A stretch of 64,000 bases of DNA from Leisingera sp. SS27 (GTDB taxonomy: Bacteria; Pseudomonadota; Alphaproteobacteria; Rhodobacterales; Rhodobacteraceae), in NCBI RefSeq assembly GCF_028368855.1, contig NZ_JAQNCY010000003.1:248001-312000 (forward strand), in the 5' to 3' direction. Each line of letters opens with the position of its first letter. Position 1 is the first letter of the stretch. Below, one piece after another: positions 1 to 64,000 of the stretch. A model generated the notes under the pieces. It saw nothing but the letters and a program-made list of their open reading frames with translations, had not been told where the DNA came from and ran no database searches. The translations under genes were made by a program, and so were the position numbers.

Positions 1-102
1 CCGCTGGACCTGGATCACGACAATATCTGGACCCTGCACCCCAACTACCCCCTGGAACGGCTGCCGGATCTGGAACTGGATTTTGTGCAGGAGCGCCGCT
101 GA
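1..102 (+). CDS. C-terminal fragment of an unidentified protein
   Basis: Frame 1 is open from the window edge to a TGA at 100-102 and encodes the last 33 residues of a protein ending in VQERR. The fragment is acidic and proline-containing, with no motif I recognise. The gene begins outside the window, so its function cannot be inferred. Confidence 0.5.
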   Translation, partial: PLDLDHDNIWTLHPNYPLERLPDLELDFVQERR

Positions 103-169
103 TTGAGAGCAGGCCGGGGCCCGAAAAATTCACTGGCGGGCGTTGCCATTACGCGGTAGCTGCCTTCCT

Positions 170-1027
170 ATGCGCCTGTTTCTTCTCGTCTCTCTCACCA
201 TGGCAGCCTTTGCCGCGAACTCCATTCTCAGCCGGCTGGCGATCGGGGCCGGGCATATGGATGCGGGCAGCTTTGGCCTGCTGCGGCTGGCTTCAGGGGC
301 GGCCATGCTGGTAATTCTGTGCCGGATGCAGGGGCTGGCGGTGCGGCAGGATTTGCGGGCGAGCCTGCAGGGCGGGGCGGCGCTGACACTTTATATCGCG
401 GGGTTTTCGCTGGCCTATCAGCAGCTTGATGCAGGCCTTGGCGCGCTGGTGCTGTTCGGGGTGGTGCAGGTCACGATGTTCTTGTGGGGCGCGCTGCGCG
501 GCACGCCTGTCAGCGGCGGCCAGGTGGCGGGTGCGCTGCTGGCCTTTCTGGGGCTTGCCTATGTGGTCTGGCCCGATGGCTCTGGCACGGCGCCCCTGGG
601 GGCGTCGCTGCTGATGGCGGCGGCGGGGCTGGGATGGGGGATCTACAGCATATTGGGGCGCGGCGCGGCGCAGCCGCTGGCGGCGACGGCGGTGAATTTC
701 CTGTGGTCCACGGCGATGTTCCTGCCGGTTGCCCTGTGGCTGGGCGGCGGCACGGTAAGCCTTTATGGCGCAGTGCTGGCGGCGCTGTCAGGCGCGGTGA
801 CCTCCGGCATCGGCTACGCGCTGTGGTACCGGCTGCTGCCGCAGATCCTGCCGGCAGTGGCCGCCACCGTGCAGCTGAGCGTGCCGGTGATCGCGATCCT
901 GGCCGGGGCGGCGCTGCTGGGTGAGGCGATCGGCTTGCGGCTGGTCTTTGGCAGCGCGGCGGTCCTGGGCGGCATCGCGCTGGTGGTGCTGCGGGCGCCT
1001 GCACACAAAGCTTTGGCGGCGAAGTAG
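170..1027 (+). CDS. DMT/EamA-family membrane transporter
   Basis: A 285-residue hydrophobic protein with about ten predicted membrane segments in two five-helix halves, the usual EamA (drug/metabolite transporter) layout. It sits in the inner membrane and probably exports a small metabolite; the substrate cannot be read from the sequence. The second half carries the typical stretch around [16 protein letters not shown], where family members have a conserved proline and glutamate. I chose the ATG at 170 (MRLFLLVS) because the frame upstream opens only with a TTG at 143 and adds a charged, non-membrane leader. It is followed by a short gap and a secreted hydrolase on the same strand. Confidence 0.85.
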
Positions 1028-1073
1028 GAACCGGGGGCTTCCCTGTGCCGCCGCTTGCGCTTATCTGGGCGTC

Positions 1074-1850
1074 ATGCGTGATGTTCTGAAATCCCTGTTG
1101 ACCGCTGCTGCGGTGCTGCTGCCGCTGCCTGCGGCGGCTGATTGCGTGATCCTGCTGCACGGGCTGGCGCGTTCAGAGACCTCCTTTGCGGTGATGGAGG
1201 AGGTGCTGCAATCGCGCGGGTTTGACGTGGTGCGGCCCGGCTATGCCTCTACCGAACAGCCGGTTGAAGTGCTGGCAGAGCAGACCTTGCCTGCGGCTTT
1301 TGCAGACTGCGGCGGGCAGAGAACCCATGTTGTGACCCACTCGATGGGGGGCATTCTGCTGCGCCACTGGCTGCGGGGCAACTGGCCGGAAAACCTGGGC
1401 CGCGTGGTGATGATGGGACCGCCCAATCAGGGCAGCGAGCTGGTGGATGAACTGGGCGATTGGGAGGTTTTCGGCTATCTGAACGGCCCCGCCGGGCTGC
1501 AGCTGGGAACCGGAGAGGACAGCCTGCCGAAGCAATTGCCGGAGGTGGGGTTCGAGCTGGGGGTGATTGCCGGCAGCGAGACACTGAACCCGGTGTTCTC
1601 CGCGCTGATCCCCGGTGCAGATGACGGCAAGGTGTCGGTGGAGAGCACCAAGGTTGCGGGCATGGCGGCGCATCTGACGTTGCCGGTCACCCATACCTAC
1701 ATGATGAACAACCCGCAGGTGATGGCGCAGGCGCTGCATTTCCTGGAGGAGGGGAGGTTTGAGCCCGGCCTGGGCTGGCTGGCGGCAGTGGAAGAAATCA
1801 TTGGCGAGGCCTGCCAGCTGAATGGCGGCTGTGAAGAGGCGGAACAATGA
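1074..1850 (+). CDS. Secreted alpha/beta-hydrolase (lipase-like)
   Basis: A 258-residue protein with an N-terminal signal peptide (hydrophobic core [14 protein letters not shown]) and a lipase-type alpha/beta-hydrolase fold. Visible motifs are the oxyanion-region [10 protein letters not shown] soon after the signal, and the nucleophile elbow VTHSMGG with the predicted catalytic serine. [14 protein letters not shown] also resembles triacylglycerol lipases. The substrate is probably a periplasmic or extracellular ester. The ATG at 1074 was chosen because it begins the signal peptide; the open frame extends further upstream without one. Its stop overlaps the phnM start by four bases, which suggests translational coupling with an otherwise unrelated enzyme. 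Confidence 0.85.
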
Positions 1851-2995
1851 CGTTGGAACTGACGCTGCAGGGCGGCGATGTGCTGCGTCCCGGCGGGCTG
1901 GAAACAGCTGGTGAGATCGCCATCGCGGGTGGTCTTGTGGCGGATGCGCCTGCCGGGCGGGTTGTGGATCTGTCAGGCTATCTGGTGCTGCCGGGGATCG
2001 TGGACGCCCATGGCGACGGGTTTGAGCGCCACCTGGCGCCGCGCCGGGGCGCTATGAAGCAGATGGCCGAAGGCGTGGTCGCTGCCGAGGCGGAGCTGGC
2101 CGCCAACGGGATCACCACCGCGGTGCTGGCGCAGTTCTATTCCTGGGAGGGCGGCCTGCGCGGCCCTGAGTTTGCGGCGCAGGTGTTTGAGGGCATCCAG
2201 GCGGTGCGCGGCTCTGTCGTGACCGATCTGATGCCGCAGCTGCGGTTCGAGATCCACATGCTTGAGGATTACGCCGGGCTGGCTGCGAAGGTGGCAGGCT
2301 GGCAGGTGCCTTATGTGGTGTTCAACGACCACCTGCCGCATGAGCGGCTGGCGCAAGGCAAGAAGCCGCCGCGGCTGACCGGCCAGGCGCTGAAGGCGGG
2401 GCGCAACCCGGAGGTGCACTGGCAGATGCTGAAGGACATGCATGCGCGCCGGGATGAGGTGCCGGGCCGATTGGACGCGCTCTGTGCGGAGCTGGCGGAG
2501 ATGGGCATGCGCCTCGGCAGCCATGATGACCAGACGGCTGAAGACCGCGCGATCTGGCGCGAACGGGGTGCGCGGATTTCCGAATTCCCCGAGACGCTGG
2601 AGGCGGCGGAGGCCGCGTGTGCCGGTGGCGATCCGGCGATCCTCGGCTCACCCAACGTGGTGCGGGGCGGCTCGCACAAGGGCAATGCCTCCGCCGTGGA
2701 GCTGATTGCCATGGGGCTGTGTGACGCGCTCGCCTCGGATTACCACTACCCCAGCCCGCGCCGTGCGGCGCTGATGCTGGAACGCACTGGCCTGCTGGAT
2801 CTGGCAGGCGCCTGGCGGCTGGTCTCGGAAGGGCCTGCGCAGCTGTTGGGCCTCACCGACCGCGGCACGCTGGAAGCGGGGAAGCGCGCCGATATCGTGG
2901 TGCTGGACAAGCAGACCCAGCGGGTTGCGGCGACAATTGCCGGCGGGCGCATCAGCTATATGGCCGGGGATGTGGCGGGGCGTTTCATCGCCTGA
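1847..2995 (+). CDS. phnM: Alpha-D-ribose 1-methylphosphonate 5-triphosphate diphosphatase, PhnM-like
   Basis: A 382-residue amidohydrolase-superfamily protein matching PhnM. In the carbon-phosphorus lyase pathway, PhnM removes pyrophosphate from ribose-methylphosphonate triphosphate. Metal-site features are [13 protein letters not shown] near residue 50, the mid-protein histidine in [22 protein letters not shown], and [10 protein letters not shown] with a late aspartate. The C-terminus has [15 protein letters not shown], typical of amidohydrolases. Usual length is about 380 residues. No other phn gene is in the window, so this copy is detached from a C-P lyase operon, and its ATG overlaps the stop of the lipase-like gene. 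Family assignment is strong; role in this context is uncertain. Confidence 0.88.
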
Positions 2996-3122
2996 GGGGG
3001 GGGGGCGCCGCGCATCAGGCCGGATGGCCCTCTTTGCGGCGCGTGAAACCGGCGGGGCCGCTTTCACTGCCATCTCATATCCAGGCCGGCCGCTTCTTTC
3101 TGGTCAGAAGTACCCCGGGGGT

Positions 3123-3141
3123 CTGGGGGCAGCGCCCCCAG
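3123..3141. terminator. GC-rich hairpin downstream of purK
   Basis: CTGGGGGC and its exact complement GCCCCCAG are separated by three bases, just past the purK stop and preceded by CCCCGGGGGT. The stem sits between convergent phnM (+) and purK (-) and has no strong T-run. It could be a terminator or a dispersed palindromic repeat. Confidence 0.5.
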
Positions 3142-3143
3142 CC

Positions 3144-4232
3144 TTAGCTCTGCGGTTTCTGCACCCGGTTCACATGGCCCATCTTGCGGCCCGGTTTGGC
3201 CTCTTCCTTGCCGTAGAGGTGGAGGGCGCAGTCCGCCTCTTTCGCCAGTTCGGGGATGCGGTCCACGTCGTCGCCGATCAGGTTTTCCATCACCACGTCC
3301 GAATGCCGCTGGCCGTCGCCCAAAGGCCATCCGGCAACCGCGCGGATGTGCTGTTCGAACTGGTCGACGGTGCAGCCGTTCTGGGTCCAATGGCCGGAGT
3401 TGTGGACGCGCGGGGCGATCTCGTTGACGATCAGGCCTTGGGGTGTGACGAAAAGCTCGACACCCAGAACGCCGACATAATCCAGCGCATTCAGGATCTT
3501 GCCCGCCATCAGTACCGCGTCCATGCGCTGGCCTGTGCTCAGTTTGGCAGGCACGGTGGTGGTGTGCAGGATGCCATCGCGGTGGATGTTCTCGCCGGGG
3601 TCGAAACAGGCAATCTCGCCAGTTGTGCCGCGGGCAGCAATGACCGAGACCTCGTGGCTGAAATTGACAAAGCCTTCGAGGATCGAGGGCGCGCCTGCCA
3701 TGGCGGCGAGCGCTTCGCCCGCGTCGTCAGCCGCTTTGATGCGGGCCTGGCCCTTGCCGTCATAGCCGAAGCGGCGGGTTTTCAGGATCGACGGCGCGCC
3801 GATCTCTGCCAGGGCGGCATCCAGGCTGGCCTGGTCGGTGATGTCGGCAAAGGGCGCGGTCTGCAGGCCGAGGTCCTGCAGGAAGGTCTTTTCCGTCAGC
3901 CGGTCCTGGCTGATCCGCAGCGCCTCGCGGCCCGGGCGGATCGGCTTTTGCGATTCCAGCAGGTCCAGCGCGGAGGTCGGGATGTTCTCGAACTCATAGG
4001 TGATCACATCGACCGAGGCGGCAAAGGCGGCCAGCGCCTCGGCATCCTCGTAGCCTGCGGTGGTCACGCGGTCTGCGACATGGCCCGCGGGCGGGTTGGC
4101 GCCGGGTTCAAAGATATGGGTCTTGAAGCCGAGGCGGGAGGCCGCAACCGAGAGCATCCGGCCGAGCTGGCCGCCGCCGAGGATGCCGATAGTGGCGCCC
4201 GGTTTCAAAGCCTGCGCGAGGGGATCAGTCAT
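3144..4232 (-). CDS. purK: 5-(carboxyamino)imidazole ribonucleotide synthase
   Basis: A 362-residue ATP-grasp enzyme that uses ATP and bicarbonate to convert AIR to N5-CAIR in de novo purine synthesis. The N-terminal [13 protein letters not shown] is the classic PurK start of the Rossmann-like domain. The ATP-grasp core follows with [14 protein letters not shown] near residue 150 and [32 protein letters not shown] is the family signature near residue 270. Length is normal. It lies directly downstream of purE and overlaps it by eight bases, a standard purEK operon. Confidence 0.97.
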
Positions 4233-4713
4233 CGGAAGGTTCCTCGGGGATGGAGGCAGAAAGGGCGTCGCGCCAATCGTCCAGCCGCTGGGCCAGCGCG
4301 GGATCTTGCAGCGCCAGGATGCCCGCGGCCATCAGGCCTGCGTTGGCGGCGCCGGCGGAGCCGATCGCCATGGTGGCAACCGGGAAGCCCTTGGGCATCT
4401 GCACGATGGAATAGAGCGAGTCGACGCCGGACAGGGCGCGGGTCTGGACCGGGACGCCGACCACCGGCACCCTAGTCTTGGAGGCGACCATTCCGGGCAG
4501 GTGGGCGGCCCCGCCGGCGCCTGCGATGATCACCTGCAGGCCGCGGTCCGCCGCGGATTTGCCGTAGCTCCACAGCCGGTCCGGAGTGCGGTGGGCGGAG
4601 ACGATCTTGGCCTCGTATTCAACGCCCAGTTCATCGAGGATATTGGCGGCTTCCTTCATGGTGGGCCAGTCGGATTGGCTGCCCATGATGATGCCCACTT
4701 TGATGTCACCCAT
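4225..4713 (-). CDS. purE: N5-carboxyaminoimidazole ribonucleotide mutase
   Basis: A 162-residue class I PurE that moves the carboxylate of N5-CAIR to C4 to give CAIR. The N-terminal [14 protein letters not shown] is the nucleotide-binding motif. [14 protein letters not shown] and [16 protein letters not shown] carry the conserved histidines. [23 protein letters not shown] completes the family pattern. It is the first gene of the purEK pair and overlaps purK by eight bases. I saw no purine riboswitch-like structure in the roughly 290 bases upstream. Confidence 0.97.
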
Positions 4714-5007
4714 GGATGGTGGCTCCTGTCGCGGCTTGTGGAGCGCGCACTATAGGGAAAGTTGCGGTTTTCGCAATGCGGGCCGGGCGGGAAAACCGCG
4801 GGATTTGCCCTGTTTTGCGGGGTTTGGCGCTATGCCGCAGGGGATTGGAGGCGGTGGCTCCCGCCCGCGCGGGGATGCAGGCAAGGTGCACCGCCCCCGC
4901 GGTTGGGCGTGGCGCCGCGCCCAGGCGCGGCGCGGGCGCATGCGGCGGGGCTTGCGGGATACTGGGAAGCGGGGCAGGGTGACGGCTGGATCAGGGAGGA
5001 GGTCAAG

Positions 5008-5322
5008 ATGCTGGAACTGCGGCCCAATTGCGAGCTGTGCGACAGGGATCTGCCGCCCGATGCGGCGGATGCGCGGATCTGCAGCTATGAGTGCACCTAT
5101 TGCGCGGACTGTGTGGAGCGGGAGCTGCACAATGTCTGCCCGACCTGCGGCGGCGGTTTTACGCCGCGGCCGGTCCGGCCCAGGCGGGCCTGGCGGGACA
5201 CACTGAAGCTGGGGCTGGAAAACCATCCGCCGTCAACCCGGCGGGTGCATTCGAAGTTCAGCCGCGAGGATATCGCCGCGCATGTGGACCGCATCCGGCA
5301 TCTGAAGCCTGAGGAGCGGTGA
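5008..5322 (+). CDS. DUF1272 domain protein (Cys-rich zinc-ribbon type)
   Basis: A 104-residue protein whose first 60 residues match DUF1272: LELRPNCELCDRDL, CSYECTYCADC and NVCPTCGGGF. Eight or more cysteines in CxxC pairs suggest zinc binding. The C-terminal 45 residues are basic and not recognised. The ATG at 5008 was chosen because AGGGAGGAG stands just before it and the domain begins immediately; the open frame extends upstream as GC-rich noise. It appears to be a single-gene unit closed by a hairpin. Biochemical function is unknown for the family. Confidence 0.8.
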   Translation: MLELRPNCELCDRDLPPDAADARICSYECTYCADCVERELHNVCPTCGGGFTPRPVRPRRAWRDTLKLGLENHPPSTRRVHSKFSREDIAAHVDRIRHLKPEER

Positions 5323-5324
5323 GC

Positions 5325-5344
5325 AGGGCCGCTTGCGCGGCCCT
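5325..5344. terminator. Bidirectional terminator between DUF1272 and uraA
   Basis: AGGGCCGC and GCGGCCCT pair perfectly around a TTGC loop and are followed by a CTCTTTT tract. It starts two bases after the DUF1272 stop and lies just before the end of the convergent permease gene. Confidence 0.75.
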
Positions 5345-5358
5345 GACTCTTTTCAGGA

Positions 5359-6642
5359 TCAGTCCCGCTGCGGCGGCAGGATCAGGTTCAGAAGCAGGCC
5401 CGCAACGCCGGAGAGGCCGATGCCTGCGAGGGTGAAGCCTTCGCCGAATTGCAGCGTGAGACCGCCGAGGCCGATGATCAGCACGGTGGAGATGATCACC
5501 ATATTGCGGGCCTCAGACAGCGCCTCGCCCAGTTTGGCGAGCACCGACAGGCCGACCACGGTGACCATGCCGAACAGAAGGATCATGATGCCGCCCATCA
5601 CCGGCATCGGGATGGTCGAGAGCGCGCCGGAGAGCTTGCCCGCAAAGGAGAGCGCGATGGCAAAGAGTGCGGCCCAGGTCATAATCGCCGGGTTGAAGGC
5701 GCGGGTCAGGGTGACGGCGCCGGTGACCTCGGAATAGGTGGTGTTGGGCGGGCCGCCCAGAAGGCCCGCGGCGGCGGTGGCGAGGCCGTCGCCCAGCATG
5801 GTGTTCTGGATGCCGGGTTTCTCCATGTAGTCGCGCTTGGTCACGCTGGAGATCGCCATGATGTCGCCGAAGTGCTCAATCGCGGGAGCAATGGCGACCG
5901 GCAGGATGAACAGGATGGCGGCGAGGTTGAACTCGGGCGCGACAAAGCCCGGCACCTTGAACCAAGGGGCATCCGCCAGCGGGGCGGTGTTGACCAGTGT
6001 CTCGCCAGAGACGGCGCCGATCACCAGCGCGGCGATGTAGCCCGCGGCAACGCCTGCCAGGATTGGCACCACCCGCATGATGCCGCGGCCCAGGATCGCA
6101 GTCAGCATGGTGGCCCCCAGCGAGATGGCAGCGAGCAGCAGGGCGGTGTTGCGCGGCATCACCTGGGTGTCGCCCGCCAGGCCGGTGGCCATGTTGACCG
6201 CAACCGGCGCCAGCGACAGGCCGATCACCATGATGACGGGGCCGACCACGACCGGCGGCAGCAGCCGGTGCAGGAAGCCTGCGCCAAAGGCGCGGATGGC
6301 AAAGGAGAGCGCGACATACAAGAGGCCCGCCGCGGCGAGGCCGCCGGTGGTGGCGGCCATGCCCCAGGTCTGCACGCCGTAGATGATCGGCGCGATGAAG
6401 GCGAAGGAGGACGCGAGGAACACCGGCACCTGGCCGCGGGTGACGATCTGGAAGATCAGCGTTCCAAGCCCAGCGGTAAACAGCGCGACGCTGGGGTCAA
6501 GGCCTGTCAGCAGCGGCACCAGCACCAGCGCGCCGAAGGCGACAAACAGCATCTGGGCGCCGATGAGGGCTTGTTTCGGGGTCAACTTATAGTCGGTGCT
6601 CTGGCTGGGAGGCGCAGAAGTGGGGTCGCTTGCGGAGGTCAT
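5359..6642 (-). CDS. uraA: Uracil/xanthine permease, NCS2 family
   Basis: A 427-residue inner-membrane protein with about 14 hydrophobic segments. It matches the uracil branch of nucleobase:cation symporters (NCS2). The signature [14 protein letters not shown] holds the substrate-binding glutamate in the TM8 region, and [19 protein letters not shown] holds the second glutamate in the TM10 region. The N-terminus is soluble and serine-rich. Length is typical of UraA. A RutR-like operator lies about 100 bases upstream of the start, consistent with pyrimidine-responsive control. Uracil is the most likely substrate, but xanthine cannot be excluded by eye. Confidence 0.9.
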
Positions 6643-6738
6643 TTTCGTTCTTTTCCCGGATCCTTGAAGTCTTTTTGCGGCAAGCTGATGCAGGTGCCGC
6701 GGGCAAAATTGTGCTGCTCCTAAACGGAAAATCCCGCT

Positions 6739-6754
6739 TTGACCATCCGGTCAG
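6739..6754. promoter_or_regulatory. RutR-like operator
   Basis: The 16 bases TTGACCATCCGGTCAG match the RutR consensus TTGACCA-NN-TGGTCAA at 12 of 14 defined positions. The site lies between the permease gene (-) and the divergent flavoprotein gene (+), about 97 bases upstream of the uracil permease start. RutR is the uracil/thymine-responsive repressor of pyrimidine use in proteobacteria. No rutR gene is in this window. Confidence 0.5.
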
Positions 6755-6879
6755 AAGGAGAAACCGCAGGCGCTGGACAGGGTGTCGCAACAGGGGCGGG
6801 CGGATGCCGGTTTTCTGCAAGCTGACGGCACGCGCACAGGGGTTTATCCTTGAGCAAAGCCACTGACGGAACATGCGCC

Positions 6880-8919
6880 ATGAGCCACGACAGCGACCCG
6901 CTCCTCCAGCCCCTGCAGCTGCGCCATCTGACCCTGCGCAACCGGATCATGAGCACGGCGCATGCGCCCTCGTTCCAGGAGGGCGGCCATCCGCGCGACC
7001 GCTACCGGCTGTACCATGAGGAGAAGGCGCGGGGCGGCATTGCGCTGACGATGATCGGCGGGTCGACCAATATCGCGCCGGACAGCCCGTCGGTGTTCGG
7101 GCAGCTGTATGCGGGCGATGACAGCATCATCCCGTGGTTTCAGCGGCTTACGGACGGGGTGCGCAAGCACGGCGCGGCGGTGATGTGCCAGATCACCCAT
7201 ATGGGCCGGCGCACCGCCTGGGACGACGGGCACTGGCTGCCGGTGCTGGGGCCGTCGGGGCGGCGGGAACGGGCGCACCGGGCATTTCCCAAGGTGATGG
7301 AACAGGAGGATATCTCCCGCGTTATCAAGGATTTCGCCGCTGCTGCTGAACGCTGCCGGCAGGGCGGGTTCGACGGGATTGAGCTGCTGTCGCACTCGCA
7401 TCTCTTGGGGCAGTTTCTGTCGCCGCTGGTGAACAATCGCGAGGATGACTACGGCGGGTCTTTCGACAACCGGCTGCGGCTGACGCTGCAGGTGCTGGAG
7501 GCGGTGCGCGCGGCGGTGGGGCCGGATCTGATCCTGGGGATGCGGGTCACGGGGGATGAGCTGGCGGAGGGCGGGCTGAGCGCCGCAGACTGCATCGAGG
7601 CCGCGCAGAAGATTGCCGCCACTGGCGCGGTGGACTTCCTGAACGTGCTGGCGGGGGCGCCGTATGACGATCTGGGACTGGCCGGCTGGGTGGCGCCGAT
7701 GGGCATGCCCGCGGCGCCGGATCTGAATGTGGCGGGCGCGATCCGCGCGGCGGTGGATCTGCCGGTGTTCCATGCGGGCGGGGTGGCGGATATTGCCACC
7801 GCCCGCCATGCCATCCGCGAAGGCCAGGCCGACATGATCGGCATGACCCGTGCCCATATGGCCGACCCCTATCTGGTGGCCAAGCTGCAGCGCGGCGAAG
7901 AGGAGCGCATCCGCCCCTGCGTGGCGCTGGGCTATTGCGTGGACCGGGTCAATCAGGGCAAGCCCGCGGTTTGCGGCCATAACGCGGCGACGGGGCGCGA
8001 GGCAGTCATGCCGCATGTGATTTCCCCCGCGGAGGTGCGGCGCAAGGTGGTGGTGACCGGCGGCGGCCCGGCGGGGCTGGAAGCCGCGCGGGTGGCGGCG
8101 GAACGCGGCCATGATGTGGTGCTGTTTGAGGCCAGCGGCCGTCTGGGCGGGCAGATCGCCTTGGCGGCCAAGGGCATGACACGGCGGCAGATCTGGGGCG
8201 TGGCGGATTGGCTGATCTCAGAGGTGGAGCGGCTGGGTGTGGACGTGCGCCTCAATACTTACGCCGAGGCGGAGGATGTGCTGGCGGAAAGCCCGGACGC
8301 CGTGATCGTGGCGACCGGCGGCTGGCCGGAGACTTTGAACATTCCGGGCGGGCATCTGGTGGTGTCCAGCTGGGAGGTGCTGGGCGGCGAGGCGCGGGTT
8401 TCGGGTGAGGTTTTGCTGCTGGATGAGGTTGGCGACCACGCGGCGCTGGTCTGTGCAGATGTGATGGCGCGGATGGGCTGTGCGGTCACGCTGGCAACGC
8501 CGGACCGTATGGCGGGGCATGATCTGGGGCCGACGAACTCTGCCGTGGTCCTGCGCGATCTGGCGCGGCAGGGGGTGGTGTTCGAGAGTCTGCTGGGGCC
8601 GGTGTCGGTGGCCGCCGAAGGCAACCGCAAACGGGTCACCCTGCGGCATGTGCTGACCGGGGAGGTTACCTGCCGGGTGGTGGACCACGCTGTTTCGGAG
8701 CATGGCGTCACCCCGGCTGAGGATCTGTATCACACATTAAAGCCCAATTCGCGCAATCTGGGGCAGCTGGATCATCAGGAGATGATTGCAGGCCGCAGCC
8801 CTTATGCGGAGGTGAACCCGGCGGGGGCATACTGGCTGGCCCGCGCAGGCGATGCAGTGGCGGGGCGCAATATCCATGCGGCCATCTATGATGCGCTGCG
8901 GCTCTGCAAGGACCTCTGA
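6880..8919 (+). CDS. NADH:flavin oxidoreductase, OYE/2,4-dienoyl-CoA reductase-like (possible N-methyl amine demethylase)
   Basis: A 679-residue, two-part flavoprotein. Residues about 1-370 form an FMN-binding TIM barrel of the old yellow enzyme class, with LRNRIMSTAHAP, CQITHMGRR and SPLVNNREDDYGGSFDNRLR. The C-terminal half is an FAD/NAD(P)-binding module with VVVTGGGPAGLEAARVAA. Between them the cysteine cluster reads C-X5-C-X11-C, lacking the second of the four cysteines that hold the 4Fe-4S centre in FadH and trimethylamine dehydrogenase. Relatives of this size include demethylases of dimethylglycine, stachydrine or N-methylproline, so oxidative demethylation is plausible. The ATG at 6880 is preferred to a TTG at 6850. 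The substrate is unproven. Confidence 0.8.
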   Translation: MSHDSDPLLQPLQLRHLTLRNRIMSTAHAPSFQEGGHPRDRYRLYHEEKARGGIALTMIGGSTNIAPDSPSVFGQLYAGDDSIIPWFQRLTDGVRKHGAAVMCQITHMGRRTAWDDGHWLPVLGPSGRRERAHRAFPKVMEQEDISRVIKDFAAAAERCRQGGFDGIELLSHSHLLGQFLSPLVNNREDDYGGSFDNRLRLTLQVLEAVRAAVGPDLILGMRVTGDELAEGGLSAADCIEAAQKIAATGAVDFLNVLAGAPYDDLGLAGWVAPMGMPAAPDLNVAGAIRAAVDLPVFHAGGVADIATARHAIREGQADMIGMTRAHMADPYLVAKLQRGEEERIRPCVALGYCVDRVNQGKPAVCGHNAATGREAVMPHVISPAEVRRKVVVTGGGPAGLEAARVAAERGHDVVLFEASGRLGGQIALAAKGMTRRQIWGVADWLISEVERLGVDVRLNTYAEAEDVLAESPDAVIVATGGWPETLNIPGGHLVVSSWEVLGGEARVSGEVLLLDEVGDHAALVCADVMARMGCAVTLATPDRMAGHDLGPTNSAVVLRDLARQGVVFESLLGPVSVAAEGNRKRVTLRHVLTGEVTCRVVDHAVSEHGVTPAEDLYHTLKPNSRNLGQLDHQEMIAGRSPYAEVNPAGAYWLARAGDAVAGRNIHAAIYDALRLCKDL

Positions 8920-8940
8920 CGCCTGCCGCATAGAACGCCC

Positions 8941-9002
8941 GCAGCGCGCCGTCAGGCGCGCTGCCAGGCCCAACGCCGTTGCGGCGCAGCTGGCTGCGCC
9001 GC
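8941..9002. repeat. Double palindrome repeat, copy 1
   Basis: There are two successive perfect 10-bp stem-loops. GCAGCGCGCC/GGCGCGCTGC surrounds GTCA (8941-8964) and GCGGCGCAGC/GCTGCGCCGC surrounds TG (8981-9002). They are joined by CAGGCCCAACGCC. The first stem and the joining sequence recur at 11304-11340, so this is a dispersed REP-like element and not only a terminator. It lies between convergent genes. Confidence 0.7.
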
Positions 9003-9029
9003 GCGGAGGGGGGAGCCCCGGCCGGTGCC

Positions 9030-10055
9030 TTAATCCCCGCGGAAGAAGGCGGCAACTTCAGTGATGATCTGCTGGTGTTTGGCGGCCCGCTCCGCGCCGC
9101 CGCCGCGGCAGATGATCTCGTCTCCGGGCTCTTCGGCAGCCAGAATGGCCTCTCCGGCGGGCGTGCAGATGCCCAGAAAGTCGAAATGCGAGAGCGTCTG
9201 CGGCTCGATGTAGCGCACGCTGGCGGCAGGCAGGGCGTTAACCAGCGCCCGGGATTCGATGTCCAGCGTCAGGCCGGAGTTCATGATGGGCGCACCGTAA
9301 ACCAGCATCGGGCGGGTGATCCGTTCCAGGCTGCCCTCGTCGAAGCTTTGGGTGCCGCCCAGATCAAACAGTGCAAAAGCCTTGATCCGCGGATCGGAAA
9401 GATCTGCCTCCATGCGGGCGCGGTCCGCTGGTGTTTCGGCAATCTGCCAGCCCTTTAGAACACCGCAGACCAATTCCTCAGGCATTTGGCTGCAGGCGCG
9501 GGCCAGCTTGTCCGCATCGTAGCGCGCGCCGGCCAGCAGCGCCGCGGTGAAACCGCCGAGCGAATGACCGGCCATATAAATGCGGGCAGGATCAGCGAGC
9601 GCGGCAAGCTCCGGCGCGGTCAGAAGGTGATCAATGACGCGGGAGATGTCGCGCGGGCGCTGCCACAGCTGGCGGCTGAGGTCCGGCTCGCGCGACCAGG
9701 TGGAGGTACCGGGGTGGCTGATGGCCGCCACGGCAAAGCCTTGCCGGGCCAGCGCCGCGGCCAGCCAGGCCTGGTTCAGGGCGTTGCCGTACATGCCGTG
9801 CGACAGCACCACCAGCGGGAAGGGGCCGGGGGCGGGCTTGGCTGCCCGTGCGGCCAGCGGCGCCTCCCAGACCTTGCTGTCATAGACGGGTTCCAGCGCT
9901 GCGTTGTCTTCCGCCGGGTACCACAGAAGGCCGTCAAGCGGGCGGGTGTCTGCGGCTTCCGGGATATGCAGATCCCGCAGGCCGGGGCTGTAGCTCTGGG
10001 CAGAGGCCGCCGCAGCGGTGCACAGGAGGGCAAGGAGGTGCAGGAAGGGTTTCAT
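9030..10055 (-). CDS. Secreted alpha/beta-hydrolase (dienelactone hydrolase/acetylhydrolase-like)
   Basis: A 341-residue protein with a clear signal peptide (MKPFLHLLALLCTAAAASAQ) and an alpha/beta-hydrolase domain. VVLSHGMYGN supplies the oxyanion region near residue 95. AGHSLGGFTAALLAG is the nucleophile elbow near residue 168. SHFDF near residue 290 probably holds the catalytic histidine. Overall it resembles predicted dienelactone or platelet-activating-factor-type acylhydrolases; the substrate is unknown. It is transcribed divergently from an AraC regulator 128 bases away, which probably controls it. Confidence 0.8.
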   Translation of the reverse strand: MKPFLHLLALLCTAAAASAQSYSPGLRDLHIPEAADTRPLDGLLWYPAEDNAALEPVYDSKVWEAPLAARAAKPAPGPFPLVVLSHGMYGNALNQAWLAAALARQGFAVAAISHPGTSTWSREPDLSRQLWQRPRDISRVIDHLLTAPELAALADPARIYMAGHSLGGFTAALLAGARYDADKLARACSQMPEELVCGVLKGWQIAETPADRARMEADLSDPRIKAFALFDLGGTQSFDEGSLERITRPMLVYGAPIMNSGLTLDIESRALVNALPAASVRYIEPQTLSHFDFLGICTPAGEAILAAEEPGDEIICRGGGAERAAKHQQIITEVAAFFRGD

Positions 10056-10136
10056 GATGTGCTCCGGGTTCTGTTTCAGATGCCGCGGAACCTGTGCGGG
10101 CGGCGCAATTGCAGCAATGGCCGGGGCGCCCTATAG

Positions 10137-10162
10137 CTGTCCTGGAACCTGATGCAGGACAG
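10137..10162. promoter_or_regulatory. Inverted repeat in the hydrolase/AraC divergent promoter
   Basis: CTGTCCTG and its exact complement CAGGACAG are separated by ten bases, so their centres lie 18 bases apart. The repeat ends 21 bases before the AraC-type start codon. It is a candidate autoregulatory operator or leader hairpin for the regulator. Confidence 0.4.
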
Positions 10163-10183
10163 GCCGGCAGGGAAAGAGGACAG

Positions 10184-11239
10184 ATGGACAGCGCGGCAAT
10201 GCTCACTTTTCCGCTGCCGGTGATGACTGCAGCCCTGTGCAGCGCCCTGGCGGTGCTGGTCTGGCGGGCAGAGCTTGGCTGCCGCCGGGCAAACCTGCTG
10301 TTTGCGGCCTTCTTTTGTCTCAGTGCGGTGTCGTCTCTGCTGGTCGGCCTGCGGTTCGGTTACGGTCTCAGCCCGCTGATCCCGCTGCAGCGTATCCTGC
10401 CGCTTTACTTCGGGCCGCTCCTGTATTTGGGGTTTGCGGCCTTGCTTGCCGAGGGCAGGCCGTTCAGGCGCCGGGCCGCGCTGCATATGGCAGCACCTGT
10501 GGCGGCGCTGGCACTGTTCTGGCTGCTGGTTGCGGATATGCGGCAGCTGGACTGGCTGATCAGCGCCAGCTACCTCGGCTATGCCGCCGCGCTGGCGCGC
10601 CTGTGGCGCAAGGGGCCGGACACGCTGGCGCAGGCGCGGCTGGACCGGGCGGGCCTGCTGCACCGGTGGATGCTGCGGGCGGCCGGGCTGCTGGTGTTTG
10701 TGCTGTTCCTGGACAGTGCGATTGCCGCTGATTTCGCCCTGTTTGGCGGCACCCATGTTCCGGCGCTGATCTCAGCCGGGACGGTGCCGCTGCTGGTCAT
10801 GCTGCTGGCCATGCTTTGCGTCCTGCCTGCGGTATTTGCGGTGCCGGGGCGGTCTCCGGCCGCCGCTGCCCCGGCGCCAGCCGGCGCAGAGGCTGCAGGC
10901 ACCGAAGAAAGGCTGCGGCAGCTGCTGCAGAAGGAGCAGCTGTTTCTGGATCCGGAGCTGTCGGTGCAGCGGCTGGCCAGGCGCCTGCACATCCCGGCGC
11001 GGGAGCTGTCCGCGGCGGTCAACCGCACGCAGGGCCAGAATGTTTCGCAATATGTGAACGGCTTCCGCCTGGCGCATGCGGCCGGGCTGCTGGAAAGCAG
11101 CAGCGGCAGTGTCACCAGTATCGCCGCCAGTTCAGGCTTCCTGTCGCGGTCCAATTTCTACCGCGAGTTCCAGCGGGTCTACGGTGAAACCCCGGCAGAA
11201 TACCGCAGGCTGCGCGCAGCAGAGGGCACCGGCGCCTGA
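10184..11239 (+). CDS. AraC-family regulator with membrane-embedded N-terminal domain
   Basis: A 351-residue protein. Residues 1 to about 225 contain seven hydrophobic segments resembling a 7TM sensor region. The C-terminal 100 residues form an AraC-type double helix-turn-helix: LSVQRLARRLHIPARELSAAVN, then VTSIAASSGFLSRSNFYREF and the terminal YGETPAEYR motif. This makes it a membrane-tethered regulator, a known but minority AraC architecture. The ATG at 10184 follows GGAAAGAGGA; upstream in-frame codons read through the inverted repeat and are rejected. It is divergent from the secreted hydrolase, the most likely target. Confidence 0.85.
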   Translation: MDSAAMLTFPLPVMTAALCSALAVLVWRAELGCRRANLLFAAFFCLSAVSSLLVGLRFGYGLSPLIPLQRILPLYFGPLLYLGFAALLAEGRPFRRRAALHMAAPVAALALFWLLVADMRQLDWLISASYLGYAAALARLWRKGPDTLAQARLDRAGLLHRWMLRAAGLLVFVLFLDSAIAADFALFGGTHVPALISAGTVPLLVMLLAMLCVLPAVFAVPGRSPAAAAPAPAGAEAAGTEERLRQLLQKEQLFLDPELSVQRLARRLHIPARELSAAVNRTQGQNVSQYVNGFRLAHAAGLLESSSGSVTSIAASSGFLSRSNFYREFQRVYGETPAEYRRLRAAEGTGA

Positions 11240-11303
11240 AACCGCGCGGGTGCGCGGCGCCTCCGGCGGCAGCATCTGCAACCGGAAAGAAGCAGCCGGT
11301 CCC

Positions 11304-11340
11304 GCAGCGCGCCGCAAGGCGCGCTGCCATGCCCAACGCC
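11304..11340. repeat. Palindromic repeat, copy 2
   Basis: GCAGCGCGCC/GGCGCGCTGC flanks a GCAA loop (11304-11327) and is followed by CCATGCCCAACGCC. The stem is identical to copy 1 at 8941-8964 and the joining sequence is nearly so. The second hairpin seen in copy 1 is degenerate here. It lies just after the AraC-type gene. Confidence 0.65.
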
Positions 11341-11455
11341 TGGGCCGGGCAGCTTTGCTGCATGGCCAGGGGGCGGGAGTACCTGCTGGAAGGCTGCATT
11401 CTGCAACTTGCCCCCGCGCAGCTTCGGCGCAGGGCGGTCCGGTGCCGGGGCACTG

Positions 11456-11680
11456 TCAGGCGATGATGTCCGGGGTCAGCCGGTCTTCGATCAGGGCGAT
11501 CTTGTCTTTCAGGATGAGTTTCTGCTTTTTCAGGCGGCGGATCGTCAGCTGATCGGCGGTGCCGCGCTCCTCCAGCGCGGCGATGGCCTCGTCCAGATCA
11601 CGGTGCTGCCTGCGGAAAACCTCGAGCTCGACCTTCAGGACTTCATCCGTCTTCATCGACACATCTGTGGGTGCATTCAT
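11456..11680 (-). CDS. DUF465/YdcH-family small protein
   Basis: A 74-residue, highly charged helical protein matching DUF465 (YdcH). The pattern is a first helix with EVFRRQHRDLDEAIAALEERG, then LTIRRLKKQKLILKDKIALIEDRL. Members are about 70 residues and likely form helical hairpins; their function is not established. The Hsp20 gene is divergent, with about 180 bases shared between them. Confidence 0.88.
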   Translation of the reverse strand: MNAPTDVSMKTDEVLKVELEVFRRQHRDLDEAIAALEERGTADQLTIRRLKKQKLILKDKIALIEDRLTPDIIA

Positions 11681-11764
11681 GGGAGACTCAATCGGGCTTA
11701 AGAATGAAGTAAGGCTGAAGATACTTCGTTAAGGGCTTTTCCGCTAGACCTATGGGCACATGGT

Positions 11765-11794
11765 CTTGTGAATCCATAAAGAACTTCCCATATT
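11765..11794 (+). promoter_or_regulatory. Putative sigma-32 (RpoH) promoter for hsp20
   Basis: CTTGTG and CCCATATT are separated by 16 bases, close to the heat-shock consensus (CTTGAA, then CCCCATNT). They are positioned about 67 bases before the Hsp20 start on the correct strand. The fit with the gene's expected regulation raises confidence. Confidence 0.5.
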
Positions 11795-11860
11795 CTTGGG
11801 GAAGCGGCTGCCGGAAGCGGGGCCGCGGTATCCGTCGCTTTGGCATAAAGGACGAACAGC

Positions 11861-12274
11861 GTGTCGAAACTAACCTTGGGCTCTTACCCGCATATGCTGG
11901 GGTTCGAGCAGCTGGAACGCCTACTGGAACGCTCGGCAAAATCGGGCAACGAAGGCTATCCCCCCTATAATATCGAACAGACATCAGACCATTCCTACCG
12001 CATCACCCTGGCCGTGGCCGGTTTCGCCGAAGAGGATCTGGCGATCACCGTCGAGGACCGCCAGCTGGTGATCCGCGGCCGCCAGCGCGACGACAGCGAG
12101 GGGCGGGTGTTCCTGCACCGCGGCATCGCGGCGCGCCAGTTCCAGCGCATGTTCGTGCTGGCCGATGGCGTCGAAGTGGGCGAGGCGGTGATGGAGAACG
12201 GGCTGCTGCATGTGGATCTGACCCGTGCGCGTCCCGAAACCGTGGTTCAGACGATCAGTATCAGAAAGGGGTAA
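11861..12274 (+). CDS. Hsp20-family small heat-shock protein
   Basis: A 137-residue alpha-crystallin-domain chaperone of the IbpA type, which holds unfolding proteins in the cytoplasm. YNIEQTSDHSYRITLAVAGFAEEDLAITVEDRQLVIRG begins the beta-sandwich domain at about residue 37. ENGLLHVDLTRARPE near the end is the family's conserved A-x-x-x-nGvL-like motif. The start is GTG at 11861. DUF1150 follows five bases after the stop, a pairing common in Rhodobacteraceae. Confidence 0.93.
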   Translation: MSKLTLGSYPHMLGFEQLERLLERSAKSGNEGYPPYNIEQTSDHSYRITLAVAGFAEEDLAITVEDRQLVIRGRQRDDSEGRVFLHRGIAARQFQRMFVLADGVEVGEAVMENGLLHVDLTRARPETVVQTISIRKG

Positions 12275-12279
12275 GAGCA

Positions 12280-12504
12280 ATGCATACACCGTTTGACTTC
12301 AAGGAGACCGGCGACCGGACCGTCTATGTGAAGGCGGTTGCGGTGGCAGATCTTCCCAAGGACGTGCAGGAAAACGCCGGCGGGCGCGAGCTGCTCTATG
12401 CCGTGCATGATGCGACAGGCGGCCAGCTGGCGCTGGTGGCCGACAGGCATCTGGCCTTTGTGCTGGCGCGCCAGAACGACATGACGCCGGTGCCGGTGCA
12501 CTGA
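12280..12504 (+). CDS. DUF1150 protein, partner of Hsp20
   Basis: A 74-residue protein matching DUF1150. The end reads LYAVHDATGGQLALVADRHLAFVLARQNDM, followed by PVPVH. It starts five bases after the small heat-shock gene and is probably co-transcribed from the same heat-shock promoter. No enzymatic motif is visible and the family has no known function. A hairpin with a T-rich tail follows about 80 bases downstream. Confidence 0.88.
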   Translation: MHTPFDFKETGDRTVYVKAVAVADLPKDVQENAGGRELLYAVHDATGGQLALVADRHLAFVLARQNDMTPVPVH

Positions 12505-12583
12505 ACCGCGCTGAGCGGCCGGTGCATTGATCCGGCCACAGGCTGCGGTGCAGTTGCCGGAAACAGCTTGATGTTTTTGCAGA

Positions 12584-12605
12584 CAGGCTCCCATTTGGGG
12601 GCCTG
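12584..12605 (+). terminator. Terminator of the hsp20-DUF1150 operon
   Basis: CAGGCTCCC pairs with GGGGGCCTG (one G-U pair) around ATTT. It is followed by ATTTGTTTT, giving a good intrinsic terminator. Confidence 0.65.
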
Positions 12606-12644
12606 ATTTGTTTTGACCGGCTGATTTTGCAGAAGGGGCTTTGA

Positions 12645-13793
12645 ATGTTCAGGAATTTCCGCCCGCTGGTTCGGGCGCTGGGGCTGGCGCTTGGACTGGC
12701 AGTAATGTCAGCACCCGCGAGTGCTGACCCGTTTGTGACATGCGTCCAGCAGCAGCTGAAAGATCTGGGATATGCTCCCGGTCAGCCGGACGGGCGCCTG
12801 TCGCCGCAGACCAAGGCCGCCTGGCAAGCGATGAAACAGGCGCAGGCCAGGTCTGGAGTGCTGGCCGGTCTTCCCGCTCTGGCTCCGAAAACCGCCATTC
12901 ACTGGTGCCGTGAGCTGCCGGTTCTGAACGGCGGGCTGAAACGGTATCTGCTGTCCGCCGCGCCAGTGCGCATTCTGGCGGATGCTCCCAATGTGGAAAA
13001 GGGCATCCGGCAGGCGCATGACCGGGTTTTGCGGTTTATGGACCGGGAATACGGGATCGTACTGGCCGGGCATATCGGTATTGCAGCGGCTGGCGGCACC
13101 AAAGAGGTTCAGGGCTTTGTGCGCCATTTGCTGCGCGATATGTCCAGCGCGCGCTTTAATCCGGATGCGTCGATTGCGGCTCATTGCAAGAACACCTTCG
13201 GCGTTGCGGGGGCAGCCTATCTCAAGTTCATGTATATATGCTGGGATAATCCGCATCAGGCGGACGACGCCTGGCTCAAGCGATCCCGCAAATGGCTTGG
13301 ATCGATGATGGCGCATGAATATATGCATCTGTTTCAGGCTGAACTGGGCGGAGCCCGTTCCGAAGGGTTCAATGGCCGCGCAGTACGTGCTCGTATGGGC
13401 CCCGCATGGCTGGTGGAGGGCAGCGCCGAAGTGGTGGCGGCGCGGTTCGGCAAGAAGGCCCTGCGCCTGCGCGCGCCGGGTCTTCCGGAGCTGCATCAGA
13501 GGTCGCTGAAGTCGCAGAAGAGCCTTAATGGCATGCGGGCGCACAAGACGGTCAGAACCGAAGGCGACTACGATTTGGCCCACTACGCGGTTCATGTCCT
13601 GACGCGGATCAGCGGTGAGGAAGCGCTGTTCAGCTTTTGGCGGCGGCTCAGCACAGGGCAAAGCTGGGATCAGGCGTTTCAGGGCACCTTTGGTCTTGGC
13701 ATGGCAGAATTTGAGGCGCAGATTATGGAATTGCGCAAGCGGCCCGGCACGGAGCGGGCGTACATAACAAAAATGCGGCGGAGGAATTCGTGA
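12645..13793 (+). CDS. Secreted putative zinc metallopeptidase with peptidoglycan-binding-like domain
   Basis: A 382-residue protein. Residues 1-28 form a signal peptide ending ASAD. Residues about 30-65 resemble a peptidoglycan-binding-1 repeat (VQQQLKDLGYAPGQPDGRLSPQTKAAWQAM). At residues 224-228 is HEYMH, an HExxH zinc site, preceded by SMMA. WLVEGSAEVVAA follows 27-36 residues later with candidate third-ligand glutamates. This pattern matches gluzincin peptidases of the MA clan. Four cysteines could form disulfides. The role may be cell-wall or periplasmic protein turnover. The stop overlaps the PhzF start as TGATG. I do not recognise a named family for the whole protein. Confidence 0.75.
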   Translation: MFRNFRPLVRALGLALGLAVMSAPASADPFVTCVQQQLKDLGYAPGQPDGRLSPQTKAAWQAMKQAQARSGVLAGLPALAPKTAIHWCRELPVLNGGLKRYLLSAAPVRILADAPNVEKGIRQAHDRVLRFMDREYGIVLAGHIGIAAAGGTKEVQGFVRHLLRDMSSARFNPDASIAAHCKNTFGVAGAAYLKFMYICWDNPHQADDAWLKRSRKWLGSMMAHEYMHLFQAELGGARSEGFNGRAVRARMGPAWLVEGSAEVVAARFGKKALRLRAPGLPELHQRSLKSQKSLNGMRAHKTVRTEGDYDLAHYAVHVLTRISGEEALFSFWRRLSTGQSWDQAFQGTFGLGMAEFEAQIMELRKRPGTERAYITKMRRRNS

Positions 13794-14677
13794 TGGCACA
13801 ATTTGACTTTGACTGGGTGGATGCCTTCTCGGACCGGGCGTTCGGCGGTAATGGCTGTGCGGTGGTGCATGGCGGGGCGCATCTGCCGGAGGCGGTCTGC
13901 ACCGCCTATGTGCGGGAAACCTCGCTGGTGGAATGCACGTTTACAGGACCGTCGGAAGTGGCGGATGTGAAGGTGCGCTATTTTCTGGCCAGCCGCGAGA
14001 TCCCCTTTGCCGGCCATCCGACCATCGCCACGGTGGCGGCGATGCGGGACCGGGGGCTGATCGCGGGCGGCAGCATCACCCTGGAGACCGGCGCCGGCAT
14101 CGTGCCGGTGCGGCTGGACGGCGATCTGATCGAGATGACGCAGGTTGCGCCGGAGTTCGGCCCCTTTGCCGATCCGGCACTGGTGGCGGCGGCGGTGAGC
14201 CTGCCGGTGGAGGCGATCGTGGGGCAGCCGCAGAAGGTCTCCACCGGGCTGCCGTTCTGCGTCACCGTGCTGAAGGACCGCGCAGCGCTGGAGGCGGCAG
14301 AGCTGAACCTGGATGCACTGGCGGTGCTGGGCAAATCGCTGGGTGCTGACGGTATCGACATGATGGAGCCGTTTCTGGTCACGCTGGAAGGGGCAACCGG
14401 GGCAGGCGATACCTTTTCGCGCCTCTTGATGGCGCCGCCGAGCCCGCCGGAGGATCCCTTTACCGGGTCGGCTACCGGCGCGATGGCGTCCTACCTGTGG
14501 CGCCATGGCCTGATGGACAAGGAAGAGTTCACCGCCGAGCAGGGTCACGGAATGGGCAGGCCGGGCCAGGCGCGGGTGGCACGGGTTGGATCGCCGGATG
14601 CGCTGGAAGGCGTGCGGGTTGCTGGCGAAGGATTTGTGCTGATGCGCGGCACGGTGGATTTGCCGGACTGCCTGTAA
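13793..14677 (+). CDS. PhzF-family isomerase/epimerase-like protein
   Basis: A 294-residue protein of the PhzF phenazine-biosynthesis-like family, which shares the diaminopimelate-epimerase fold. Near the start, WVDAFSDRAFGGNGCAVV is followed by RETSLVECTF with the expected catalytic glutamate. FLASREIPFAGHPTIATV and DPFTGSATGAMASYLWRHG complete the signature. Family members isomerise or epimerise small acids; the substrate is unknown here. There is no phenazine cluster nearby, so the phz name indicates homology only. I chose ATG 13793 over an adjacent GTG at 13790. It overlaps the upstream peptidase gene. Confidence 0.9.
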   Translation: MAQFDFDWVDAFSDRAFGGNGCAVVHGGAHLPEAVCTAYVRETSLVECTFTGPSEVADVKVRYFLASREIPFAGHPTIATVAAMRDRGLIAGGSITLETGAGIVPVRLDGDLIEMTQVAPEFGPFADPALVAAAVSLPVEAIVGQPQKVSTGLPFCVTVLKDRAALEAAELNLDALAVLGKSLGADGIDMMEPFLVTLEGATGAGDTFSRLLMAPPSPPEDPFTGSATGAMASYLWRHGLMDKEEFTAEQGHGMGRPGQARVARVGSPDALEGVRVAGEGFVLMRGTVDLPDCL

Positions 14678-14699
14678 CCGGAGGGCCGCGAAAGCCGGT

Positions 14700-15575
14700 T
14701 CAGGTCCGGGCGTCCGAAAGGTCACGCAAAGACGGGATGCCCCGGTCGTCCGCTTTTGGCACGATGCGCCAGGCGGCGTTGACAAAACACACCAAGGCAA
14801 AGCCCAAGAGGCCGATGCACAGGAAGGTCACCAGCAGCTGGCCGTATGTTCTGTCCTGCAGCCAGTCAAACGCTGTGCCGAGCCCCCCGGCCTGGCTGCG
14901 GGAGGCAAAGGCGGCGGCCTGCACCATCAAAAGGCCGATGATGCCGGTCGCGGCGCCATTGGCAGCCATGCCGGCCTTCAGCACCAGGTTCAGATGCAGG
15001 GTTGTCGGGTTTCCCTTGAGATGGCTGCGGTAGCCTTCGGTCCAGGCCTTGTAAAGATAGTAGCCGCCGGCAGCGAGCGTCAGCGCACCGGCAGTGCCCA
15101 TGGCCGTCTGGCCTGCGGGAGATGCAAGAAGCCGGTTTGCAAGATCGGTCTTGCCGAGCCCTTCGGATCGTCCCAAAAGCACGGTGATGGCCAAAAGGCC
15201 GAGGCCCAGATGCACGAGGCCGGTGGCGATCATGCCGGCCCTCGCAATCAGGCCCTTGGCGGTGTTGCCGTAGTCTTCGAGATCCCAGATGCTGTCCACG
15301 GCGCGCCAGGCGGCATAGGCAAACATGCCGAGCGCAATCAGCACCAGCACGGCCGTCCCCAGGAAGCCCCGCAGCCCGCCCATCGCTTCTGCGGTGCCTT
15401 CGGCGTCGCCGCCGTGCCAGATCGACCACAGCGAAGCACTGGCGACCAGCAGGTAAACCAGCCCGCGCCCGGCGTAGCCTGCGCGCATGACCGGCACCGC
15501 CCAGGCGAAATGGCCGGGTGTTTCGTGTTTCGGATCGATGCTGCGGTTACTGGTCGGGCGGGAGCTGGGAGGCAT
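14700..15575 (-). CDS. DUF1206 membrane protein
   Basis: A 291-residue inner-membrane protein with six hydrophobic segments in three two-helix repeats, as in DUF1206. RAGYAGRGLVYLLVASASLWSIW, RAGMIATGLVHLGLGLLAI and KAGMAANGAATGIIGLLMVQ open each repeat. The family's function is unknown. The ATG at 15575 was chosen because AAAGGCCAGGA precedes it, and the extra residues encoded upstream are not membrane-like. It is convergent with phzF and has no tight neighbour upstream. Confidence 0.85.
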   Translation of the reverse strand: MPPSSRPTSNRSIDPKHETPGHFAWAVPVMRAGYAGRGLVYLLVASASLWSIWHGGDAEGTAEAMGGLRGFLGTAVLVLIALGMFAYAAWRAVDSIWDLEDYGNTAKGLIARAGMIATGLVHLGLGLLAITVLLGRSEGLGKTDLANRLLASPAGQTAMGTAGALTLAAGGYYLYKAWTEGYRSHLKGNPTTLHLNLVLKAGMAANGAATGIIGLLMVQAAAFASRSQAGGLGTAFDWLQDRTYGQLLVTFLCIGLLGFALVCFVNAAWRIVPKADDRGIPSLRDLSDART

Positions 15576-15669
15576 TCCTGGCCTTTCACTGCTGCATTGG
15601 AGGTCGGGCAGGAAAAGAACGCCTGCGCCGGCAGAAAGTTCCCGCCGGCGCCATTGACCGCTGCTGTCT

Positions 15670-16440
15670 CTAATCCGTGCTGCAGCCTTCCTGCAGGAAG
15701 TCACGGATCAGGGAATGGAACAGGGCTGGTTTTTCCAGGTGCACAGCATGGGCGGCGCCGGGCACCACCGACAGGCGCACGTTGGGCAGGTTGGTCCACA
15801 GCGATTCCACCTGGGGCCACCGGTAGGAGCGGTCGGAATCGCCCCAGACCACCAGCGTCGGCATGGTCAGCCGCGGCAGAGCCTGCCGTCCGTCCCAGCC
15901 CGCCATAGCTTCCAGCGCGGCCAAAGCGGCCTGGGGGCTGGCCTGGTCGCCGATCCGTGTCAGCAGCGGGTAGCCGCGCGCCTTGGTGCCTGATTTGAAC
16001 CAGGTTGCCCCGATGCGCGCGATGGTCTTTGCCACGCCGTCGGCCAGCAGCCGTTCGCGCGAGACGGTGATGGGTTCGAACCGGTCCGGCATCAGGCCGA
16101 GCGGGCCAGTGCCATAGAGGATCAGCTTCTGCACGGCATCGGGCCGGGCTGCGGCCATTTCCTGGGCGATCATGCCGCCCATGGAATGGCCCATGAGGAT
16201 GAACTCCGGAACATTCAGGCTGTCGAGCAGGGCAAGCACCGCCTCTGCCATTGCGGCGATGGTGCTGCAGCCGGGCAGGCCTGCGGCTGCGCCAAAGCCT
16301 GGAAGGTTGGGAGCGATGACATCGTATTCGCCGCTGAAGGCATCGATTTCGCTTTGCCACTGGTCCGCACCGCCGAGGTAGCCGTGCACCAGCACCAGAA
16401 CCGGGCCGGAGCCGGAACGCAGATAGGGGAGGTTTGGCAT
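15670..16440 (-). CDS. Cytoplasmic alpha/beta-hydrolase
   Basis: A 256-residue alpha/beta-hydrolase of the carboxylesterase/MhpC type. VLVHGYLGGADQW is the oxyanion motif near residue 20. ILMGHSMGGMIAQEMA is the nucleophile elbow near residue 85. LVVWGDSDRSY gives the acid and PGAAHAVHLEKP the catalytic histidine. There is no signal peptide. The ATG at 16440 overlaps the stop of the TRAP large subunit (TGATG), so it is the last gene of the TRAP operon and probably acts on the imported compound. The substrate is unknown. Confidence 0.88.
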   Translation of the reverse strand: MPNLPYLRSGSGPVLVLVHGYLGGADQWQSEIDAFSGEYDVIAPNLPGFGAAAGLPGCSTIAAMAEAVLALLDSLNVPEFILMGHSMGGMIAQEMAAARPDAVQKLILYGTGPLGLMPDRFEPITVSRERLLADGVAKTIARIGATWFKSGTKARGYPLLTRIGDQASPQAALAALEAMAGWDGRQALPRLTMPTLVVWGDSDRSYRWPQVESLWTNLPNVRLSVVPGAAHAVHLEKPALFHSLIRDFLQEGCSTD

Positions 16441-17741
16441 CAGCGCATCTGCTCCGGCAGCCACAGCGCCACGTCGGGCGACAGGATGAGAATAGAGATG
16501 AGCAGGATCATCGCAGCGATGAAAGGCAGGCAGCCCATGATCACGTCGCCGATGCTCACCTGTTCGCGGCCGATGGCCTGGATCACATAGAGGTTCAGCC
16601 CCACGGGCGGCGTCAGCACCGCGATTTCCATGGTGATGGTGTAGACGACACCGAACCAGATCAGATCAAAGCCGGCTGCGTCCATCAGCGGGTAGATGGT
16701 CGGCAGCGTGATGAAGGTCATCGACACCGGTTCCAGGAACATGCCAAGGACGATGTAGAACACCAGCACGATGGCCAGGACCGTGTAGGGTGACAGCTCA
16801 AACGACAGGAACAGGTCGGTGAACTGCTGAGGCACCCGGTAGTAGGTCAGCACGAAGCCGAACAGCACGCCGGCCGACAACAGCAGCCCAAGGTAGCCCA
16901 TGGTGCGCATGGTGGCAAAGATCGCCCCCTTGAAGCCAAGCCAGTTCAGGTCGCCGACCCAGAAGGCCAGCACCACGGTCAGGAGGGCGGCGACAGCGGC
17001 GGCCTCGGTCGGGGTGGCGATGCCTGCGTAGATCGCGACAGTGATCACCAGGCCGATCAGGATAACCGGGCCGATGGTGCTGAGGATCATCTTCAGCGGC
17101 ATCTTGGCGGCGTCTTCGCTGCCGGGGATGTCCTCGGGCTTCATCATGCCCCAGACCAGCACCACCACCACAAAGCTGGAGACCAGGATCAGCCCGGGGA
17201 TTACGCCTGCAATGAACAAATCACCGATGCTTTGGTCTGTCACGATGCCGTAGAACAGCAGGATCAGGCTGGGCGGGATCAGCACCGACAGTGTGCCGCC
17301 TGCGGCCAGCACGCCGCTGGACAGCCGCTTGCCGTAACCCAGCCGCAGCATTTCCGGCAGGGCGACGCCGCCGATGGTGAGCGCCCCCACCATCGAGGAG
17401 CCGCAGACCGCCCCGAAGCCTGCGCTGGCGCCGATGGAGCCATAAGCGGCAGAGCCCTTGATCCGCACGCCCTGATGCAGGAACTGGTAGAGGTTGGGGC
17501 CGATGCTGGAACGTCCGATCAGTTCCCCCAGGAAGACAAACAGCGGCACCGCCAGCAGGATATAGTCGATCCAGACGCCCCAGAGCTTCAGTTCAGACGA
17601 GACAATGGAGGTTTCCCAGCCCTGGATCTGCCAGAGGAACGGCAGCGAGGCCGCCGCCAGGGCAAAGGGGATGGGCAGGCCGATGGTGATGAACATCATC
17701 AGCAGGCCCAGCAGGCCAAGGCCAACAGTATACCATTCCAT
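16440..17741 (-). CDS. TRAP transporter large permease (DctM type)
   Basis: A 433-residue integral membrane protein with about 12 hydrophobic segments, the DctM subunit of a sodium-driven TRAP importer. Typical stretches are GVALPEMLRLGYGKRLSSGVLAAGGTLSVLIPPSLILL near residue 140 and PTEAAAVAALLTVVLAFW near residue 280. LGMFLEPVSMTFITLPTIYP and PPVGLNLYVIQAI lie further on. The in-frame extension upstream of 17741 lies antisense to or overlapping DctQ and is rejected. Its ATG overlaps the DctQ stop (TAATG). Confidence 0.95.
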   Translation of the reverse strand: MEWYTVGLGLLGLLMMFITIGLPIPFALAAASLPFLWQIQGWETSIVSSELKLWGVWIDYILLAVPLFVFLGELIGRSSIGPNLYQFLHQGVRIKGSAAYGSIGASAGFGAVCGSSMVGALTIGGVALPEMLRLGYGKRLSSGVLAAGGTLSVLIPPSLILLFYGIVTDQSIGDLFIAGVIPGLILVSSFVVVVLVWGMMKPEDIPGSEDAAKMPLKMILSTIGPVILIGLVITVAIYAGIATPTEAAAVAALLTVVLAFWVGDLNWLGFKGAIFATMRTMGYLGLLLSAGVLFGFVLTYYRVPQQFTDLFLSFELSPYTVLAIVLVFYIVLGMFLEPVSMTFITLPTIYPLMDAAGFDLIWFGVVYTITMEIAVLTPPVGLNLYVIQAIGREQVSIGDVIMGCLPFIAAMILLISILILSPDVALWLPEQMR

Positions 17742-18250
17742 TAGAGGTCTCCCGTAGGGGCCGGGGTGCTGATCAGGCGGATCAGACGCAGCGCGGCATA
17801 TAATGAGAACAGCACCAGCGCCGTCGCGCCGGGAGCCCAGAACAAATAACGGGGCCAATGCAGGATTTCGGAGGCAACGCCCGAGTTGAACGAACGGATC
17901 GTGGCGCTGACCCCGGCATAGGCAAAGAAACTGCCGACCCCCAGCATCAGGATGTGATTGATGATATCCAGCAGCCGCCGGGCACCGGGGCGGAGCAGCT
18001 CCGTGATCATCGTGACCTTGGGAAAGGCATCTTCGCGCAACGCATAGGCGAGGCCGGCAAAGGCGACCGGAAACAGCAGCAGGGCGGTGGCTTCTGTCAC
18101 CATCCGGTCGGGTTTTCCCAGGCCGTAGCGCACAAAGACACCGTAAGAGATCCAAAGCATCTGAACCAGAACCACAGCGGCGCCCGCTCCGGCCAGCCAG
18201 ACGACGACGCGTTCCACGGCCCGGATCAGGCGGTCTAAACCGTCATCCAT
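17741..18250 (-). CDS. TRAP transporter small permease (DctQ type)
   Basis: A 169-residue protein with four membrane segments, the usual DctQ size and topology. Segment one is AVERVVVWLAGAGAAVVLVQMLWISYGVFVRYGLGKP, followed by VTEATALLLFPVAFAGLAYALRE, the conserved DctQ region. It couples the large permease to the periplasmic binding protein. The gene lies 74 bases after dctP and overlaps the large-subunit start. Confidence 0.92.
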   Translation of the reverse strand: MDDGLDRLIRAVERVVVWLAGAGAAVVLVQMLWISYGVFVRYGLGKPDRMVTEATALLLFPVAFAGLAYALREDAFPKVTMITELLRPGARRLLDIINHILMLGVGSFFAYAGVSATIRSFNSGVASEILHWPRYLFWAPGATALVLFSLYAALRLIRLISTPAPTGDL

Positions 18251-18280
18251 GACAGGGCTCCTTGTTGGAGGTCTTCAGAT

Positions 18281-18312
18281 CCCGGCGGCGGGCAAGGTGC
18301 CGCACCGCCGGG
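18281..18312 (-). terminator. Hairpin between dctP and dctQ
   Basis: CCCGGCGG and CCGCCGGG pair exactly across a 16-base loop in the dctP-dctQ gap. Such intercistronic hairpins often stabilise the binding-protein mRNA or partially terminate, giving excess binding protein. Confidence 0.45.
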
Positions 18313-18324
18313 CCGGGGGGAGCC

Positions 18325-19308
18325 TTAGGGCGCGTGGCTGGCCAGCAGGGAGCGGATGCTGTCGGCCATTTCCGCGCCGCAGGCCTCGTTCACCGTTTCA
18401 TCCCATTTGGGTTTGACGCTGGCGATCAGGGCTTCGCGCTGCTCGTCCGGAATGGACACCGCCGCACCGCCGCCCTGCATGACCGCATTGCCGACCTGCT
18501 GATCAACCCAGGCCTCATAGTGCGGCTGCAGCCATTTTTCGGTCTCTGCCGCAGCCGCCGTCAGCGCCGCCTGTTCCTCTGCGGTCAGCGCGTCGAACTT
18601 GTTCTTGTTCATCATGTACTGGATGTTGCCATAGAACAGGTTGGCGTTGACCATGTAGGGCATCACGGTCCACAGCTTCCAGGAGCTGTAGGTGGCAACC
18701 CCCATGTTGATGCCATCCACGACACCGCGTTCAGCCGACTGGAACACTTCCTTGGGCGCCACGAACACCGGCTCGCCGCCCCAGGTCTCAATCATCATGC
18801 TGACCAGCGGCCCGATGGAGCGGACCAGCTTGCCGTCCAGGTTGCCGATGTCGCTGATCGGCTCCTCGAACCACCATTCCTGATCGTAGGAGTAATTCGA
18901 GTTGAACAGCGGCACGAGGCCAGCGTTTGCGGCCTCATCCCGGATCAGCTCGGCATAGGCAGCATCAAGCCCGGTCTGGTCTTCCAGGCTGACCTCGGCC
19001 GGATACAGCGACGTGACCGCATAGCAGGGCAGGCGGTTGTCGGCGTTGATCCAGCTGATGTCGGAGACGCCGCCCTGAACGGAATCGACGCCCTCGGACC
19101 AGCCGTGCAGGGTGGCTGAGGGGAACACCTCAACCTTGACGGAGCCGCCGGTCTTTTCCGCCACGAGGTCCGCAAAATGGGTGAAGCCCTGATAGCGGAT
19201 GTCGGATTCGTTCACATAGGTGCTGAGACGCAGCGTGGTCTCGGCGGAGGCCGCGCCTGCGGCCAGGGCAGCCGCCAGGGCAACCGCGGATGTTGTCGTT
19301 CTGATCAT
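18325..19308 (-). CDS. TRAP transporter substrate-binding protein (DctP type)
   Basis: A 327-residue periplasmic protein with a signal peptide (AVALAAALAAGAASAE) and the DctP fold. ETTLRLSTYVNESDIRYQGFTHFADLVAEKTGGSVKVEVFP is the standard opening. IGNLDGKLVRSIGPLVSMMIETWGGEPVFVAPKEVFQ includes the conserved arginine that binds the ligand carboxylate. The ligand is likely an organic acid but is not identifiable by eye. GGGAGG precedes the ATG. It is the first gene of dctPQM plus hydrolase and divergent from a LysR gene. Confidence 0.94.
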   Translation of the reverse strand: MIRTTTSAVALAAALAAGAASAETTLRLSTYVNESDIRYQGFTHFADLVAEKTGGSVKVEVFPSATLHGWSEGVDSVQGGVSDISWINADNRLPCYAVTSLYPAEVSLEDQTGLDAAYAELIRDEAANAGLVPLFNSNYSYDQEWWFEEPISDIGNLDGKLVRSIGPLVSMMIETWGGEPVFVAPKEVFQSAERGVVDGINMGVATYSSWKLWTVMPYMVNANLFYGNIQYMMNKNKFDALTAEEQAALTAAAAETEKWLQPHYEAWVDQQVGNAVMQGGGAAVSIPDEQREALIASVKPKWDETVNEACGAEMADSIRSLLASHAP

Positions 19309-19463
19309 TCGTTCCTCCCTTGAAACTCGGGCTTCATGACGGCTCTTAAGGACGCCGGGCCCGTGGCTCCCCCTTTTGGTGATTTTGGCCTGAGGCCCGG
19401 GATGCCTGCCAGAAAGGCTAGGTGCTGCCGTGCGGGGTTGGCCAACTCAAATATTTCATTAAA

Positions 19464-19482
19464 CTATGCAGAAAACGCATAG
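19464..19482. promoter_or_regulatory. LysR-type box between dctP and the LysR gene
   Basis: CTATGC and GCATAG are separated by seven bases, an interrupted palindrome of LysR-box type. It stands in the divergent promoter region, 43 bases before the LysR start and about 156 bases before dctP. Confidence 0.5.
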
Positions 19483-19524
19483 ACGTTTGTTTCCAGCATA
19501 TTGGCGTTGATCGGGAGGTCTGTG

Positions 19525-20409
19525 ATGGACATCAACTGGCTGCGGGACTTTACCTGCCTGGCACGGACGCTGAATTTCACCCGCGCCGCGGAAGAGCGGA
19601 ATATCACCCAGTCCGCCTTCAGCCGGCGGATCAAATCGCTGGAGATCTGGATGGGAGTGCCGCTGATCAAACGGTCCAGCTACCCGGTGCAGCTATCTGA
19701 GGCGGGCCAGCAGTTTTTGCCGGTAGCGCTGGAACTGATTGCGGACCTCACCGACATCCGCCAGACCCTGCGGGCGCAGGAGCAGGGCAGCACCGCGTTT
19801 CAGCGCGTTGCGGTGCTGCATACGATCTCGGTCAATTACCTGTCGCTGCGGATTGCCGAACTGGAGGACAGTATCCCGAACCTGCGGGTGCGGATCTATT
19901 CGGACAACCTGCGCACCTGCTGCCAGCTGCTGTCGGAAGGCACCTGCGATTTCCTGCTGTATTACCGGCACAAGGACGTCCAGCCGGTCTTCGATGAGGC
20001 GCAATTCGCGCGCAAGGACATCGGCACTGAGCTGATGCTGCCGGTGGCGGAAGCCGCCGCGGCCAGGGCCGGGGGCTGGGACCTGGACCGCGGCGGGCGT
20101 GAACTGTTTCCCTATCTGGGTTATGACCCCAGCAGTTTCCTCGGGTCGGTGGTTGATCAGACCATCGGCAGCCGCACGCCGCCTTTGTCGCTGCGCTACA
20201 TGGATGCGCTGACCGAGGCCATCAAACGCCGGATGATGTCCGGCAGCGGTATCGCCTGGCTGCCCGAAAGCGTGGTGGCGGCGGAGCTCGCCGCGGGCCG
20301 GGTGGTTCAGGTCGGCGGCCCTGCCTGGCAGGCAGAGCTGACCCTGTCGCTGTTTTGCTCGCTGGAGCGCCTGGACAAGACAGGGCTGCAGGTGTGGGAA
20401 GCGCTATGA
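19525..20409 (+). CDS. LysR-family regulator, probable TRAP operon regulator
   Basis: A 294-residue LysR-type regulator. The N-terminal helix-turn-helix is DINWLRDFTCLARTLNFTRAAEERNITQSAFSRRIKSLE. The remaining 220 residues are an effector-binding domain with SDNLRTCCQLLSEGTCDFLLYYRH. The ATG at 19525 follows GGGAGGT. It is divergent from dctP with a palindromic box between them, so it probably controls the TRAP operon. Its 3' end overlaps the convergent second LysR gene by six bases. Confidence 0.93.
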   Translation: MDINWLRDFTCLARTLNFTRAAEERNITQSAFSRRIKSLEIWMGVPLIKRSSYPVQLSEAGQQFLPVALELIADLTDIRQTLRAQEQGSTAFQRVAVLHTISVNYLSLRIAELEDSIPNLRVRIYSDNLRTCCQLLSEGTCDFLLYYRHKDVQPVFDEAQFARKDIGTELMLPVAEAAAARAGGWDLDRGGRELFPYLGYDPSSFLGSVVDQTIGSRTPPLSLRYMDALTEAIKRRMMSGSGIAWLPESVVAAELAAGRVVQVGGPAWQAELTLSLFCSLERLDKTGLQVWEAL

Positions 20410-21300
20410 GAGGCCGGGGCCGTCCGGCGCATCGCCCAGCAGGCGCCAGACGGCTTCCTGCTGACGGCTGCTGCGCCCGGCGAGGCGGATCATCACCACG
20501 CTCAGCTCTTCCGCGGGCAGGCCGGGCACGCGCAGCAGGCGGGCGGCTTCAAGATGCGGCCTGACCAGGCTCAGCGGCAGCCAGGCAACGCCGATCCCGT
20601 CCAGCGCATATTCGCAGGCCGCCAGCGTCAGCGCGGTTTCGGCCTTGGGCAGCAGCACGGTGCCGTCCGGCAGCCGGGGTTGAATCGCGTGGCTGGCTAC
20701 CCGGCCGAGAAACACATCGGACGGGTAGGTGATTGCGGGGATTTCGGTTTGCTCCAGCGCGGCCATAAGGGAGGGCGCTGCCACCGGCACCAGCTGGTCG
20801 GTTCCCAATGCGCGGGTGCCGAAGGCATCGGGCAGCGCAAGGTTTCCGCCGCCGGTCCAGTCATAAGCGACGGCGAAATCGGCTTCGCCTGACAGCAGCT
20901 GCATCAGGCAGGCATCGCGGTTGCCTGAGCGGACCCGCACCGGCTGGTCCTGTGCGGAGGTCAGCAGTTTCACGATCCAGGGCGAGATGGTTGCCGTGAT
21001 CGCGTGCTGGCAGGCAAAGGCAACGCCGCGGCCGCCGCTCTCGACCGATATCTTCAGGTCGTGCTCCAGGCGGCGCAGGCGGGCGCTGAGTTCGCGCAGT
21101 TCAGGCTCCATCGCCATAACGCCGGGCAGGATCGTCACCGGCTTGCGGGCGCGGTCGAACAGTTGGAGGCCAAGGCGGGTCTCGATGCCGCGCACCCGCC
21201 GGGTGAAGGCGGGCTGAGTCAGCAGACGCTGTTCTGCCGCGCGCGCCAGAGAGCCTGTGTCAATCACCGCAAGTATGTCGTCAATCCAGTCCAGCTGCAT
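20404..21300 (-). CDS. LysR-family regulator, probable regulator of the sulfo-lyase/racemase pair
   Basis: A 298-residue LysR-type regulator. The helix-turn-helix reads QLDWIDDILAVIDTGSLARAAEQRLLTQPAFTRRVRGIE, followed by the linker and effector domain (GGRGVAFACQHAITATISPWIVKLL). I chose ATG 21300 because the LysR domain begins there; in-frame codons upstream run into the divergent promoter. It is divergent from the CuyA-like gene, the obvious target, and convergent with the other LysR gene. Confidence 0.92.
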   Translation of the reverse strand: MQLDWIDDILAVIDTGSLARAAEQRLLTQPAFTRRVRGIETRLGLQLFDRARKPVTILPGVMAMEPELRELSARLRRLEHDLKISVESGGRGVAFACQHAITATISPWIVKLLTSAQDQPVRVRSGNRDACLMQLLSGEADFAVAYDWTGGGNLALPDAFGTRALGTDQLVPVAAPSLMAALEQTEIPAITYPSDVFLGRVASHAIQPRLPDGTVLLPKAETALTLAACEYALDGIGVAWLPLSLVRPHLEAARLLRVPGLPAEELSVVMIRLAGRSSRQQEAVWRLLGDAPDGPGLS

Positions 21301-21380
21301 GGCGGCAGGATACTTGGAAAACCCTGTAACATGCAAGGAAGGCAACTTAAGGTGCGAATTTTGCATTAGTTTACCGGAAT

Positions 21381-21400
21381 AAGGCCAGTTAACTTGCCTT
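21381..21400. promoter_or_regulatory. Candidate LysR operator upstream of the CuyA-like gene
   Basis: AAGGCCAGTTAACTTGCCTT is palindromic at 18 of 20 positions, with AGTTAACT at its core. It ends 22 bases before the CuyA-like start. A related half (AAGGCAACTTAAGG) occurs about 40 bases upstream. Confidence 0.45.
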
Positions 21401-21422
21401 AAATCCACTTTAGGAGAGCCCT

Positions 21423-22442
21423 ATGCATCTTGCCCGCTTCCCCCGCCGTTTCATCGCCCATCTGCCCACGCCGCTGGAGCGGCTCGACCGTCTGAGCAAG
21501 GAGCTGGGCGGGCCCGAGATCTGGATCAAGCGGGACGATTGCACCGGGCTGTCCACCGGCGGCAACAAAACCCGCAAGCTGGAGTTCCTGATGGCAGAGG
21601 CGGAGCTGCAGGGGGCCGACATGGTCATGACCCAGGGCGCCACCCAATCGAACCATGCCCGCCAGACCGCAGCCTTTGCAGCCAAGCTGGGGCTGGACTG
21701 CCATATCCTGCTGGAGGACCGGACCGGATCGAACAACGCGAACTACAACAACAACGGCAACGTTTTGCTGGACCACCTGCATGGCGCCACAACTGAAAAA
21801 CGTCCGGGCGGTCTGGACATGAATGCCGAAATGGAGGCCGTTGCCGAGACGTTCCGCGCAGATGGCCGCAAGGTCTATACGATCCCCGGCGGCGGTTCCA
21901 ACGCCACGGGTGCCCTGGGCTATGTGAACTGCGCATTTGAAATCCTGCAGCAGGCGAATGCCGGCGGGCTGCAGATCGACCACATCGTGCACGCCACCGG
22001 CTCTGCCGGCACCCAGGCGGGGCTGATCACTGGCCTTAAGGCAATGAACGCACAGATCCCGCTCCTGGGCATCGGTGTCCGGGCGCCCAAGCCCAAGCAG
22101 GAAGAGAACGTTTATAATCTGGCCTGTGCCACGGCGGAGAAGCTGGGCTGCGCCGGCATCGTGCAGCGCGAGGATGTGGTGGCCAACACCGATTACGTCG
22201 GCGAGGGCTATGGCATCCCGACTGAGGGCGGGCTGGAAGCGATCCGCATGTTTGCCGAGCTGGAAAGCATCCTGCTGGATCCGGTTTATTCCGCCAAGGG
22301 AGCGGCCGGCTTTATTGATCTGATCCGCAAGGGCCATTTCAAGAAAGGTGAGCGGGTGGTATTCCTGCATACCGGCGGCGCGGCGGCGCTGTTCGGCTAT
22401 GACAGCGCGTTCGACTTTGCGGGCCGCTGGAAATCAGCCTGA
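21423..22442 (+). CDS. cuyA: L-cysteate sulfo-lyase / D-cysteine desulfhydrase family PLP enzyme
   Basis: A 339-residue fold-type II PLP enzyme. [22 protein letters not shown] near residue 40 contains the PLP lysine. [13 protein letters not shown] binds substrate and [13 protein letters not shown] binds phosphate. The start MHLARFPRR and the overall sequence resemble Roseobacter CuyA, which cleaves L-cysteate to pyruvate, ammonia and sulfite. D-cysteine desulfhydrases and ACC deaminase are close relatives and cannot be excluded. It is followed 32 bases later by an aspartate/glutamate racemase and is divergent from a LysR gene. The name is given for the closest recalled family; substrate preference is inference. 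Confidence 0.7.
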
Positions 22443-22474
22443 TCTGACCCTTGAAGGAGGTACCGGCAGAAGAC

Positions 22475-23203
22475 ATGCGCACGCCCAGACCGATAGGCAT
22501 CCTTGGCGGCATGGGGCCGGAGGCGACAGTGCTGATGATGCAGCGCATCATCAGCTGCACCCCTGCGGCACGTGATCAGGACCATATCCAGCTGCTGGTG
22601 GACTGCAATCCGCAGGTGCCGTCGCGGATTGATCACCTGATCCGCCGCACCGGCCCGGATCCGGCTCCGGTGCTGGCCGGGATGGCGCAGCAGCTGGAGG
22701 CGATGGGGGCCAGGGCGCTGGTGATGCCCTGCAATACCGCGCATTTCTACGCGCCGGCCATCACCGCCGCCTGCGGCATTCCCCTGATCAGTATGATCGA
22801 GGCGGTGCCCGAAGCGATCAAGGCATCGGGGCTGCCGCTGCGGAGTGCCGGCATACTGGCGTCGCCGGCGGTGCGGATGACGGGAATTTATGAAGCTCCT
22901 GCAAGGGCGCGCGGGCTGGAGCCGCTCTATTGCAGTGAGGAGGACGAGCTTCTGCAGCTGATCCAGACGATCAAGGCAGAGGGCGTCACAGACCTCTCCC
23001 GCCGAAGGCTGGGTGAGCTGGCGGCCGGCCTGCGGGCGGCTGGGGCAGACTGCATCGTGACCGCCTGCACCGAATTTTCGCTGCTGTTCGACGGGCTGGA
23101 GGCGGATGTTCCTGCGTTTGACGCGTTGAACGAGGTCAGCCGGGCCGTTGTCGCATTTGCCATGCAGGATGTGCGGCAGGGGGAGGCGCCCGGAGGGGGC
23201 TAG
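22475..23203 (+). CDS. Aspartate/glutamate racemase family protein
   Basis: A 242-residue racemase of the cofactor-independent Asp/Glu family. PIGILGGMGPEATVLMMQRII is the N-terminal signature. Both catalytic cysteines are present, in LVMPCNTAHFYAP near residue 85 and IVTACTEFSLLF near residue 195. GAAGGAGG at 22453-22460 lies a rather long 14 bases before the ATG at 22475; an alternative TTG at 22451 would include the ribosome site and is rejected. Co-transcription with the CuyA-like enzyme suggests it supplies the right stereoisomer of a cysteate- or aspartate-like substrate. Confidence 0.85.
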   Translation: MRTPRPIGILGGMGPEATVLMMQRIISCTPAARDQDHIQLLVDCNPQVPSRIDHLIRRTGPDPAPVLAGMAQQLEAMGARALVMPCNTAHFYAPAITAACGIPLISMIEAVPEAIKASGLPLRSAGILASPAVRMTGIYEAPARARGLEPLYCSEEDELLQLIQTIKAEGVTDLSRRRLGELAAGLRAAGADCIVTACTEFSLLFDGLEADVPAFDALNEVSRAVVAFAMQDVRQGEAPGGG

Positions 23204-23689
23204 GATCCCGTTGCGCGCGGACGGCGGGGGCGTGGAGGGGCTGCGCTTGGGACGGAACCGGCCTTGGGCTTCCTGCCTTCGCTGACGCAACAGTTGCTGG
23301 CTCATGCGGCACAGCTTTTGCCGCGGTGCAGTCAGCTCCGCAAAGGCAGCCGCTGCCAGACGAATTGCTGGTCTCACCGAACCTGCATTTTCACTGCAGC
23401 AGGGCCGCACAGGCAAGAAGCGGCTTAAACTGGCCTATGGTCATCACAACGAATGCGCGTGCAAAGGCACGCGACACTTTTTTGCACCCGCAGCAACAGC
23501 ACTCCAATGGCGCGTCAGATTTCTGCAAATCAGAACTGAGACAAATTGCTCCAAGGGCTTCCGGCGGTTCTTTGACAGCCCGTTGGCCGCGGCGGCAAAT
23601 CGCTGGAAAATGATCGCCGCTCCGCCCTGCAGGGGGGCAGCCGAACACCCGGCAACCCGTTGCAGTTCACAGTTGTGCGGATCCTCTGT
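23204..23689. other. Gene-free stretch, 486 bases
   Basis: The stretch lies between convergent racemase and deacetylase genes. A + strand frame open for 129 codons (23304-23693) has low-complexity cysteine/arginine-rich content, no ribosome site and no recognisable domain, and it runs into the deacetylase end. I see no convincing gene, RNA or mobile-element end here. Confidence 0.5.
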
Positions 23690-24802
23690 TTAAGCTGCAA
23701 TCAAGCGGCCGGCAAACGTCTGCAGCCTTTCCCGCTGAAACTGAACAAAGTCCGCCGGCGGCTGGTTGGCTTCGGCGACGCCGCGGAACGGATCTTCGAC
23801 ATTGCTCTGGATTCCTGCCATCGTTGCGATCACCTCATGGGCGCAGAAGGGCACAACCGCCTCGGCATAGCCGCCTTCATGCACCGCGACCAGTTTGCCG
23901 CCGCACAGGTCGCGCGCGGCCTTCATCACCGCGCGGGTGAGATAGGCGAATGTGCCGCTGTGCGCGGTCATCCGGCTGAGCGGATCGAAGTTATTGGCAT
24001 CAAGCCCGCAGGCCACGATGATCAGATCCGGATTGAATTCGTAGAGCGCGGGCAGCACCAGAAGCTCCATCGCATCGGCATAAGACTGGTGGCCGGCCCC
24101 CGACAGCAGTTCAACGTTGAGATTGCAGCCGGTGCCGGCGCCGGACCCGCGCTCCTCGCCCCGGCCGGAGCCCGGCGGGAAGCAGCTTTGCTGGTGGATC
24201 GAGATTGTGAAGACGTCGTCACGTTCATAGAAGATGTCCTGGGTGCCGTTACCGTGATGCACATCCCAGTCGAGCACCGCGACCCGGCCCAGCCCTTTTT
24301 CAGCCTTGGCGGCCTCGATGGCGATCGGAATGTTGGCGAGCAGGCAGAAGCCCATGGAGCCTTCGCGCCCGGCGTGGTGCCCCGGCGGGCGCGACAGCGC
24401 ATAGGCGTTCTGATAGGTGCCGTCCAGCACATCAAAAACCGCCTGCCGTGCCAGGCCGGCTGACAGTGCGGCAATTTCGTAGCTGCCTGCACCAAAGGGC
24501 GAGAATACTCCGGCGTTGCCGCCGCCCGCATCGCTGAGCGCCTTGAAGCGTTCGATATAGCCGCCGCTGTGTACCCGCGCCATTTCGCATTCGGTGACGG
24601 GCCGGGCGGACTGCACACCCAGCTGGGCTGTCAGTCCGGACACATCCATCAGCGACTTAAGCCGCCGTTTGGATTCCGGCGATTCCGCGTGGCCGGCGCC
24701 TGCGGGCGGCTGCACCCAGCCCCCCACCGGCATGATCAGCGCGTGTTCGCCAGTGGTATGCCACAGGCAATGTTCGTCAAAGTAAAATCCTGTACCCGGC
24801 AT
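23690..24802 (-). CDS. Class II histone deacetylase-like amidohydrolase
   Basis: A 370-residue zinc amidohydrolase of the HDAC/acetylpolyamine amidohydrolase superfamily, class II type. ALSRPPGHHAGREGSMGFC gives the tandem active-site histidines near residue 140. VAVLDWDVHHGNGTQDIFY supplies zinc ligands near residue 178, and IIVACGLDANNFDP supplies the last zinc aspartate near residue 265. It removes acyl groups from amines such as N-acetylpolyamines. It lies 26 bases after a porin gene and ends an ABC importer operon, so the substrate is probably imported. There is no signal peptide, so it acts in the cytoplasm. Confidence 0.92.
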   Translation of the reverse strand: MPGTGFYFDEHCLWHTTGEHALIMPVGGWVQPPAGAGHAESPESKRRLKSLMDVSGLTAQLGVQSARPVTECEMARVHSGGYIERFKALSDAGGGNAGVFSPFGAGSYEIAALSAGLARQAVFDVLDGTYQNAYALSRPPGHHAGREGSMGFCLLANIPIAIEAAKAEKGLGRVAVLDWDVHHGNGTQDIFYERDDVFTISIHQQSCFPPGSGRGEERGSGAGTGCNLNVELLSGAGHQSYADAMELLVLPALYEFNPDLIIVACGLDANNFDPLSRMTAHSGTFAYLTRAVMKAARDLCGGKLVAVHEGGYAEAVVPFCAHEVIATMAGIQSNVEDPFRGVAEANQPPADFVQFQRERLQTFAGRLIAA

Positions 24803-24828
24803 TTTCGTCTCTCCTCGATGTGCAGGTT

Positions 24829-26157
24829 TCAGAAGCGCAGCGTTGCGTTCAGCAGCGCGGTGAACTGGTCGTTGCGGCCGCCGCCAAACAGGGTGCCGCC
24901 GCCGTCATAGGTGTCGTAACGCAGCTCTGGCCGGATCCGCAGCGCGGGAGTTGCTTGCCATTCCAGCCCCGCCGTCACCGCATAGACATTGCCGCCGGTA
25001 GCGCCATTGGCGGCCCACTGGATGTTGGCGGCGTTGTCGTCGCGGAACCACTCGGCGCGCCCGTTCAGATGCAGATTGTCCGCAAGCTTGTAACGGGCCT
25101 GGGCATTGAGGCCGTACCATTCGCTTTTTCGGGTGATCGCGCCGGGCGCCGGAATATCGCCGCCCTCCTGAAAGCCGTAGTTGGCCTCAAAAGCCAGGGA
25201 CAGATCAGGGTTCACCTGATGGCCAACCGTCAGATAGGCGGCGGCGCGGTCAAGCCGCTCATCCGTGGAGCTGAGCGCGATATAGGCGGAACCTCCGCGG
25301 GCCGGGCCATAGGCGTCGCCCTCGCCGTCGCCATAGACCGCTTCGAAATCGACCCAGGTCCGGAAATCCGCACTGCGCCAGCGCAGCGCGCCGATCAGCG
25401 TCGGGCGGCTGTCTTCCACTGTGCTCCAGCCGGTCACGGCGCCCAGCTCAAACCCCCAGAGCCCGGCCCCTTCGCGCGTGGGCAGGCGCGAGCTGATCAG
25501 AACACCGGTATGTGTGCCCGGCCCGTGCTGCAGGCTGTAGGTATGGGTCGAAAACCAGTTGGGCGGGGTGAACGGCAGGCCGATTTCCTTGCCGGAAACC
25601 GGCGACAGGAAGTTGCCCGCCAGAACCGTGGTGCCGCCCAGCACCGGCAGATAGACCTCAGCATAGGCCTGCGGGAAGGCCAGCTTGTTGTCATTGTCCA
25701 GATCGGAGGTGAAATCGTCAAACCCAGCAGTGCGGAAGAAGTCGGAATCCCGCCCGTAAGTTGCCGTGACGTTGAAGCCGAACTCCACCTGGCCGCCGCG
25801 CGGCCCCGGAAAAGGGCCAACCCGGGCAATGACGCCTTGAGGGCGGCCGGCCAGCGGGCCCGGGCAGCTGATACCGCGGCAGAACACCAATCCCAGCTGG
25901 TTGAGGTTCAGCCCTTTCTCGCCGGAGAAAAACGCACCGTTGCCGAGCGACCCGTCCGCGCCAGTGCTGGACGCGGTGATTGCGGTGGCATCCACCCAGC
26001 CCAGGACACCGATACGGTGGTTCTTTTCCAGGCTGCCGCCCGCGATGCTGCGGAACAAAGAGCCGTAGGCATCCGGCGGCGGAGCATCCTCTGCGCGGGT
26101 TGCGGCAGGCAGCAGCGATCCGGCCAGCCAAGCGGCCAGCATCAAACTCTTCTTCAT
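24829..26157 (-). CDS. Outer-membrane beta-barrel porin (BBP2-type)
   Basis: A 442-residue protein with a signal peptide (MKKSLMLAAWLAGSLLPAATRAE). A long series of alternating beta-strands ends in a C-terminal phenylalanine (NATLRF), the outer-membrane insertion signal. Stretches such as VLGWVDATAITASS and FPQAYAEVYLPVLGGTTVLAGNF resemble the putative beta-barrel porin-2 group. Placed inside an ABC importer operon, it likely passes the same solute across the outer membrane. Embedding of a dedicated porin in a branched-chain-type operon is unusual. Confidence 0.8.
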   Translation of the reverse strand: MKKSLMLAAWLAGSLLPAATRAEDAPPPDAYGSLFRSIAGGSLEKNHRIGVLGWVDATAITASSTGADGSLGNGAFFSGEKGLNLNQLGLVFCRGISCPGPLAGRPQGVIARVGPFPGPRGGQVEFGFNVTATYGRDSDFFRTAGFDDFTSDLDNDNKLAFPQAYAEVYLPVLGGTTVLAGNFLSPVSGKEIGLPFTPPNWFSTHTYSLQHGPGTHTGVLISSRLPTREGAGLWGFELGAVTGWSTVEDSRPTLIGALRWRSADFRTWVDFEAVYGDGEGDAYGPARGGSAYIALSSTDERLDRAAAYLTVGHQVNPDLSLAFEANYGFQEGGDIPAPGAITRKSEWYGLNAQARYKLADNLHLNGRAEWFRDDNAANIQWAANGATGGNVYAVTAGLEWQATPALRIRPELRYDTYDGGGTLFGGGRNDQFTALLNATLRF

Positions 26158-26193
26158 TTTTCCCCTCCTGAAGGTGTGGTCTTGCGGGCCGCT

Positions 26194-27120
26194 TCAGACG
26201 GCCCTTCTGGTGTTGGGGAGCAGGCGGTCCAGCAGGCCGCTCAGCCCCCTCGGCGCCATCAGCATCACCGCAACCGCGATGACGCCGAGGGCAATCTGGC
26301 TCCAGCCGGGATAGGCAGCGAGCCCCTCCCGCAGGAGTACGAACAGCAGCGCGCCCAGCACCGGGCCGCGGATGGTCCCAAGCCCCCCGATCACGCAGAT
26401 GAAGATCGCATTCACTGTCCAGTTGATGTCGAAGGCGGCAACCGGCGAGACATAAAGCGTGCCAAGAAAGCTGATTGCCCCGGCCATTCCGCAGCCTGCC
26501 GCAGAGAGCACAAAGATGGTCCCTTTGATCCGCCTGGTCTTTACCCCCAGCGAACGGGCGGCGGTTTCGTCATCGCGCATCGCATGGACATGCAGTCCAT
26601 AGGGGCTTTGCTGCAGCCGCCACAGGCCCAGGCACAGCCCCGCGGCCAGTGCCAGCGCAAACCAATGCGCCGAGGCGGGCAGCCAGCTGGTGTCGATCCG
26701 CCGCGCCGCATAAAGCGGCAAGCCGGACGAGGCTCCGAAGTAGTCCAGGCGGCTGACAGCGATCTTGACGATCTCCGCCGCCACCCACATGCCGATGGCG
26801 AAATAAACCTCGCGCAGGCGGAACAGCACCGGGGTCAGGGCAAGCGCCAGCAGCGCCGCCCCGGCCCCGGCCAACGGGACCATGATGTAGGGAGAGACAG
26901 GCAGGTCCCGTGTGACGGCAAACAAAAGGTACGCCCCGGCGGCGACAAATGCGTGGTGGCCAAGCGACAGCAGGCCGCCGTAGCCCGCCAGCAGGTTCCA
27001 GCTTTGGGCAATTGCCAGCAGCACCAGCATTTCAGTCAGCAGCGCCAGCCCGCCGACATCCAGCAGCGCTGGCGCCGCGGCGAGGGCTGCAAAAATCACA
27101 ACAGCAAGGGCCCGGGTCAT
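26194..27120 (-). CDS. Branched-chain-type ABC transporter permease (LivM type)
   Basis: A 308-residue inner-membrane permease with about nine hydrophobic segments. LLAIAQSWNLLAGYGGLLSLGHHAFVAAGAY is the LivM signature. RDDETAARSLGVKTRRIKGTIFVLSAAGCGMAGA is the cytoplasmic EAA-like coupling loop. VIGGLGTIRGPVLGALLF near the end is typical. Its ATG overlaps the LivH stop by four bases. Confidence 0.94.
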   Translation of the reverse strand: MTRALAVVIFAALAAAPALLDVGGLALLTEMLVLLAIAQSWNLLAGYGGLLSLGHHAFVAAGAYLLFAVTRDLPVSPYIMVPLAGAGAALLALALTPVLFRLREVYFAIGMWVAAEIVKIAVSRLDYFGASSGLPLYAARRIDTSWLPASAHWFALALAAGLCLGLWRLQQSPYGLHVHAMRDDETAARSLGVKTRRIKGTIFVLSAAGCGMAGAISFLGTLYVSPVAAFDINWTVNAIFICVIGGLGTIRGPVLGALLFVLLREGLAAYPGWSQIALGVIAVAVMLMAPRGLSGLLDRLLPNTRRAV

Positions 27121-27986
27121 CGTGTCACCGCCTTTCCGGCAAGCCCCTGCGGGCGGATGAGAAGGAAGACCAGCAGCAGAAGGTGCCCGTAGAGCAGCCC
27201 CGATGCCGGATCGAAGTAGAAACCCGCCACATGCACCAGCGCTAGGGCGATGCCGCCAAGGTAGCTGGCCCAGATCGAGCCAAGCCCGCCGATCACGATC
27301 ACTTCAAAGGCGATCAGAAGCCGCTCGGCGCCGGAAAACGGCGTGATCGAACTGCGCGAGGCCAGCAGCATGCCCGCGAGTGCCGCACAGGCGGCTGAGA
27401 CCGCCATGGCGACGGCAAAGATGCGGCGGCGGCGGATGGCGAAAAGCGCCACGGTTTCCGCATCATCGGAGGTTGCGCGGACGGCCCGGCCCAGCCGGGT
27501 CTTGCGCAGCACCAGATGCAACCCGCCGAACAGAGCCAGCGACAGCAGGAAGATACCAAGCGGCAGCCAGCCGATCGTCTGGCCGGCAATAGTGAGATTG
27601 GCGGTCTTGACCGCGCCCAGGTCGATGCTGCGGCTGTTGGCTCCGTAGAGGCCGACCATGGCATTCTGCATCACCACCGAAAGGCCGAAAGTGACCAGCA
27701 GCGCAGGCATCGGGTCCGGGCTCAGCACCCGGTTCAGCAGTTGTGCCTGCAGCAGCCAGCCGAAGGCGAAGGCGCCCGCGCAGACCAGCGGCATCAGCAG
27801 CAGGGGGCTGACCGGCCAGTCCGCGCTGAGGGTGAACAGCGCCAGTGCGCCGGCAATGGCCAGCTCGCCGTGGGCAATATTGGCAATCCGCATGACGCCG
27901 AAGATCAGCGACAGCCCCAGCCCGAACAGCGCATAGAGCCCGCCCAGGAACAGACCGTTCATCAGGATTTCGATGGCTGCATTCAT
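27117..27986 (-). CDS. Branched-chain-type ABC transporter permease (LivH type)
   Basis: A 289-residue inner-membrane permease. LGGLYALFGLGLSLIFGVMRIANIAHGELAIAGA is the LivH opening. RATSDDAETVALFAIRRRRIFAVAMAVSAACAALAG is the coupling loop, and VIGGLGSIWASYLGGIAL follows. It overlaps LivF upstream and LivM downstream by four bases each. It forms the channel with the LivM-type protein. Confidence 0.94.
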   Translation of the reverse strand: MNAAIEILMNGLFLGGLYALFGLGLSLIFGVMRIANIAHGELAIAGALALFTLSADWPVSPLLLMPLVCAGAFAFGWLLQAQLLNRVLSPDPMPALLVTFGLSVVMQNAMVGLYGANSRSIDLGAVKTANLTIAGQTIGWLPLGIFLLSLALFGGLHLVLRKTRLGRAVRATSDDAETVALFAIRRRRIFAVAMAVSAACAALAGMLLASRSSITPFSGAERLLIAFEVIVIGGLGSIWASYLGGIALALVHVAGFYFDPASGLLYGHLLLLVFLLIRPQGLAGKAVTR

Positions 27987-28687
27987 TGGTTCTCTCCGAA
28001 ATAGGCCTGGCTCACCTGTTCGATACAGGCGCCATCCGAAGCACCCGCCAGCGACACTTGCCCGCCAAGCATGCAGTAGAAGCGGTCAGAGGCCGCCAGC
28101 GCCCTGCGGATATCCTGTTCGACCAGCACAATGGTGGTGCCGCGCGCCTTGAGGCCGGACAGGGCCTCGTACACCCGGTCCACAATCACCGGCGCCAGCC
28201 CGAGGGAGGCCTCATCCACCAGCAAAAGCTCCGGGTTGGTCATCAGCGCGCGGCCGATGGCCACCATTTGCTGCTGGCCGCCCGACAACAGCCCGGCGGG
28301 CCGCTGCGCCATTGGCGCGATCTCACTGAACAGCTCGAGTACCCGCGGCAGGGTCCAGTGGCCGCGCCGTCCGACATCACCGCCGATCATCAGGTTTTCC
28401 GCGACTGTCAGGCTGGGAAACAGCCGGCGGCCTTCCGGCACCATGGCGATGCCGCGCCGTGCCAGCGCGCCGGGGTCCTGTGCCAGAATGTCCTGCCCGG
28501 CAAAGGTCAGCTGTCCGGCTTCGCGTGTGCCCAGCCCGGCAATTGCGCGCAGCAGCGTGGTCTTGCCAGCGCCATTGGCACCGATCAGCGCGACGGTCTC
28601 CCCCTTGCCCACATGGGCATCAATCCCGAACAGGGCCTGAAAATCGCCGTGGCGGGCGGTCAGTTTCTGCATCTGCAACAGGGTCAT
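27983..28687 (-). CDS. Branched-chain-type ABC transporter ATPase (LivF type)
   Basis: A 234-residue ATP-binding subunit. LIGANGAGKTTLLRAIAG is Walker A near residue 33. LLSGGQQQMVAIGRALMTNPELLLVDEASLGLAP contains the ABC signature and Walker B. LVEQDIRRALAASDRFYCMLGG contains the switch region; its usual histidine is replaced by aspartate (EQD, as in EQN/EQD of LivF proteins). Overlaps of four bases link it to its neighbours. Confidence 0.94.
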   Translation of the reverse strand: MTLLQMQKLTARHGDFQALFGIDAHVGKGETVALIGANGAGKTTLLRAIAGLGTREAGQLTFAGQDILAQDPGALARRGIAMVPEGRRLFPSLTVAENLMIGGDVGRRGHWTLPRVLELFSEIAPMAQRPAGLLSGGQQQMVAIGRALMTNPELLLVDEASLGLAPVIVDRVYEALSGLKARGTTIVLVEQDIRRALAASDRFYCMLGGQVSLAGASDGACIEQVSQAYFGENQ

Positions 28688-29397
28688 GCCGCCGCCCCCA
28701 GATAAAGCGCACGCACCTGCGGATCGGCGGCAACGACCTCCGGGCGGTCTTCGATCAGCTTGCGCCCCAGCGCCAGCATCATGATCCTGTCGGACGCCTC
28801 CTGCAGCGCGTGGGCGATATGCTCAATCCACAGGACCGCGAAGCCCGCCTCCTTCAGGCGCTTGACCAGTGCCACCATCTCGGCGGTTTCCTGATCAGTC
28901 AGCCCGCCGGACACCTCGTCCAGCAGGATCACCTTGGGATCGGAGGCCAGCGCCTTGGCCAGCTCCAGCCGCTTGCGGTCCAAGAGCCGCAGCGCGGTGC
29001 CAGGACTGGTGCGGTGCGGTCCCAGGCCGGTGATCTCCAGTATCTCCTCCACCCGTGCCCTTGCGTCCTTGGGTGCAATACCGTGGCTGGCGTGCTGCGC
29101 CAGATACAGGGTGTCGCTGACACTGAGCGACGCAAAGGCGCGCGGCACCTGAAAGGCACGCGCCAGCCCGGCGCGCACCCGCCCGGCGGTATCGAACCCG
29201 GTGACATCGCGCCCGGCCACGCGGACCGATCCGCCATCGGCACGTGTGACATCGGTCAGCAGATCAAAGAACGTGCTCTTGCCCGCCCCATTGGCCCCCA
29301 TGATGCCGAGGCAGCTGCCGGGTTCCACGGTGACCGAGACATCCTCGATCACCCGCAGGCCGCCAAACGCCTTGCTGAGATTTCGCGCGTCCAGCAT
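28684..29397 (-). CDS. Branched-chain-type ABC transporter ATPase (LivG type)
   Basis: A 237-residue ATP-binding subunit. AFGGLRVIEDVSVTVEPGSCLGIMGANGAGKSTFFDLLTD holds Walker A near residue 36. GTALRLLDRKRLELAKALASDPKVILLDEVSGGLTD holds a degenerate signature (RLLDRKR replaces LSGGQ, as in many LivG proteins) and Walker B. WIEHIAHALQEASDRIMML carries the switch histidine. It begins three bases before the end of the binding-protein gene region and overlaps LivF. Confidence 0.93.
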   Translation of the reverse strand: MLDARNLSKAFGGLRVIEDVSVTVEPGSCLGIMGANGAGKSTFFDLLTDVTRADGGSVRVAGRDVTGFDTAGRVRAGLARAFQVPRAFASLSVSDTLYLAQHASHGIAPKDARARVEEILEITGLGPHRTSPGTALRLLDRKRLELAKALASDPKVILLDEVSGGLTDQETAEMVALVKRLKEAGFAVLWIEHIAHALQEASDRIMMLALGRKLIEDRPEVVAADPQVRALYLGAAA

Positions 29398-29400
29398 GGC

Positions 29401-30681
29401 TCAGACCTTGGGCAAGGCGATGGTTTCGCTTTCGGCGCGGATGCCGGGTGCGAGGGTGTTCTCGGTGATCACCAGCTCAAACGCATGCTTGCCCGAGGAC
29501 TTGCGCCACTGGCCGCCTGCCAGCTGCGTTTTGGCCACATTGCGGATCGGGCTGGAGGCAAAATCCACCGGCCCCACAACCGTATCCAGTTTTGTCGCGG
29601 CAAACACGTCGCGCACCGCCGCCCGGTCCTTGGGCGCGCCGGACTGCACCAGAGCGTTCAGGCCTACTTCGAACAGTGCGTGGCTGTAGCCCAGCGTTTG
29701 CACCCATTGCGCATTGCTGTCCGCCTCCCAGGCGCCGGCCAGCTCGCGGGCATTTTGCCCTGTGAAGGAGGAGGCAAAGGGCACATTCGGGGTCCACCAG
29801 ACCTCTGTTGTCATGCCGTCGCCACGCGCGCCCATCGCCTCAATCGCCTGCGGAAACAGGAAGGCCGCGGCAAAGGTGCAGGCCTTGGGTGTGTAGCCCG
29901 CCTGGCCCGCCTGGTTCCAGAAGGTGATCCAGTGCGGCGGGAAGCCAAAGCCGGTCACGATATCGGCCTCCGCCTCGCGGAAACGGCTGACCTGGGCGGA
30001 ATAGTCATCCGCATCGATCTTGAACATGCCGCCGTCGGTGCGCGAATAGCCGCCCCGTTCGATAAAGCCCGGCAGCCCCATGGCGGGATCGGCAAAGGCC
30101 TGCCCGACCGGATTGTCGAGGTAGAAGTCGCCGACGGTCCTGTTTGTGTCGATCTGGTCCCAGAGCCGCACAAAAGTGCTCATCGCGTCATCCGCGCCCC
30201 AGAAGAAGTGGAACGTCCAGGGAAAGCCCTGTTCGGGGTTGGAGCCGCGCGGGAACATCCAGGCCTGCCAGGGCTGCATGGTGCTCATCGTCGGGATGCC
30301 GTGGATATCGGCGATCTCGCCCAATGCGACCGCCGCATCCCCGTCGTTGATCAGCAGCATGTCGACCTGGTCGCGCAGGATCAGCTCATTGCCGGCAGAG
30401 ATTGAGCGGTTCATGTTGGACTGGTTGTCCTTCACGATGATCTCCACCTCATGAGCGCTGCCACCGGCGTTCAGCCCGCCTTCCAGCTGCTTGCGGATGG
30501 TGCTGACCATCCATTGGTCCGAGGTCCCGAAGGAGGCGCGCGGCCCGCTCAGCGGCGAGATGAAGCCGATCCGCACCTTTTTGGAAGCCGCAGTTGCAAT
30601 GGACGGCATCGCCAGTGCGCCGGTTGCGGCAACAGTTCCGGCCAGGAAACCGCGGCGGCTGAATGATGAATGTCTGGTCAT
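29401..30681 (-). CDS. ABC transporter periplasmic binding protein, Tat-exported
   Basis: A 426-residue type I periplasmic binding protein of the Leu/Ile/Val/amide class. The N-terminus SSFSRRGFLAGTVAATGALAMPSIATA is a twin-arginine signal. VRIGFISPLSGPRASFG opens the binding fold. Tat export suggests cofactor- or rapid-folding needs and is common in this subclass for non-amino-acid ligands. The ATG at 30681 follows GGGAGGATCACC; upstream in-frame codons overlap the operator and are rejected. It is the first gene of the importer operon, three bases from the LivG-type gene. Confidence 0.93.
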   Translation of the reverse strand: MTRHSSFSRRGFLAGTVAATGALAMPSIATAASKKVRIGFISPLSGPRASFGTSDQWMVSTIRKQLEGGLNAGGSAHEVEIIVKDNQSNMNRSISAGNELILRDQVDMLLINDGDAAVALGEIADIHGIPTMSTMQPWQAWMFPRGSNPEQGFPWTFHFFWGADDAMSTFVRLWDQIDTNRTVGDFYLDNPVGQAFADPAMGLPGFIERGGYSRTDGGMFKIDADDYSAQVSRFREAEADIVTGFGFPPHWITFWNQAGQAGYTPKACTFAAAFLFPQAIEAMGARGDGMTTEVWWTPNVPFASSFTGQNARELAGAWEADSNAQWVQTLGYSHALFEVGLNALVQSGAPKDRAAVRDVFAATKLDTVVGPVDFASSPIRNVAKTQLAGGQWRKSSGKHAFELVITENTLAPGIRAESETIALPKV

Positions 30682-30730
30682 GGTGATCCTCCCTTTTCCA
30701 AAACGGTAGGGAAGGCGCCCCGGTACAAAC

Positions 30731-30748
30731 ATAGTGCATATGCACCAT
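30731..30748. promoter_or_regulatory. Operator copy B upstream of the ABC operon
   Basis: ATAGTGCATATGCACCAT differs at one base from the perfect palindrome at 31833. It lies about 50 bases before the binding-protein start, in the correct place to control the operon. The preceding CAAAC is also shared in part with copy A. Confidence 0.7.
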
Positions 30749-30849
30749 GCCTGTGCTGGGGTCCCGAGATCACGAAAGCGGTCAGAGCCGGACGGCAAGG
30801 CGACGGAGTTTCAGCGGGACAGGCCTGCGGTGTTGCAGCGCCGCGATGC

Positions 30850-31797
30850 CTAACGCGGCAGGCTGCCCGCCAGGCGCAGCAGCTCAACTTTGCTGTGCAC
30901 ACCTGTCTTCCGGTAGATGGAAGCTGCCTGATTCCGCACGGTATTAACCGAGACGCCAGCCGCTTCGGCAATTGCCCGCATGGTCGCTCCGGAAATCAGC
31001 AGCTCCGCCACTTGGCGCTCCTTTGGCGAAAGACCGGTTAAGGGGCTGACAGGCTGCGCGGAGACCAGCCACAGATCTGCCGAGTACCGGGCGCGGCTGA
31101 AAGTTGTCCCCGAGGCAGCGGTGGTCACCGGCTGCCCGGCCAGCTTCCGCAGCTTCTCCGTCTGCTTCTGCCCGGGTTCAAGCCCGGCTTTCACCGCGGC
31201 ACCAAAACCGGAGGAGCATAGAAACAGCTCCCCCTCATGGTCCAGAAGCGCCCACTCGTTGCCGGGATCCACCCGCAATCCGAGGTCAAGCTGCAGGCAC
31301 ATCGACAACGCCTGTTCCAGATGCCTCAGGATGGCCAGGAAATCTGTTGTCTCTGTGTCGGTGAAGGCTGGTTTCTGACCATGCCGGTAGAGCGACATGA
31401 AGAAATTGAATGGCCCCTCGCGCACCTTGCAATGACCGTTCAGCATCTGGGTCAGGTCGAACTCCCCGGCAAAAATCTTGAACCCGGGATCTGTCACCGC
31501 ATCCTCAACCGACAAAGACCGGGCATAGCGTTTCAGAGAGCGGCCCGTGCGGACGAAAGGATCATTCACCAGATGCGCCTTGACCTTGGGTTCGAACCCC
31601 TCCGGCAGGCCGCTGACCATCGTGTGCACCATGGCGATCTTGCCGCCGCGGAACACGGACCAGCCCCACCAGGCGGAATCAAACACCGTGATCCCGCGCA
31701 TCAGCCCGATCATGTGCTGCTGAAAATTCAGTGGCGTATGGGTGTTGGCCTTGTCCATCAGGCTCAGCACAAATTCACTCAAATCATAGCGGTTCAT
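30850..31797 (-). CDS. LuxR-type transcriptional regulator
   Basis: A 315-residue regulator. The last 65 residues are a LuxR/NarL-type helix-turn-helix: LSPKERQVAELLISGATMRAIAEAAGVSVNTVRNQAASIYRKTGVHSK. The N-terminal 240 residues are unlike autoinducer-binding or receiver domains and may bind the transported compound. ATG 31797 was chosen because upstream in-frame codons read through the 18-bp palindrome. It lies between the importer operon and the divergent NTF2/dehydrogenase genes, with an operator copy on each side, so it probably regulates both and itself. Confidence 0.85.
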   Translation of the reverse strand: MNRYDLSEFVLSLMDKANTHTPLNFQQHMIGLMRGITVFDSAWWGWSVFRGGKIAMVHTMVSGLPEGFEPKVKAHLVNDPFVRTGRSLKRYARSLSVEDAVTDPGFKIFAGEFDLTQMLNGHCKVREGPFNFFMSLYRHGQKPAFTDTETTDFLAILRHLEQALSMCLQLDLGLRVDPGNEWALLDHEGELFLCSSGFGAAVKAGLEPGQKQTEKLRKLAGQPVTTAASGTTFSRARYSADLWLVSAQPVSPLTGLSPKERQVAELLISGATMRAIAEAAGVSVNTVRNQAASIYRKTGVHSKVELLRLAGSLPR

Positions 31798-31832
31798 CAG
31801 GTCCGGGTATCCCGCGCCAAGCTGCAAAACAC

Positions 31833-31850
31833 ATAGTGCATATGCACTAT
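31833..31850. promoter_or_regulatory. Operator copy A, perfect 18-bp palindrome
   Basis: ATAGTGCATATGCACTAT is a perfect palindrome, 36 bases upstream of the LuxR-type start and about 87 bases upstream of the divergent NTF2-like start. LuxR/NarL-type dimers bind 18-20-bp palindromes of this form. Confidence 0.75.
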
Positions 31851-31936
31851 ACATCGCCACTCTTTCCCTGACTAGCGTTGCTGCCAGCGCCCCGGAACGA
31901 TCCGGGGCAAGCGCAAACGCAAGGGAGGATTGCACC

Positions 31937-32314
31937 ATGACTGCTACGCTGAAAGACGTGATCGCCGCCAAGTCGCGCCAGTTTGAGGCGGATTTCGCTG
32001 CCGGCGACATCGCCGCGCTGGTGGAGGGCTATTATACATCCGATCCCGTGGTGATCGGCCAGGGGGTTGGAACCTTTTCCGGGCGCGATGGCGCCTCGGC
32101 CTATTTCCTTGGCGCCGTGCAGGACATGAAAACGGCGCTGCTTACCACCACGTCCGTGCAGCAAGAGGGCAGCAGCGCCATTGAAACAGGCCGGGTGGTA
32201 CTGACGCCGCGGGCCGAAGGCGCAGGTGAGATCCATCTGGCCTATGTGGTGGTCTGGCAGAACGGCGAAGACGGCTGGAAGGTCCATATGGACTATTTCA
32301 TGCCCGCCGCCTGA
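31937..32314 (+). CDS. NTF2-like/SnoaL-type small protein
   Basis: A 125-residue cone-shaped NTF2-fold protein of the DUF4440/SnoaL type. IAAKSRQFEADFAAGDIAALVEGYYTSDPVVIGQG opens the fold and AYVVVWQNGEDGWKVHMDYF closes it. Such proteins bind or isomerise small hydrophobic ligands. GGGAGG precedes the ATG. It is followed 23 bases later by an aldehyde dehydrogenase and shares a divergent promoter with the LuxR-type gene. Its job is probably in the same pathway. Confidence 0.85.
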   Translation: MTATLKDVIAAKSRQFEADFAAGDIAALVEGYYTSDPVVIGQGVGTFSGRDGASAYFLGAVQDMKTALLTTTSVQQEGSSAIETGRVVLTPRAEGAGEIHLAYVVVWQNGEDGWKVHMDYFMPAA

Positions 32315-32337
32315 TCCGCTGGCAAGGAGAACATCCC

Positions 32338-33738
32338 ATGGCATTTGAGATGACAATCGGCGGTGCGCCCGCGCCTGCGGCCGCCCGCTTTGATGTGGCA
32401 AACCCGGCAGGCGGGCTGGCAGGCCAGGCGCCGAACGGAACGCTGGCGGATCTGGATCGGGCCGTCACCGCCGCGCAGGAGGCTTTCGCCAGCTGGTCGC
32501 AGCTCCCGGATGGCGAGCGGCAGCGTTACTGCGAGGCCGTGACAGCGAAGATTGCGGACCATTCAGAAGAACTCGCGCAGCTGATCACGGCGGAACAGGG
32601 TAAACCGCTCAACGGGCTTGGATCACGGTTTGAAATGGGCGGCGCGCAGGCCTGGGCTGGCTGCACCGCGGGCCTGTCACTGCCCGTCAAAGTGTTACAG
32701 GACAACGCGGAGGGCAGGGTCGAGCTGCACCGGAAACCTCTGGGCGTCGTCGGATCGATCACGCCGTGGAACTACCCGGTGATGATCGCGGTGTGGCATA
32801 TCCTGCCTGCGCTGCGCACCGGCAATACGGTGGTGATCAAGCCGTCGCCGCTCACTCCGCTCAGCACGCTGCGGCTGGTCGCGCTGCTGAACGATGTGCT
32901 GCCCGCAGGCGTCCTTAACTGCGTCACCGGCGACGACCGCAGTGAAAACCTGGGTGCAGCCATGTCGGCCCACCCCGGCATCCGCAAGATCGTCTTCACC
33001 GGCTCCTGCGCGACGGGAGAGAAGATCATGGCCTCAGCTGCGCCCACGATGAAGCGGCTGACATTGGAAATGGGCGGCAATGACGCGGGCATTGTGCTGC
33101 CGGACGCCGACCCCCAGGCAATCGCCGAGGGGCTGTTCTGGGGGGCCTTCATCAACAATGGGCAGACCTGTGCGGCGCTGAAACGCCTCTATGTGCACGA
33201 GGACATCCATGACGCGGTTTGCGCCGCGCTGGCAGAATTCGCCCGCGGCATTCCGGTCGGGCCGGGATCGGACGAGAACTCCATCCTCGGTCCGCTGCAA
33301 AACCCGATGCAGCACGCCAAGGTGGCCCGGCTTGTCGCCAGCGCCCGCGAAAAGGGACAGGTGCTGCTGGGCGGCAATCCCGGTGAAGGGCTGTTCTTTG
33401 AGCCGACCATCATCGCAGGCCTCGCCAACGGCGATGCGCTGGTGGATGAGGAACAGTTCGGCCCGGCCCTGCCGGTGATCAAATACCGCGATGTGGAAGA
33501 GGCGGTAGCCGCCGCCAACGACAGCCCCAACGGGCTGGGCGGGTCGGTCTGGTCCAGCGACATTGCCAGGGCGCGCCGCGTCGCGGCACGGCTGGAATGC
33601 GGTTCTGTCTGGATCAACAAGCACGGTGCGATCCAGCCCAACGCGCCCTTTGGCGGGGTGAAATCCTCCGGTCTCGGTGTGGAGTTCGGCGAGGAGGGGC
33701 TGGCGGAATACACCGATATCCAGGTGGTGTTCGCCTGA
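32338..33738 (+). CDS. Aldehyde dehydrogenase family protein
   Basis: A 466-residue NAD(P)-dependent aldehyde dehydrogenase. SITPWNYPVMIAVWHILPALRTGNTVVIKPS binds the cofactor near residue 140. LEMGGNDAGIVLPDAD contains the general-base glutamate near residue 243. NNGQTCAALKRLYV carries the catalytic cysteine near residue 278. EEQFGPALPV and PFGGVKSSGLGVEFGEEGLAEYT complete the family pattern. AAGGAGA precedes the ATG. The gene follows the NTF2-like gene and may oxidise an aminoaldehyde from the imported compound; that substrate is inferred from the deacetylase neighbour. Confidence 0.93.
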   Translation: MAFEMTIGGAPAPAAARFDVANPAGGLAGQAPNGTLADLDRAVTAAQEAFASWSQLPDGERQRYCEAVTAKIADHSEELAQLITAEQGKPLNGLGSRFEMGGAQAWAGCTAGLSLPVKVLQDNAEGRVELHRKPLGVVGSITPWNYPVMIAVWHILPALRTGNTVVIKPSPLTPLSTLRLVALLNDVLPAGVLNCVTGDDRSENLGAAMSAHPGIRKIVFTGSCATGEKIMASAAPTMKRLTLEMGGNDAGIVLPDADPQAIAEGLFWGAFINNGQTCAALKRLYVHEDIHDAVCAALAEFARGIPVGPGSDENSILGPLQNPMQHAKVARLVASAREKGQVLLGGNPGEGLFFEPTIIAGLANGDALVDEEQFGPALPVIKYRDVEEAVAAANDSPNGLGGSVWSSDIARARRVAARLECGSVWINKHGAIQPNAPFGGVKSSGLGVEFGEEGLAEYTDIQVVFA

Positions 33739-33766
33739 ACCGGCGGCCGGGGCTGCGGTCCCGGCC

Positions 33767-34141
33767 TTATCCGGCGCTGTCGTAACGCTCCCGCGCCGAC
33801 AGGATTTCCGGCTGTTTCGCCACTGCCCAGGCGGCCATGGCGCCAATGGGTTCGAACAGCGACCTGCCCAGATCTGTGATGGCATAATCAACCCGCGGCG
33901 GCACCACCGGAGTGACCCTGCGCGCCACCAGCCCGTCCCGCTCCAGCTGCCGCAGGGTCTGGGTCAGCATCCGCTGCGAGACATCCGGGATCGCCCGCTG
34001 AATCTCGGAAAACCGGTATTCCCCCTCCCGCAGCAGCAGGATCACCAGCAGGCTCCACTTGCCGCTGATCTGCGCCAGTACGGTCCGGATCGGGCACAGA
34101 TCCAGCCCCAGCTCCCGTTCGATCTCTTCACGACGCTTCAT
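33767..34141 (-). CDS. HxlR-family transcriptional regulator
   Basis: A 124-residue winged-helix regulator. CPIRTVLAQISGKWSLLVILLLREGEYRFSEIQRAIPDVSQRMLTQTLRQLERDGLVARR is the HxlR domain with the characteristic N-terminal cysteine, which in YodB-type proteins senses quinones or electrophiles. It is divergent from the tandem SnoaL-like gene and a YceI gene, its likely targets. Confidence 0.92.
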   Translation of the reverse strand: MKRREEIERELGLDLCPIRTVLAQISGKWSLLVILLLREGEYRFSEIQRAIPDVSQRMLTQTLRQLERDGLVARRVTPVVPPRVDYAITDLGRSLFEPIGAMAAWAVAKQPEILSARERYDSAG

Positions 34142-34181
34142 GGATTTCCTTGGTTACTAAAAAGTGCCTACTTCTGAATCG

Positions 34182-34193
34182 GAACTACAGTTC
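34182..34193. promoter_or_regulatory. Short inverted repeat in the HxlR divergent promoter
   Basis: GAACT-AC-AGTTC lies midway between HxlR and the SnoaL-like gene. GGTTAC and GTAAC lie at the flanks of the same region. It is a candidate HxlR operator. Confidence 0.35.
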
Positions 34194-34245
34194 TTATTCG
34201 TAACTTATGAGCCCGACTCAGGCAACTGTCACGATGGAGACCACA

Positions 34246-35076
34246 ATGACACTTCTTAAAAATGCAGCTGCAGCTGTGCTTGCCTCCGCTGCAGCAACCA
34301 GCGCCGCAGCAGGCCCGGCAGGAAACAAGGCCACAGCCGTCGCCCTGCTTGAGCAGGGCCTCGCCAAGGGGGATCGCGATTTCATCCGCGCGCATGTCGC
34401 CGAAGGCTACATCCAGCACAACCCGCAGGCCGCCGACGGGCGGGAAGGGCTGTTGGGGTTCGTTGACTTCCTGGAAACGCTGGATCCGCCCGTGCAGGTC
34501 AACCCGATCCGGGTGTTCGGAGTTGAGAACTTCGTGGTGATCCACCAGACCGCGGAATTCTTTGGCCCTAAGGTGATCATTGACCTGTTCCGCTTTGAAG
34601 ACGGCAAGCTGGTTGAGCATTGGGACGCCATCCAGGAGGAGGTGACCGAAACCGCCAGCGGCCGCTCCATGACTGATGGCGCCACTGAAATCACCGATTT
34701 GGAAAAAACGGACGTCAACAAGGCACTGGTCACCGGCCTCGTCACAGACGTGCTGATGGGCGGCGACCTTGCCAGGATCGACAGCTACATCCGCGCCGAT
34801 TACATGCAGCACAATCCCTATGTGCCGGACACCCGCGACGGGCTGAAGGGGTTCATCGCCTATCTGGCCGAAAACGAAATCTCCTTTGGCTACACCAAGC
34901 TGCACAACGTGGTGGCGGAAGGCAATTTCGTCATGACCCAGGCCGAAGGCATCTACGACGGCAAACCCACTGCCTTTTATGACCTGTGGCGCGTCGAGGA
35001 CGGGCTGATCGCCGAGCATTGGGACGCTGTCCAGGAAATCCCTGCCGAATTCGCCCACGGCAACGGCATGTTCTGA
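34246..35076 (+). CDS. Secreted tandem SnoaL-like (NTF2-fold) protein
   Basis: A 276-residue protein with an N-terminal signal-like segment (AAAAVLASAAATSAAA) and two copies of the same SnoaL-like unit. Copy one has YIQHNPQAADGREGL and FRFEDGKLVEHWDAIQE. Copy two has YMQHNPYVPDTRDGL and WRVEDGLIAEHWDAVQE. Each unit is about 120 residues, so the gene is an internal duplication. ATG 34246 was chosen because GGAGA precedes it and the signal starts there; in-frame ATGs at 34207 and 34234 are possible. A YceI gene follows 38 bases later and HxlR is divergent. The ligand is unknown. Confidence 0.85.
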   Translation: MTLLKNAAAAVLASAAATSAAAGPAGNKATAVALLEQGLAKGDRDFIRAHVAEGYIQHNPQAADGREGLLGFVDFLETLDPPVQVNPIRVFGVENFVVIHQTAEFFGPKVIIDLFRFEDGKLVEHWDAIQEEVTETASGRSMTDGATEITDLEKTDVNKALVTGLVTDVLMGGDLARIDSYIRADYMQHNPYVPDTRDGLKGFIAYLAENEISFGYTKLHNVVAEGNFVMTQAEGIYDGKPTAFYDLWRVEDGLIAEHWDAVQEIPAEFAHGNGMF

Positions 35077-35114
35077 TCCCATTTTCCATTCCACATCTGC
35101 AGAAAGGATACATT

Positions 35115-35702
35115 ATGACCATTTCCCGCCTGTTCAGCACCCTGGCTGTTCTTGCCGCAACCGCTGGCGCCGCTGCCGCGGAAACCTATAAAACCGACCC
35201 CGGCCATACTGAGGTCCGCGTCGGCTGGAGCCATGCTGGCGTGTCCATGCAGCATGGCGAATTCACCACCGTCAGCGGCACTCTGGAGCTGGATGCAGAA
35301 AGCCCGGAAACCGCCAGCGTCACCGCTGCGATCGCGGCGGACAGCTTCTTCTCCGGGGTCGAAGCGCTTGATCAGCACGCCAAGAGCCCGGATTTCCTGG
35401 ACGCAGGCACCTATCCGGAAATCACCTTTGCCAGCACCGCCGTGAAACTCACCGGCAAGGACACTGCTGAGATCACCGGCGACCTGACGCTGCATGGTGT
35501 TACCAAACCGGTGGTTCTGGACGCGCGCCTGACCCATCTCGGCGCGCATCCGGTCGGCCAGTTCTTCGACTATTACAAGGGCGATTGGGTGGCCTTCTCT
35601 GCCACAGGGCAGATTGACCCGGCAGACTTTGGTGTCGGCAGCGGCATCCCGGTAGGCCAGCTGACCATAAGCATCGACACCGAACTGAAGGCTGCTGAAT
35701 AA
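35115..35702 (+). CDS. YceI-family periplasmic lipid-binding protein
   Basis: A 195-residue protein with a signal peptide (LFSTLAVLAATAGAAAAE). The YceI lipocalin-like beta-barrel has YKTDPGHTEVRVGWSHAGVSMQHGEF, SFFSGVEALDQHAKSPDFLDAGTYPEITF and GDLTLHGVTKPVVLDARL. Relatives bind long isoprenoids such as ubiquinone or polyprenols. AAAGGA lies before the ATG. It is downstream of the SnoaL-like gene and probably in the HxlR-controlled unit. Confidence 0.94.
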   Translation: MTISRLFSTLAVLAATAGAAAAETYKTDPGHTEVRVGWSHAGVSMQHGEFTTVSGTLELDAESPETASVTAAIAADSFFSGVEALDQHAKSPDFLDAGTYPEITFASTAVKLTGKDTAEITGDLTLHGVTKPVVLDARLTHLGAHPVGQFFDYYKGDWVAFSATGQIDPADFGVGSGIPVGQLTISIDTELKAAE

Positions 35703-35805
35703 GCTGAAGATTTCTAAGCGAACCAGCACTGGTGCCTTGCCGCCGGTGCTGGATTGGATGGGCCAGCCCCGCGACCAAGGGGCAGCTGCCGCCCGGTTGC
35801 CAGTT

Positions 35806-37437
35806 TCAGCCGTTGGCCGTTTCCATCTTCCAGGCCGCCAGCAGTTTCGGCAGTGCCTCGTTCCAGTTCAGCACCCCGGCAGATTCGGCCCAGGCCTGGT
35901 ACTGGCGGATCAGATCCTTCTCGAGGGCGGGGTTGCGGCCGGCGAGGTCGGTCAGCTCAGTGCGGTCAGCCTCGATGTCATAAAGCTCCCAAGGCTGATC
36001 ATGCAGCCGCACCAGTTTGAAATGACCCAGGCGGATGGCGGCATTGCCCTCGTGCTCCCAGAAGATCGGCTGCTCCCGCTGCCAGTCCTTGCCCTGCAAA
36101 AGGCCCAGCAGCGACTCCCCCTGCAGCGGCTGGATCTGGTGGCCGCCGACCTCTGTCTGATAGGCGGCCCCGGCAGCCTCCAGGATGGTAGGCAGAATAT
36201 CGGCCACGTGGCAGGCCGCATGGGCGGTGCCGCGCGGTGTGAACCCCTCCGGCCAATGGGCCACCAGCGGGGTCGAGATGCCGCCCTCATGCACATAGTG
36301 TTTGTAGAGGCGGAACGGCGCGTTGGAGACATTGGCCCAAGGCTTGTCGTAGCTTTGAAAAGTCCGGGCATCGCCCGGGCGCAGGCCGGTCACATTGCCC
36401 ATGGTGATCTGCTTCCCGTCGTGCGTCCTGTCCGGGTAGAATTTCGCCCAGCCGTCCTCCGCCATGAACTCGGCGCAGCCGCCGTTGTCGGAGAGGAACA
36501 GGATCAGCGTGTTCTCAAACTGCCCGAGCCGTTTCAGCGCAGCAACCAGCGTGCCGATCGACTGATCCATGCGGTCCACCATTGCCGCATAGGTTGCCAT
36601 CTTGCTGGCCTCCCAGTCCTGGTTCTTTTCCTGCTCCCAGCCATGCGCGGTATTGTCGCGCGGAGAGATGTCCCAGCCGCGCTGAAACACGCCTTTGCCG
36701 TTCATGGTTTCGTGGCGCGCGGTGCGGATCTGATCCCAGCCCTTTGAGTAGACCCCATCGTATTTGGCGATGTCCCCGGGATGGGCATGCAGCGGCCAGT
36801 GCGGCGCCGTATGAGCAAGGTAAAGGAAAAACGGTTTCTCCTCGGCCACCACGCCTTCGATCATGCCGATTGCCTTATGGGTGATGGCGTCGGTGAAGTA
36901 GAAATCATCCGGGAAAGTTTCCACCCGGCTGTCATCCTCCAGCATGTAATGCGGTGAGAAGAAATGCGTCGCCCCGTCCATGATCCCGTAAAACCGGTCA
37001 AAGCCGCGCTGGCGAGGGGTCGGGTGCTCGACGTCACCGATCCGCCAGCTGTCCACGCTTCGCGGCTCGAAATCGCCGGCCACATGCCATTTGCCGGACA
37101 TCAGCGTGGCATAGCCGCTGGCCCTGAGGTGTTCGGCAATGGTGGCGCTGTCATTGCGCAGGAACCCCTGATAGGCGGGCGTGCCCAGATTGGCACCCAT
37201 ATGCCCGACGCCGGCGTTGTGCGGGTAGAGCCCGGTCAGCAGCGACGCCCGCGTCGGGCAGCAGCGGGCACAGTTGTACATCGCTGACAGCATCACGCCG
37301 CCCCGGGCCAGTGCGTCGATGTTGGGGGTCTGGATTTCCGACCCGGTGCAGCCGAGATCGGCAAACCCCATGTCGTCTGCAAGGATCAGGATGACATTGG
37401 GCCGGGTGGTCCCGGGGTCTAGGTTGTGACTGGTCAT
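35806..37437 (-). CDS. Arylsulfatase-type sulfatase, cytoplasmic
   Basis: A 543-residue type I sulfatase. NVILILADDMGFADLG supplies metal-binding aspartates at the N-terminus. CCPTRASLLTG near residue 60 is the C-x-P-x-R signature whose first cysteine is converted to formylglycine. GKWHVAG near residue 118 and LFLSDNGGCAEFM contribute further active-site residues. There is no signal peptide after MTSHNLD, so it acts in the cytoplasm. ATG 37437 overlaps the TauD-like gene end by four bases. Together they suggest use of a sulfate ester or sulfonate as a sulfur source. No maturase gene is in the window. Confidence 0.92.
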   Translation of the reverse strand: MTSHNLDPGTTRPNVILILADDMGFADLGCTGSEIQTPNIDALARGGVMLSAMYNCARCCPTRASLLTGLYPHNAGVGHMGANLGTPAYQGFLRNDSATIAEHLRASGYATLMSGKWHVAGDFEPRSVDSWRIGDVEHPTPRQRGFDRFYGIMDGATHFFSPHYMLEDDSRVETFPDDFYFTDAITHKAIGMIEGVVAEEKPFFLYLAHTAPHWPLHAHPGDIAKYDGVYSKGWDQIRTARHETMNGKGVFQRGWDISPRDNTAHGWEQEKNQDWEASKMATYAAMVDRMDQSIGTLVAALKRLGQFENTLILFLSDNGGCAEFMAEDGWAKFYPDRTHDGKQITMGNVTGLRPGDARTFQSYDKPWANVSNAPFRLYKHYVHEGGISTPLVAHWPEGFTPRGTAHAACHVADILPTILEAAGAAYQTEVGGHQIQPLQGESLLGLLQGKDWQREQPIFWEHEGNAAIRLGHFKLVRLHDQPWELYDIEADRTELTDLAGRNPALEKDLIRQYQAWAESAGVLNWNEALPKLLAAWKMETANG

Positions 37438-38294
37438 ACCGGTGCTTTCCTGTCGGGTCGGGCTGAGACAGCAGGCGCAAGCGGGCCGCCCTCGACGGTG
37501 ACCCGGTGCATCAGGCGGCGGAAGCCGTGATAGTCGTTGATCGCCTTGTGCCAGGTGGCGCGGTTGTCCCACATGGCGATGTCACCAGCGCGCCAGCGCA
37601 CCCGGCATTGAAACTCGGGTTGCTGGCAATGGGCATAGAGCATGGCCAGAAGCGCTGAGGATTCTTCCGGGGTCAGGCCTTCAATGCGGGTGGTGAAGAC
37701 CGGGTTCACAAAAAGGCCGCGCCGTCCGCTCAGGGGTTGAGTGATGACAACAGGGTGCCGGGCGTCCTGGGTCGCGGCCTCTGCATTGCGCAGGCGGCCC
37801 GATTTCACCGCTTCGCTGTCCATCGCGGCGGCGCCGAATACATGGCGCGAGGAATGCACAGCAGTCAGACCGTCAAGAAACCGCCGCATCGGCTCTGAGA
37901 GCGCCTCATAGGCGGCGCCCATGGAGACAAACAGCGTGTCGCCGCCGTAGGGCGGCATCTCGATGGCATGCAGAATAGAGCCCATCGCCGGTTCCTGATC
38001 GTAGGAATGATCGGTATGCCAGCCCTCACCAACGGCCTCTGTCTGGTCTTTCTCTTTAAGGACCGTGGCAATTTCCGGGTGTCCATCGACCGGCTGGAAG
38101 AACCGGTTGACATTCACCGGTCCAAAGCGGCGGGCAAAGGCCAGGTGATCCGCCGGTCCAACGGTCTGCCCCCGCAGCACGATCACCGAGTATTTGGCAA
38201 AGGCGCCGCGAATGGCCTCAAAATCTGCGCCGCGGCGGATGTCCGCGCCCAGAATTTCCGCACCCAGCCCGCCGGTCAGCGGTAGAATCTCCAT
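37434..38294 (-). CDS. TauD/TfdA-family 2-oxoglutarate dioxygenase
   Basis: A 286-residue Fe(II)/2-oxoglutarate oxygenase. GEGWHTDHSYDQEPAMGSIL holds the HxD iron ligands near residue 92. MWDNRATWHKAINDYHGFRRLMHRVTV holds the distal histidine and the oxoglutarate-binding arginine near residue 250. The family includes taurine dioxygenase and alkylsulfatase AtsK, which release sulfite or sulfate. It is co-transcribed with a sulfatase and divergent from LysR, which supports a sulfur-acquisition role. The exact substrate is unknown. Confidence 0.9.
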   Translation of the reverse strand: MEILPLTGGLGAEILGADIRRGADFEAIRGAFAKYSVIVLRGQTVGPADHLAFARRFGPVNVNRFFQPVDGHPEIATVLKEKDQTEAVGEGWHTDHSYDQEPAMGSILHAIEMPPYGGDTLFVSMGAAYEALSEPMRRFLDGLTAVHSSRHVFGAAAMDSEAVKSGRLRNAEAATQDARHPVVITQPLSGRRGLFVNPVFTTRIEGLTPEESSALLAMLYAHCQQPEFQCRVRWRAGDIAMWDNRATWHKAINDYHGFRRLMHRVTVEGGPLAPAVSARPDRKAPV

Positions 38295-38383
38295 GTCAGC
38301 CTCCCCTTTGTCCTGAAGGCAGCATAGGGCTTGGCAAAAAGTCGGAAAAACTGATTTAATTCACTCAAAGGATAGGTTTTTTG

Positions 38384-39295
38384 ATGGTTCGGTTTACCCT
38401 CCGCCAACTCACATATTTGTCCGAAACTGCCAGGCAGGGCGGAATTGCCCAGGCTGCACGCCAATTGAATGTCTCCGCTGCAGCCATCGCCTCGGCACTG
38501 GGCAAGCTGGAGGCTGCCACCGGGCTCAGCCTGTTCGACCGCTTTCCGGCGCAGGGCATGCGGCTGACGACCGCGGGAAAGGAGTTTTCCGCCCAGGCTG
38601 ACGCGCTGCTGGCGCAGGCTGCGGCGCTGGACAGGCAGGCCGCGGATCTGGCGTCAGGCCGCACCGGCAGGATCCGCATCGGCACCCATCATGCACTGGC
38701 GCAGCGGATCGTTTTGCCTGCGGTGCTTGCCTTCCGCGAAAGCTATCCTGGCGTCCGTATCGAGGTGAAGGAAGCCGACTATCCCGCATTGATTGACTCG
38801 CTGGATGCCGGCGAAGTGGATGTGCTGGTGGTCTTTGACCAGGGACTTGATCCGAGACGGCATGAGGCTGAAGTCCTTTTGGAGCTGCCGCCCCTGGTTC
38901 TGCTGTCAGCGTCACACGCCCTGGCAGCGAAGACTCAGGTCAGCCTGAGCGATCTTGGCGGTTTGCCCTACATCGCCGTTTCACCCGCTGGCCCGGGCCC
39001 AAGCTATCTGCAACTGCTGCAGGCCGCGGGGGTTCAACCCGAAGTGCCGTTCCAATCCCAATCGCGCGAGCTTGTTCAGGCCTACGTTGGCAAGGGGTTC
39101 GGCTTTACGCTTGCAGGCTTCCCGCCCAAGCAGGACTGCACGATTGAGGGTGATACGGTTGTCGCACGGCCGCTCAAGGAAAGCATTGGGCACTATAAGG
39201 TGGTGATTGCCCGCTCACGCCAAGCAGTGCAGACAATGCTGGCGGAGCGGTTTTTGGAGTGCTGCAGGGTTCTGGTCTCCACCGCCGGCCAATAA
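38384..39295 (+). CDS. LysR-family regulator of the sulfatase/TauD pair
   Basis: A 303-residue LysR-type regulator with RFTLRQLTYLSETARQGGIAQAARQLNVSAAAIASALGKLEAATG as the DNA-binding domain. The effector domain reads GRIRIGTHHALAQRIVLPAVLAF, VDVLVVFDQGLDP and KGFGFTLAGFP. ATG 38384 is preceded by AAAGGAT. It is divergent from the TauD-like gene, separated by 89 bases, which makes it the probable activator of that operon. Confidence 0.92.
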   Translation: MVRFTLRQLTYLSETARQGGIAQAARQLNVSAAAIASALGKLEAATGLSLFDRFPAQGMRLTTAGKEFSAQADALLAQAAALDRQAADLASGRTGRIRIGTHHALAQRIVLPAVLAFRESYPGVRIEVKEADYPALIDSLDAGEVDVLVVFDQGLDPRRHEAEVLLELPPLVLLSASHALAAKTQVSLSDLGGLPYIAVSPAGPGPSYLQLLQAAGVQPEVPFQSQSRELVQAYVGKGFGFTLAGFPPKQDCTIEGDTVVARPLKESIGHYKVVIARSRQAVQTMLAERFLECCRVLVSTAGQ

Positions 39296-39642
39296 TACGC
39301 TCCTTGTTCTGCGCTCTGCATTTAAAAGATTGGGCGGTGTAGTCGGACAACTGGCATGGGGTGCACTGCATTCCGTATCTCCGCTTCACAAGGATCGGGC
39401 TTGGCGTTCAGGTCTCGGTGAATTTGGCGGAGCGCAAGGCGCAGGCGACCGCTGCGCATGTCGGAAATGATCCGGCCGCGGCGTGCCTTCACCGCGGCAG
39501 CGTCCGTCCGCAAAGGGCACAGGCCAGAACCGGCAATTTCCGCCGTAATTGAAGAAATGTGCGCCATGCGGTGGCGTCATGCATTTGGCGCCAAGGCCTG
39601 TTCCCTTCGTCCGGGTCTTTGCAGCGATGCGCTGACGCGTGC
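39296..39642. other. Gene-free stretch, 347 bases
   Basis: The stretch lies between convergent LysR and binding-protein genes. Short frames exist on both strands (for example 39322-39567 minus and 39361-39552 plus), but none has a ribosome site or recognisable domain. It may be a decayed gene or spacer; I could not identify a transposase. Confidence 0.4.
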
Positions 39643-40383
39643 TCATTCGCCCGACAGGATGGCGGCGATGGCCCCCTCGGCGTGCAGGGCGGCAATGGCC
39701 CGGTTGAAATCCTCCAGATGCCTGGACGCGCCTGAGGCTTTGGATAAGCCGAAATGGGATGTGCGGCTGGCAACGGGTGTGGCCATGCGCTGGGCCTTGT
39801 CCTGCCAGCCGGCCTTTTCAAGAATGTGCCGCCCGACGGCTGCATCCGTTGCAACGAGGTCCACGCGCCCGAGCACCAGAAGCTCCATCAATGTCTGGAT
39901 ATCCCGGGCGCGGGTAATGCCCTGCTGGCTTTCAAAGGCGGTCTCCATTCCCTCGTCCACATAGGAACCGGTCAGCATCCCGAGCCGCAGGTGCGAAATT
40001 GAGCCGAAGCTGCCGTCCCAGACAAAGCCCCCGGGGAATTGATCCGGCCGGTGCCACAGGACCGATTGCTCGTCAAAGGTGGCGTCGGTGAACGCCATGT
40101 ATTCCGCGCGTTCCGGATTCGGGAAAAGCGGCAGAACCCCATCGATCGTGCCGTCGCGGGCTTGCTGCTGGCATCTTTTCCAGGGCAGCAGAGTCACTGT
40201 TGCGGTCAGGTTTTCAATCCGGGCGGTGACGGCCTCCAGCAGCGCAACTTTCAATCCGCTGCTTGCCGGTCCGTATGTGCCCAAAGTGTAGGGCGGATAG
40301 GGGTCGTAGCAGAAGTGCAATTCTTCGGCCTGGGCTGCGTGCGCTGCGAACAGGAAGCTGATCAGAAACGGCGCAATTTTTGA
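39643..40383 (-). CDS. Periplasmic solute-binding protein, family 3 type
   Basis: A 246-residue protein with a signal peptide (IAPFLISFLFAAHAAQAEE) and a type II periplasmic binding fold resembling SBP_bac_3 (polar amino-acid type). LHFCYDPYPPYTLG opens the fold, followed by LLPWKRCQQQARDGTIDGVLPLFPNPERAEYMAFTD. I chose GTG 40383 because AAAGGGAG is seven bases upstream; an ATG at 40425 is the alternative. No permease is adjacent. It is divergent from a histidine kinase, so it may present a ligand to that sensor instead of transporting it. Confidence 0.8.
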   Translation of the reverse strand, partial: SKIAPFLISFLFAAHAAQAEELHFCYDPYPPYTLGTYGPASSGLKVALLEAVTARIENLTATVTLLPWKRCQQQARDGTIDGVLPLFPNPERAEYMAFTDATFDEQSVLWHRPDQFPGGFVWDGSFGSISHLRLGMLTGSYVDEGMETAFESQQGITRARDIQTLMELLVLGRVDLVATDAAVGRHILEKAGWQDKAQRMATPVASRTSHFGLSKASGASRHLEDFNRAIAALHAEGAIAAILSGE

Positions 40384-40487
40384 CACAACAGGTCTCCCTT
40401 TGGGGTGCAAGATATGCTTTAACATGAATGCCTTAATATGATATCAACCTATGATAGATGGCAAGACGAGTGTGTAAGGGTGCAGAG

Positions 40488-41978
40488 TTGACCATTGCTG
40501 ACGATCAGAACGGGCAGGCTGCTGCCGCCTCATCTGGAGCGTGGACACCTTGGTTTCTTGCGTCTGCCTGGGCCGAAGGGCTGCGCAGCAGTGTCGCGCG
40601 CAGGTTCGCCTTTTGGACGATCCTGTGCAGCACGGTGCTGGCGCTGTTGATGACGTCGGTGCAGCTGGCTGCCGACTTTCACCGGGAGAAACACGATCAG
40701 GATGAGGCTCTGGGCAAGATCGAAGTGTCCATTTTGCCCAGTCTGGCAGAGAGTGTCTGGCTGCTTGATGACACTCTGATCCGGAGCCAGCTTGCCGGTA
40801 TTGCCCGGATCGAAGGGGTCAACAAGGTTGAAATCACCGGGGCCGGAATCTCCTACCGCACGGCCGGGGAAGCATCCGCAACGGGCTACCGTGTTGAACT
40901 GCCGATCCTGCGCCTGGCAAATGGCAGGACAGACAATCTGGGTCAATTGGTGATCCATGCGGATTATTCCCGCATCTGGGACCTGGTTCTGAGCAGGGCT
41001 CTGGTCATCCTGGCAACCAACTGCCTGAAGACAGCGGTGGTGAGTCTGGCGATCCTGCTGATTTTCCAGCGCCTTGTCGGGCGCCATCTGTCCAGCCTGT
41101 CCAGATTTGCCAGCAGCTATGACCCGGAGAAAAAGGGGCAGAGGCTGGCGCTGGATACGGGATGGTCCTTTCCCGGGGGCGGGGGCAAGTCAGAGTTTGA
41201 CACTCTTGAAAGCGCCATCAACCGGTGGAGCGAGGCGACGGAAACCTATACCGAACAGCTGCGGAACGCGAACCGGGAGCAGGCGGAGTTCACCTATGCC
41301 ATTTCCCATGACCTGAAATCGCCAGTGAACACCATGGCGATGCTGATCGATGAGCTGGCGGAAGACGGCGCGCCGGGCGGGGAGGCGCGGGAAATCCTGG
41401 GCGACATGCGTGCCACGAATGCGCGGATGGGGGCGCTTGTAGATGATGTGCTGGGGTATGCCCGGCTTGTCCAAAGCGGTTTTGAGGCTGAACCCGTGGA
41501 TCTTGCAACGCTGGCTCAGGATGTGGTCAAGGATCTGGCGGCGGACATCCGGGCCGCAGACGCCAGCATAGAGACCGGCCGCCTGCCGGTGGTCTGCGGG
41601 CATCCGGCGCAGCTGCGGCTCTTGTTTCAGAACCTGATTGCCAATGCGGTCAAGTTCCGCAAACCGGGCGTGAAACCCATTGTCCGCCTGACCGCAGAAA
41701 CCCGTGCCGATTGTTTCGCCGTCACGGTGGCGGACAACGGCATTGGTGTTCCAAAGGAGCACCGGGACAAAGTTTTTGGCCTTTTCAAGAGGCTTCATGA
41801 GCGTTCGGCCTATGAAGGTTCGGGGATCGGCCTGGCCACCTGCCGCCGGGTTATTTCAAATCATGGCGGTGAAATTTCAATTCAAGACGGGCTTGATTGC
41901 GGAACAGCCATCCTCATGACGTTACCAAGGAGTTTAAATGACGAAACCCATTCAGCTGGCGGTTCTGATCGACGATGA
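40488..41978 (+). CDS. Membrane sensor histidine kinase
   Basis: A 496-residue kinase. A membrane segment near residue 40 (WTILCSTVLALLMTSVQL) is followed by a periplasmic sensor of about 100 residues and a second segment (LVILATNCLKTAVVSLAILLIF). A HisKA domain with AISHDLKSPVNT contains the phosphorylated histidine. The ATPase domain contains LIANAVKFRKP (N box), VADNGIGVP (G1) and GSGIGLATC (G2). I chose TTG 40488 because AAGGG lies seven bases upstream; an ATG at 40458 without a ribosome site is the alternative. It overlaps the receiver gene by 41 bases. Confidence 0.85.
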   Translation: MTIADDQNGQAAAASSGAWTPWFLASAWAEGLRSSVARRFAFWTILCSTVLALLMTSVQLAADFHREKHDQDEALGKIEVSILPSLAESVWLLDDTLIRSQLAGIARIEGVNKVEITGAGISYRTAGEASATGYRVELPILRLANGRTDNLGQLVIHADYSRIWDLVLSRALVILATNCLKTAVVSLAILLIFQRLVGRHLSSLSRFASSYDPEKKGQRLALDTGWSFPGGGGKSEFDTLESAINRWSEATETYTEQLRNANREQAEFTYAISHDLKSPVNTMAMLIDELAEDGAPGGEAREILGDMRATNARMGALVDDVLGYARLVQSGFEAEPVDLATLAQDVVKDLAADIRAADASIETGRLPVVCGHPAQLRLLFQNLIANAVKFRKPGVKPIVRLTAETRADCFAVTVADNGIGVPKEHRDKVFGLFKRLHERSAYEGSGIGLATCRRVISNHGGEISIQDGLDCGTAILMTLPRSLNDETHSAGGSDRR

Positions 41979-42339
41979 GAAGATCGATCAGCGTCAGTAC
42001 CAGCGCATCATCAATAAGTCGGGACTGGTGGAAGAGGTGCTGGTGTTCACTTACGCCGATGAGGCCCTGGAGCATTTGAAAGCCAACCCCCAGCTGGAGG
42101 TTGATGTCATCCTTCTGGATATCAACATTCCCAGAATGGACGGATTTCAGTTCCTTGAGGCTGCGACCCGGGAGATCGGCGAAGGCTTCGCCAAAAGCGT
42201 TGTGGTCATGATCACGACCTCGCTGAATCCGGAGGACAAGGCGCGGGCTATGAGTTTTGACGTGGTGAAGGAGTTTATTAACAAGCCTTTGACGGTGGAG
42301 CATGTGAAGCAGATTGCGGCACTGATCGCGTCACACTAG
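41938..42339 (+). CDS. Single-domain response regulator
   Basis: A 133-residue receiver domain. The acidic pocket is IDDEKID, the phospho-acceptor aspartate lies in VILLDINIPRMDG near residue 60, the threonine is in VMITTS, and the lysine is in FINKPL. There is no output domain. Its start lies inside the kinase gene (41-base overlap), so translation is coupled. Receiver-only proteins usually act by phosphotransfer or protein binding. A strong terminator follows. Confidence 0.93.
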   Translation: MTKPIQLAVLIDDEKIDQRQYQRIINKSGLVEEVLVFTYADEALEHLKANPQLEVDVILLDINIPRMDGFQFLEAATREIGEGFAKSVVVMITTSLNPEDKARAMSFDVVKEFINKPLTVEHVKQIAALIASH

Positions 42340-42390
42340 CCGCGCGGTCCTGGGCGGCTGGCGCGGGTACCACTGCTTTTCCTAAAATGA

Positions 42391-42416
42391 AACGGCCCGC
42401 CGGATGGCGGGCCGTT
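42391..42416. terminator. Bidirectional intrinsic terminator
   Basis: AACGGCCCGCC and GGCGGGCCGTT pair over 11 bases around GGAT and are followed by TGTGTTTTT on the + strand. It separates the receiver gene from the convergent ATP sulfurylase gene. Confidence 0.85.
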
Positions 42417-42441
42417 TGTGTTTTTCGCTGTGCAGTCAGGC

Positions 42442-44151
42442 TCAGGCCTTGATCAGCCCCATGCTTTCGAGCTTGAGCAGCACCTGGTGGGCGCAGTTGT
42501 CGACATCGACGTTTTCGGTCTCAACCGACAGCTCCGGGTTCTGCGGCACGTCGTAGGGGTCGGAGATGCCGGTGAACTCCTTGATCTTGCCTTCGCGGGC
42601 CAGTTTGTAGAGGCCCTTGCGGTCGCGGCGCTCGCATTCCTCGATCGAGGTGGCGACGTGCACTTCGACAAAGGCGCCGAACTGTTCCACGTCCTCGCGC
42701 ACGGCGCGGCGGGTGGTGGCGTAGGGCGCGATCGGGGCGCAGATGGCGATGCCGCCGTTCTTGGTGATCTCGGACGCGACATAGCCGATGCGGCGGATGT
42801 TGAGGTCGCGGTGCTCCTTCGAGAAGCCCAGCTCGGAGCTGAGGTTCTTCCGCACGATGTCGCCATCGAGCAGGGTCACCGGGCGGCCGCCCATTTCCAT
42901 AAGCTTGACCATCAGCGCGTTGGCGATGGTGGATTTGCCGGAGCCGGAGAAGCCGGTGAAGAACACGGTGAAGCCCTGCTTGGAGCGCGGCGGCTTGGTC
43001 TTGCGCAGCTCGGAAACCACCTCGGGGAAGGAGAACCACTCAGGGATTTCCAGGCCCTCGGCCAGGCGGCGGCGCAGTTCGGTGCCGGAAATGTTCAGGA
43101 TAGTGACGTTGTCGCGGTCTTCGATCTCGTCGTTCGGCTCGTACTGGGCGCGCTCCTGCACATAGACCATGTGTTTGAAGTCGACCATTTCGATGCCCAT
43201 TTCGCCCTGGAACTCGCGGAACAGGTCCTGCGCGTCATAGGGGCCATAGAAATCCTCGCCGGCAGAGTTCTTGCCGGGGCCTGCGTGGTCGCGGCCGACG
43301 ATGAAATGGGTGCAGCCGTGGTTCTTGCGGATCAGGCCGTGCCAGACCGCCTCGCGCGGGCCGGCCATGCGCATCGCCAGGTTCAGCAGGCTCATGGAGG
43401 TGGTGGCGGCCGGGTATTTGTCCAGCACCGCCTCGTAGCAGCGCACGCGGGTGAAGTGGTCGACGTCGCCCGGCTTGGTCATGCCGACCACCGGATGAAT
43501 CAGCAGGTTGGCCTGGGCTTCACGGGCGGCGCGGAAGGTCAGTTCCTGGTGGGCGCGGTGCAGCGGGTTGCGGGTCTGGAAGGCGACAACCTTGGTCCAG
43601 CCCAGCTTGCGGAAGTAGGCGCGCAGCTCGTTCGGGGTGTCGCGGCGGGCGCGGAAGTCATAGTGCACGGGCTGCTGGATGCCGGTGACCGGGCCGCCGA
43701 GATAGACCTTGCCGGCCTGGTTGTGCAGGTAGTTCACCGCCGGGTGGGCGTCATCGTCGGAGCCAAAGACCTTCTCGGCCTCCTTGGCCTTGTTCGGCAC
43801 CCAGTTGTCGGTGACGGTCATGGTGGCGAGGATCACGCCTTCTTGGTCGCGAAGCGCGATGTCCTGGCCCGCTTCCAGCTTGGCCGCGAAGTCCTCGGAC
43901 ACATCGAGGGTGATCGGCATCGGCCACAGGGAACCGTCGGTCAGGCGCATGGTGTCGACGACGCTGTTGTAGTCGGCCTCGGACAGGAAGCCCTTGAGCG
44001 GGTTGAAGCCGCCGTTCATCAGTAGTTCCAGGTCGCAGATCTGGCGCGGGGTCAGGTCCCAGCTGACCAGGTCAGCCGCTTCGACTTTCAGTTTCTGGGC
44101 GCTTTCGTAGGAGACATAAAGCTCAGGGATGGGAGCCAGATTGCTTTGCAT
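42442..44151 (-). CDS. sat/cysC: Bifunctional sulfate adenylyltransferase / adenylylsulfate kinase
   Basis: From the conserved start MQSNLAPIPELYVSYESAQ the product is 569 residues. It converts sulfate and ATP to APS, then to PAPS. The first 390 residues are ATP sulfurylase: AFQTRNPLHRAHQEL with the HxxH site near residue 197, and IVGRDHAGPG. The last 180 residues are APS kinase: FFTGFSGSGKSTIANAL Walker A, LDGDIVRKNL, then AICAPIAPYATTRR. Both sites look intact. The reading frame stays open upstream to 44517 through a MarR-like domain, so a longer 691-residue fusion is possible. A weak CAGGACC lies before the 44151 ATG. PAPS may serve cysteine synthesis or sulfated polymers. Confidence 0.93.
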   Translation of the reverse strand: MQSNLAPIPELYVSYESAQKLKVEAADLVSWDLTPRQICDLELLMNGGFNPLKGFLSEADYNSVVDTMRLTDGSLWPMPITLDVSEDFAAKLEAGQDIALRDQEGVILATMTVTDNWVPNKAKEAEKVFGSDDDAHPAVNYLHNQAGKVYLGGPVTGIQQPVHYDFRARRDTPNELRAYFRKLGWTKVVAFQTRNPLHRAHQELTFRAAREAQANLLIHPVVGMTKPGDVDHFTRVRCYEAVLDKYPAATTSMSLLNLAMRMAGPREAVWHGLIRKNHGCTHFIVGRDHAGPGKNSAGEDFYGPYDAQDLFREFQGEMGIEMVDFKHMVYVQERAQYEPNDEIEDRDNVTILNISGTELRRRLAEGLEIPEWFSFPEVVSELRKTKPPRSKQGFTVFFTGFSGSGKSTIANALMVKLMEMGGRPVTLLDGDIVRKNLSSELGFSKEHRDLNIRRIGYVASEITKNGGIAICAPIAPYATTRRAVREDVEQFGAFVEVHVATSIEECERRDRKGLYKLAREGKIKEFTGISDPYDVPQNPELSVETENVDVDNCAHQVLLKLESMGLIKA

Positions 44152-44517
44152 CGGGTTGGTCCTGTGTTTGAGAGGGGGGAGGCCGCTAGCGGAGCCGGTG
44201 AGTTCCGCGTGCAGCGCATTGTATTCTGCGAGCTTGCGGGCAAGGAATTGATCGGTGAGCCGCACTTTTTCCGCCGCACCCCGGGTGGTCAGCGAATAGG
44301 CAAACCGCTGCCGCTTGTCCGGGCCGGGGCGGGCGCTGATGGTGATCAGGCCGCTATCGGCCGCAGCGCGCAGCAGGGTGTTGAGCCGTCCCAGCGAAAT
44401 CCCCACCGCGGCGGCGGTCGCGCGCTGCGAGGCATCCGGCGCCGTATCGAGCTGGCGCAGGAGGCGGAACAGCAGGTCTTCGCTTTCCGGAGTGGATATG
44501 GATGCGGGATCGGTCAC
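44152..44517 (-). CDS. MarR-like winged-helix domain in frame with the ATP sulfurylase gene
   Basis: Directly upstream of sat/cysC and in the same frame without a stop is a 122-codon segment, GTG at 44517 to 44152. Its predicted winged helix-turn-helix is LLFRLLRQLDTAPDASQRATAAAVGISLGRLNTLLRAAADSGLI, followed by a wing and ARKLAEYNALHAEL. It matches, from memory, the EPS-associated MarR group (about 100 residues). If translated it must continue into ATP sulfurylase, making an N-terminal regulatory fusion. Start options are GTG 44517 or TTG 44538, neither with a clear ribosome site; leaderless initiation is possible. A palindrome lies 36 bases upstream of the GTG. Confidence 0.6.
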
Positions 44518-44552
44518 GGGCTGCAGCAGTACGGTCAACGGGTTAAAAGTGT

Positions 44553-44566
44553 GTTCACGCGTGAAC
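44553..44566. promoter_or_regulatory. Palindrome upstream of the MarR/ATP sulfurylase gene
   Basis: GTTCACGCGTGAAC is a perfect 14-bp palindrome in the promoter region of the winged-helix segment. MarR-type dimers bind such sites, so autoregulation is plausible. Confidence 0.55.
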
Positions 44567-44752
44567 GGATTGCATGATCCGGCCTGGATGCAAAGGGGAA
44601 ACTGGGTCCAGGCGGCGAATTTCCGCTGCGTTGCAGGGGGGCAACGGGAGCGGGCGGGCGGGGGATTGTTCTTTCCCGGCGTGGCGGGCTGGATGGCTGG
44701 TGCGGCCGGGGGCTGCCGGGCAAACATGCGTTTTGCGCTTTGGCTGCCGGGC

Positions 44753-46432
44753 CTAACGCTGTTCTCCGGCCAGGGTGCGGGGAAGGGCGGCCGCATGGGG
44801 CACGGGCAGGGCGTCCAGCGGCAGCGAAACGCCGCGCAGCTGGAAGGTTTCGAGCGCCAGATGGGCCGAATCATAGCCTGCAGCCTCCAGCACCTGGGCG
44901 GAAATCAGCAGCTCCACGCCCAGCTCCTTTGTCTTGGCCTCCAGCCGGCTGGCGGTGTTGACGCTGCCGCCGATAATGGTGCGCGGTGCGTGGGCGGCGC
45001 TGCCGATCTCGCCCAGTACCAGATCGCCCAGGTGAATGCCGATGCCGATCCGGACCTCCGGTTCGCCGTCAGCGGCCAGTTGCGCGTTGAAGTCCTGCAG
45101 CGCGGTACCGATGGCGGCGGCGGCCTCCAGCGCGGCGGCTGCGGAGCGGGCAGGGGTTGCGGCCTCAAACAGCGCCAGCAGCCCGTCGCCGAGGTATTTG
45201 TCCACCGTGCCGCCCGCATTTGTGATGGCGGGCACGATGGCATCAAAGAAGCGGTTCAGCAGGAAGACCACGTCATAGGGCAGCTGGCCTGCGGTGCGGG
45301 CGGTAAAGCCGCGCATGTCGAGGAACAACACCGCCAGCTGCTGCTCGCTGCCCTGGCTGGCATGGGCGCGGCCGCGGCGTCCGTCGGGGCGGAACAGGCG
45401 GGTGACAGAGAGCGGCGCCTGCGGGCGGATCTGGCAGGCCAGCCGCATATTGGCGGGCGCCTTGACGCGTTCCAGGCTGCGGGCCTCGGGCGGTTCGGGG
45501 GGCGGCAGGTGCTCGCCGCCCTCATCCAGCACCACGCGGCAGGTGGTGCATCGCCCCTTGCCGCCGCAAAGCGAGGTGTGCTGGACGCCGCCCGCGCGCG
45601 ACATCTCCAGGAGGGTCATGCCGCGCTCTGCCCGGATTTCGGGTCCGAAGGCATAGCGGATGGTGACCGCCCGGCGGCGGCGGATGAGCTTGCGCAGAAG
45701 GTAGGCGGCGGCGGTGAGGCCCAGCAGCGCAAAGAAGATCATCAGCCACTGGCTTTCGGTTGCAAACATCTCAGCAAAGGCCTGCTGGCTGGGCCAGTTG
45801 AAATCCTCCATCAGCGCGGCGCGTTCGGTGCCTTCCACAAACAGGTCATAGATGCGGCGGCCCTCTGTCAGGAGGCCGGCAAAGGCAAAGGCGGGGATGA
45901 ACACGGCGATGCCGGCCATCCAGGGGATTATCGGCCGCCACCAGCGGGTAAGCCGCAGCCAGTAATGCAACCCCATGCAGCCGTGGATCCAGACTGCCAG
46001 CAGCAGGAGGCTTTGCTGCCAGATCTCGGGCGAGGCCCACATCAGGATGATCTGATAGGGCATCTCGTCATTGGTGCCGTAGACCTCGTGCGAGTAGCGG
46101 GTAAAGACGATGTGCGCGATCAGCTGCAGCGGGATCAGAAGGCCAAGCAATGTCTGCAGCGCCTCGCCCCAGCGCATCCGCAGGCTGCGGCGGCGGGCCA
46201 GATTCCACAGTGCCAGCCCTGCGTGCAGGATCAGCGACGCATAGAGGATCAGGCTGCCCAGCAGGCTTCGGGTGATCACCTGGCGGGCGTCCTGGAATTC
46301 ATCCATCCATTCGGATGAGATCAGGCCGAGGCCGATGTTTAGAAAGTGGAAGAAGGCATAGGTCAGCAGCACCAGCCCGGTGATGATCCGGGTGCGTGTG
46401 ATCCAGTTGCCTTGCCAGAGTGCGCTTGCCAC
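44753..46432 (-). CDS. Membrane adenylate cyclase with 2Fe-2S ferredoxin domain
   Basis: A 559-residue protein with three parts. Residues about 12-250 contain six or seven membrane segments with histidines 29, 70, 107, 115, 150 and 156 suited to heme binding, recalling succinate dehydrogenase-type anchors. Residues about 257-345 form a plant-type ferredoxin: C289, C295, C298 and C333 in C-X5-C-X2-C...C. Residues about 363-559 form a class III cyclase: LFLDMRGFT (D372) and DKYLGDGLLALFE (D416), with GGSVNTASRLEA later. It is likely a redox-sensing cAMP-making enzyme. Membrane diheme cyclases such as CyaC of Sinorhizobium are similar. It is divergent from the caspase-like gene. Confidence 0.88.
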   Translation of the reverse strand: MASALWQGNWITRTRIITGLVLLTYAFFHFLNIGLGLISSEWMDEFQDARQVITRSLLGSLILYASLILHAGLALWNLARRRSLRMRWGEALQTLLGLLIPLQLIAHIVFTRYSHEVYGTNDEMPYQIILMWASPEIWQQSLLLLAVWIHGCMGLHYWLRLTRWWRPIIPWMAGIAVFIPAFAFAGLLTEGRRIYDLFVEGTERAALMEDFNWPSQQAFAEMFATESQWLMIFFALLGLTAAAYLLRKLIRRRRAVTIRYAFGPEIRAERGMTLLEMSRAGGVQHTSLCGGKGRCTTCRVVLDEGGEHLPPPEPPEARSLERVKAPANMRLACQIRPQAPLSVTRLFRPDGRRGRAHASQGSEQQLAVLFLDMRGFTARTAGQLPYDVVFLLNRFFDAIVPAITNAGGTVDKYLGDGLLALFEAATPARSAAAALEAAAAIGTALQDFNAQLAADGEPEVRIGIGIHLGDLVLGEIGSAAHAPRTIIGGSVNTASRLEAKTKELGVELLISAQVLEAAGYDSAHLALETFQLRGVSLPLDALPVPHAAALPRTLAGEQR

Positions 46433-46565
46433 GGTCTGCCCTTCCGCTTGCCTGTTCTGCTGCCAAACTGGCCGCGGCGGGCGGGGCGGTCAAGCCAGCG
46501 GCTGGGTTGATTGCGCCCTTGGGCCTGTGCCACGGTGGCCGGGCATTGGTTTAACGGGGATTGAT

Positions 46566-47852
46566 ATGGTGTTGAATTATCTGAAGGCTGCGCTGCTGGC
46601 TGTGCTGGCGCTGCTTTGGTCTGCGCCTCTGGCAGAGGCCGGGCGGCGGATCGCGCTGGTGCTGGGCAATTCGGATTATGAGAACGCCTCCTTTCTGCCC
46701 AACGCGGAGCGGGACGCACGTGATATCGCAGCGGCTCTACGCAGCATCGGGTTCGAGGTGCACGACGGCTACAACCTGGGCCGCCGGGACACTCTGCGCC
46801 TGGCCCAGCAGGTCACAGGCCAGCTGCAGCAGGACGACACCGCGCTGTTCTATTACTCCGGCCACGGGGTGCAGCTGGGGGCAGAGAATTTCGTGCTGCC
46901 GGTTGATGTTGCGGGGTCGGATGAGCAGGAGCTGAAGTCCGCCTCGGTAAGCCTGCAGGCGATCCTGCGCGGGATGGAGCTGCGCGCCGGGCGTAACATC
47001 ATCGTGCTGGATGCCTGCCGCAACAATCCCTTCCAGTCGCGGATGGCGGCGCGCAGCCTGGGCGGTGCGGCGCGGGGGCTGGCGCGGGTGGATGCGGGCG
47101 TCGGCTCCTACATCGCGTTTTCCACCCAGCCGGGCAACGTGGCGCTGGACGGCAGCGGCCGCAACAGCCCCTTCACGGCGGCGCTGCTGCGGCATCTGCC
47201 GCGCAACGAGGACCTGCACGCGATGATGCGGCGGGTGCGGGCCGACGTGGTGGCGGAAACCGGCGGCAGCCAGGTGCCGTGGGAGAACTCCTCGCTGATT
47301 GATGAGGTCTTTTTGGCGGCGCGCGGGCAGGCCGCGCCTGACCCGGCTGGCGCTGCTGGTGCCGCCGTTCAGGCGGTGCCGTCCGGGCAGATCCAGCCGC
47401 GGGCGCAGCAGTTCGGCTACCGCGTCGCAGGGCTGGACCCGAACGGTGACGGGTTCCTGGCCCTGCGGGACGGCACCACCTCCGGTGCGCGGCGGCTGGC
47501 CAAGATGGTGGAAGGCACGCGGCTGGCGGTGCTGGCACAGCGCGGGCGCTGGCTGCAGGTGCGGACGGAGACCGGGCTGGAGGGCTGGGCGCATTCGAAC
47601 TGGATCCGCAAGGATGCAGCCGCTGGCGCCGCTGCGCCTGTTGCGCAGAACCAGTGCGACGCCCTGTGGTTTCAGCGCAATTCGATCTTTGCCCGCCGCG
47701 GCTATTGTTTTCAAAGCGCACGCGGGCAGGCGGCGTTTTCCAATGCGGGCTGCATTCCCGGCATGCGCGCAGGCGAAGTGCCGCTGAGCGCGGCGGAGCG
47801 CGATGAGGTCAGCCGGCTGAAGGCGCAGGAACAGCTGCTGGGGTGCCGTTAG
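46566..47852 (+). CDS. Secreted caspase-fold (peptidase C14) protein with SH3 and YARHG domains
   Basis: A 428-residue protein. After a signal peptide (ALLAVLALLWSAPLAEAG) comes a caspase/metacaspase p20 domain: RIALVLGNSDYENASFLPNAERDARDIAAAL, the catalytic histidine in FYYSGHGVQLG near residue 100, and cysteine in VLDACRNNPF near residue 150. Residues about 290-360 resemble a bacterial SH3 domain (RLAVLAQRGRWLQVRTETGLEGWAHSNWI). The end is YARHG-like (CDALWFQRNSIFARRGYCFQSARGQAAF). ATG 46566 follows GGGGATT. The target is unknown. It shares a 133-base divergent promoter with the redox cyclase. Confidence 0.9.
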   Translation: MVLNYLKAALLAVLALLWSAPLAEAGRRIALVLGNSDYENASFLPNAERDARDIAAALRSIGFEVHDGYNLGRRDTLRLAQQVTGQLQQDDTALFYYSGHGVQLGAENFVLPVDVAGSDEQELKSASVSLQAILRGMELRAGRNIIVLDACRNNPFQSRMAARSLGGAARGLARVDAGVGSYIAFSTQPGNVALDGSGRNSPFTAALLRHLPRNEDLHAMMRRVRADVVAETGGSQVPWENSSLIDEVFLAARGQAAPDPAGAAGAAVQAVPSGQIQPRAQQFGYRVAGLDPNGDGFLALRDGTTSGARRLAKMVEGTRLAVLAQRGRWLQVRTETGLEGWAHSNWIRKDAAAGAAAPVAQNQCDALWFQRNSIFARRGYCFQSARGQAAFSNAGCIPGMRAGEVPLSAAERDEVSRLKAQEQLLGCR

Positions 47853-47892
47853 GCTCCCGGGTGTGGAGCTGTTGCCCGCCGCAGAAGCGGGG

Positions 47893-48225
47893 TCAGCCCT
47901 CCAGCCCCCAGCCGTCCGGCGCAAAACCGTGCGGAAGGGCGGTGCGGGTGGCCAGTTCCTCGCCGATCCAGATGCCGGTGGCAGAGATGATCTGGTCCGG
48001 CAGGGTGGCGGCCAAATAGGATGCATCTTCGCCTTCGGCCTCAACGAACTCGCAGGCAAAGCCTTCGCGGCTCAGCTCTTCGGCCAGCGGGCGCCAGTCG
48101 GCGCCGTCGCGGGCGGGGACGAAGAAATAATCCACGTCCGCCACCTCAGGCAGGCCGTGTTCGGCCTGCAGATCGTTGAATGCCGCAACGGTTCCGGCCC
48201 GTTGCGCGGCGAAATCATGCGGCAT
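47893..48225 (-). CDS. RraB-family protein (ribonuclease E inhibitor-like)
   Basis: A 110-residue acidic protein matching the RraB/DUF695-like fold. VDYFFVPARDGADWRPLAEELSREGFACEFVEAEGEDASYLAAT is the recognisable core. RraB in enterobacteria binds and modulates RNase E; whether that role holds here is not shown. It starts five bases after the trxB stop and is probably co-transcribed with it. Confidence 0.7.
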   Translation of the reverse strand: MPHDFAAQRAGTVAAFNDLQAEHGLPEVADVDYFFVPARDGADWRPLAEELSREGFACEFVEAEGEDASYLAATLPDQIISATGIWIGEELATRTALPHGFAPDGWGLEG

Positions 48226-48230
48226 CCCTG

Positions 48231-49247
<1,017 letters not shown>

Positions 49248-49331
49248 TTAAACCCCCAAGGGGCTGCATGCGGCGGGATACAAATTTGCCGCGGATCCGC
49301 GCATTGCGTCTTGCGCCCTCGCGCTGCAAAG

Positions 49332-49362
49332 AATATTGCGCGTCGATGAAACAATATTGCGC
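49332..49362. promoter_or_regulatory. Direct repeats in the trxB/lrp promoter
   Basis: AATATTGCGC occurs at 49332-49341 and 49353-49362, a 21-base period equal to two helical turns. It sits about 50-80 bases before the Lrp-type start, as expected for autoregulatory Lrp/AsnC sites. Confidence 0.5.
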
Positions 49363-49412
49363 AGCCTGGCGGCGGTGCTATAAGAAACGCAAATCTCACA
49401 GGAGCTTCCGGT

Positions 49413-49913
49413 ATGGTCACAACCCGTCTTGATCCGATTGATCGCAAGATTTTGTCGGAGCTTCAGGCCGATGGGCGGATGACCAATGTGGAACTGGCCA
49501 AGCGGGTCGGCATTTCCGCGCCGCCGTGTCTGCGCCGGGTGCGGGCGCTGGAGGAGGCCGGGCTGATTCACGGCTACCACGCGGATGTGAATGCGCGCGA
49601 ACTGGGCTTTGAAGTGCAGGTCTTTGCGATGGTGGGGCTGGAGAGCCAGGCCGAGGCGGAGCTGAGCGCCTTTGAGGAGAAATGCCGCAGCTGGCCGCTG
49701 GTGCGCGAGTGCCACATGCTGAACGGCGAGGTGGATTTCATCCTGAAATGCGTGTCGCCCGACCTCAGCACCTTTCAAAGCTTCCTGACCGGCGATCTGC
49801 TGACCACCCCGAATGTGGCCAGTGTGAAGACATCGCTGGTGATCCGCGGCGCCAAGGATGAGCCGGGCGTGCCGTTTGAGGTGCTGGAAGAGCGTCTGGC
49901 ACGCGAAGCCTGA
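49413..49913 (+). CDS. Lrp/AsnC-family regulator
   Basis: A 166-residue regulator. LDPIDRKILSELQADGRMTNVELAKRVGISAPPCLRRVRALEEAGLI is the helix-turn-helix. FAMVGLESQAEAELSAFEEKCRSWPLVRECHMLNGEVDFILKCVSPDL is the RAM ligand-binding domain. It is the usual divergent partner of trxB in Rhodobacteraceae. GGAGC precedes the ATG. Confidence 0.96.
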   Translation: MVTTRLDPIDRKILSELQADGRMTNVELAKRVGISAPPCLRRVRALEEAGLIHGYHADVNARELGFEVQVFAMVGLESQAEAELSAFEEKCRSWPLVRECHMLNGEVDFILKCVSPDLSTFQSFLTGDLLTTPNVASVKTSLVIRGAKDEPGVPFEVLEERLAREA

Positions 49914-49963
49914 GCCTAGGGCGGTCCATTTTACTGCCTGCCGGGCATCCGGTGTGGCGCAGT

Positions 49964-49977
49964 TTGATCCAAGTCAT
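49964..49977. promoter_or_regulatory. Weak FNR/CRP-like site before the CBS gene
   Basis: TTGAT-CCAA-GTCAT lies about 96 bases before the CBS-domain start. It matches the FNR consensus TTGAT-N4-ATCAA well in the left half and at three of five bases in the right half. Confidence 0.3.
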
Positions 49978-50072
49978 TGACAGCACGGTGAAACCCCGCA
50001 TCCTGAAAAGGCGGGGCAGGCCAGTGCAATCGGTTTGGCCCGGCCTTTGTTCCGCCGACTGGAGGTGTAACG

Positions 50073-50507
50073 ATGGCTACTGTTCAGCAAATACTCGATG
50101 ACAAGAGCAAGACGCTCCATACACTCCCTCCCGAGGCGATGGTCGTCGACGCTCTGAAGGTGATGGCAAAGAATGACGTGGGGGCCGTGCTGGTGGTTTC
50201 GGGCCGGAAACTCGCCGGTATCTTCACTGAGCGGCACTATACCCGCAATGTCTTCCTGGCGGGAAAGACTTCTCCGGCTACGCCCCTGGCCGATGTGATG
50301 GCAACCGATTTCAGCAGCGTTGGCCCGGAGGTGAGTGCAGAAGCCTGCATGGCGCTGATGAGTGACAAGCATGTGCGCCATCTGCCGGTCCTGAAGGACG
50401 GGGAGCTTGCCGGGATTGTCTCTATAGGGGATCTGATGACAAGCATAATCAATGAGGAGCAGTTCAATGCGGGCCAGCTTGTGCGCTATGTCCGCGGCAT
50501 GAACTGA
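50073..50507 (+). CDS. CBS-domain protein
   Basis: A 144-residue protein of two CBS domains forming one Bateman module. VVDALKVMAKNDVGAVLVVSGRKLAGIFTERHYTRNV is the first and ACMALMSDKHVRHLPVLKDGELAGIVSIGDLM is the second. Such modules bind adenine nucleotides or S-adenosylmethionine and report energy status. GGAGGTG precedes the ATG. It appears monocistronic, with an FNR-like site upstream. Confidence 0.95.
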   Translation: MATVQQILDDKSKTLHTLPPEAMVVDALKVMAKNDVGAVLVVSGRKLAGIFTERHYTRNVFLAGKTSPATPLADVMATDFSSVGPEVSAEACMALMSDKHVRHLPVLKDGELAGIVSIGDLMTSIINEEQFNAGQLVRYVRGMN

Positions 50508-50545
50508 CCGGCGGCAGATGCCCGGGGCGGGCCGTCAGTTCCCGG

Positions 50546-51322
50546 TTACAGAATAGCAGGCCCCGGCTGGGTGAGACTGTCGGCTCTGGGATGCGCCAGC
50601 GGGCCGAAGCCATGGATGCTGTCGGCATGGGCAAACAGGTTCAAAAACAGCGTCTTGATGGCAAAGCTTGCCAGTTTCAGCGCGTCGGAGCCCGGGTGGT
50701 ATGTTTCAAAGGCCAGGCCGCCCACGGTGATCACTGCGTGGCGCGGAAGGCAGAGGTGGTAGAGATCCACAGGCGCCGGCGGCGCTGTTTCAAAGATGCT
50801 CATGCCATCTTGGAATTCGGACGCCAGGGTCAGCAGCTGTCCATCGCCTGCGCCCTGCATGTGCGGCGGCGTGCGCAGCAGGCGTGCCGCGGGGCCGGCC
50901 ACCAGGGGGGCTGCGGGTTTCTGCAGGCCCAGGCTGTCGGCCATGAAGCTGGTCAGGGTGCGGCTGCGGCTGCCGGAGCGGCCGGGCAGCACGCTGGTGC
51001 GGCCGATCCACACGAGCGGCTGGCTGCCGCCGCCCTGGGTTGCGATCTCGTCGCCGGGCAGCAGGTCCTCGACCGCAATCGGCCCTTGAGCCGTTTCCAC
51101 CAGTGAGCCGCGGGTGAACGCGCTGAAGGCGTCCTCGAACAGCGGCAGGGCCGGGGCGATATGGCGTGTTTCCGAAATGCCCCCGCCGGGCAGCAGGCAG
51201 CTGACCTCATAGCGGCGCAGTTGCGGCTTGCTGGAGCTGCGCAGCGCAGCGGGGTCCTGCAGGATTGCAGTGGCCTCGACGGCATTGGCTGCAGCTCTGT
51301 GCAGCGACTGGGGGATGGTCAT
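50546..51322 (-). CDS. Hint-domain protein with no N-terminal cysteine nucleophile
   Basis: A 258-residue protein of the Hint (hedgehog/intein) group common in Rhodobacteraceae. [40 protein letters not shown] begins the Hint fold at about residue 68. The expected cysteine before FTxG is alanine, so self-cleavage is unlikely. [22 protein letters not shown] resembles the end of the domain, with the histidine of the H-A-V/N motif. About 65 residues precede the fold and are not recognised. Function is unknown. Confidence 0.8.
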
Positions 51323-51598
51323 GACAGCAGACCTCTCCTTTCAAACTGCCCGCTTGCATCGGCCCCCACCGGCAACGCAGACGTGCTTGAACGATATGAT
51401 ATGCCCAGCTTTCCCGGAATTAGTTCAAATTGTCAAAAAATCTGAAGCAAACTGGTTAATGCACTGGTCTATTCTATATGGGGGCGGCGCAGCGCTGGAA
51501 GGCGGCTTTTCCAGGCCGGTTGGATGCCCTTTTGGCGGCTGGCCGGGCTGGCGCAGATGCGCCAGGGGTGGCCGCCTCGGGGGCACCCGTCCCCGGCG
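51323..51598. other. Gene-free stretch upstream of the Hint gene
   Basis: About 275 bases with an AT-rich patch at 51419-51478 that could contain promoter elements for the Hint gene. No gene or RNA is recognisable. Confidence 0.4.
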
Positions 51599-51733
51599 TT
51601 AACCCAATTTCCGCGTTGAACCCTGATGGTGCGCCTGGCCGTGGTACCGGCGGGCGCTCCCCCTGAGCAGAGGTGCGGCTTCGCTCCTGGCGGAGCGGAT
51701 GATCGAGGCAATGAAGCGCTTGTTCATTTTCAT
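51599..51733 (-). CDS. Possible small basic protein, 44 residues
   Basis: A 44-codon frame starting MKMNKRFIASIIRSAR, followed by SEAAPLLRGSARR. GAAGGA lies about 13 bases before the ATG at 51733. Small basic proteins beginning with similar K/R-F-I-x-S motifs occur in Rhodobacteraceae, but the match is from impression only. There is no domain. The long 3' half looks non-conserved. Confidence 0.35.
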   Translation of the reverse strand: MKMNKRFIASIIRSARSEAAPLLRGSARRYHGQAHHQGSTRKLG

Positions 51734-52021
51734 GGTCAGTCTGTCCTTCGCCCGGCAAGTCCGCCCGGAGTTGCGGGCGGTTGCAGTTTTTTCTTGTCTG
51801 ACCTGTTTATGGGTAATCTTTGCGCCCTGAATATGACCTGCACAGGGCATTTTGGGTCCCGCTGCGAATGACTTTGTCGCCGTGCAGCATGAGGTGGGGT
51901 TTTGCTATAGGGCTGAAATCAAAGGTAAAAACGGGGCGCCCTGAGAGGGTTTCCCCTGCGGAAACAGCGAATGCGGCGGATTTTATATAAATCCGCCACA
52001 ATTGGCATGGTTAATGGAAGT
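51734..52021. other. Gene-free stretch with an inverted repeat
   Basis: Between the possible small gene and pgeF. It contains the repeat at 51975-51997; I see no other feature. Confidence 0.4.
51975..51997. repeat. Inverted repeat near the end of pgeF
   Basis: GGCGGATTT and AAATCCGCC pair perfectly around TATAT, about 25 bases past the pgeF stop. There is no T-run, so it may be a terminator-like hairpin or an operator. Confidence 0.45.
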
Positions 52022-52777
52022 TTAAAGCCGGATGCAGGAGATCAGGCGTCCGTAGTCGGCCTCTTTCGCGTGGGTGGCGCGGCGGTAGGAAAAGAATTTC
52101 TCCGCATCCGAATAGGTGCAGTGGCGGCTCCACTCGGCCGCGCCGATCCCTGCCTGGCGCAGTTTGTACAGCCCAAGCCCGGGCAGATCGAACAGGTAAC
52201 GGCCGCTTTCGCCATTGGCGAAGAAGCGGGCGTAGGCGTCGTCCTGCATCATGAAGTCGTCAAAGAACTCCGGGCCGACCTCATAGGCGCGCTGGGAAAT
52301 GGTCGGGCCAATCACCGCTGCGGTGTTCGTGCGGCTGGCACCGAGGGTTTCCATCGCCTCCAGCGTGGCCTCCAGCACCCCGTCCAGGGTGCCGCGCCAG
52401 CCAGCGTGGGCGGCGCCGATAACGCGGGCTTCCGGGTCGCAAAACAGTACCGGCTGGCAGTCGGCGGTCAGGATCGACAGGGCGATGCCCGGCACATTTG
52501 TGACCATCGCATCCGCCTGCGGGCGCTCGGTTGAGGGGGCAGTCACGACCTTCACATCGGCGCTGTGAACCTGATGAACGGCACTGAGGTGTTCCGGAGG
52601 CACCTCCATTGCTGCGGCCACACGGTTGCGGTTGATCTGCACTGCCTCGCGCTGGTCGGTGGAGCCAAGGCCGCAGTTCAGGCCATGGTAGATGCCGGAG
52701 GAGGCGCCGCCTTTGCGGGTGAAGAACCCGTGCCGCACCGGGCCAAGCAGATCGGACGTGAGAATTTCAAGCGTCAT
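52022..52777 (-). CDS. pgeF: Peptidoglycan editing factor PgeF (YfiH/laccase-domain)
   Basis: A 251-residue protein of the PgeF/YfiH group. GFFTRKGGASSGIYHGLNCG opens the domain. VHQVHSADV carries a zinc-ligand histidine. VIGAAHAGWRGTLDGVLEATLEAM contains the HAGWRG signature, and IGPTISQRAYEVGPEF follows. Members correct peptidoglycan precursors and also have purine-nucleoside activity. It is the third gene of lgt-midA-pgeF. Confidence 0.93.
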   Translation of the reverse strand: MTLEILTSDLLGPVRHGFFTRKGGASSGIYHGLNCGLGSTDQREAVQINRNRVAAAMEVPPEHLSAVHQVHSADVKVVTAPSTERPQADAMVTNVPGIALSILTADCQPVLFCDPEARVIGAAHAGWRGTLDGVLEATLEAMETLGASRTNTAAVIGPTISQRAYEVGPEFFDDFMMQDDAYARFFANGESGRYLFDLPGLGLYKLRQAGIGAAEWSRHCTYSDAEKFFSYRRATHAKEADYGRLISCIRL

Positions 52778-52786
52778 TGTTAGCCA

Positions 52787-53854
52787 TCATGGGTTCAATC
52801 CTGGCGGAGGGGCGGCCTGCGAAGGATAAAGGCCGAGCACTTTGAACAGGTTTCCCATTTCATCGGGGTGCGTCAACCGCCGATGTGCCGTGATCAGGGT
52901 TTCCAGACCTTCCCCCTGAAGCGGCGCGGCCAGGGCGCGGGCGCGGCCGGTGATGCCGAGCCGTTCCAGGAACACCCCCTGCGGAGTGAGGCGTGTAAAG
53001 GCGCAACCAGCGGTTTTTGCGGCCAGCGCCAGCGCCTCGAAGTCCACATGCGCGGTCAGATCGGCCTCGCCCGGGGCTTGCAGCGGATCGGCGGGTTCAT
53101 GCGCGCGCAGGGCTTGAAGCGTATCTCCAAGCGCCCGCCAGTCACCGTAGTCCACAATCAGCGCGGCGCCGCCATGAGCGGCGATTCGGGCGGCAATGCA
53201 TTGGGTGATCGGGGCAGCGGCCTCGCAGAGTTCCACCAGATCGCCGTCACTTGTGTCTTCCAGCCGGTGCTGCAGCGCGTGCTGCGGTGCGGCGGGGCTG
53301 AGGCCGAAGGCAAGCGCGCCGTCCTGCAGGCCGATGCGTTTTTCGCTCCAGCCGTCACCTGCGCGGAGGAACTGGCGGACGGGCAGGGCGTCGAAAAATT
53401 CATTGGCGGCCAGGAACAGCGGCTGGTCCGGCAGGGTCTCCACGCTGTCCAGCCATACGGGCGCATAACCCTGCAGCGTGCTGGCCTGAACATCGCGCAG
53501 GGCGGGGGAGGCTTCCACCAGATGGATCTGCATGGCAGCGTGGAAGCCCGGCACGCCGCGGGTGGCGCGCAACAGGTCGGCCATCAGGGTGCCGCGGCCC
53601 GGTCCCAATTCCGCCAGCGTGAAAGGGGCGGGCGATCCCTGGTCGAGCCAGGACTGGGCGAGGGAAAGGCCCAGCAGTTCCCCGAACATCTGGCTGATCT
53701 CCGGCGCGGTGGTGAAATCCCCCTTGGTCCCCAGCGGGTCGCGGGTGGTGTAATAGCCGAACTGCGGGTGCAGAAGGCAGTCGGCCATATACTCGGCCAC
53801 AGAGATCGGGCCGTTTGCGCGGATGCGGGCGGTCAGGTGGTCCCTCAGGCTCAT
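52787..53854 (-). CDS. NDUFAF7/MidA-family SAM-dependent methyltransferase
   Basis: A 355-residue methyltransferase of the MidA group, whose mitochondrial member methylates complex I subunit NDUFS2. [31 protein letters not shown] is the family opening. [18 protein letters not shown] is the SAM site near residue 83. [17 protein letters not shown] and LIVDYG are also typical. Its ATG overlaps the lgt stop by four bases and pgeF begins nine bases after its stop. Confidence 0.93.
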
Positions 53855-54750
53855 GCCGTGCTCCGGGCGGCCTGACGGGCGCGCAGCAGGAACCAGAGAC
53901 CGATCGCGATCATCGGCAGCGACAAAGCCTGGCCCTGGGTAAGGCCGATGCCGTCGATCTGCCAGGCCAGCCCCAACGGATTGCCGGGGGTGACGAACTG
54001 GGCGTCGGGCTGGCGGAAGAACTCGACAATAAACCGGGCGAGGCCGTAGCCTGCCAGGAAAATGCCCAAAAGGCGGCCCGGTGTGTGAAAGGCGCCGCGG
54101 CGCCAGGCAAGGTACAGGAGCAGGGCGCCGAGGATCAGCCCCTCCATCAGCGCCTCATAGAGCTGTGAGGGGTGGCGGGCGCAAAGCTCTCCCAGGGCCT
54201 GGACGCAGTCCTGCGCTGCTGGGCCGGGAAAGGCAACTCCCCAGGGCAGGTCCGTCGGGCGGCCCCAAAGTTCGGCGTTGATGAAATTGCTGAGACGTCC
54301 CAGCAGCAGGCCCGGTGCCACGGTATGAGCCACCAGATCGGCCATTTGGAGGCGCGGGATGCCGTGGCGCGCGGCGTAGATCCAGGAGGCGGCGATCACG
54401 CCGATGAGACCGCCGTGAAAGGCCATGCCGCCCTGCCAGATTTTCAGGATCTCCGCAGGGTTCGCCAGGTAATAGGCTGGCTGGTAGAAAAGCACGAAGC
54501 CGAGCCGTCCGCCGAGGATCACGCCAAGGATGATCCAGGTCAGCAGATCCTCCACCTGCTGCGGTTTCATCGGCGGCTGGCTGGCGGGCCAAAGCGCGGG
54601 GCGGCGCAGGGCGGCCACCGCCAGGCGCCAGGCAATGACGATGCCCGCGATATATGCCAGCGCATACCAGCGCAGGGCAAATTCGAAACTGCCGATGGCG
54701 ATCGAGAAAATCTCGGGCGAGAGGTCGGGGAATTGGATCATGGCCTGCAT
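53851..54750 (-). CDS. lgt: Prolipoprotein diacylglyceryl transferase
   Basis: A 299-residue inner-membrane enzyme with about seven membrane segments that adds diacylglycerol to lipoprotein cysteines. [28 protein letters not shown] and [11 protein letters not shown] are conserved. The signature [17 protein letters not shown] lies near residue 155. [16 protein letters not shown] and the C-terminal [16 protein letters not shown] complete it. It is the first gene of the lgt-midA-pgeF operon and divergent from ubiK. Confidence 0.97.
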
Positions 54751-54861
54751 GTGCGACTGAATGCCTTTGGTCTTTGGGAGAAGTCAACGGGGGGAAGTCA
54801 ACGGCTTGCAGCCGCGCGCGTGCTTCCCCATATAGGAGGCAACCCCGAGACGGAGAAGAAC

Positions 54862-55107
54862 ATGCAGACCCGCAACAAGATCCTGGACGATATTTCGCAG
54901 CTGATGACCAATGCGATGGGCGTGGCCCAGGGCGCCAAGGATGAGGCGGACACCGCGCTGAAGAGCATGATCGACCGCTGGCTGGCCGACCGCGATTTCG
55001 TCACCCGCGAGGAATTCGACGCGGTGCGCGCGATGGCCCAGAAGGCGCGCGAGGAGAACGAGGCGCTGAAGGCCCGTCTGGACGCGCTGGAGGCGGCGCA
55101 GAAGTAA
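54862..55107 (+). CDS. ubiK: UbiK-family accessory protein (BMFP)
   Basis: An 81-residue coiled-coil protein matching the membrane-fusogenic BMFP/UbiK group. NKILDDISQLMTNAMGVAQGAKDEADTALKSMIDRWLADRDFVTREEFDAVRAMAQKAREENEALKARLDALE shows an amphipathic N-terminal helix and a trimeric coiled coil at the C-terminus. UbiK helps assemble ubiquinone biosynthesis proteins. The ATG at 54862 follows GGAGAA. Confidence 0.9.
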   Translation: MQTRNKILDDISQLMTNAMGVAQGAKDEADTALKSMIDRWLADRDFVTREEFDAVRAMAQKAREENEALKARLDALEAAQK

Positions 55108-55346
55108 GCTAAGGCGCTGGCAGGCGGGTCGCCCGCCGTGCAGTGTTTCGTGTTCCGGCCTGCGGCAGGGGAAACCTGCGGCGGGCTTTTCTTTTGCCTC
55201 GTGCCTGACTGCGCCGCGCTCCTGGCTGCCTTGCCGCGCCTGACGTAAAAAAAGGGGTCGCTTTCTGTCCGCGGGGTCGAAAACTGCGCAGCGGTTTGCG
55301 GGGCCTGCGGTACATGCTGCCTCAGCTTCATCAGAGGGATCACAGC

Positions 55347-55898
55347 ATGGTGTCTGTCTATACGGTGCCGGGGGCGTTCAGCACGCAGGAATGCGCGGAG
55401 ATCATCCGCAAGGCGGAGGAGGCGCCCGACAGCGAGGCGCTGCTGGTCGGCCAGACCCGGGATCACAACTTGCGCCGGGGCAGCGTGGTGTGGCTGGACG
55501 ATGTGCCGGGCACCGGCTGGGTGATGGACCGTCTGATCTCAGTGGTGCGGCGCGCCAACAAGGAACGGTTCGGCTTTGACCTGCGCGAGTTTGCCGAAAG
55601 CCCGCAGGCGGCCAGCTACAAGTCCAAGGACGGCGGCCATTTCGCCTGGCATTCCGACATCGGCGACGGCCCGGTGGCTGGCAAGCGCAAGCTGAGCCTG
55701 GTGGTGCAGCTGAGCAAGCCCGGGTCCTATGACGGCGGCGATCTGGAGATCATGCCGGGCGCCCATGTGGTGGCCGCCAGCCGGGTGCAGGGCAGCGCCA
55801 CGGTGTTTCCCAGCTTCCTGCTGCACCAGGTGACGCCGGTCACCCGCGGCGAGCGCAAGTCGCTGACCGTCTGGGCGCACGGGCCGGCCTTCCGCTGA
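55347..55898 (+). CDS. PKHD-type 2-oxoglutarate/Fe(II) dioxygenase
   Basis: A 183-residue prolyl 4-hydroxylase-like oxygenase. GGHFAWHSDIGDG holds the HxD iron ligands near residue 100. FPSFLLHQVTPVTRGERKSLTVWAHGPAF holds the distal histidine and oxoglutarate arginine near residues 157-167. DGGDLEIMPG is the strand between. The substrate is unknown. ATG 55347 was chosen because the fold begins there. A perfect hairpin follows the stop. Confidence 0.88.
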   Translation: MVSVYTVPGAFSTQECAEIIRKAEEAPDSEALLVGQTRDHNLRRGSVVWLDDVPGTGWVMDRLISVVRRANKERFGFDLREFAESPQAASYKSKDGGHFAWHSDIGDGPVAGKRKLSLVVQLSKPGSYDGGDLEIMPGAHVVAASRVQGSATVFPSFLLHQVTPVTRGERKSLTVWAHGPAFR

Positions 55899-55906
55899 GT
55901 CTAGGG

Positions 55907-55931
55907 CCGGCCGGCGAAGGACGCCGGCCGG
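55907..55931. terminator. Bidirectional terminator hairpin
   Basis: CCGGCCGGCG and CGCCGGCCGG pair perfectly over ten bases around AAGGA, between the dioxygenase (+) and the glutathione transferase gene (-). Confidence 0.65.
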
Positions 55932-55939
55932 TCAGTTGC

Positions 55940-56650
55940 TTAGCCGCAGCAGCCGCTGCTGGCGGCCGCCTTTTGCTCCGCAGGCGCTTCGTTCAGGTTG
56001 GCACCGCGGCCCAGCCAAGTGCGGTCTGCAAGATAGAAGTCAGCGAATTTCTGTTCGAAGTCCGCCGGTACTGACTTTTGCGGGACGGCGCTGGCAAGCA
56101 GCGCCTGCTGCCAGGCTTTGACCTTGGGGAATGGGGCCAGCATGTCGTGGCCGCTGTGCTCTGCAACAATGGCAGCGCGGTGCAGCAGCGGCAGCCAGGC
56201 GATATCGACGTTGCCAAGCACCCGGCCCGCAAAAGACGGCCCGCTGTCCAACTGGGCCTCCGCTTTTTCAAAAGCCTTTGCGAGTTTGGCGCTGCGCTCC
56301 TCCCAAGTTGCCCTGTCCGCGCTTTGCATGGCGGAGCATTGCACCAGGTAGTGCTTGCTGGCCTGATAGCTCCAGGCGCGGTTCAGGGCGCGCTGTTCGG
56401 GCGTCAGGCCGGGCTGCAGCGGGGCGGAGATTTCGTCCAGGTATTCGGTGATGGCGTCGGATTCAAACAGCGCGGTCCCGCCTGCTGTCACCAGCAGCGG
56501 CACCTGACCGGTAGGGGATACGTCGAGGAACCACTGCGGTTTGTCGCTGAGGCTGATGTAGCTGATCTCATAGGGCAGGCCCTTGGCTTCGAGCAGGGCC
56601 GTTACCCGCTGCACAAACGGGCAGATCTTGAAGCTGATTATACGGATCAT
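55940..56650 (-). CDS. Glutathione S-transferase family protein
   Basis: A 236-residue protein. Residues 1-80 form a thioredoxin-like domain with ISFKICPFVQRVTALLEAKGLPYEISYI; the CPFVQ cysteine resembles omega-class active sites. VSPTGQVPLLV contains the cis-proline and LFESDAITEYLDE binds glutathione. The helical C-terminal domain follows. The tail ends SSGCCG, an odd cysteine pair that might bind metal. It lies 67 bases after sigZ on the same strand and may be part of its operon. Confidence 0.9.
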   Translation of the reverse strand: MIRIISFKICPFVQRVTALLEAKGLPYEISYISLSDKPQWFLDVSPTGQVPLLVTAGGTALFESDAITEYLDEISAPLQPGLTPEQRALNRAWSYQASKHYLVQCSAMQSADRATWEERSAKLAKAFEKAEAQLDSGPSFAGRVLGNVDIAWLPLLHRAAIVAEHSGHDMLAPFPKVKAWQQALLASAVPQKSVPADFEQKFADFYLADRTWLGRGANLNEAPAEQKAAASSGCCG

Positions 56651-56717
56651 CGTGTTGTCCTTTTTCCGATGGTTTCGCCTGTAAGACGCGCGCCACGGGA
56701 AAAAGACGAAGGTCAGC

Positions 56718-57260
56718 CTAACATTTTTTGCAAGTATCTGACTTTTGGTCGTATTCCGCGATGCTGCCGCGGGCATCCAGCGAGAAGTTGCAGCAGTCCT
56801 CGAAGGCCTTGCGCAGTTCCTTGCGGCCCTTTTGCAGCCGCGATTTGAGGGTAGAGTAGGGCAGTCCCTGCTGATCGGCGTAGCTTTGCTGGGACATGCC
56901 TTGCAGGTCGATGGCGGTCAGCATACGGGCGGTTTCCGCAGGCAGGGACTGGATGAACGGTTCAACGCAATGCTCCAGGTCCTGGCGCACTGCGGGATCA
57001 TCGCTGGTGTACCAAAGGTCGTCCGGGTGGACGGATTTGGCGCGGGCGCCTTTGCGGTAATGGTCGATGATCGTGCGCTGGGCGGTCTGGAACAGCCAGG
57101 GTTTCAGCTTGGCGCTGTCTTCCAGTGCGGGCAGGCCGGTGAAGACCTTGATCGAGATCTCCTGCAGCAGGTCTTCGGCATCTTCGGGGTTTGAAACCCG
57201 GGAGCGCAGGAAGGCACGCAGGCGGCTGCGGTACTGGGGCCAGATGTCTTCGATGGTCAT
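56718..57260 (-). CDS. sigZ: SigZ-type RNA polymerase sigma factor
   Basis: A 180-residue ECF-like sigma factor. Region 2 contains VSNPEDAEDLLQEISIKVFTGLPALEDSAKLKPWLFQTAQRTIIDHYR. Region 4 contains LTAIDLQGMSQQSYADQQGLPYSTLKSRLQKGRKELRKAFEDCCNF. The C-terminal tail with CC, DARG and CKKC resembles the SigZ group and may sense redox state or metal. No anti-sigma gene is adjacent. ATG 57260 begins the sigma-2 domain. Confidence 0.88.
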   Translation of the reverse strand: MTIEDIWPQYRSRLRAFLRSRVSNPEDAEDLLQEISIKVFTGLPALEDSAKLKPWLFQTAQRTIIDHYRKGARAKSVHPDDLWYTSDDPAVRQDLEHCVEPFIQSLPAETARMLTAIDLQGMSQQSYADQQGLPYSTLKSRLQKGRKELRKAFEDCCNFSLDARGSIAEYDQKSDTCKKC

Positions 57261-57369
57261 TTCCGGGCCTCCGCAAGGAGATATGCGCAAATTTTGATGT
57301 GTTCTGTTATACTGGCGCGGGATGCCGGTGCAACCGGCGCCCATGTGTGTTGAACGGGGGATGGGAACA

Positions 57370-58446
57370 ATGACGGCACAAAACGGCTATATGCTGATAG
57401 CGGATATTTCCGGGTACACGCAATTCCTGACCTCATCTGAGCTGGACCACGCCAATCCGATCCTGCAGTCGCTGCTGCAGGCGGTGGCGGAGCAGGTTGG
57501 CGCGCCGCTGCACTTCTGGAAGCTGGAAGGCGACGCGGTGCTGGCCTATTCATCCCGGGCTGAGCTGGTCTCCGGCGATCTGCTGCTGACGTTCTGCGAG
57601 AATCTGTACAATGCCTTTGCCGAACGGCGGCAGGATATCGTCGCCAACACCACATGCCCTTGCCGTGCCTGCGCCAATGCGGGCGGGCTGGATCTGAAGG
57701 TGATCGTACACTACGGCGCCTTTGAGGAGATGCAGGTGGGGCCGGTCAAGGATCTGTCCGGGGCCGACGTGATCCTGGTGCACCGGATGACCAAGACAGA
57801 GGCTGCGGCGGAAACCGGCGTGCGCAGCTATGCGCTGTTCAGCGATGCGGCAGTAGAGGCGATGCAGCTGCAGGCAGCGATGCAGCCCTATTCGCAGGCC
57901 ATCGAGCATTTCGGCGATGTCACCATGCAGGTCTATGACCTGGCCCGCGCCTGGGAGCACTTCCGCGCCGGGCAGGCGCGGGATTTCCTGGAGGAGGCCG
58001 ACGGGGTCTGGACCTACCGGCGCCGGTTCGACGCTGCGCCGCAGCTGGTCTGGGAAGCACTGACCGCGCCGGAGTTCAAACTGCGGTGGATGGATCAGGT
58101 AAGCGCGATGCGAATGGAGAATCCGCAAGGCCGCCTGGGGCCGGGATCGGTTTATCACTGCGCCCATTCGCTGGCCGAGTTTGTCTACCGCGTTACCGAT
58201 TGGCAGCCGTTTGAGTATTTCTCCACCCGGATCAAGGATCCGGGCCGCGAAGGCATCGAACTGCCCGAAACCTACCAGCTGACGCCGGACGGGGTCGGGA
58301 CCGCGCTGCGCTATACCATCGGCCGGGCCTATGACACTGCGGGTAACCGGTCGGAGGTGTCAGAGCAAGAGGCAGTGGGGTTCCTGTCGGAATTCTGGCC
58401 GGTGTCCTTTGATGCGATGGATCCGCAGGTGTCGCGGCTGTCCTGA
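57370..58446 (+). CDS. DUF2652 cyclase-like protein with C-terminal SRPBCC domain
   Basis: A 358-residue protein. Residues 1-190 match DUF2652 and resemble class III cyclases: YMLIADISGYTQFL and FWKLEGDAVLAY place two possible metal-binding aspartates. CPCRACANA adds a cysteine cluster near residue 100. Residues about 215-350 look like a START/SRPBCC ligand-binding domain (YRRRFDAAPQLVWEALTAPEFKLRWM). Whether it makes a cyclic nucleotide is unknown; other cyclase residues are not obvious. ATG 57370 or 57361 could be the start. It is divergent from sigZ. Confidence 0.8.
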   Translation: MTAQNGYMLIADISGYTQFLTSSELDHANPILQSLLQAVAEQVGAPLHFWKLEGDAVLAYSSRAELVSGDLLLTFCENLYNAFAERRQDIVANTTCPCRACANAGGLDLKVIVHYGAFEEMQVGPVKDLSGADVILVHRMTKTEAAAETGVRSYALFSDAAVEAMQLQAAMQPYSQAIEHFGDVTMQVYDLARAWEHFRAGQARDFLEEADGVWTYRRRFDAAPQLVWEALTAPEFKLRWMDQVSAMRMENPQGRLGPGSVYHCAHSLAEFVYRVTDWQPFEYFSTRIKDPGREGIELPETYQLTPDGVGTALRYTIGRAYDTAGNRSEVSEQEAVGFLSEFWPVSFDAMDPQVSRLS

Positions 58447-58742
58447 TCCCGGCAATGCGCAATGTGCAGATTAGGGCACAAAATACAGGGCCCGGGCGGT
58501 TGTCCGGGCTTTACCTTTGCAGCCGCCCGTTTCATAGTCGTGCGGCCGGCATTTAGGGGGCTGTGGATTGTTCATCCACAAGTTATTGCAGATATCCCCA
58601 AAATAAAGGGTTGCCAGATCACCTTTTCGGCTCCACCATATCTAGTATGGGAGCGGGGATGCCTCCCCGGCCCATAGCACAAAAACCTAGCTATAGGGTG
58701 CCTATGTGCCCTGATGTGCTAGGCAAAAAGAGAGGTGGCATC
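58447..58742. other. Leader region of the ybjN-proC operon
   Basis: A 296-base stretch without a gene. It holds the repeat TGTGGAT-TGTTC-ATCCACA (58562-58580), CCATA-TCTAG-TATGG further on, and a CCTAGC/GCTAGG pair (58686-58691 and 58718-58723) close to the YbjN start. It is a structured, AT-rich leader that probably includes the operon promoter. Confidence 0.45.
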
Positions 58743-59243
58743 ATGGCACTATCCGAGCTTCACCTGGAAGAAGACGTCCATCCGATCGACATTGTTGAGC
58801 ATCTGGCGTCGCACCACGACTGGGACTTCGACAGGGTCGGGGACGATCAGATCGCGATGTCCGTGGAAGGGCAGTGGCGCACCTATTCGCTGACCTTGGC
58901 CTGGTCGGGCTATGAGGAATGCCTGCGGCTGGTCTGCAGCTTTGAGATGGAGCCGCCGGAGGCGGAGCTGCCGCGGCTGTATGAACTGATCAACAGCATG
59001 AACGACCAGTGCTGGGAGGGCTCCTTCACCTATTGGGCAGACCACAAGCTGATGCTGTTCCGCTATGGTCTGATGCTGTCCGGCGGCCAGATGGCCAGCC
59101 CGCAGCAGATCGATGCGATGCTGAATGCAGCCGTCGCCAATGCGGAGCGCTACTATCCGGCGATCCAGCTGGCGGTCTGGGGCCAGCGCAGCCCGCAGGA
59201 GGCGATGCAGGTCGCCATTGCAGAGGCCTACGGCCGGGCGTAA
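58743..59243 (+). CDS. YbjN-domain protein
   Basis: A 166-residue protein of the YbjN (type III secretion chaperone-like) group. DIVEHLASHHDWDFDRVGDDQIAMSVEGQWRTYSLTLAWSGYEECLRLVCSFEM is the core, and LYELINSMNDQCWEGSFTYWADHKLMLFRYGLML follows. It precedes proC by 40 bases in the same operon, a common alphaproteobacterial order. Biochemical role is not established. GAGAGGTG precedes the ATG. Confidence 0.9.
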   Translation: MALSELHLEEDVHPIDIVEHLASHHDWDFDRVGDDQIAMSVEGQWRTYSLTLAWSGYEECLRLVCSFEMEPPEAELPRLYELINSMNDQCWEGSFTYWADHKLMLFRYGLMLSGGQMASPQQIDAMLNAAVANAERYYPAIQLAVWGQRSPQEAMQVAIAEAYGRA

Positions 59244-59283
59244 ACCTGTGCCCTGAACCTGACACCAAGGGGAGGGGCGAAAC

Positions 59284-60099
59284 ATGGATATGCAGGATAT
59301 CGCTGCACGCGGCCTGGTGCTGCTGGGCTGCGGCAAGATGGGATCGGCGATGCTGGCCGGTTGGCTGGAGGGCGGACTGCCCGCATCCTCGGTCTGGGTG
59401 ATTGACCCGTACCCGTCGGACTGGCTGAAGGGCACCGGCGTCCAGATCAACGCAGAGCTGCCCGCGGCGCCGGGAATCGTCCTGATCGCGGTGAAGCCGC
59501 AGATGATGGGCGAAGCACTGCCCACGCTGCAGAGCTACGGCAATGGTTCCACTCTGTTCATCTCAGTGGCGGCAGGCACCTCGATTGCAACCTTTGAGGA
59601 TGTGCTGGGTGCGCAGTCGCCGATCGTGCGGGCGATGCCGAACACGCCGGCCGCGGTTGGCCGCGGCATTACCGCCATTATCGGCAACAGCCACACCAGC
59701 GACGCCGACCTCGACCGGGCCGAAGGGCTGCTGAAGGCCGTGGGTCAGGTTGTGCGGCTGGACAATGAGGGCCAGATGGATGCGGTCACCGGCGTCAGCG
59801 GCTCCGGTCCCGCCTATGTGTTCCACCTGATCGAAACGCTGGCCGTCGCGGGCGAGGCGCAGGGGCTGCCCGCCGAACTGGCGATGCAGCTGGCCAAGGC
59901 AACCGTCGCGGGCGCCGGCGCGCTGGCGGAGACGGCAGAGGAAAGCCCCAGCCAGCTGCGCATCAATGTGACCAGCCCCAACGGCACCACCCAGGCCGCT
60001 TTGGAAGTGCTGATGGATGATGATGACGGCTTCCCGGCGCTGCTGAACCGGGCAGTGGCTGCGGCCGCCAACCGCTCCAAGGAGCTGTCGCGTGGCTGA
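59284..60099 (+). CDS. proC: Pyrroline-5-carboxylate reductase
   Basis: A 271-residue NAD(P)H enzyme making proline from pyrroline-5-carboxylate. LVLLGCGKMGSAMLAGWLEGG is the Rossmann motif. AVKPQMM, VRAMPNTPAAVGRGITAI and the C-terminal AVTGVSGSGPAYVFHLIETLAVAGEAQGLP carry the family signature, ending with TSPNGTTQAALEVL. It follows ybjN and overlaps the tRNA-binding protein gene by eight bases. Confidence 0.97.
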   Translation: MDMQDIAARGLVLLGCGKMGSAMLAGWLEGGLPASSVWVIDPYPSDWLKGTGVQINAELPAAPGIVLIAVKPQMMGEALPTLQSYGNGSTLFISVAAGTSIATFEDVLGAQSPIVRAMPNTPAAVGRGITAIIGNSHTSDADLDRAEGLLKAVGQVVRLDNEGQMDAVTGVSGSGPAYVFHLIETLAVAGEAQGLPAELAMQLAKATVAGAGALAETAEESPSQLRINVTSPNGTTQAALEVLMDDDDGFPALLNRAVAAAANRSKELSRG

Positions 60100-60430
60100 G
60101 ATCAATTTCGACGACTTCATGAAGGTTGACATCCGCGTCGGTGAAATCATCCGTGCGGAGCCGTTTCCCGAGGCGCGCAAGCCGGCAATCAAGCTCTGGG
60201 TCGATTTCGGGCCGGATATTGGCGTAAAAAAGAGCTCAGCGCAGATTACGGCGCATTACATGCCGGAAACGCTGGTGGGCAAGCAGGTTCTGGCCGTCGT
60301 AAACTTCCCGCCGCGGCAGATCGGCACGTTCATGTCAGAGATCCTGGTGCTGGGCCTGCCGGATGAAAACGGAGAGATATTCCTGGCGGGCCCCGATGGA
60401 CAGGTCCCGCTGGGCGGGAGGATGCACTGA
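60092..60430 (+). CDS. csaA: tRNA-binding domain protein, CsaA-like
   Basis: A 112-residue OB-fold protein matching CsaA. DFMKVDIRVGEIIRAEPFPEARKPAIKLWVDFGPDIGVKKSSAQI and LVGKQVLAVVNFPPRQIGTFMSEILVLG are the core. CsaA-type proteins bind tRNA or act as export chaperones. The start is GTG 60092, preceded by AAGGAG. It overlaps the proC end and is followed immediately by the dehydrogenase gene. Confidence 0.92.
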   Translation: MAEINFDDFMKVDIRVGEIIRAEPFPEARKPAIKLWVDFGPDIGVKKSSAQITAHYMPETLVGKQVLAVVNFPPRQIGTFMSEILVLGLPDENGEIFLAGPDGQVPLGGRMH

Positions 60431-60431
60431 A

Positions 60432-61385
60432 ATGAAAATCTGGATTGCGCGGCCGATGACGGCAGCAGTCACGGCGCGGGCGCGGGAGGCGTTTGCCGAT
60501 CTGGAAATCCGCGAGACCAACGCGGTGATGTCTGAGGCGGAGATGCTGCGCGCATTGTCCGAGTTCGACATCGTGGTGCCGACGCTGGGCGACAAGTTCA
60601 CGGCAGAGATTTTTGCCAAGGCGGGCACGCCCCGCTGCAAGCTGCTGGCCAACTTTGGCGTCGGCTACAACCATATCGACGTCGAGGCCGCGCGGGCGGC
60701 GGGTGTCGAGGTGACCAACACCCCGGGCGCGGTGACCGATGCCACCGCGGATATCGCGATGACGCTGATCCTGATGTCGGCGCGCCGCGCTTCCGAGGGC
60801 GAGCGGATGCTGCGCAAGGGCGATTGGAAGGGCTGGCACCCGACCCAGATGCTGGGGCTGCACGCCACCGGCAAACGCGTCGGTATCGCGGGCATGGGCC
60901 GGATCGGCCAGGCGATTGCGCGGCGCTGCCATTTCGGGTTCGGCATGGATGTGTCTTATGTGGCGCGTTCCCCCAAGAAGCTGGACTTCCCGGCGGACCG
61001 GGCCGAGAGCCTGATTGCCATGGCGGGCGAAGTGGATTTCCTGGTGGTGGCTGTGCCGGGCGGGCCTGAGACCACGCATCTGATCAACGCCGAGGTGCTG
61101 AACGCCATGCAGTCCCATGCGCATCTGATCAACATCGCCCGCGGCGAAGTGGTGGAGGAGGCGGCGCTGATCGACGCGCTGCAAAACAACCGCATCGGCG
61201 GGGCTGGATTGGACGTCTATGAGTTCGAGCCCAAGGTGCCGCAGGCGCTGATCGATCTGGATAATGCCACCCTTCTGCCGCACCTGGGCACCGCCACCGA
61301 GGAGGTGCGCAGCAACATGGGACAAATGGCGCTGGATAATGTCGCCGCCTATCTGGGCGGGGCTGAATTGCCAAACCGGGTTTAA
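60432..61385 (+). CDS. D-2-hydroxyacid dehydrogenase (glyoxylate/hydroxypyruvate reductase-like)
   Basis: A 317-residue NAD(P)-dependent dehydrogenase. The Rossmann motif is VGIAGMGRIGQAIARRC near residue 153. The catalytic residues sit in INIARGEVVEEAAL (arginine), LDVYEFEPKVP (glutamate) and LPHLGTAT (histidine). LLANFGVGYNHIDVEAARAAGVEVTNTPGAVTDATADIAMTLIL is typical. Substrates could be glycerate, glyoxylate or related acids. It starts one base after the tRNA-binding gene stop. Confidence 0.92.
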   Translation: MKIWIARPMTAAVTARAREAFADLEIRETNAVMSEAEMLRALSEFDIVVPTLGDKFTAEIFAKAGTPRCKLLANFGVGYNHIDVEAARAAGVEVTNTPGAVTDATADIAMTLILMSARRASEGERMLRKGDWKGWHPTQMLGLHATGKRVGIAGMGRIGQAIARRCHFGFGMDVSYVARSPKKLDFPADRAESLIAMAGEVDFLVVAVPGGPETTHLINAEVLNAMQSHAHLINIARGEVVEEAALIDALQNNRIGGAGLDVYEFEPKVPQALIDLDNATLLPHLGTATEEVRSNMGQMALDNVAAYLGGAELPNRV

Positions 61386-61415
61386 GCCAAGCTGGTCGTG
61401 CGGCCGGAATGATGC

Positions 61416-61435
61416 AGCCGCCCTACGGGGCGGCT
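61416..61435. terminator. Bidirectional terminator overlapping the tdk end
   Basis: AGCCGCCC and GGGCGGCT pair exactly around TACG. The stem covers the tdk stop codon and follows the hydroxyacid dehydrogenase gene by 31 bases. Confidence 0.65.
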
Positions 61436-62028
61436 GTTCTGTCTTTGGGGGTATCGCCCACAGCCTCGCGCCAGTGGCGGCGGCAGAGCGAGACATAGGT
61501 TTCATTGCCGCCGATCTGCACTTGGTCGCCCTCGGTCAGCACCTGGCCCTGATCGTCCTGGCGCACCACCATCGTGGCCTTCTTGCCGCAATAGCAGATG
61601 GTGCGCACCTCGCGCATTTCATCGGCCAGCGCCAGGAGGGTGGCGGAGCCGGGGAAAAGTTTGCCCTGGAAATCCACCCGCAGCCCGTAAGCCAGCACCG
61701 GCACCCGCAGGTCATCGACCACGCGGGCCAGTTGCCAGACCTGTTCCGGTTCCAGGAACTGCGCCTCATCGACAAAAATCGCGGCCAGCTGGCCGCGGGC
61801 CAGGCGCGCTTCGATACGTGTATAGAGATCGTCGCCGGCAGAGAACATGTCCGCCTCCTCGCCGATGCCGATGCGCGACGCGATTCTGCCGGTGCCTGCG
61901 CGGTCGTCCAGCCGGGCGGTCAGCAGGTAGGTTTCCATATGGTTTTCGCGGTAATTGTGCGACGCCTGCAGCAGCACCGTCGACTTGCCCGCGTTCATGG
62001 TGGAATAGTTGAAATAGAGCTTGGCCAT
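61423..62028 (-). CDS. tdk: Thymidine kinase
   Basis: A 201-residue type II thymidine kinase. FNYSTMNAGKSTVLLQASHNY is the P-loop region. AAIFVDEAQFLEPEQVWQLARVVDDLRVPVLAYGLRVDFQGKLFPGS is the conserved central region. CYCGKKATMVVR and SLCRRHW supply the zinc cysteines. The in-frame region upstream of 62028 is not conserved. The ATG is preceded by a perfect hairpin and lacks an obvious ribosome site. Confidence 0.96.
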   Translation of the reverse strand: MAKLYFNYSTMNAGKSTVLLQASHNYRENHMETYLLTARLDDRAGTGRIASRIGIGEEADMFSAGDDLYTRIEARLARGQLAAIFVDEAQFLEPEQVWQLARVVDDLRVPVLAYGLRVDFQGKLFPGSATLLALADEMREVRTICYCGKKATMVVRQDDQGQVLTEGDQVQIGGNETYVSLCRRHWREAVGDTPKDRTAAP

Positions 62029-62400
62029 GGCGGCGGGTTTACCCGCAAGGGGGCGCCGGGGAAACCGGTTTCTTGGGCGGTGCGGCGGATCAGCCGGGGC
62101 GCAGGAAGGCCCCCCGGGGCAGACGCGGCCAGGGTGGAACAAAACCCTTTTTGGCGGCCAACGCCATTTGCCCCGGAGAGCACAAGTTCCGGGCAGACCA
62201 ATTACCCTGAAAGGCAGGACGTCACTCACCCATCCTGCTTTGCACTGGACAACAGATGCCAATTGCACCATGTCACTTGCTAAATCCCTGAAAACCTGAG
62301 GGATGGATAAGGTATCGCAATTCCTCTACAACTCGGATATGGGAAATTAACTGGTTCGTTCCCCATGGGGGCACGGCGGGTCAAGCCAGGCAGGAAATTT
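62029..62400. other. Gene-free stretch between tdk and the CII-like gene
   Basis: A 372-base divergent region. It holds the tdk leader hairpin and an AT-richer half (62250-62400) that probably contains the promoter of the CII-like/arsH pair. No gene is recognised. Confidence 0.4.
62033..62046 (-). promoter_or_regulatory. Hairpin directly upstream of the tdk start
   Basis: GCGGGT and ACCCGC pair perfectly around two bases, ending four bases before the tdk ATG. On the tdk transcript it would occupy the place of a ribosome-binding site. Confidence 0.45.
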
Positions 62401-62865
62401 ATGGCGGAAATCGGGACGTATCTGAAAAAGCACACCGAGGCGCTGGTCAAGGATGTGGGCATTGAAGCTGCCTGCCAGATCACCGGCAAATCCAAGGCCA
62501 CATTGGGCCGGTATTATTCGGACAATGCCGAACATGCCGACCGGTTCATGCCGGTGGATGCGGTAGCCAAGCTGGAAAGCGCGGCCTCCTATCCGCATGT
62601 GACTTCGGCGCTGGCGGATCTGAAGAACATCACGCTGTCCTACAATGGCAACGGCAGTGCTGAGGAAACCGGCCGCAGCGGCGGCGTCAATTCGGATGTG
62701 ATTGCCCTCAGCCAGCGGTTTGCCCAGCTGATGTGCGAATACCAGGCCGCGATGGAAGACGGCATCATCACCGTCAACGAGGCCAAGCGCCTGTTGCGTG
62801 AAACGGTGCTGCTGCAGCAGGTGCTCTTGGACATGAAGCTGCACCTGGAAGAAGAAAGTGCCTGA
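62401..62865 (+). CDS. Putative CII-like helix-turn-helix protein
   Basis: A 154-residue protein. Residues 20-65 ([41 protein letters not shown]) look like the helix-turn-helix of phage CII-type regulators. The C-terminal 60 residues are helical ([25 protein letters not shown] and [22 protein letters not shown]). No phage genes are nearby, so it may be a domesticated regulator. ATG 62401 follows AGGAAAT. It overlaps arsH by eight bases. I do not recognise a named protein. Confidence 0.65.
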
Positions 62866-63586
62866 CAGCCCTGACTTGAGCGATCTGCCCGGAATAGCGG
62901 CGGATCAGCTGCATCCGGCTGACGTGGACTTGCTGGCCGCACCCGGTGATCCGCGCCACCCGCCGCGCATCCTGCTGCTGTACGGCAGCCTGCGCTCGGT
63001 GAGCTACTCCCGCAAGGCCGCAGAAGAGGCGGCGCGGGTGCTGCGCGCCCTGGGCTGTGAGACGCGGATTTTCGACCCGTCCGGCCTGCCGCTGCCCGAC
63101 GATGCGGGCGCTGCGGAGCACCCCAAGGTGGCGGAGCTGCGCGAGCTGGCGGTGTGGTCCGAGGGCATGGTCTGGTCCAGCCCGGAGCGCCACGGCGCAA
63201 TGACCGGCATCATGAAGCTGCAGATCGACTGGCTGCCGCTGTCCCTGCAGGGCGGCATCCGCACCACCCAAGGCAAGACGCTGGCGGTGATGCAGGTGTC
63301 GGGCGGGTCGCAAAGTTTCAATGCCGTCAACCAGATGCGCATCCTCGGCCGCTGGATGCGGATGCTGACAATCCCGAACCAAAGCTCGATCCCCAAGGCC
63401 TGGCTGGAGTTTGAGGAAGGCGAGCGCCTGCCAGACGGCCCGTTCTACCGCCGCCTGGTGGATGTGATGGAAGAACTGGTGAAATTCACCTGGCTGGTGC
63501 GCGGCCGCAAGGCGTACCTGGTGGACCGCTACTCTGAACGGGTGGAGAGCGCGGAAGAGGTGCACAAGCGGGTCTCGCAGAAGTAA
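62858..63586 (+). CDS. arsH: ArsH NADPH-dependent FMN reductase
   Basis: A 242-residue flavodoxin-like oxidoreductase. [46 protein letters not shown] near residue 38 is the ArsH FMN-binding region. [25 protein letters not shown] and [37 protein letters not shown] are also conserved. ArsH oxidises organoarsenicals or reduces azo dyes and quinones. The start is GTG 62858. No other ars genes are in the window. Confidence 0.95.
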
Positions 63587-63618
63587 GCGGAGCGCGTTTG
63601 CCTGCAACCAGCTTCACA

Positions 63619-63641
63619 AAGCCCCGGCAGTGCCGGGGCTT
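63619..63641 (+). terminator. Intrinsic terminator after arsH
   Basis: AAGCCCCGGCA pairs with TGCCGGGGCTT over 11 bases and is followed by CTTTGTTTG. It lies 32 bases past the arsH stop. Confidence 0.85.
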
Positions 63642-63964
63642 CTTTGTTTGCGGATCATGCCGGGCAGCATGGGAGAGCTGCTTGCCTCTGTGCTCATCCC
63701 ATAGGTGTGGCCGGCGGTTAAGCATTTGGGCGGGCCCGGATGCCGCGCATTAGCGGGTTGTTAAGGCTTGATTGCGCCGTAATTGGGCTGCGGTGTTACC
63801 GGCGGTGCTGGGAAATGCGTGAAACCAGCGAAAACCACGGATTTTCCTCCTAACGAAACAGATCGGATTTTCCCGTGTTTTTCGGGGTTTTTTCCGAAAT
63901 TTGAGGGCACCCGTTAAGTAAATAAGGGGTTTACACGCAGCGGCAGCGGCAAAACAACCGCCTG

Positions 63965-63980
63965 TTAAGACACTGGTAAC
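63965..63980. promoter_or_regulatory. CtrA-like site near the window end
   Basis: TTAA-GACACTG-GTAAC matches the CtrA consensus TTAA-N7-TTAAC with one mismatch. It may control the gene beyond the edge. Confidence 0.3.
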
Positions 63981-64000
63981 CCTGTCTTATTTTGCACATC

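Follow-up and report, generated by a model that had tools for sequence, protein, structure and literature searches.

The analysed window, i.e. a stretch of 64,000 nucleotides from Leisingera sp. SS27, contains a tightly packed operon for a periplasmic binding protein (SBP), two ATPases, two permeases, an outer-membrane porin and a histone deacetylase (HDAC)-type enzyme, beside which lie a LuxR-type regulator gene and a divergent gene pair for an NTF2-like protein and an aldehyde dehydrogenase (ALDH) (table 1). All of these are recovered by Pfam, with the order and strand that a sequence-only reading of this DNA had given. With corrected gene starts, the operon spans positions 23690–30681, its internal gaps measuring 26, 36, −4, −4, −4 and 3 bp from the HDAC to the SBP gene, and is followed by gaps of 168 bp (SBP–luxR), 139 bp (luxR–NTF2) and 23 bp (NTF2–ALDH). 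The SBP gene starts at about 30681 and not at 30798, with GGAGG preceding the ATG, and for luxR a start at about 31797 is likelier than one at 32010, M72 of the long open reading frame aligning with the annotated start in Ruegeria pomeroyi. SRRGFLAG near the start of the SBP is presumably a Tat-type signal; this name, like HAAT, moa regulon and Pot transporter, is a general term or follows annotation tables. The conserved unit is wider than first noted and reaches position 35076, since the HxlR-type regulator and the SnoaL2 protein beyond the ALDH are both kept in R. pomeroyi at 80% identity.

Table 1. Genes and operator sites of the locus, in window coordinates.
Feature	Position	Strand	Supporting match
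Class II HDAC-like zinc amidohydrolase of cluster 1b type, final gene of the operon	23690..24802	-	PF00850 263 bits
BBP2 (OmpL-like) outer-membrane beta-barrel porin, N-terminal signal-like sequence	24829..26157	-	PF07642 171 bits
HAAT (branched-chain-type) permease, LivM-like	26194..27120	-	PF02653 129 bits
HAAT permease, LivH/UrtB-like	27117..27986	-	PF02653 110 bits; UrtB 134 bits, below cut-off 250
HAAT ATPase, LivF-like	27983..28687	-	PF00005; LivF 200 bits, below cut-off 441
HAAT ATPase, LivG/UrtD-like	28684..29397	-	PF00005; UrtD 151 bits, below cut-off 304
Periplasmic binding protein (SBP, Peripla_BP_6), presumed Tat-type signal	29401..30681	-	PF13458 136 bits
Operator palindrome 1, upstream of SBP gene	30731..30748	.	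ATAGTGCATATGCACCAT, 1 mismatch
LuxR-type regulator, own N-terminal domain, no AHL-domain match	30850..31797	-	GerE 42 bits
Operator palindrome 2 (no mismatch), in the luxR–NTF2 gap	31833..31850	.	ATAGTGCATATGCACTAT
NTF2/SnoaL-like small protein (DUF4440)	31937..32314	+	PF14534 49 bits; SnoaL_2 also matched
Aldehyde dehydrogenase (ALDH)	32338..33738	+	PF00171 (Aldedh) 464 bits
HxlR-type regulator	33767..34141	-	PF01638 102 bits
SnoaL-like protein (SnoaL2), two matched stretches	34207..35076	+	PF12680 82 bits

What ties these genes together is a palindrome present in two copies, one before the SBP gene and one between luxR and NTF2. Allowing at most one mismatch, its 14-base core occurs at these two sites alone in the whole 4.8-Mb genome, and not once in shuffled sequence or the backwards control; both sites are kept in R. 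pomeroyi though their flanks have diverged, and palindrome 1 is kept in a congeneric species (L119) as well. As this operator is common to luxR, the transporter operon and the NTF2–ALDH pair, it indicates that they form one regulon, with LuxR as the protein that would bind there. A promoter and terminator scan stayed near the shuffled expectation (3 versus 1.8 and 12 versus 9.5), and no weight is given to a promoter-like match whose second hexamer overlaps operator 2. The regulator was rejected as an acyl-homoserine lactone quorum-sensing receptor, being without an autoinducer-binding domain and having only its GerE helix–turn–helix (HTH) above the Pfam cut-off. A full-length relative of it was found in seven of the 40 HDAC loci tested for one (out of 76; the tree comprises 31 rows).

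By Pfam, the importer has the complete make-up of a HAAT ABC transporter, with a type-6 SBP, two BPD_transp_2 permeases and two ATPases. It is not identified as a transporter of leucine, isoleucine and valine or of urea, the Liv and Urt scores of permeases and ATPases lying below cut-off among the NCBIfam matches listed; the SBP has no NCBIfam match. In the PDB it matches type-6 binding proteins whose ligands are leucine, urea or one of several aromatic acids, which is too weak a basis for naming its own ligand, and its AlphaFold model, built from 7 sequences, has a mean pLDDT of 62. The R. pomeroyi SBP is 89% identical, that of Rhodobacter KR11 61%, that of Variovorax 50% and that of Martelella 41%; the permeases reach 51–54% in Variovorax and 42–43% in Martelella. 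The porin is a full-length BBP2 protein, matching PF07642 over residues 52–442 far above the cut-off of 26 bits. Since it was found in only one of 325 family genomes (E ≤ 1e-20), its gene looks like a local addition to the operon.

The HDAC-type enzyme, which lacks a signal sequence, belongs to a large group: bacterial class II 'histone deacetylases' number thousands of uncharacterised proteins, as stated in the text of Graf et al. 2024 (PMC11532494). Eight PDB sequences match it at E ≤ 1e-100, i.e. two entries named 'Deacetylase', both carrying the KpHdaH motif FIQQQ, four HDAH/acetoin utilization proteins, a dimethoate hydrolase and a propanil hydrolase; among the best 60 of 137 matches, the KpHdaH-type entry 9glb scores 498 bits versus 120 bits for the acetylpolyamine amidohydrolase 9gkz. 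By sequence the enzyme is thus closest to cluster 1b (KpHdaH type, PA3774, dimethoate and propanil hydrolases) and apart from the cluster-4 acetylpolyamine amidohydrolases. Its L1-loop HALIMPVGGWVQPPAG and its RPPGHH, HEGGY and DWDVHHGNG motifs align gap-free with the KpHdaH-type entry, the assignment of zinc-site residues being a presumed one. Sequence group as well as L1-loop region, RPP, XGGY, HH and zinc-site motifs are thereby shared with the cluster 1b enzymes KpHdaH, VsHdaH, PA3774 HDAH, DmhA and PrpH as the paper's text describes them (PMC11532494). Unlike the enzymes in those descriptions, the HDAC of the window is encoded at the end of an operon for HAAT-type uptake that includes a porin gene; the main text of PMC11532494 uses 'operon' once and 'transporter' and 'porin' 0 times.

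The same unit recurs in other species. All ten genes are found in L119 at 90–97% identity, and the megaplasmid of R. pomeroyi DSS-3 (SPO_RS20295–20345, NC_006569) carries the same regulator, both operators and, in the order LuxR–SBP–ATPase–ATPase–permease–permease–HDAC, the operon with divergent NTF2 (64% identical) and ALDH (78%), followed by HxlR and SnoaL2, but the porin gene is missing from between permease and HDAC. The grouping is thus not due to chance; three species keep the unit, two of them, in one genus, with the porin. In Rhodobacter KR11, LuxR and transporter occur with no HDAC or porin nearby. Across the family, the neighbourhood comparison proposed in the sequence-only reading bears out conservation in L119 and R. 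pomeroyi but not a general HDAC–transporter pairing, as an HDAC adjoins a HAAT-type transporter in only one of 39 loci, which stem from the 30 genomes that scored best next to the window's own plus nine lower ones and are not a random sample. Lone ATPase matches without a permease (L049, L067, L074) did not qualify as HAAT; L080 (a wrong stretch lacking an HDAC), L129 (a 1-kb stretch) and the Shinella near-copies H14–H16 were left out, L179 (annotated) and L180 (not annotated) lay outside the transporter scan, and in several short contigs, L054 and L057 among them, neighbours may be missed. Orthologous transporter–HDAC operons exist in Variovorax and Martelella. The sequence-only reading knew of no description of a porin together with an HDAC in a branched-chain-type operon; the HDAC in such an operon in fact recurs in several genera, and what sets this locus apart is the porin, observed in just two species of one genus.

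Beyond these operons, relatives of the HDAC stand in varied surroundings. In Agrobacterium, an ALDH 63% identical to that of the window, a LuxR and an HDAC lie inside an hpa cluster; the Pantoea locus has hpa genes, Klebsiella-type loci have moa/ats/feaB, and in Bacillus badius an HpaB-type hydroxylase, an aminotransferase and an ALDH accompany the HDAC. Altogether 4-hydroxyphenylacetate genes occur in three of 76 HDAC loci, plus two Klebsiella-type moa loci; other contexts hold Rieske-type oxygenases, a Dpp transporter or amidohydrolases. Given such different contexts, the HDAC substrate may vary by lineage. A class-III-type aminotransferase and an ALDH adjoin some of the relatives, and by analogy this aminotransferase is the candidate for the amine-to-aldehyde step missing from the window; a copper amine oxidase was rejected for this role, with none in G000 or G411.

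We lean towards a LuxR-controlled regulon for the catabolism of a small N-acyl amine, i.e. an amide, with both substrate and chemical steps deduced from the gene products. The BBP2 porin would pass the amide across the outer membrane and the SBP with its HAAT-type transporter would carry it into the cytoplasm, where the HDAC-type zinc enzyme would split it into acid and amine. The amine would then become an aldehyde through the action of an aminotransferase or of an amine-oxidising enzyme whose gene lies elsewhere, and the divergent ALDH would oxidise this aldehyde. LuxR, sensing substrate or product, would bind both palindromes and control both transcription units as well as its own gene. Uptake, deacylation and oxidation had already been suggested for these genes, with acetylpolyamines as examples; the shared operator and the aminotransferase–ALDH pairs beside HDAC relatives favour a single unit of this kind, whereas the assignment to cluster 1b instead of cluster 4 speaks against polyamines. 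The likeliest substrate class, ahead of acetylpolyamines, is that of hydrophobic N-acylated amines, perhaps an aromatic (hydroxyphenylethyl) one such as N-acetyltyramine or N-acetyldopamine, the hydroxyphenylethyl guess taken alone being a tentative one with the balance against it. In favour of the proposed regulon speak also the HDAC subgroup, the hydrophobic tunnel motifs of the enzyme (given below) and the hpa, moa/ats/feaB and HpaB-type neighbours of its relatives; against it speak the small number of HDAC loci with 4-hydroxyphenylacetate genes, the rarity of the HDAC–transporter pairing in the family, the HDAC-less neighbourhood in Rhodobacter KR11, the description of KpHdaH and PA3774 as lysine deacetylases and the best NCBIfam model of the ALDH. 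The host carries a homoprotocatechuate gene set, with no HpaB hydroxylase match in 20 kb around its hpaD; as specific support for an aromatic substrate hpaD is weakened, being present in 19 of 21 genomes of the genus. The ALDH fails the equivalog cut-off of StyD, the 4-hydroxyphenylacetaldehyde/phenylacetaldehyde dehydrogenase (367 versus 850 bits). In its boldest form, which we regard as unlikely, the proposal is a self-contained regulon spanning the envelope, in which LuxR would detect an N-acyl aromatic amine (such as N-acetyltyramine or N-acetyldopamine of marine animal or bacterial origin) and turn on porin, importer, HDAC amidase and ALDH to feed the homoprotocatechuate pathway, the regulator–HDAC pairing being an old catabolic module in Proteobacteria.

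A different kind of amide also comes into question, and here too the tunnel of the enzyme matters. Its motifs LIM, GVFSP and VAEAN are hydrophobic and match those of its nearest small-molecule enzymes, the dimethoate hydrolase (LFL, GHLAP, MAEAW) and the propanil hydrolase, as would suit an enzyme that detoxifies or scavenges an aryl or alkyl amide resembling a xenobiotic, with the HDAC freeing an amine or aniline as nitrogen source and the ALDH clearing an aldehyde by-product. In Variovorax and Martelella the HDAC has an amidase nearby, Martelella and Leisingera caerulea have a ring-hydroxylating oxygenase there, an N,N-dimethylformamidase-like gene shares a same-strand run with HDAC and transporter in G034, and the porin has relatives in hydroxyquinol clusters of Sphingobium. 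Conservation of the unit in marine roseobacters, however, makes a natural amide likelier in our judgement, and the conserved N-terminal domain of the dedicated regulator, matched by no Pfam family, suggests a long-standing ligand, so that we think a xenobiotic substrate improbable.

Acetylputrescine or acetylspermidine as SBP ligand, deacetylated by the HDAC and yielding aminobutyraldehyde for the ALDH, is less probable still. The best NCBIfam model for the ALDH is indeed aminobutyraldehyde dehydrogenase, at 408 bits below the cut-off of 615, and the aminotransferase–ALDH neighbours of relatives fit equally well, yet the PDB scores point away from amidohydrolases of this kind, the transporter is HAAT-type and not of the spermidine/putrescine (Pot) kind, and the gatekeeper, matched by eye, reads PLS instead of PIS (cluster 4) or PEG (HDAC10), a mild difference that is not decisive alone. 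In the expressed panel for which KpHdaH was among those selected, the text ascribes acetylpolyamine deacetylation to the cluster-4 enzyme only (PMC11532494), and it also names PA0321 and PA1409 of Pseudomonas aeruginosa as acetylpolyamine amidohydrolases. The latter resemble the present case in the idea of an HDAC-fold amide hydrolase coupled to an uptake system, but belong to another HDAC cluster. Their neighbours are presumably polyamine ABC transporters, differing from the window in transporter family and regulator. AcuC, which deacetylates acetyl-CoA synthetase, is the model for a lysine deacetylase regulating co-encoded proteins such as the ALDH, with an unrelated transporter ligand; this we hold to be very unlikely, since the tunnel motifs depart from those of KpHdaH (VTL, GKEAP, FIQQQ) towards small-molecule enzymes and the HDAC accompanies different transporter kinds and catabolic genes in several lineages, even though Klebsiella relatives are 58–60% identical and KpHdaH and PA3774 are described as lysine deacetylases, the former as robust in vitro (text of PMC11532494).

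Among known systems, the moa/ats/feaB region around Klebsiella hdaH is a further parallel: a LuxR-type regulator likewise stands beside a permease and a cluster-1b HDAC with an aldehyde dehydrogenase near, but the permease is of the MFS and not the ABC type, no porin is annotated in the stretch, and the two LuxR proteins match solely over a short HTH-containing stretch. In literature at title and abstract level on N-acetyltyramine, HDAC–transporter operons, R. pomeroyi transporters and Klebsiella moa, the system is undescribed among the matches listed; no paper was found for SPOA0095–SPOA0106 (old locus tags, estimated), and the parts covered of PMC10130141, PMC9870897, PMC10041152 and PMC12442348 hold nothing on the locus.

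Overall, the locus and its relatives offer a testable role for some class II HDACs, namely as amide hydrolases in LuxR-governed uptake operons. As R. pomeroyi DSS-3 has the porin-less version and an arrayed mutant library exists for this strain, as described in PMC10130141, screening for the substrate should be possible soon. Should an N-acyl aromatic amine prove to be the ligand, marine bacteria would have an added route to its nitrogen and carbon, and if the regulator–HDAC pairing is indeed an old module, part of the bacterial 'histone deacetylases' would be catabolic amidases.

Gene calls and Pfam domains bear out the gene set of the sequence-only reading, i.e. binding protein (SBP), two ATPases, two permeases, outer-membrane porin and class II deacetylase (HDAC) in one operon, with a LuxR-type regulator and a divergent NTF2-like protein plus aldehyde dehydrogenase (ALDH) beside it (248001-312000 of contig C23; genome G000, 4.80 Mb). 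From the binding-protein gene to HDAC the intergenic gaps are 3, -4, -4, -4, 36 and 26 bp, with the binding-protein start at about 30681 rather than 30798. Beside the operon, a group at 16440-23203 (TRAP transporter, LysR genes, PALP-type PLP enzyme, Asp/Glu racemase) looks like another uptake-catabolism set. Further along, 35801-39266 (sulfatase, TauD-type dioxygenase, LysR genes) shows about 87% DNA identity to Phaeobacter inhibens plasmids, and 42447-44155 matches, at 84% identity, a bifunctional sulfate adenylyltransferase/adenylylsulfate kinase carried on plasmids of Roseobacter and Sulfitobacter.

Genes and palindromes of the locus, in window coordinates
Feature	Position	Strand	Remark
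HDAC gene	23690-24802	minus	last of operon
BBP2 porin gene	24829-26157	minus	
Two ATPase, then two permease genes	between binding protein and porin	minus	
Binding-protein gene	29401-30681	minus	first of operon; Tat-type signal
Palindrome copy	30731-30748		one mismatch to ATAGTGCATATGCACTAT; before binding-protein gene
luxR	30850 to about 31797	minus, same as operon	168 bp upstream of binding-protein gene
Perfect 18-bp palindrome	31833-31850		ATAGTGCATATGCACTAT; between luxR and NTF2
NTF2 gene	31937-32314	divergent from luxR	
ALDH gene	32338-33738	divergent from luxR	

With up to three mismatches allowed, the expectation for the palindromes in shuffles of the window was 0.00; across the whole genome, the 14-base core with at most one mismatch occurs only at these two sites, and its backwards control gave no match. 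Palindromes stand at both corresponding places in R. pomeroyi DSS-3 (TAGTGCAGATGCACTA and TAGTGCATCTGCACTA), which has a porin-less version of the operon, and likewise at the corresponding locus (L119) of a second species of the genus (G411); when the three species are aligned, no other part of these intergenic stretches stays identical over as many consecutive columns. We infer that the LuxR-type protein binds these palindromes, which would then be a shared operator of luxR, the transporter-HDAC operon and NTF2-ALDH.

Full-length-type relatives of this regulator (more than 150 residues matched at E<=1e-5 by any of three related queries) were found at seven of the 40 HDAC loci tested (L119, R. 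pomeroyi, Agrobacterium, Rhizobium 32-5/1, G1073, Burkholderia vietnamiensis and G034), and the similarity of the Klebsiella and Pantoea LuxR proteins to that of the window is limited to a short stretch. Of the six N-terminal parts that were aligned, four (window, R. pomeroyi, Rhodobacter sp. KR11, Agrobacterium) share motifs, among them FDxAWWGW and NFFMSLYR; searches with the window and Agrobacterium proteins gave no Pfam match outside the HTH. In KR11 (L008, 8035-13282), a LuxR of 40% identity accompanies a transporter with an SBP of 61%, and neither HDAC nor porin lies within the 19-kb stretch examined, so the regulator-transporter pair can exist without a nearby HDAC. A different palindrome, TAGTAGGAACCTACTA, precedes the KR11 binding-protein gene and has its outer bases in common with the window operator.

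Within the genus, the close form of the binding protein is confined to two of 21 genomes (G000, and G411 at 94%), with 40% relatives in four others, and an HDAC of the window type (E<=1e-60) to four, two of them orthologous (G000, G411) and the others at 51% and 47%. In G411 the ten genes are all present, at 90-97% identity, and so are HxlR and SnoaL2, at 94-95%. Identities in R. pomeroyi are 89% for SBP, 76-78% for the permeases, 82% for HDAC, 64% each for LuxR and NTF2, 78% for ALDH and 80% each for HxlR and SnoaL2; its SBP and HDAC genes are SPO_RS20320 and SPO_RS20295. In two other genomes (L087 in G410, L089 in G407), relatives of the binding protein are part of an open frame of 823 residues that contains a single internal TGA.

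The R. pomeroyi operon lacks the porin, its permease gene ending 4 bp before the HDAC start. At E<=1e-20 the porin was found in one of 325 family genomes, namely the window's own, in a sample of about one genome a genus that leaves G411 outside. On plasmids, the best matches to the porin are Sphingobium proteins (47%) encoded in hydroxyquinol dioxygenase clusters, and the gene of an Acinetobacter relative (36%) lies some 3 kb from amidase and AmiS-like genes. We read the porin as a probable addition to an older porin-less operon; R. pomeroyi could instead have lost it, though this agrees less well with the family count. The porin's GC content of 66%, like that of its neighbours, gives no sign of recent arrival. 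All parts of the locus belong to known families; what is new is their arrangement with its own porin and operator, and literature searches, with subscription papers and supplements outside their reach, found no description of an HDAC-containing importer operon or of this locus.

Besides the window, 76 HDAC loci were compared. The family supplied 39 (of 394 genomes searched, 187 had a match, and the 30 with the best scores plus nine with lower ones were taken), scans of class and phylum 12, and plasmid records 24 (out of 27); the remaining one is L119. The supposition that the genes stay together across the family held in only one of the 39 family loci (L044, G034), judged by a branched-chain-type ABC transporter (HAAT) in a same-strand run with HDAC, neighbouring or with two genes between. 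Such adjacency was seen in none of the 12 class and phylum loci, in six of 24 plasmid loci (Ruegeria, Variovorax, Martelella, two Shinella, Roseovarius; the scan covered all but the unannotated L180) and in L119, and an MFS permease adjoins HDAC in seven loci (Agrobacterium, two Klebsiella-type, Rhizobium 32-5/1, G1073, G959, G962). By these counts, pairing of HDAC with an importer is recurrent, not general. Judged by identity, the window's transporter has orthologues or close relatives in Variovorax and Martelella (SBP 50% and 41%, permeases 42-54%); the Shinella and G034 transporters lie further off or barely match. On the 31-row HDAC tree, one starred group unites the window with G411 and R. 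pomeroyi and is nested in a starred seven-row group that also takes in G034; Variovorax, Martelella (on a long branch) and Shinella are placed elsewhere. Even with unlabelled rows set aside, the HAAT label requires at least two changes; the starred branches by themselves force only one. This placement and these changes suggest that the pairing was probably assembled more than once. Roseovarius sp. W115, outside the tree, carries on plasmid locus L178 the one-strand order aminotransferase-HDAC-SBP-ATPase-ATPase-permease-permease (HDAC 41%), by analogy the same logic as the window operon.

What, then, would the enzyme cleave? The eight best PDB sequences for the window HDAC (KpHdaH-type deacetylase, HDAH and related entries, dimethoate hydrolase, propanil hydrolase) point to cluster 1b of Graf et al. 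2024 (PMC11532494). According to that paper, acetylpolyamine deacetylation among expressed bacterial enzymes is seen for a cluster-4 one only, and hydrophobic tunnel motifs set the dimethoate and propanil hydrolases apart from KpHdaH (PMC11532494). Aligned to KpHdaH, the window HDAC has LIM, GVFSP and VAEAN at these three places, where dimethoate hydrolase has LFL, GHLAP and MAEAW, and KpHdaH has VTL, GKEAP and FIQQQ; R. pomeroyi retains LIM and VAEAN, its second motif, GEFSP, being one residue less hydrophobic. From the window motifs and those published for the hydrolases, we infer that the substrate would be a small hydrophobic amide.

Class-III-type aminotransferase genes, counted as the four reference genes or as genes matching these at 44% or more, occur at nine of the 76 loci (L044, L049, L079, L139, L141, L142, L173, L178, L179, with L139, L141 and L142 close kin); four more loci with 26-32% matches were left uncounted. 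The type has Pfam support for L049 and NCBIfam support for L173 and L049, with L178 and L179 scoring below the NCBIfam cut-off. Seven of the nine (not L079, L178) have an ALDH match in the same stretch. Because of such neighbours, a chemistry from amide via amine and aldehyde to acid would fit part of the HDAC family. In the window genome, where no copper amine oxidase was found, the amine-to-aldehyde step would act from elsewhere. At L049 (G104) and L044 (G034), HDAC lies near P450 and HPPD (81% identical between the loci), the aminotransferases being 88% identical.

4-Hydroxyphenylacetate genes accompany three of the 76 HDAC loci: hpaB, hpaD, hpaE, hpaH and hpaI surround LuxR-MFS-HDAC-ALDH in Agrobacterium (ALDH 63% to the window's); Pantoea has hpaR, hpaE and hpaD; and Bacillus badius has an HpaB-type hydroxylase, an aminotransferase and an ALDH that scores best against the phenylacetaldehyde dehydrogenase model, all models at this locus being below cut-off. 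BLAST with HpaB, run on all 76 loci, gave a match at two. Two Klebsiella-type loci have moaE, moaF, atsA and feaB beside LuxR-MFS-HDAC, and an ALDH sharing 50% identity or more with that of the window occurs at six of 76 (L119, L130, L132, L147, L148, L152). The window genome itself has an hpa set at L166 (contig C3, 84500-104400) with hpaR, hpaD, hpaG, hpaH and hpaI matches, an ALDH at the expected place of hpaE and no HpaB match within the stretch; hpaD is present in 19 of 21 genus genomes. Given the hpa, moa and HPPD contexts, the ALDH relatives and this hpa set, N-acyl hydroxyphenylethyl amines would be the best single guess at the substrate, and still a rather doubtful one. Other HDAC contexts include ring-hydroxylating oxygenases (Martelella, Leisingera caerulea), a dimethylformamidase-like gene (G034) and amidases, and HDAC substrates may thus differ by lineage.
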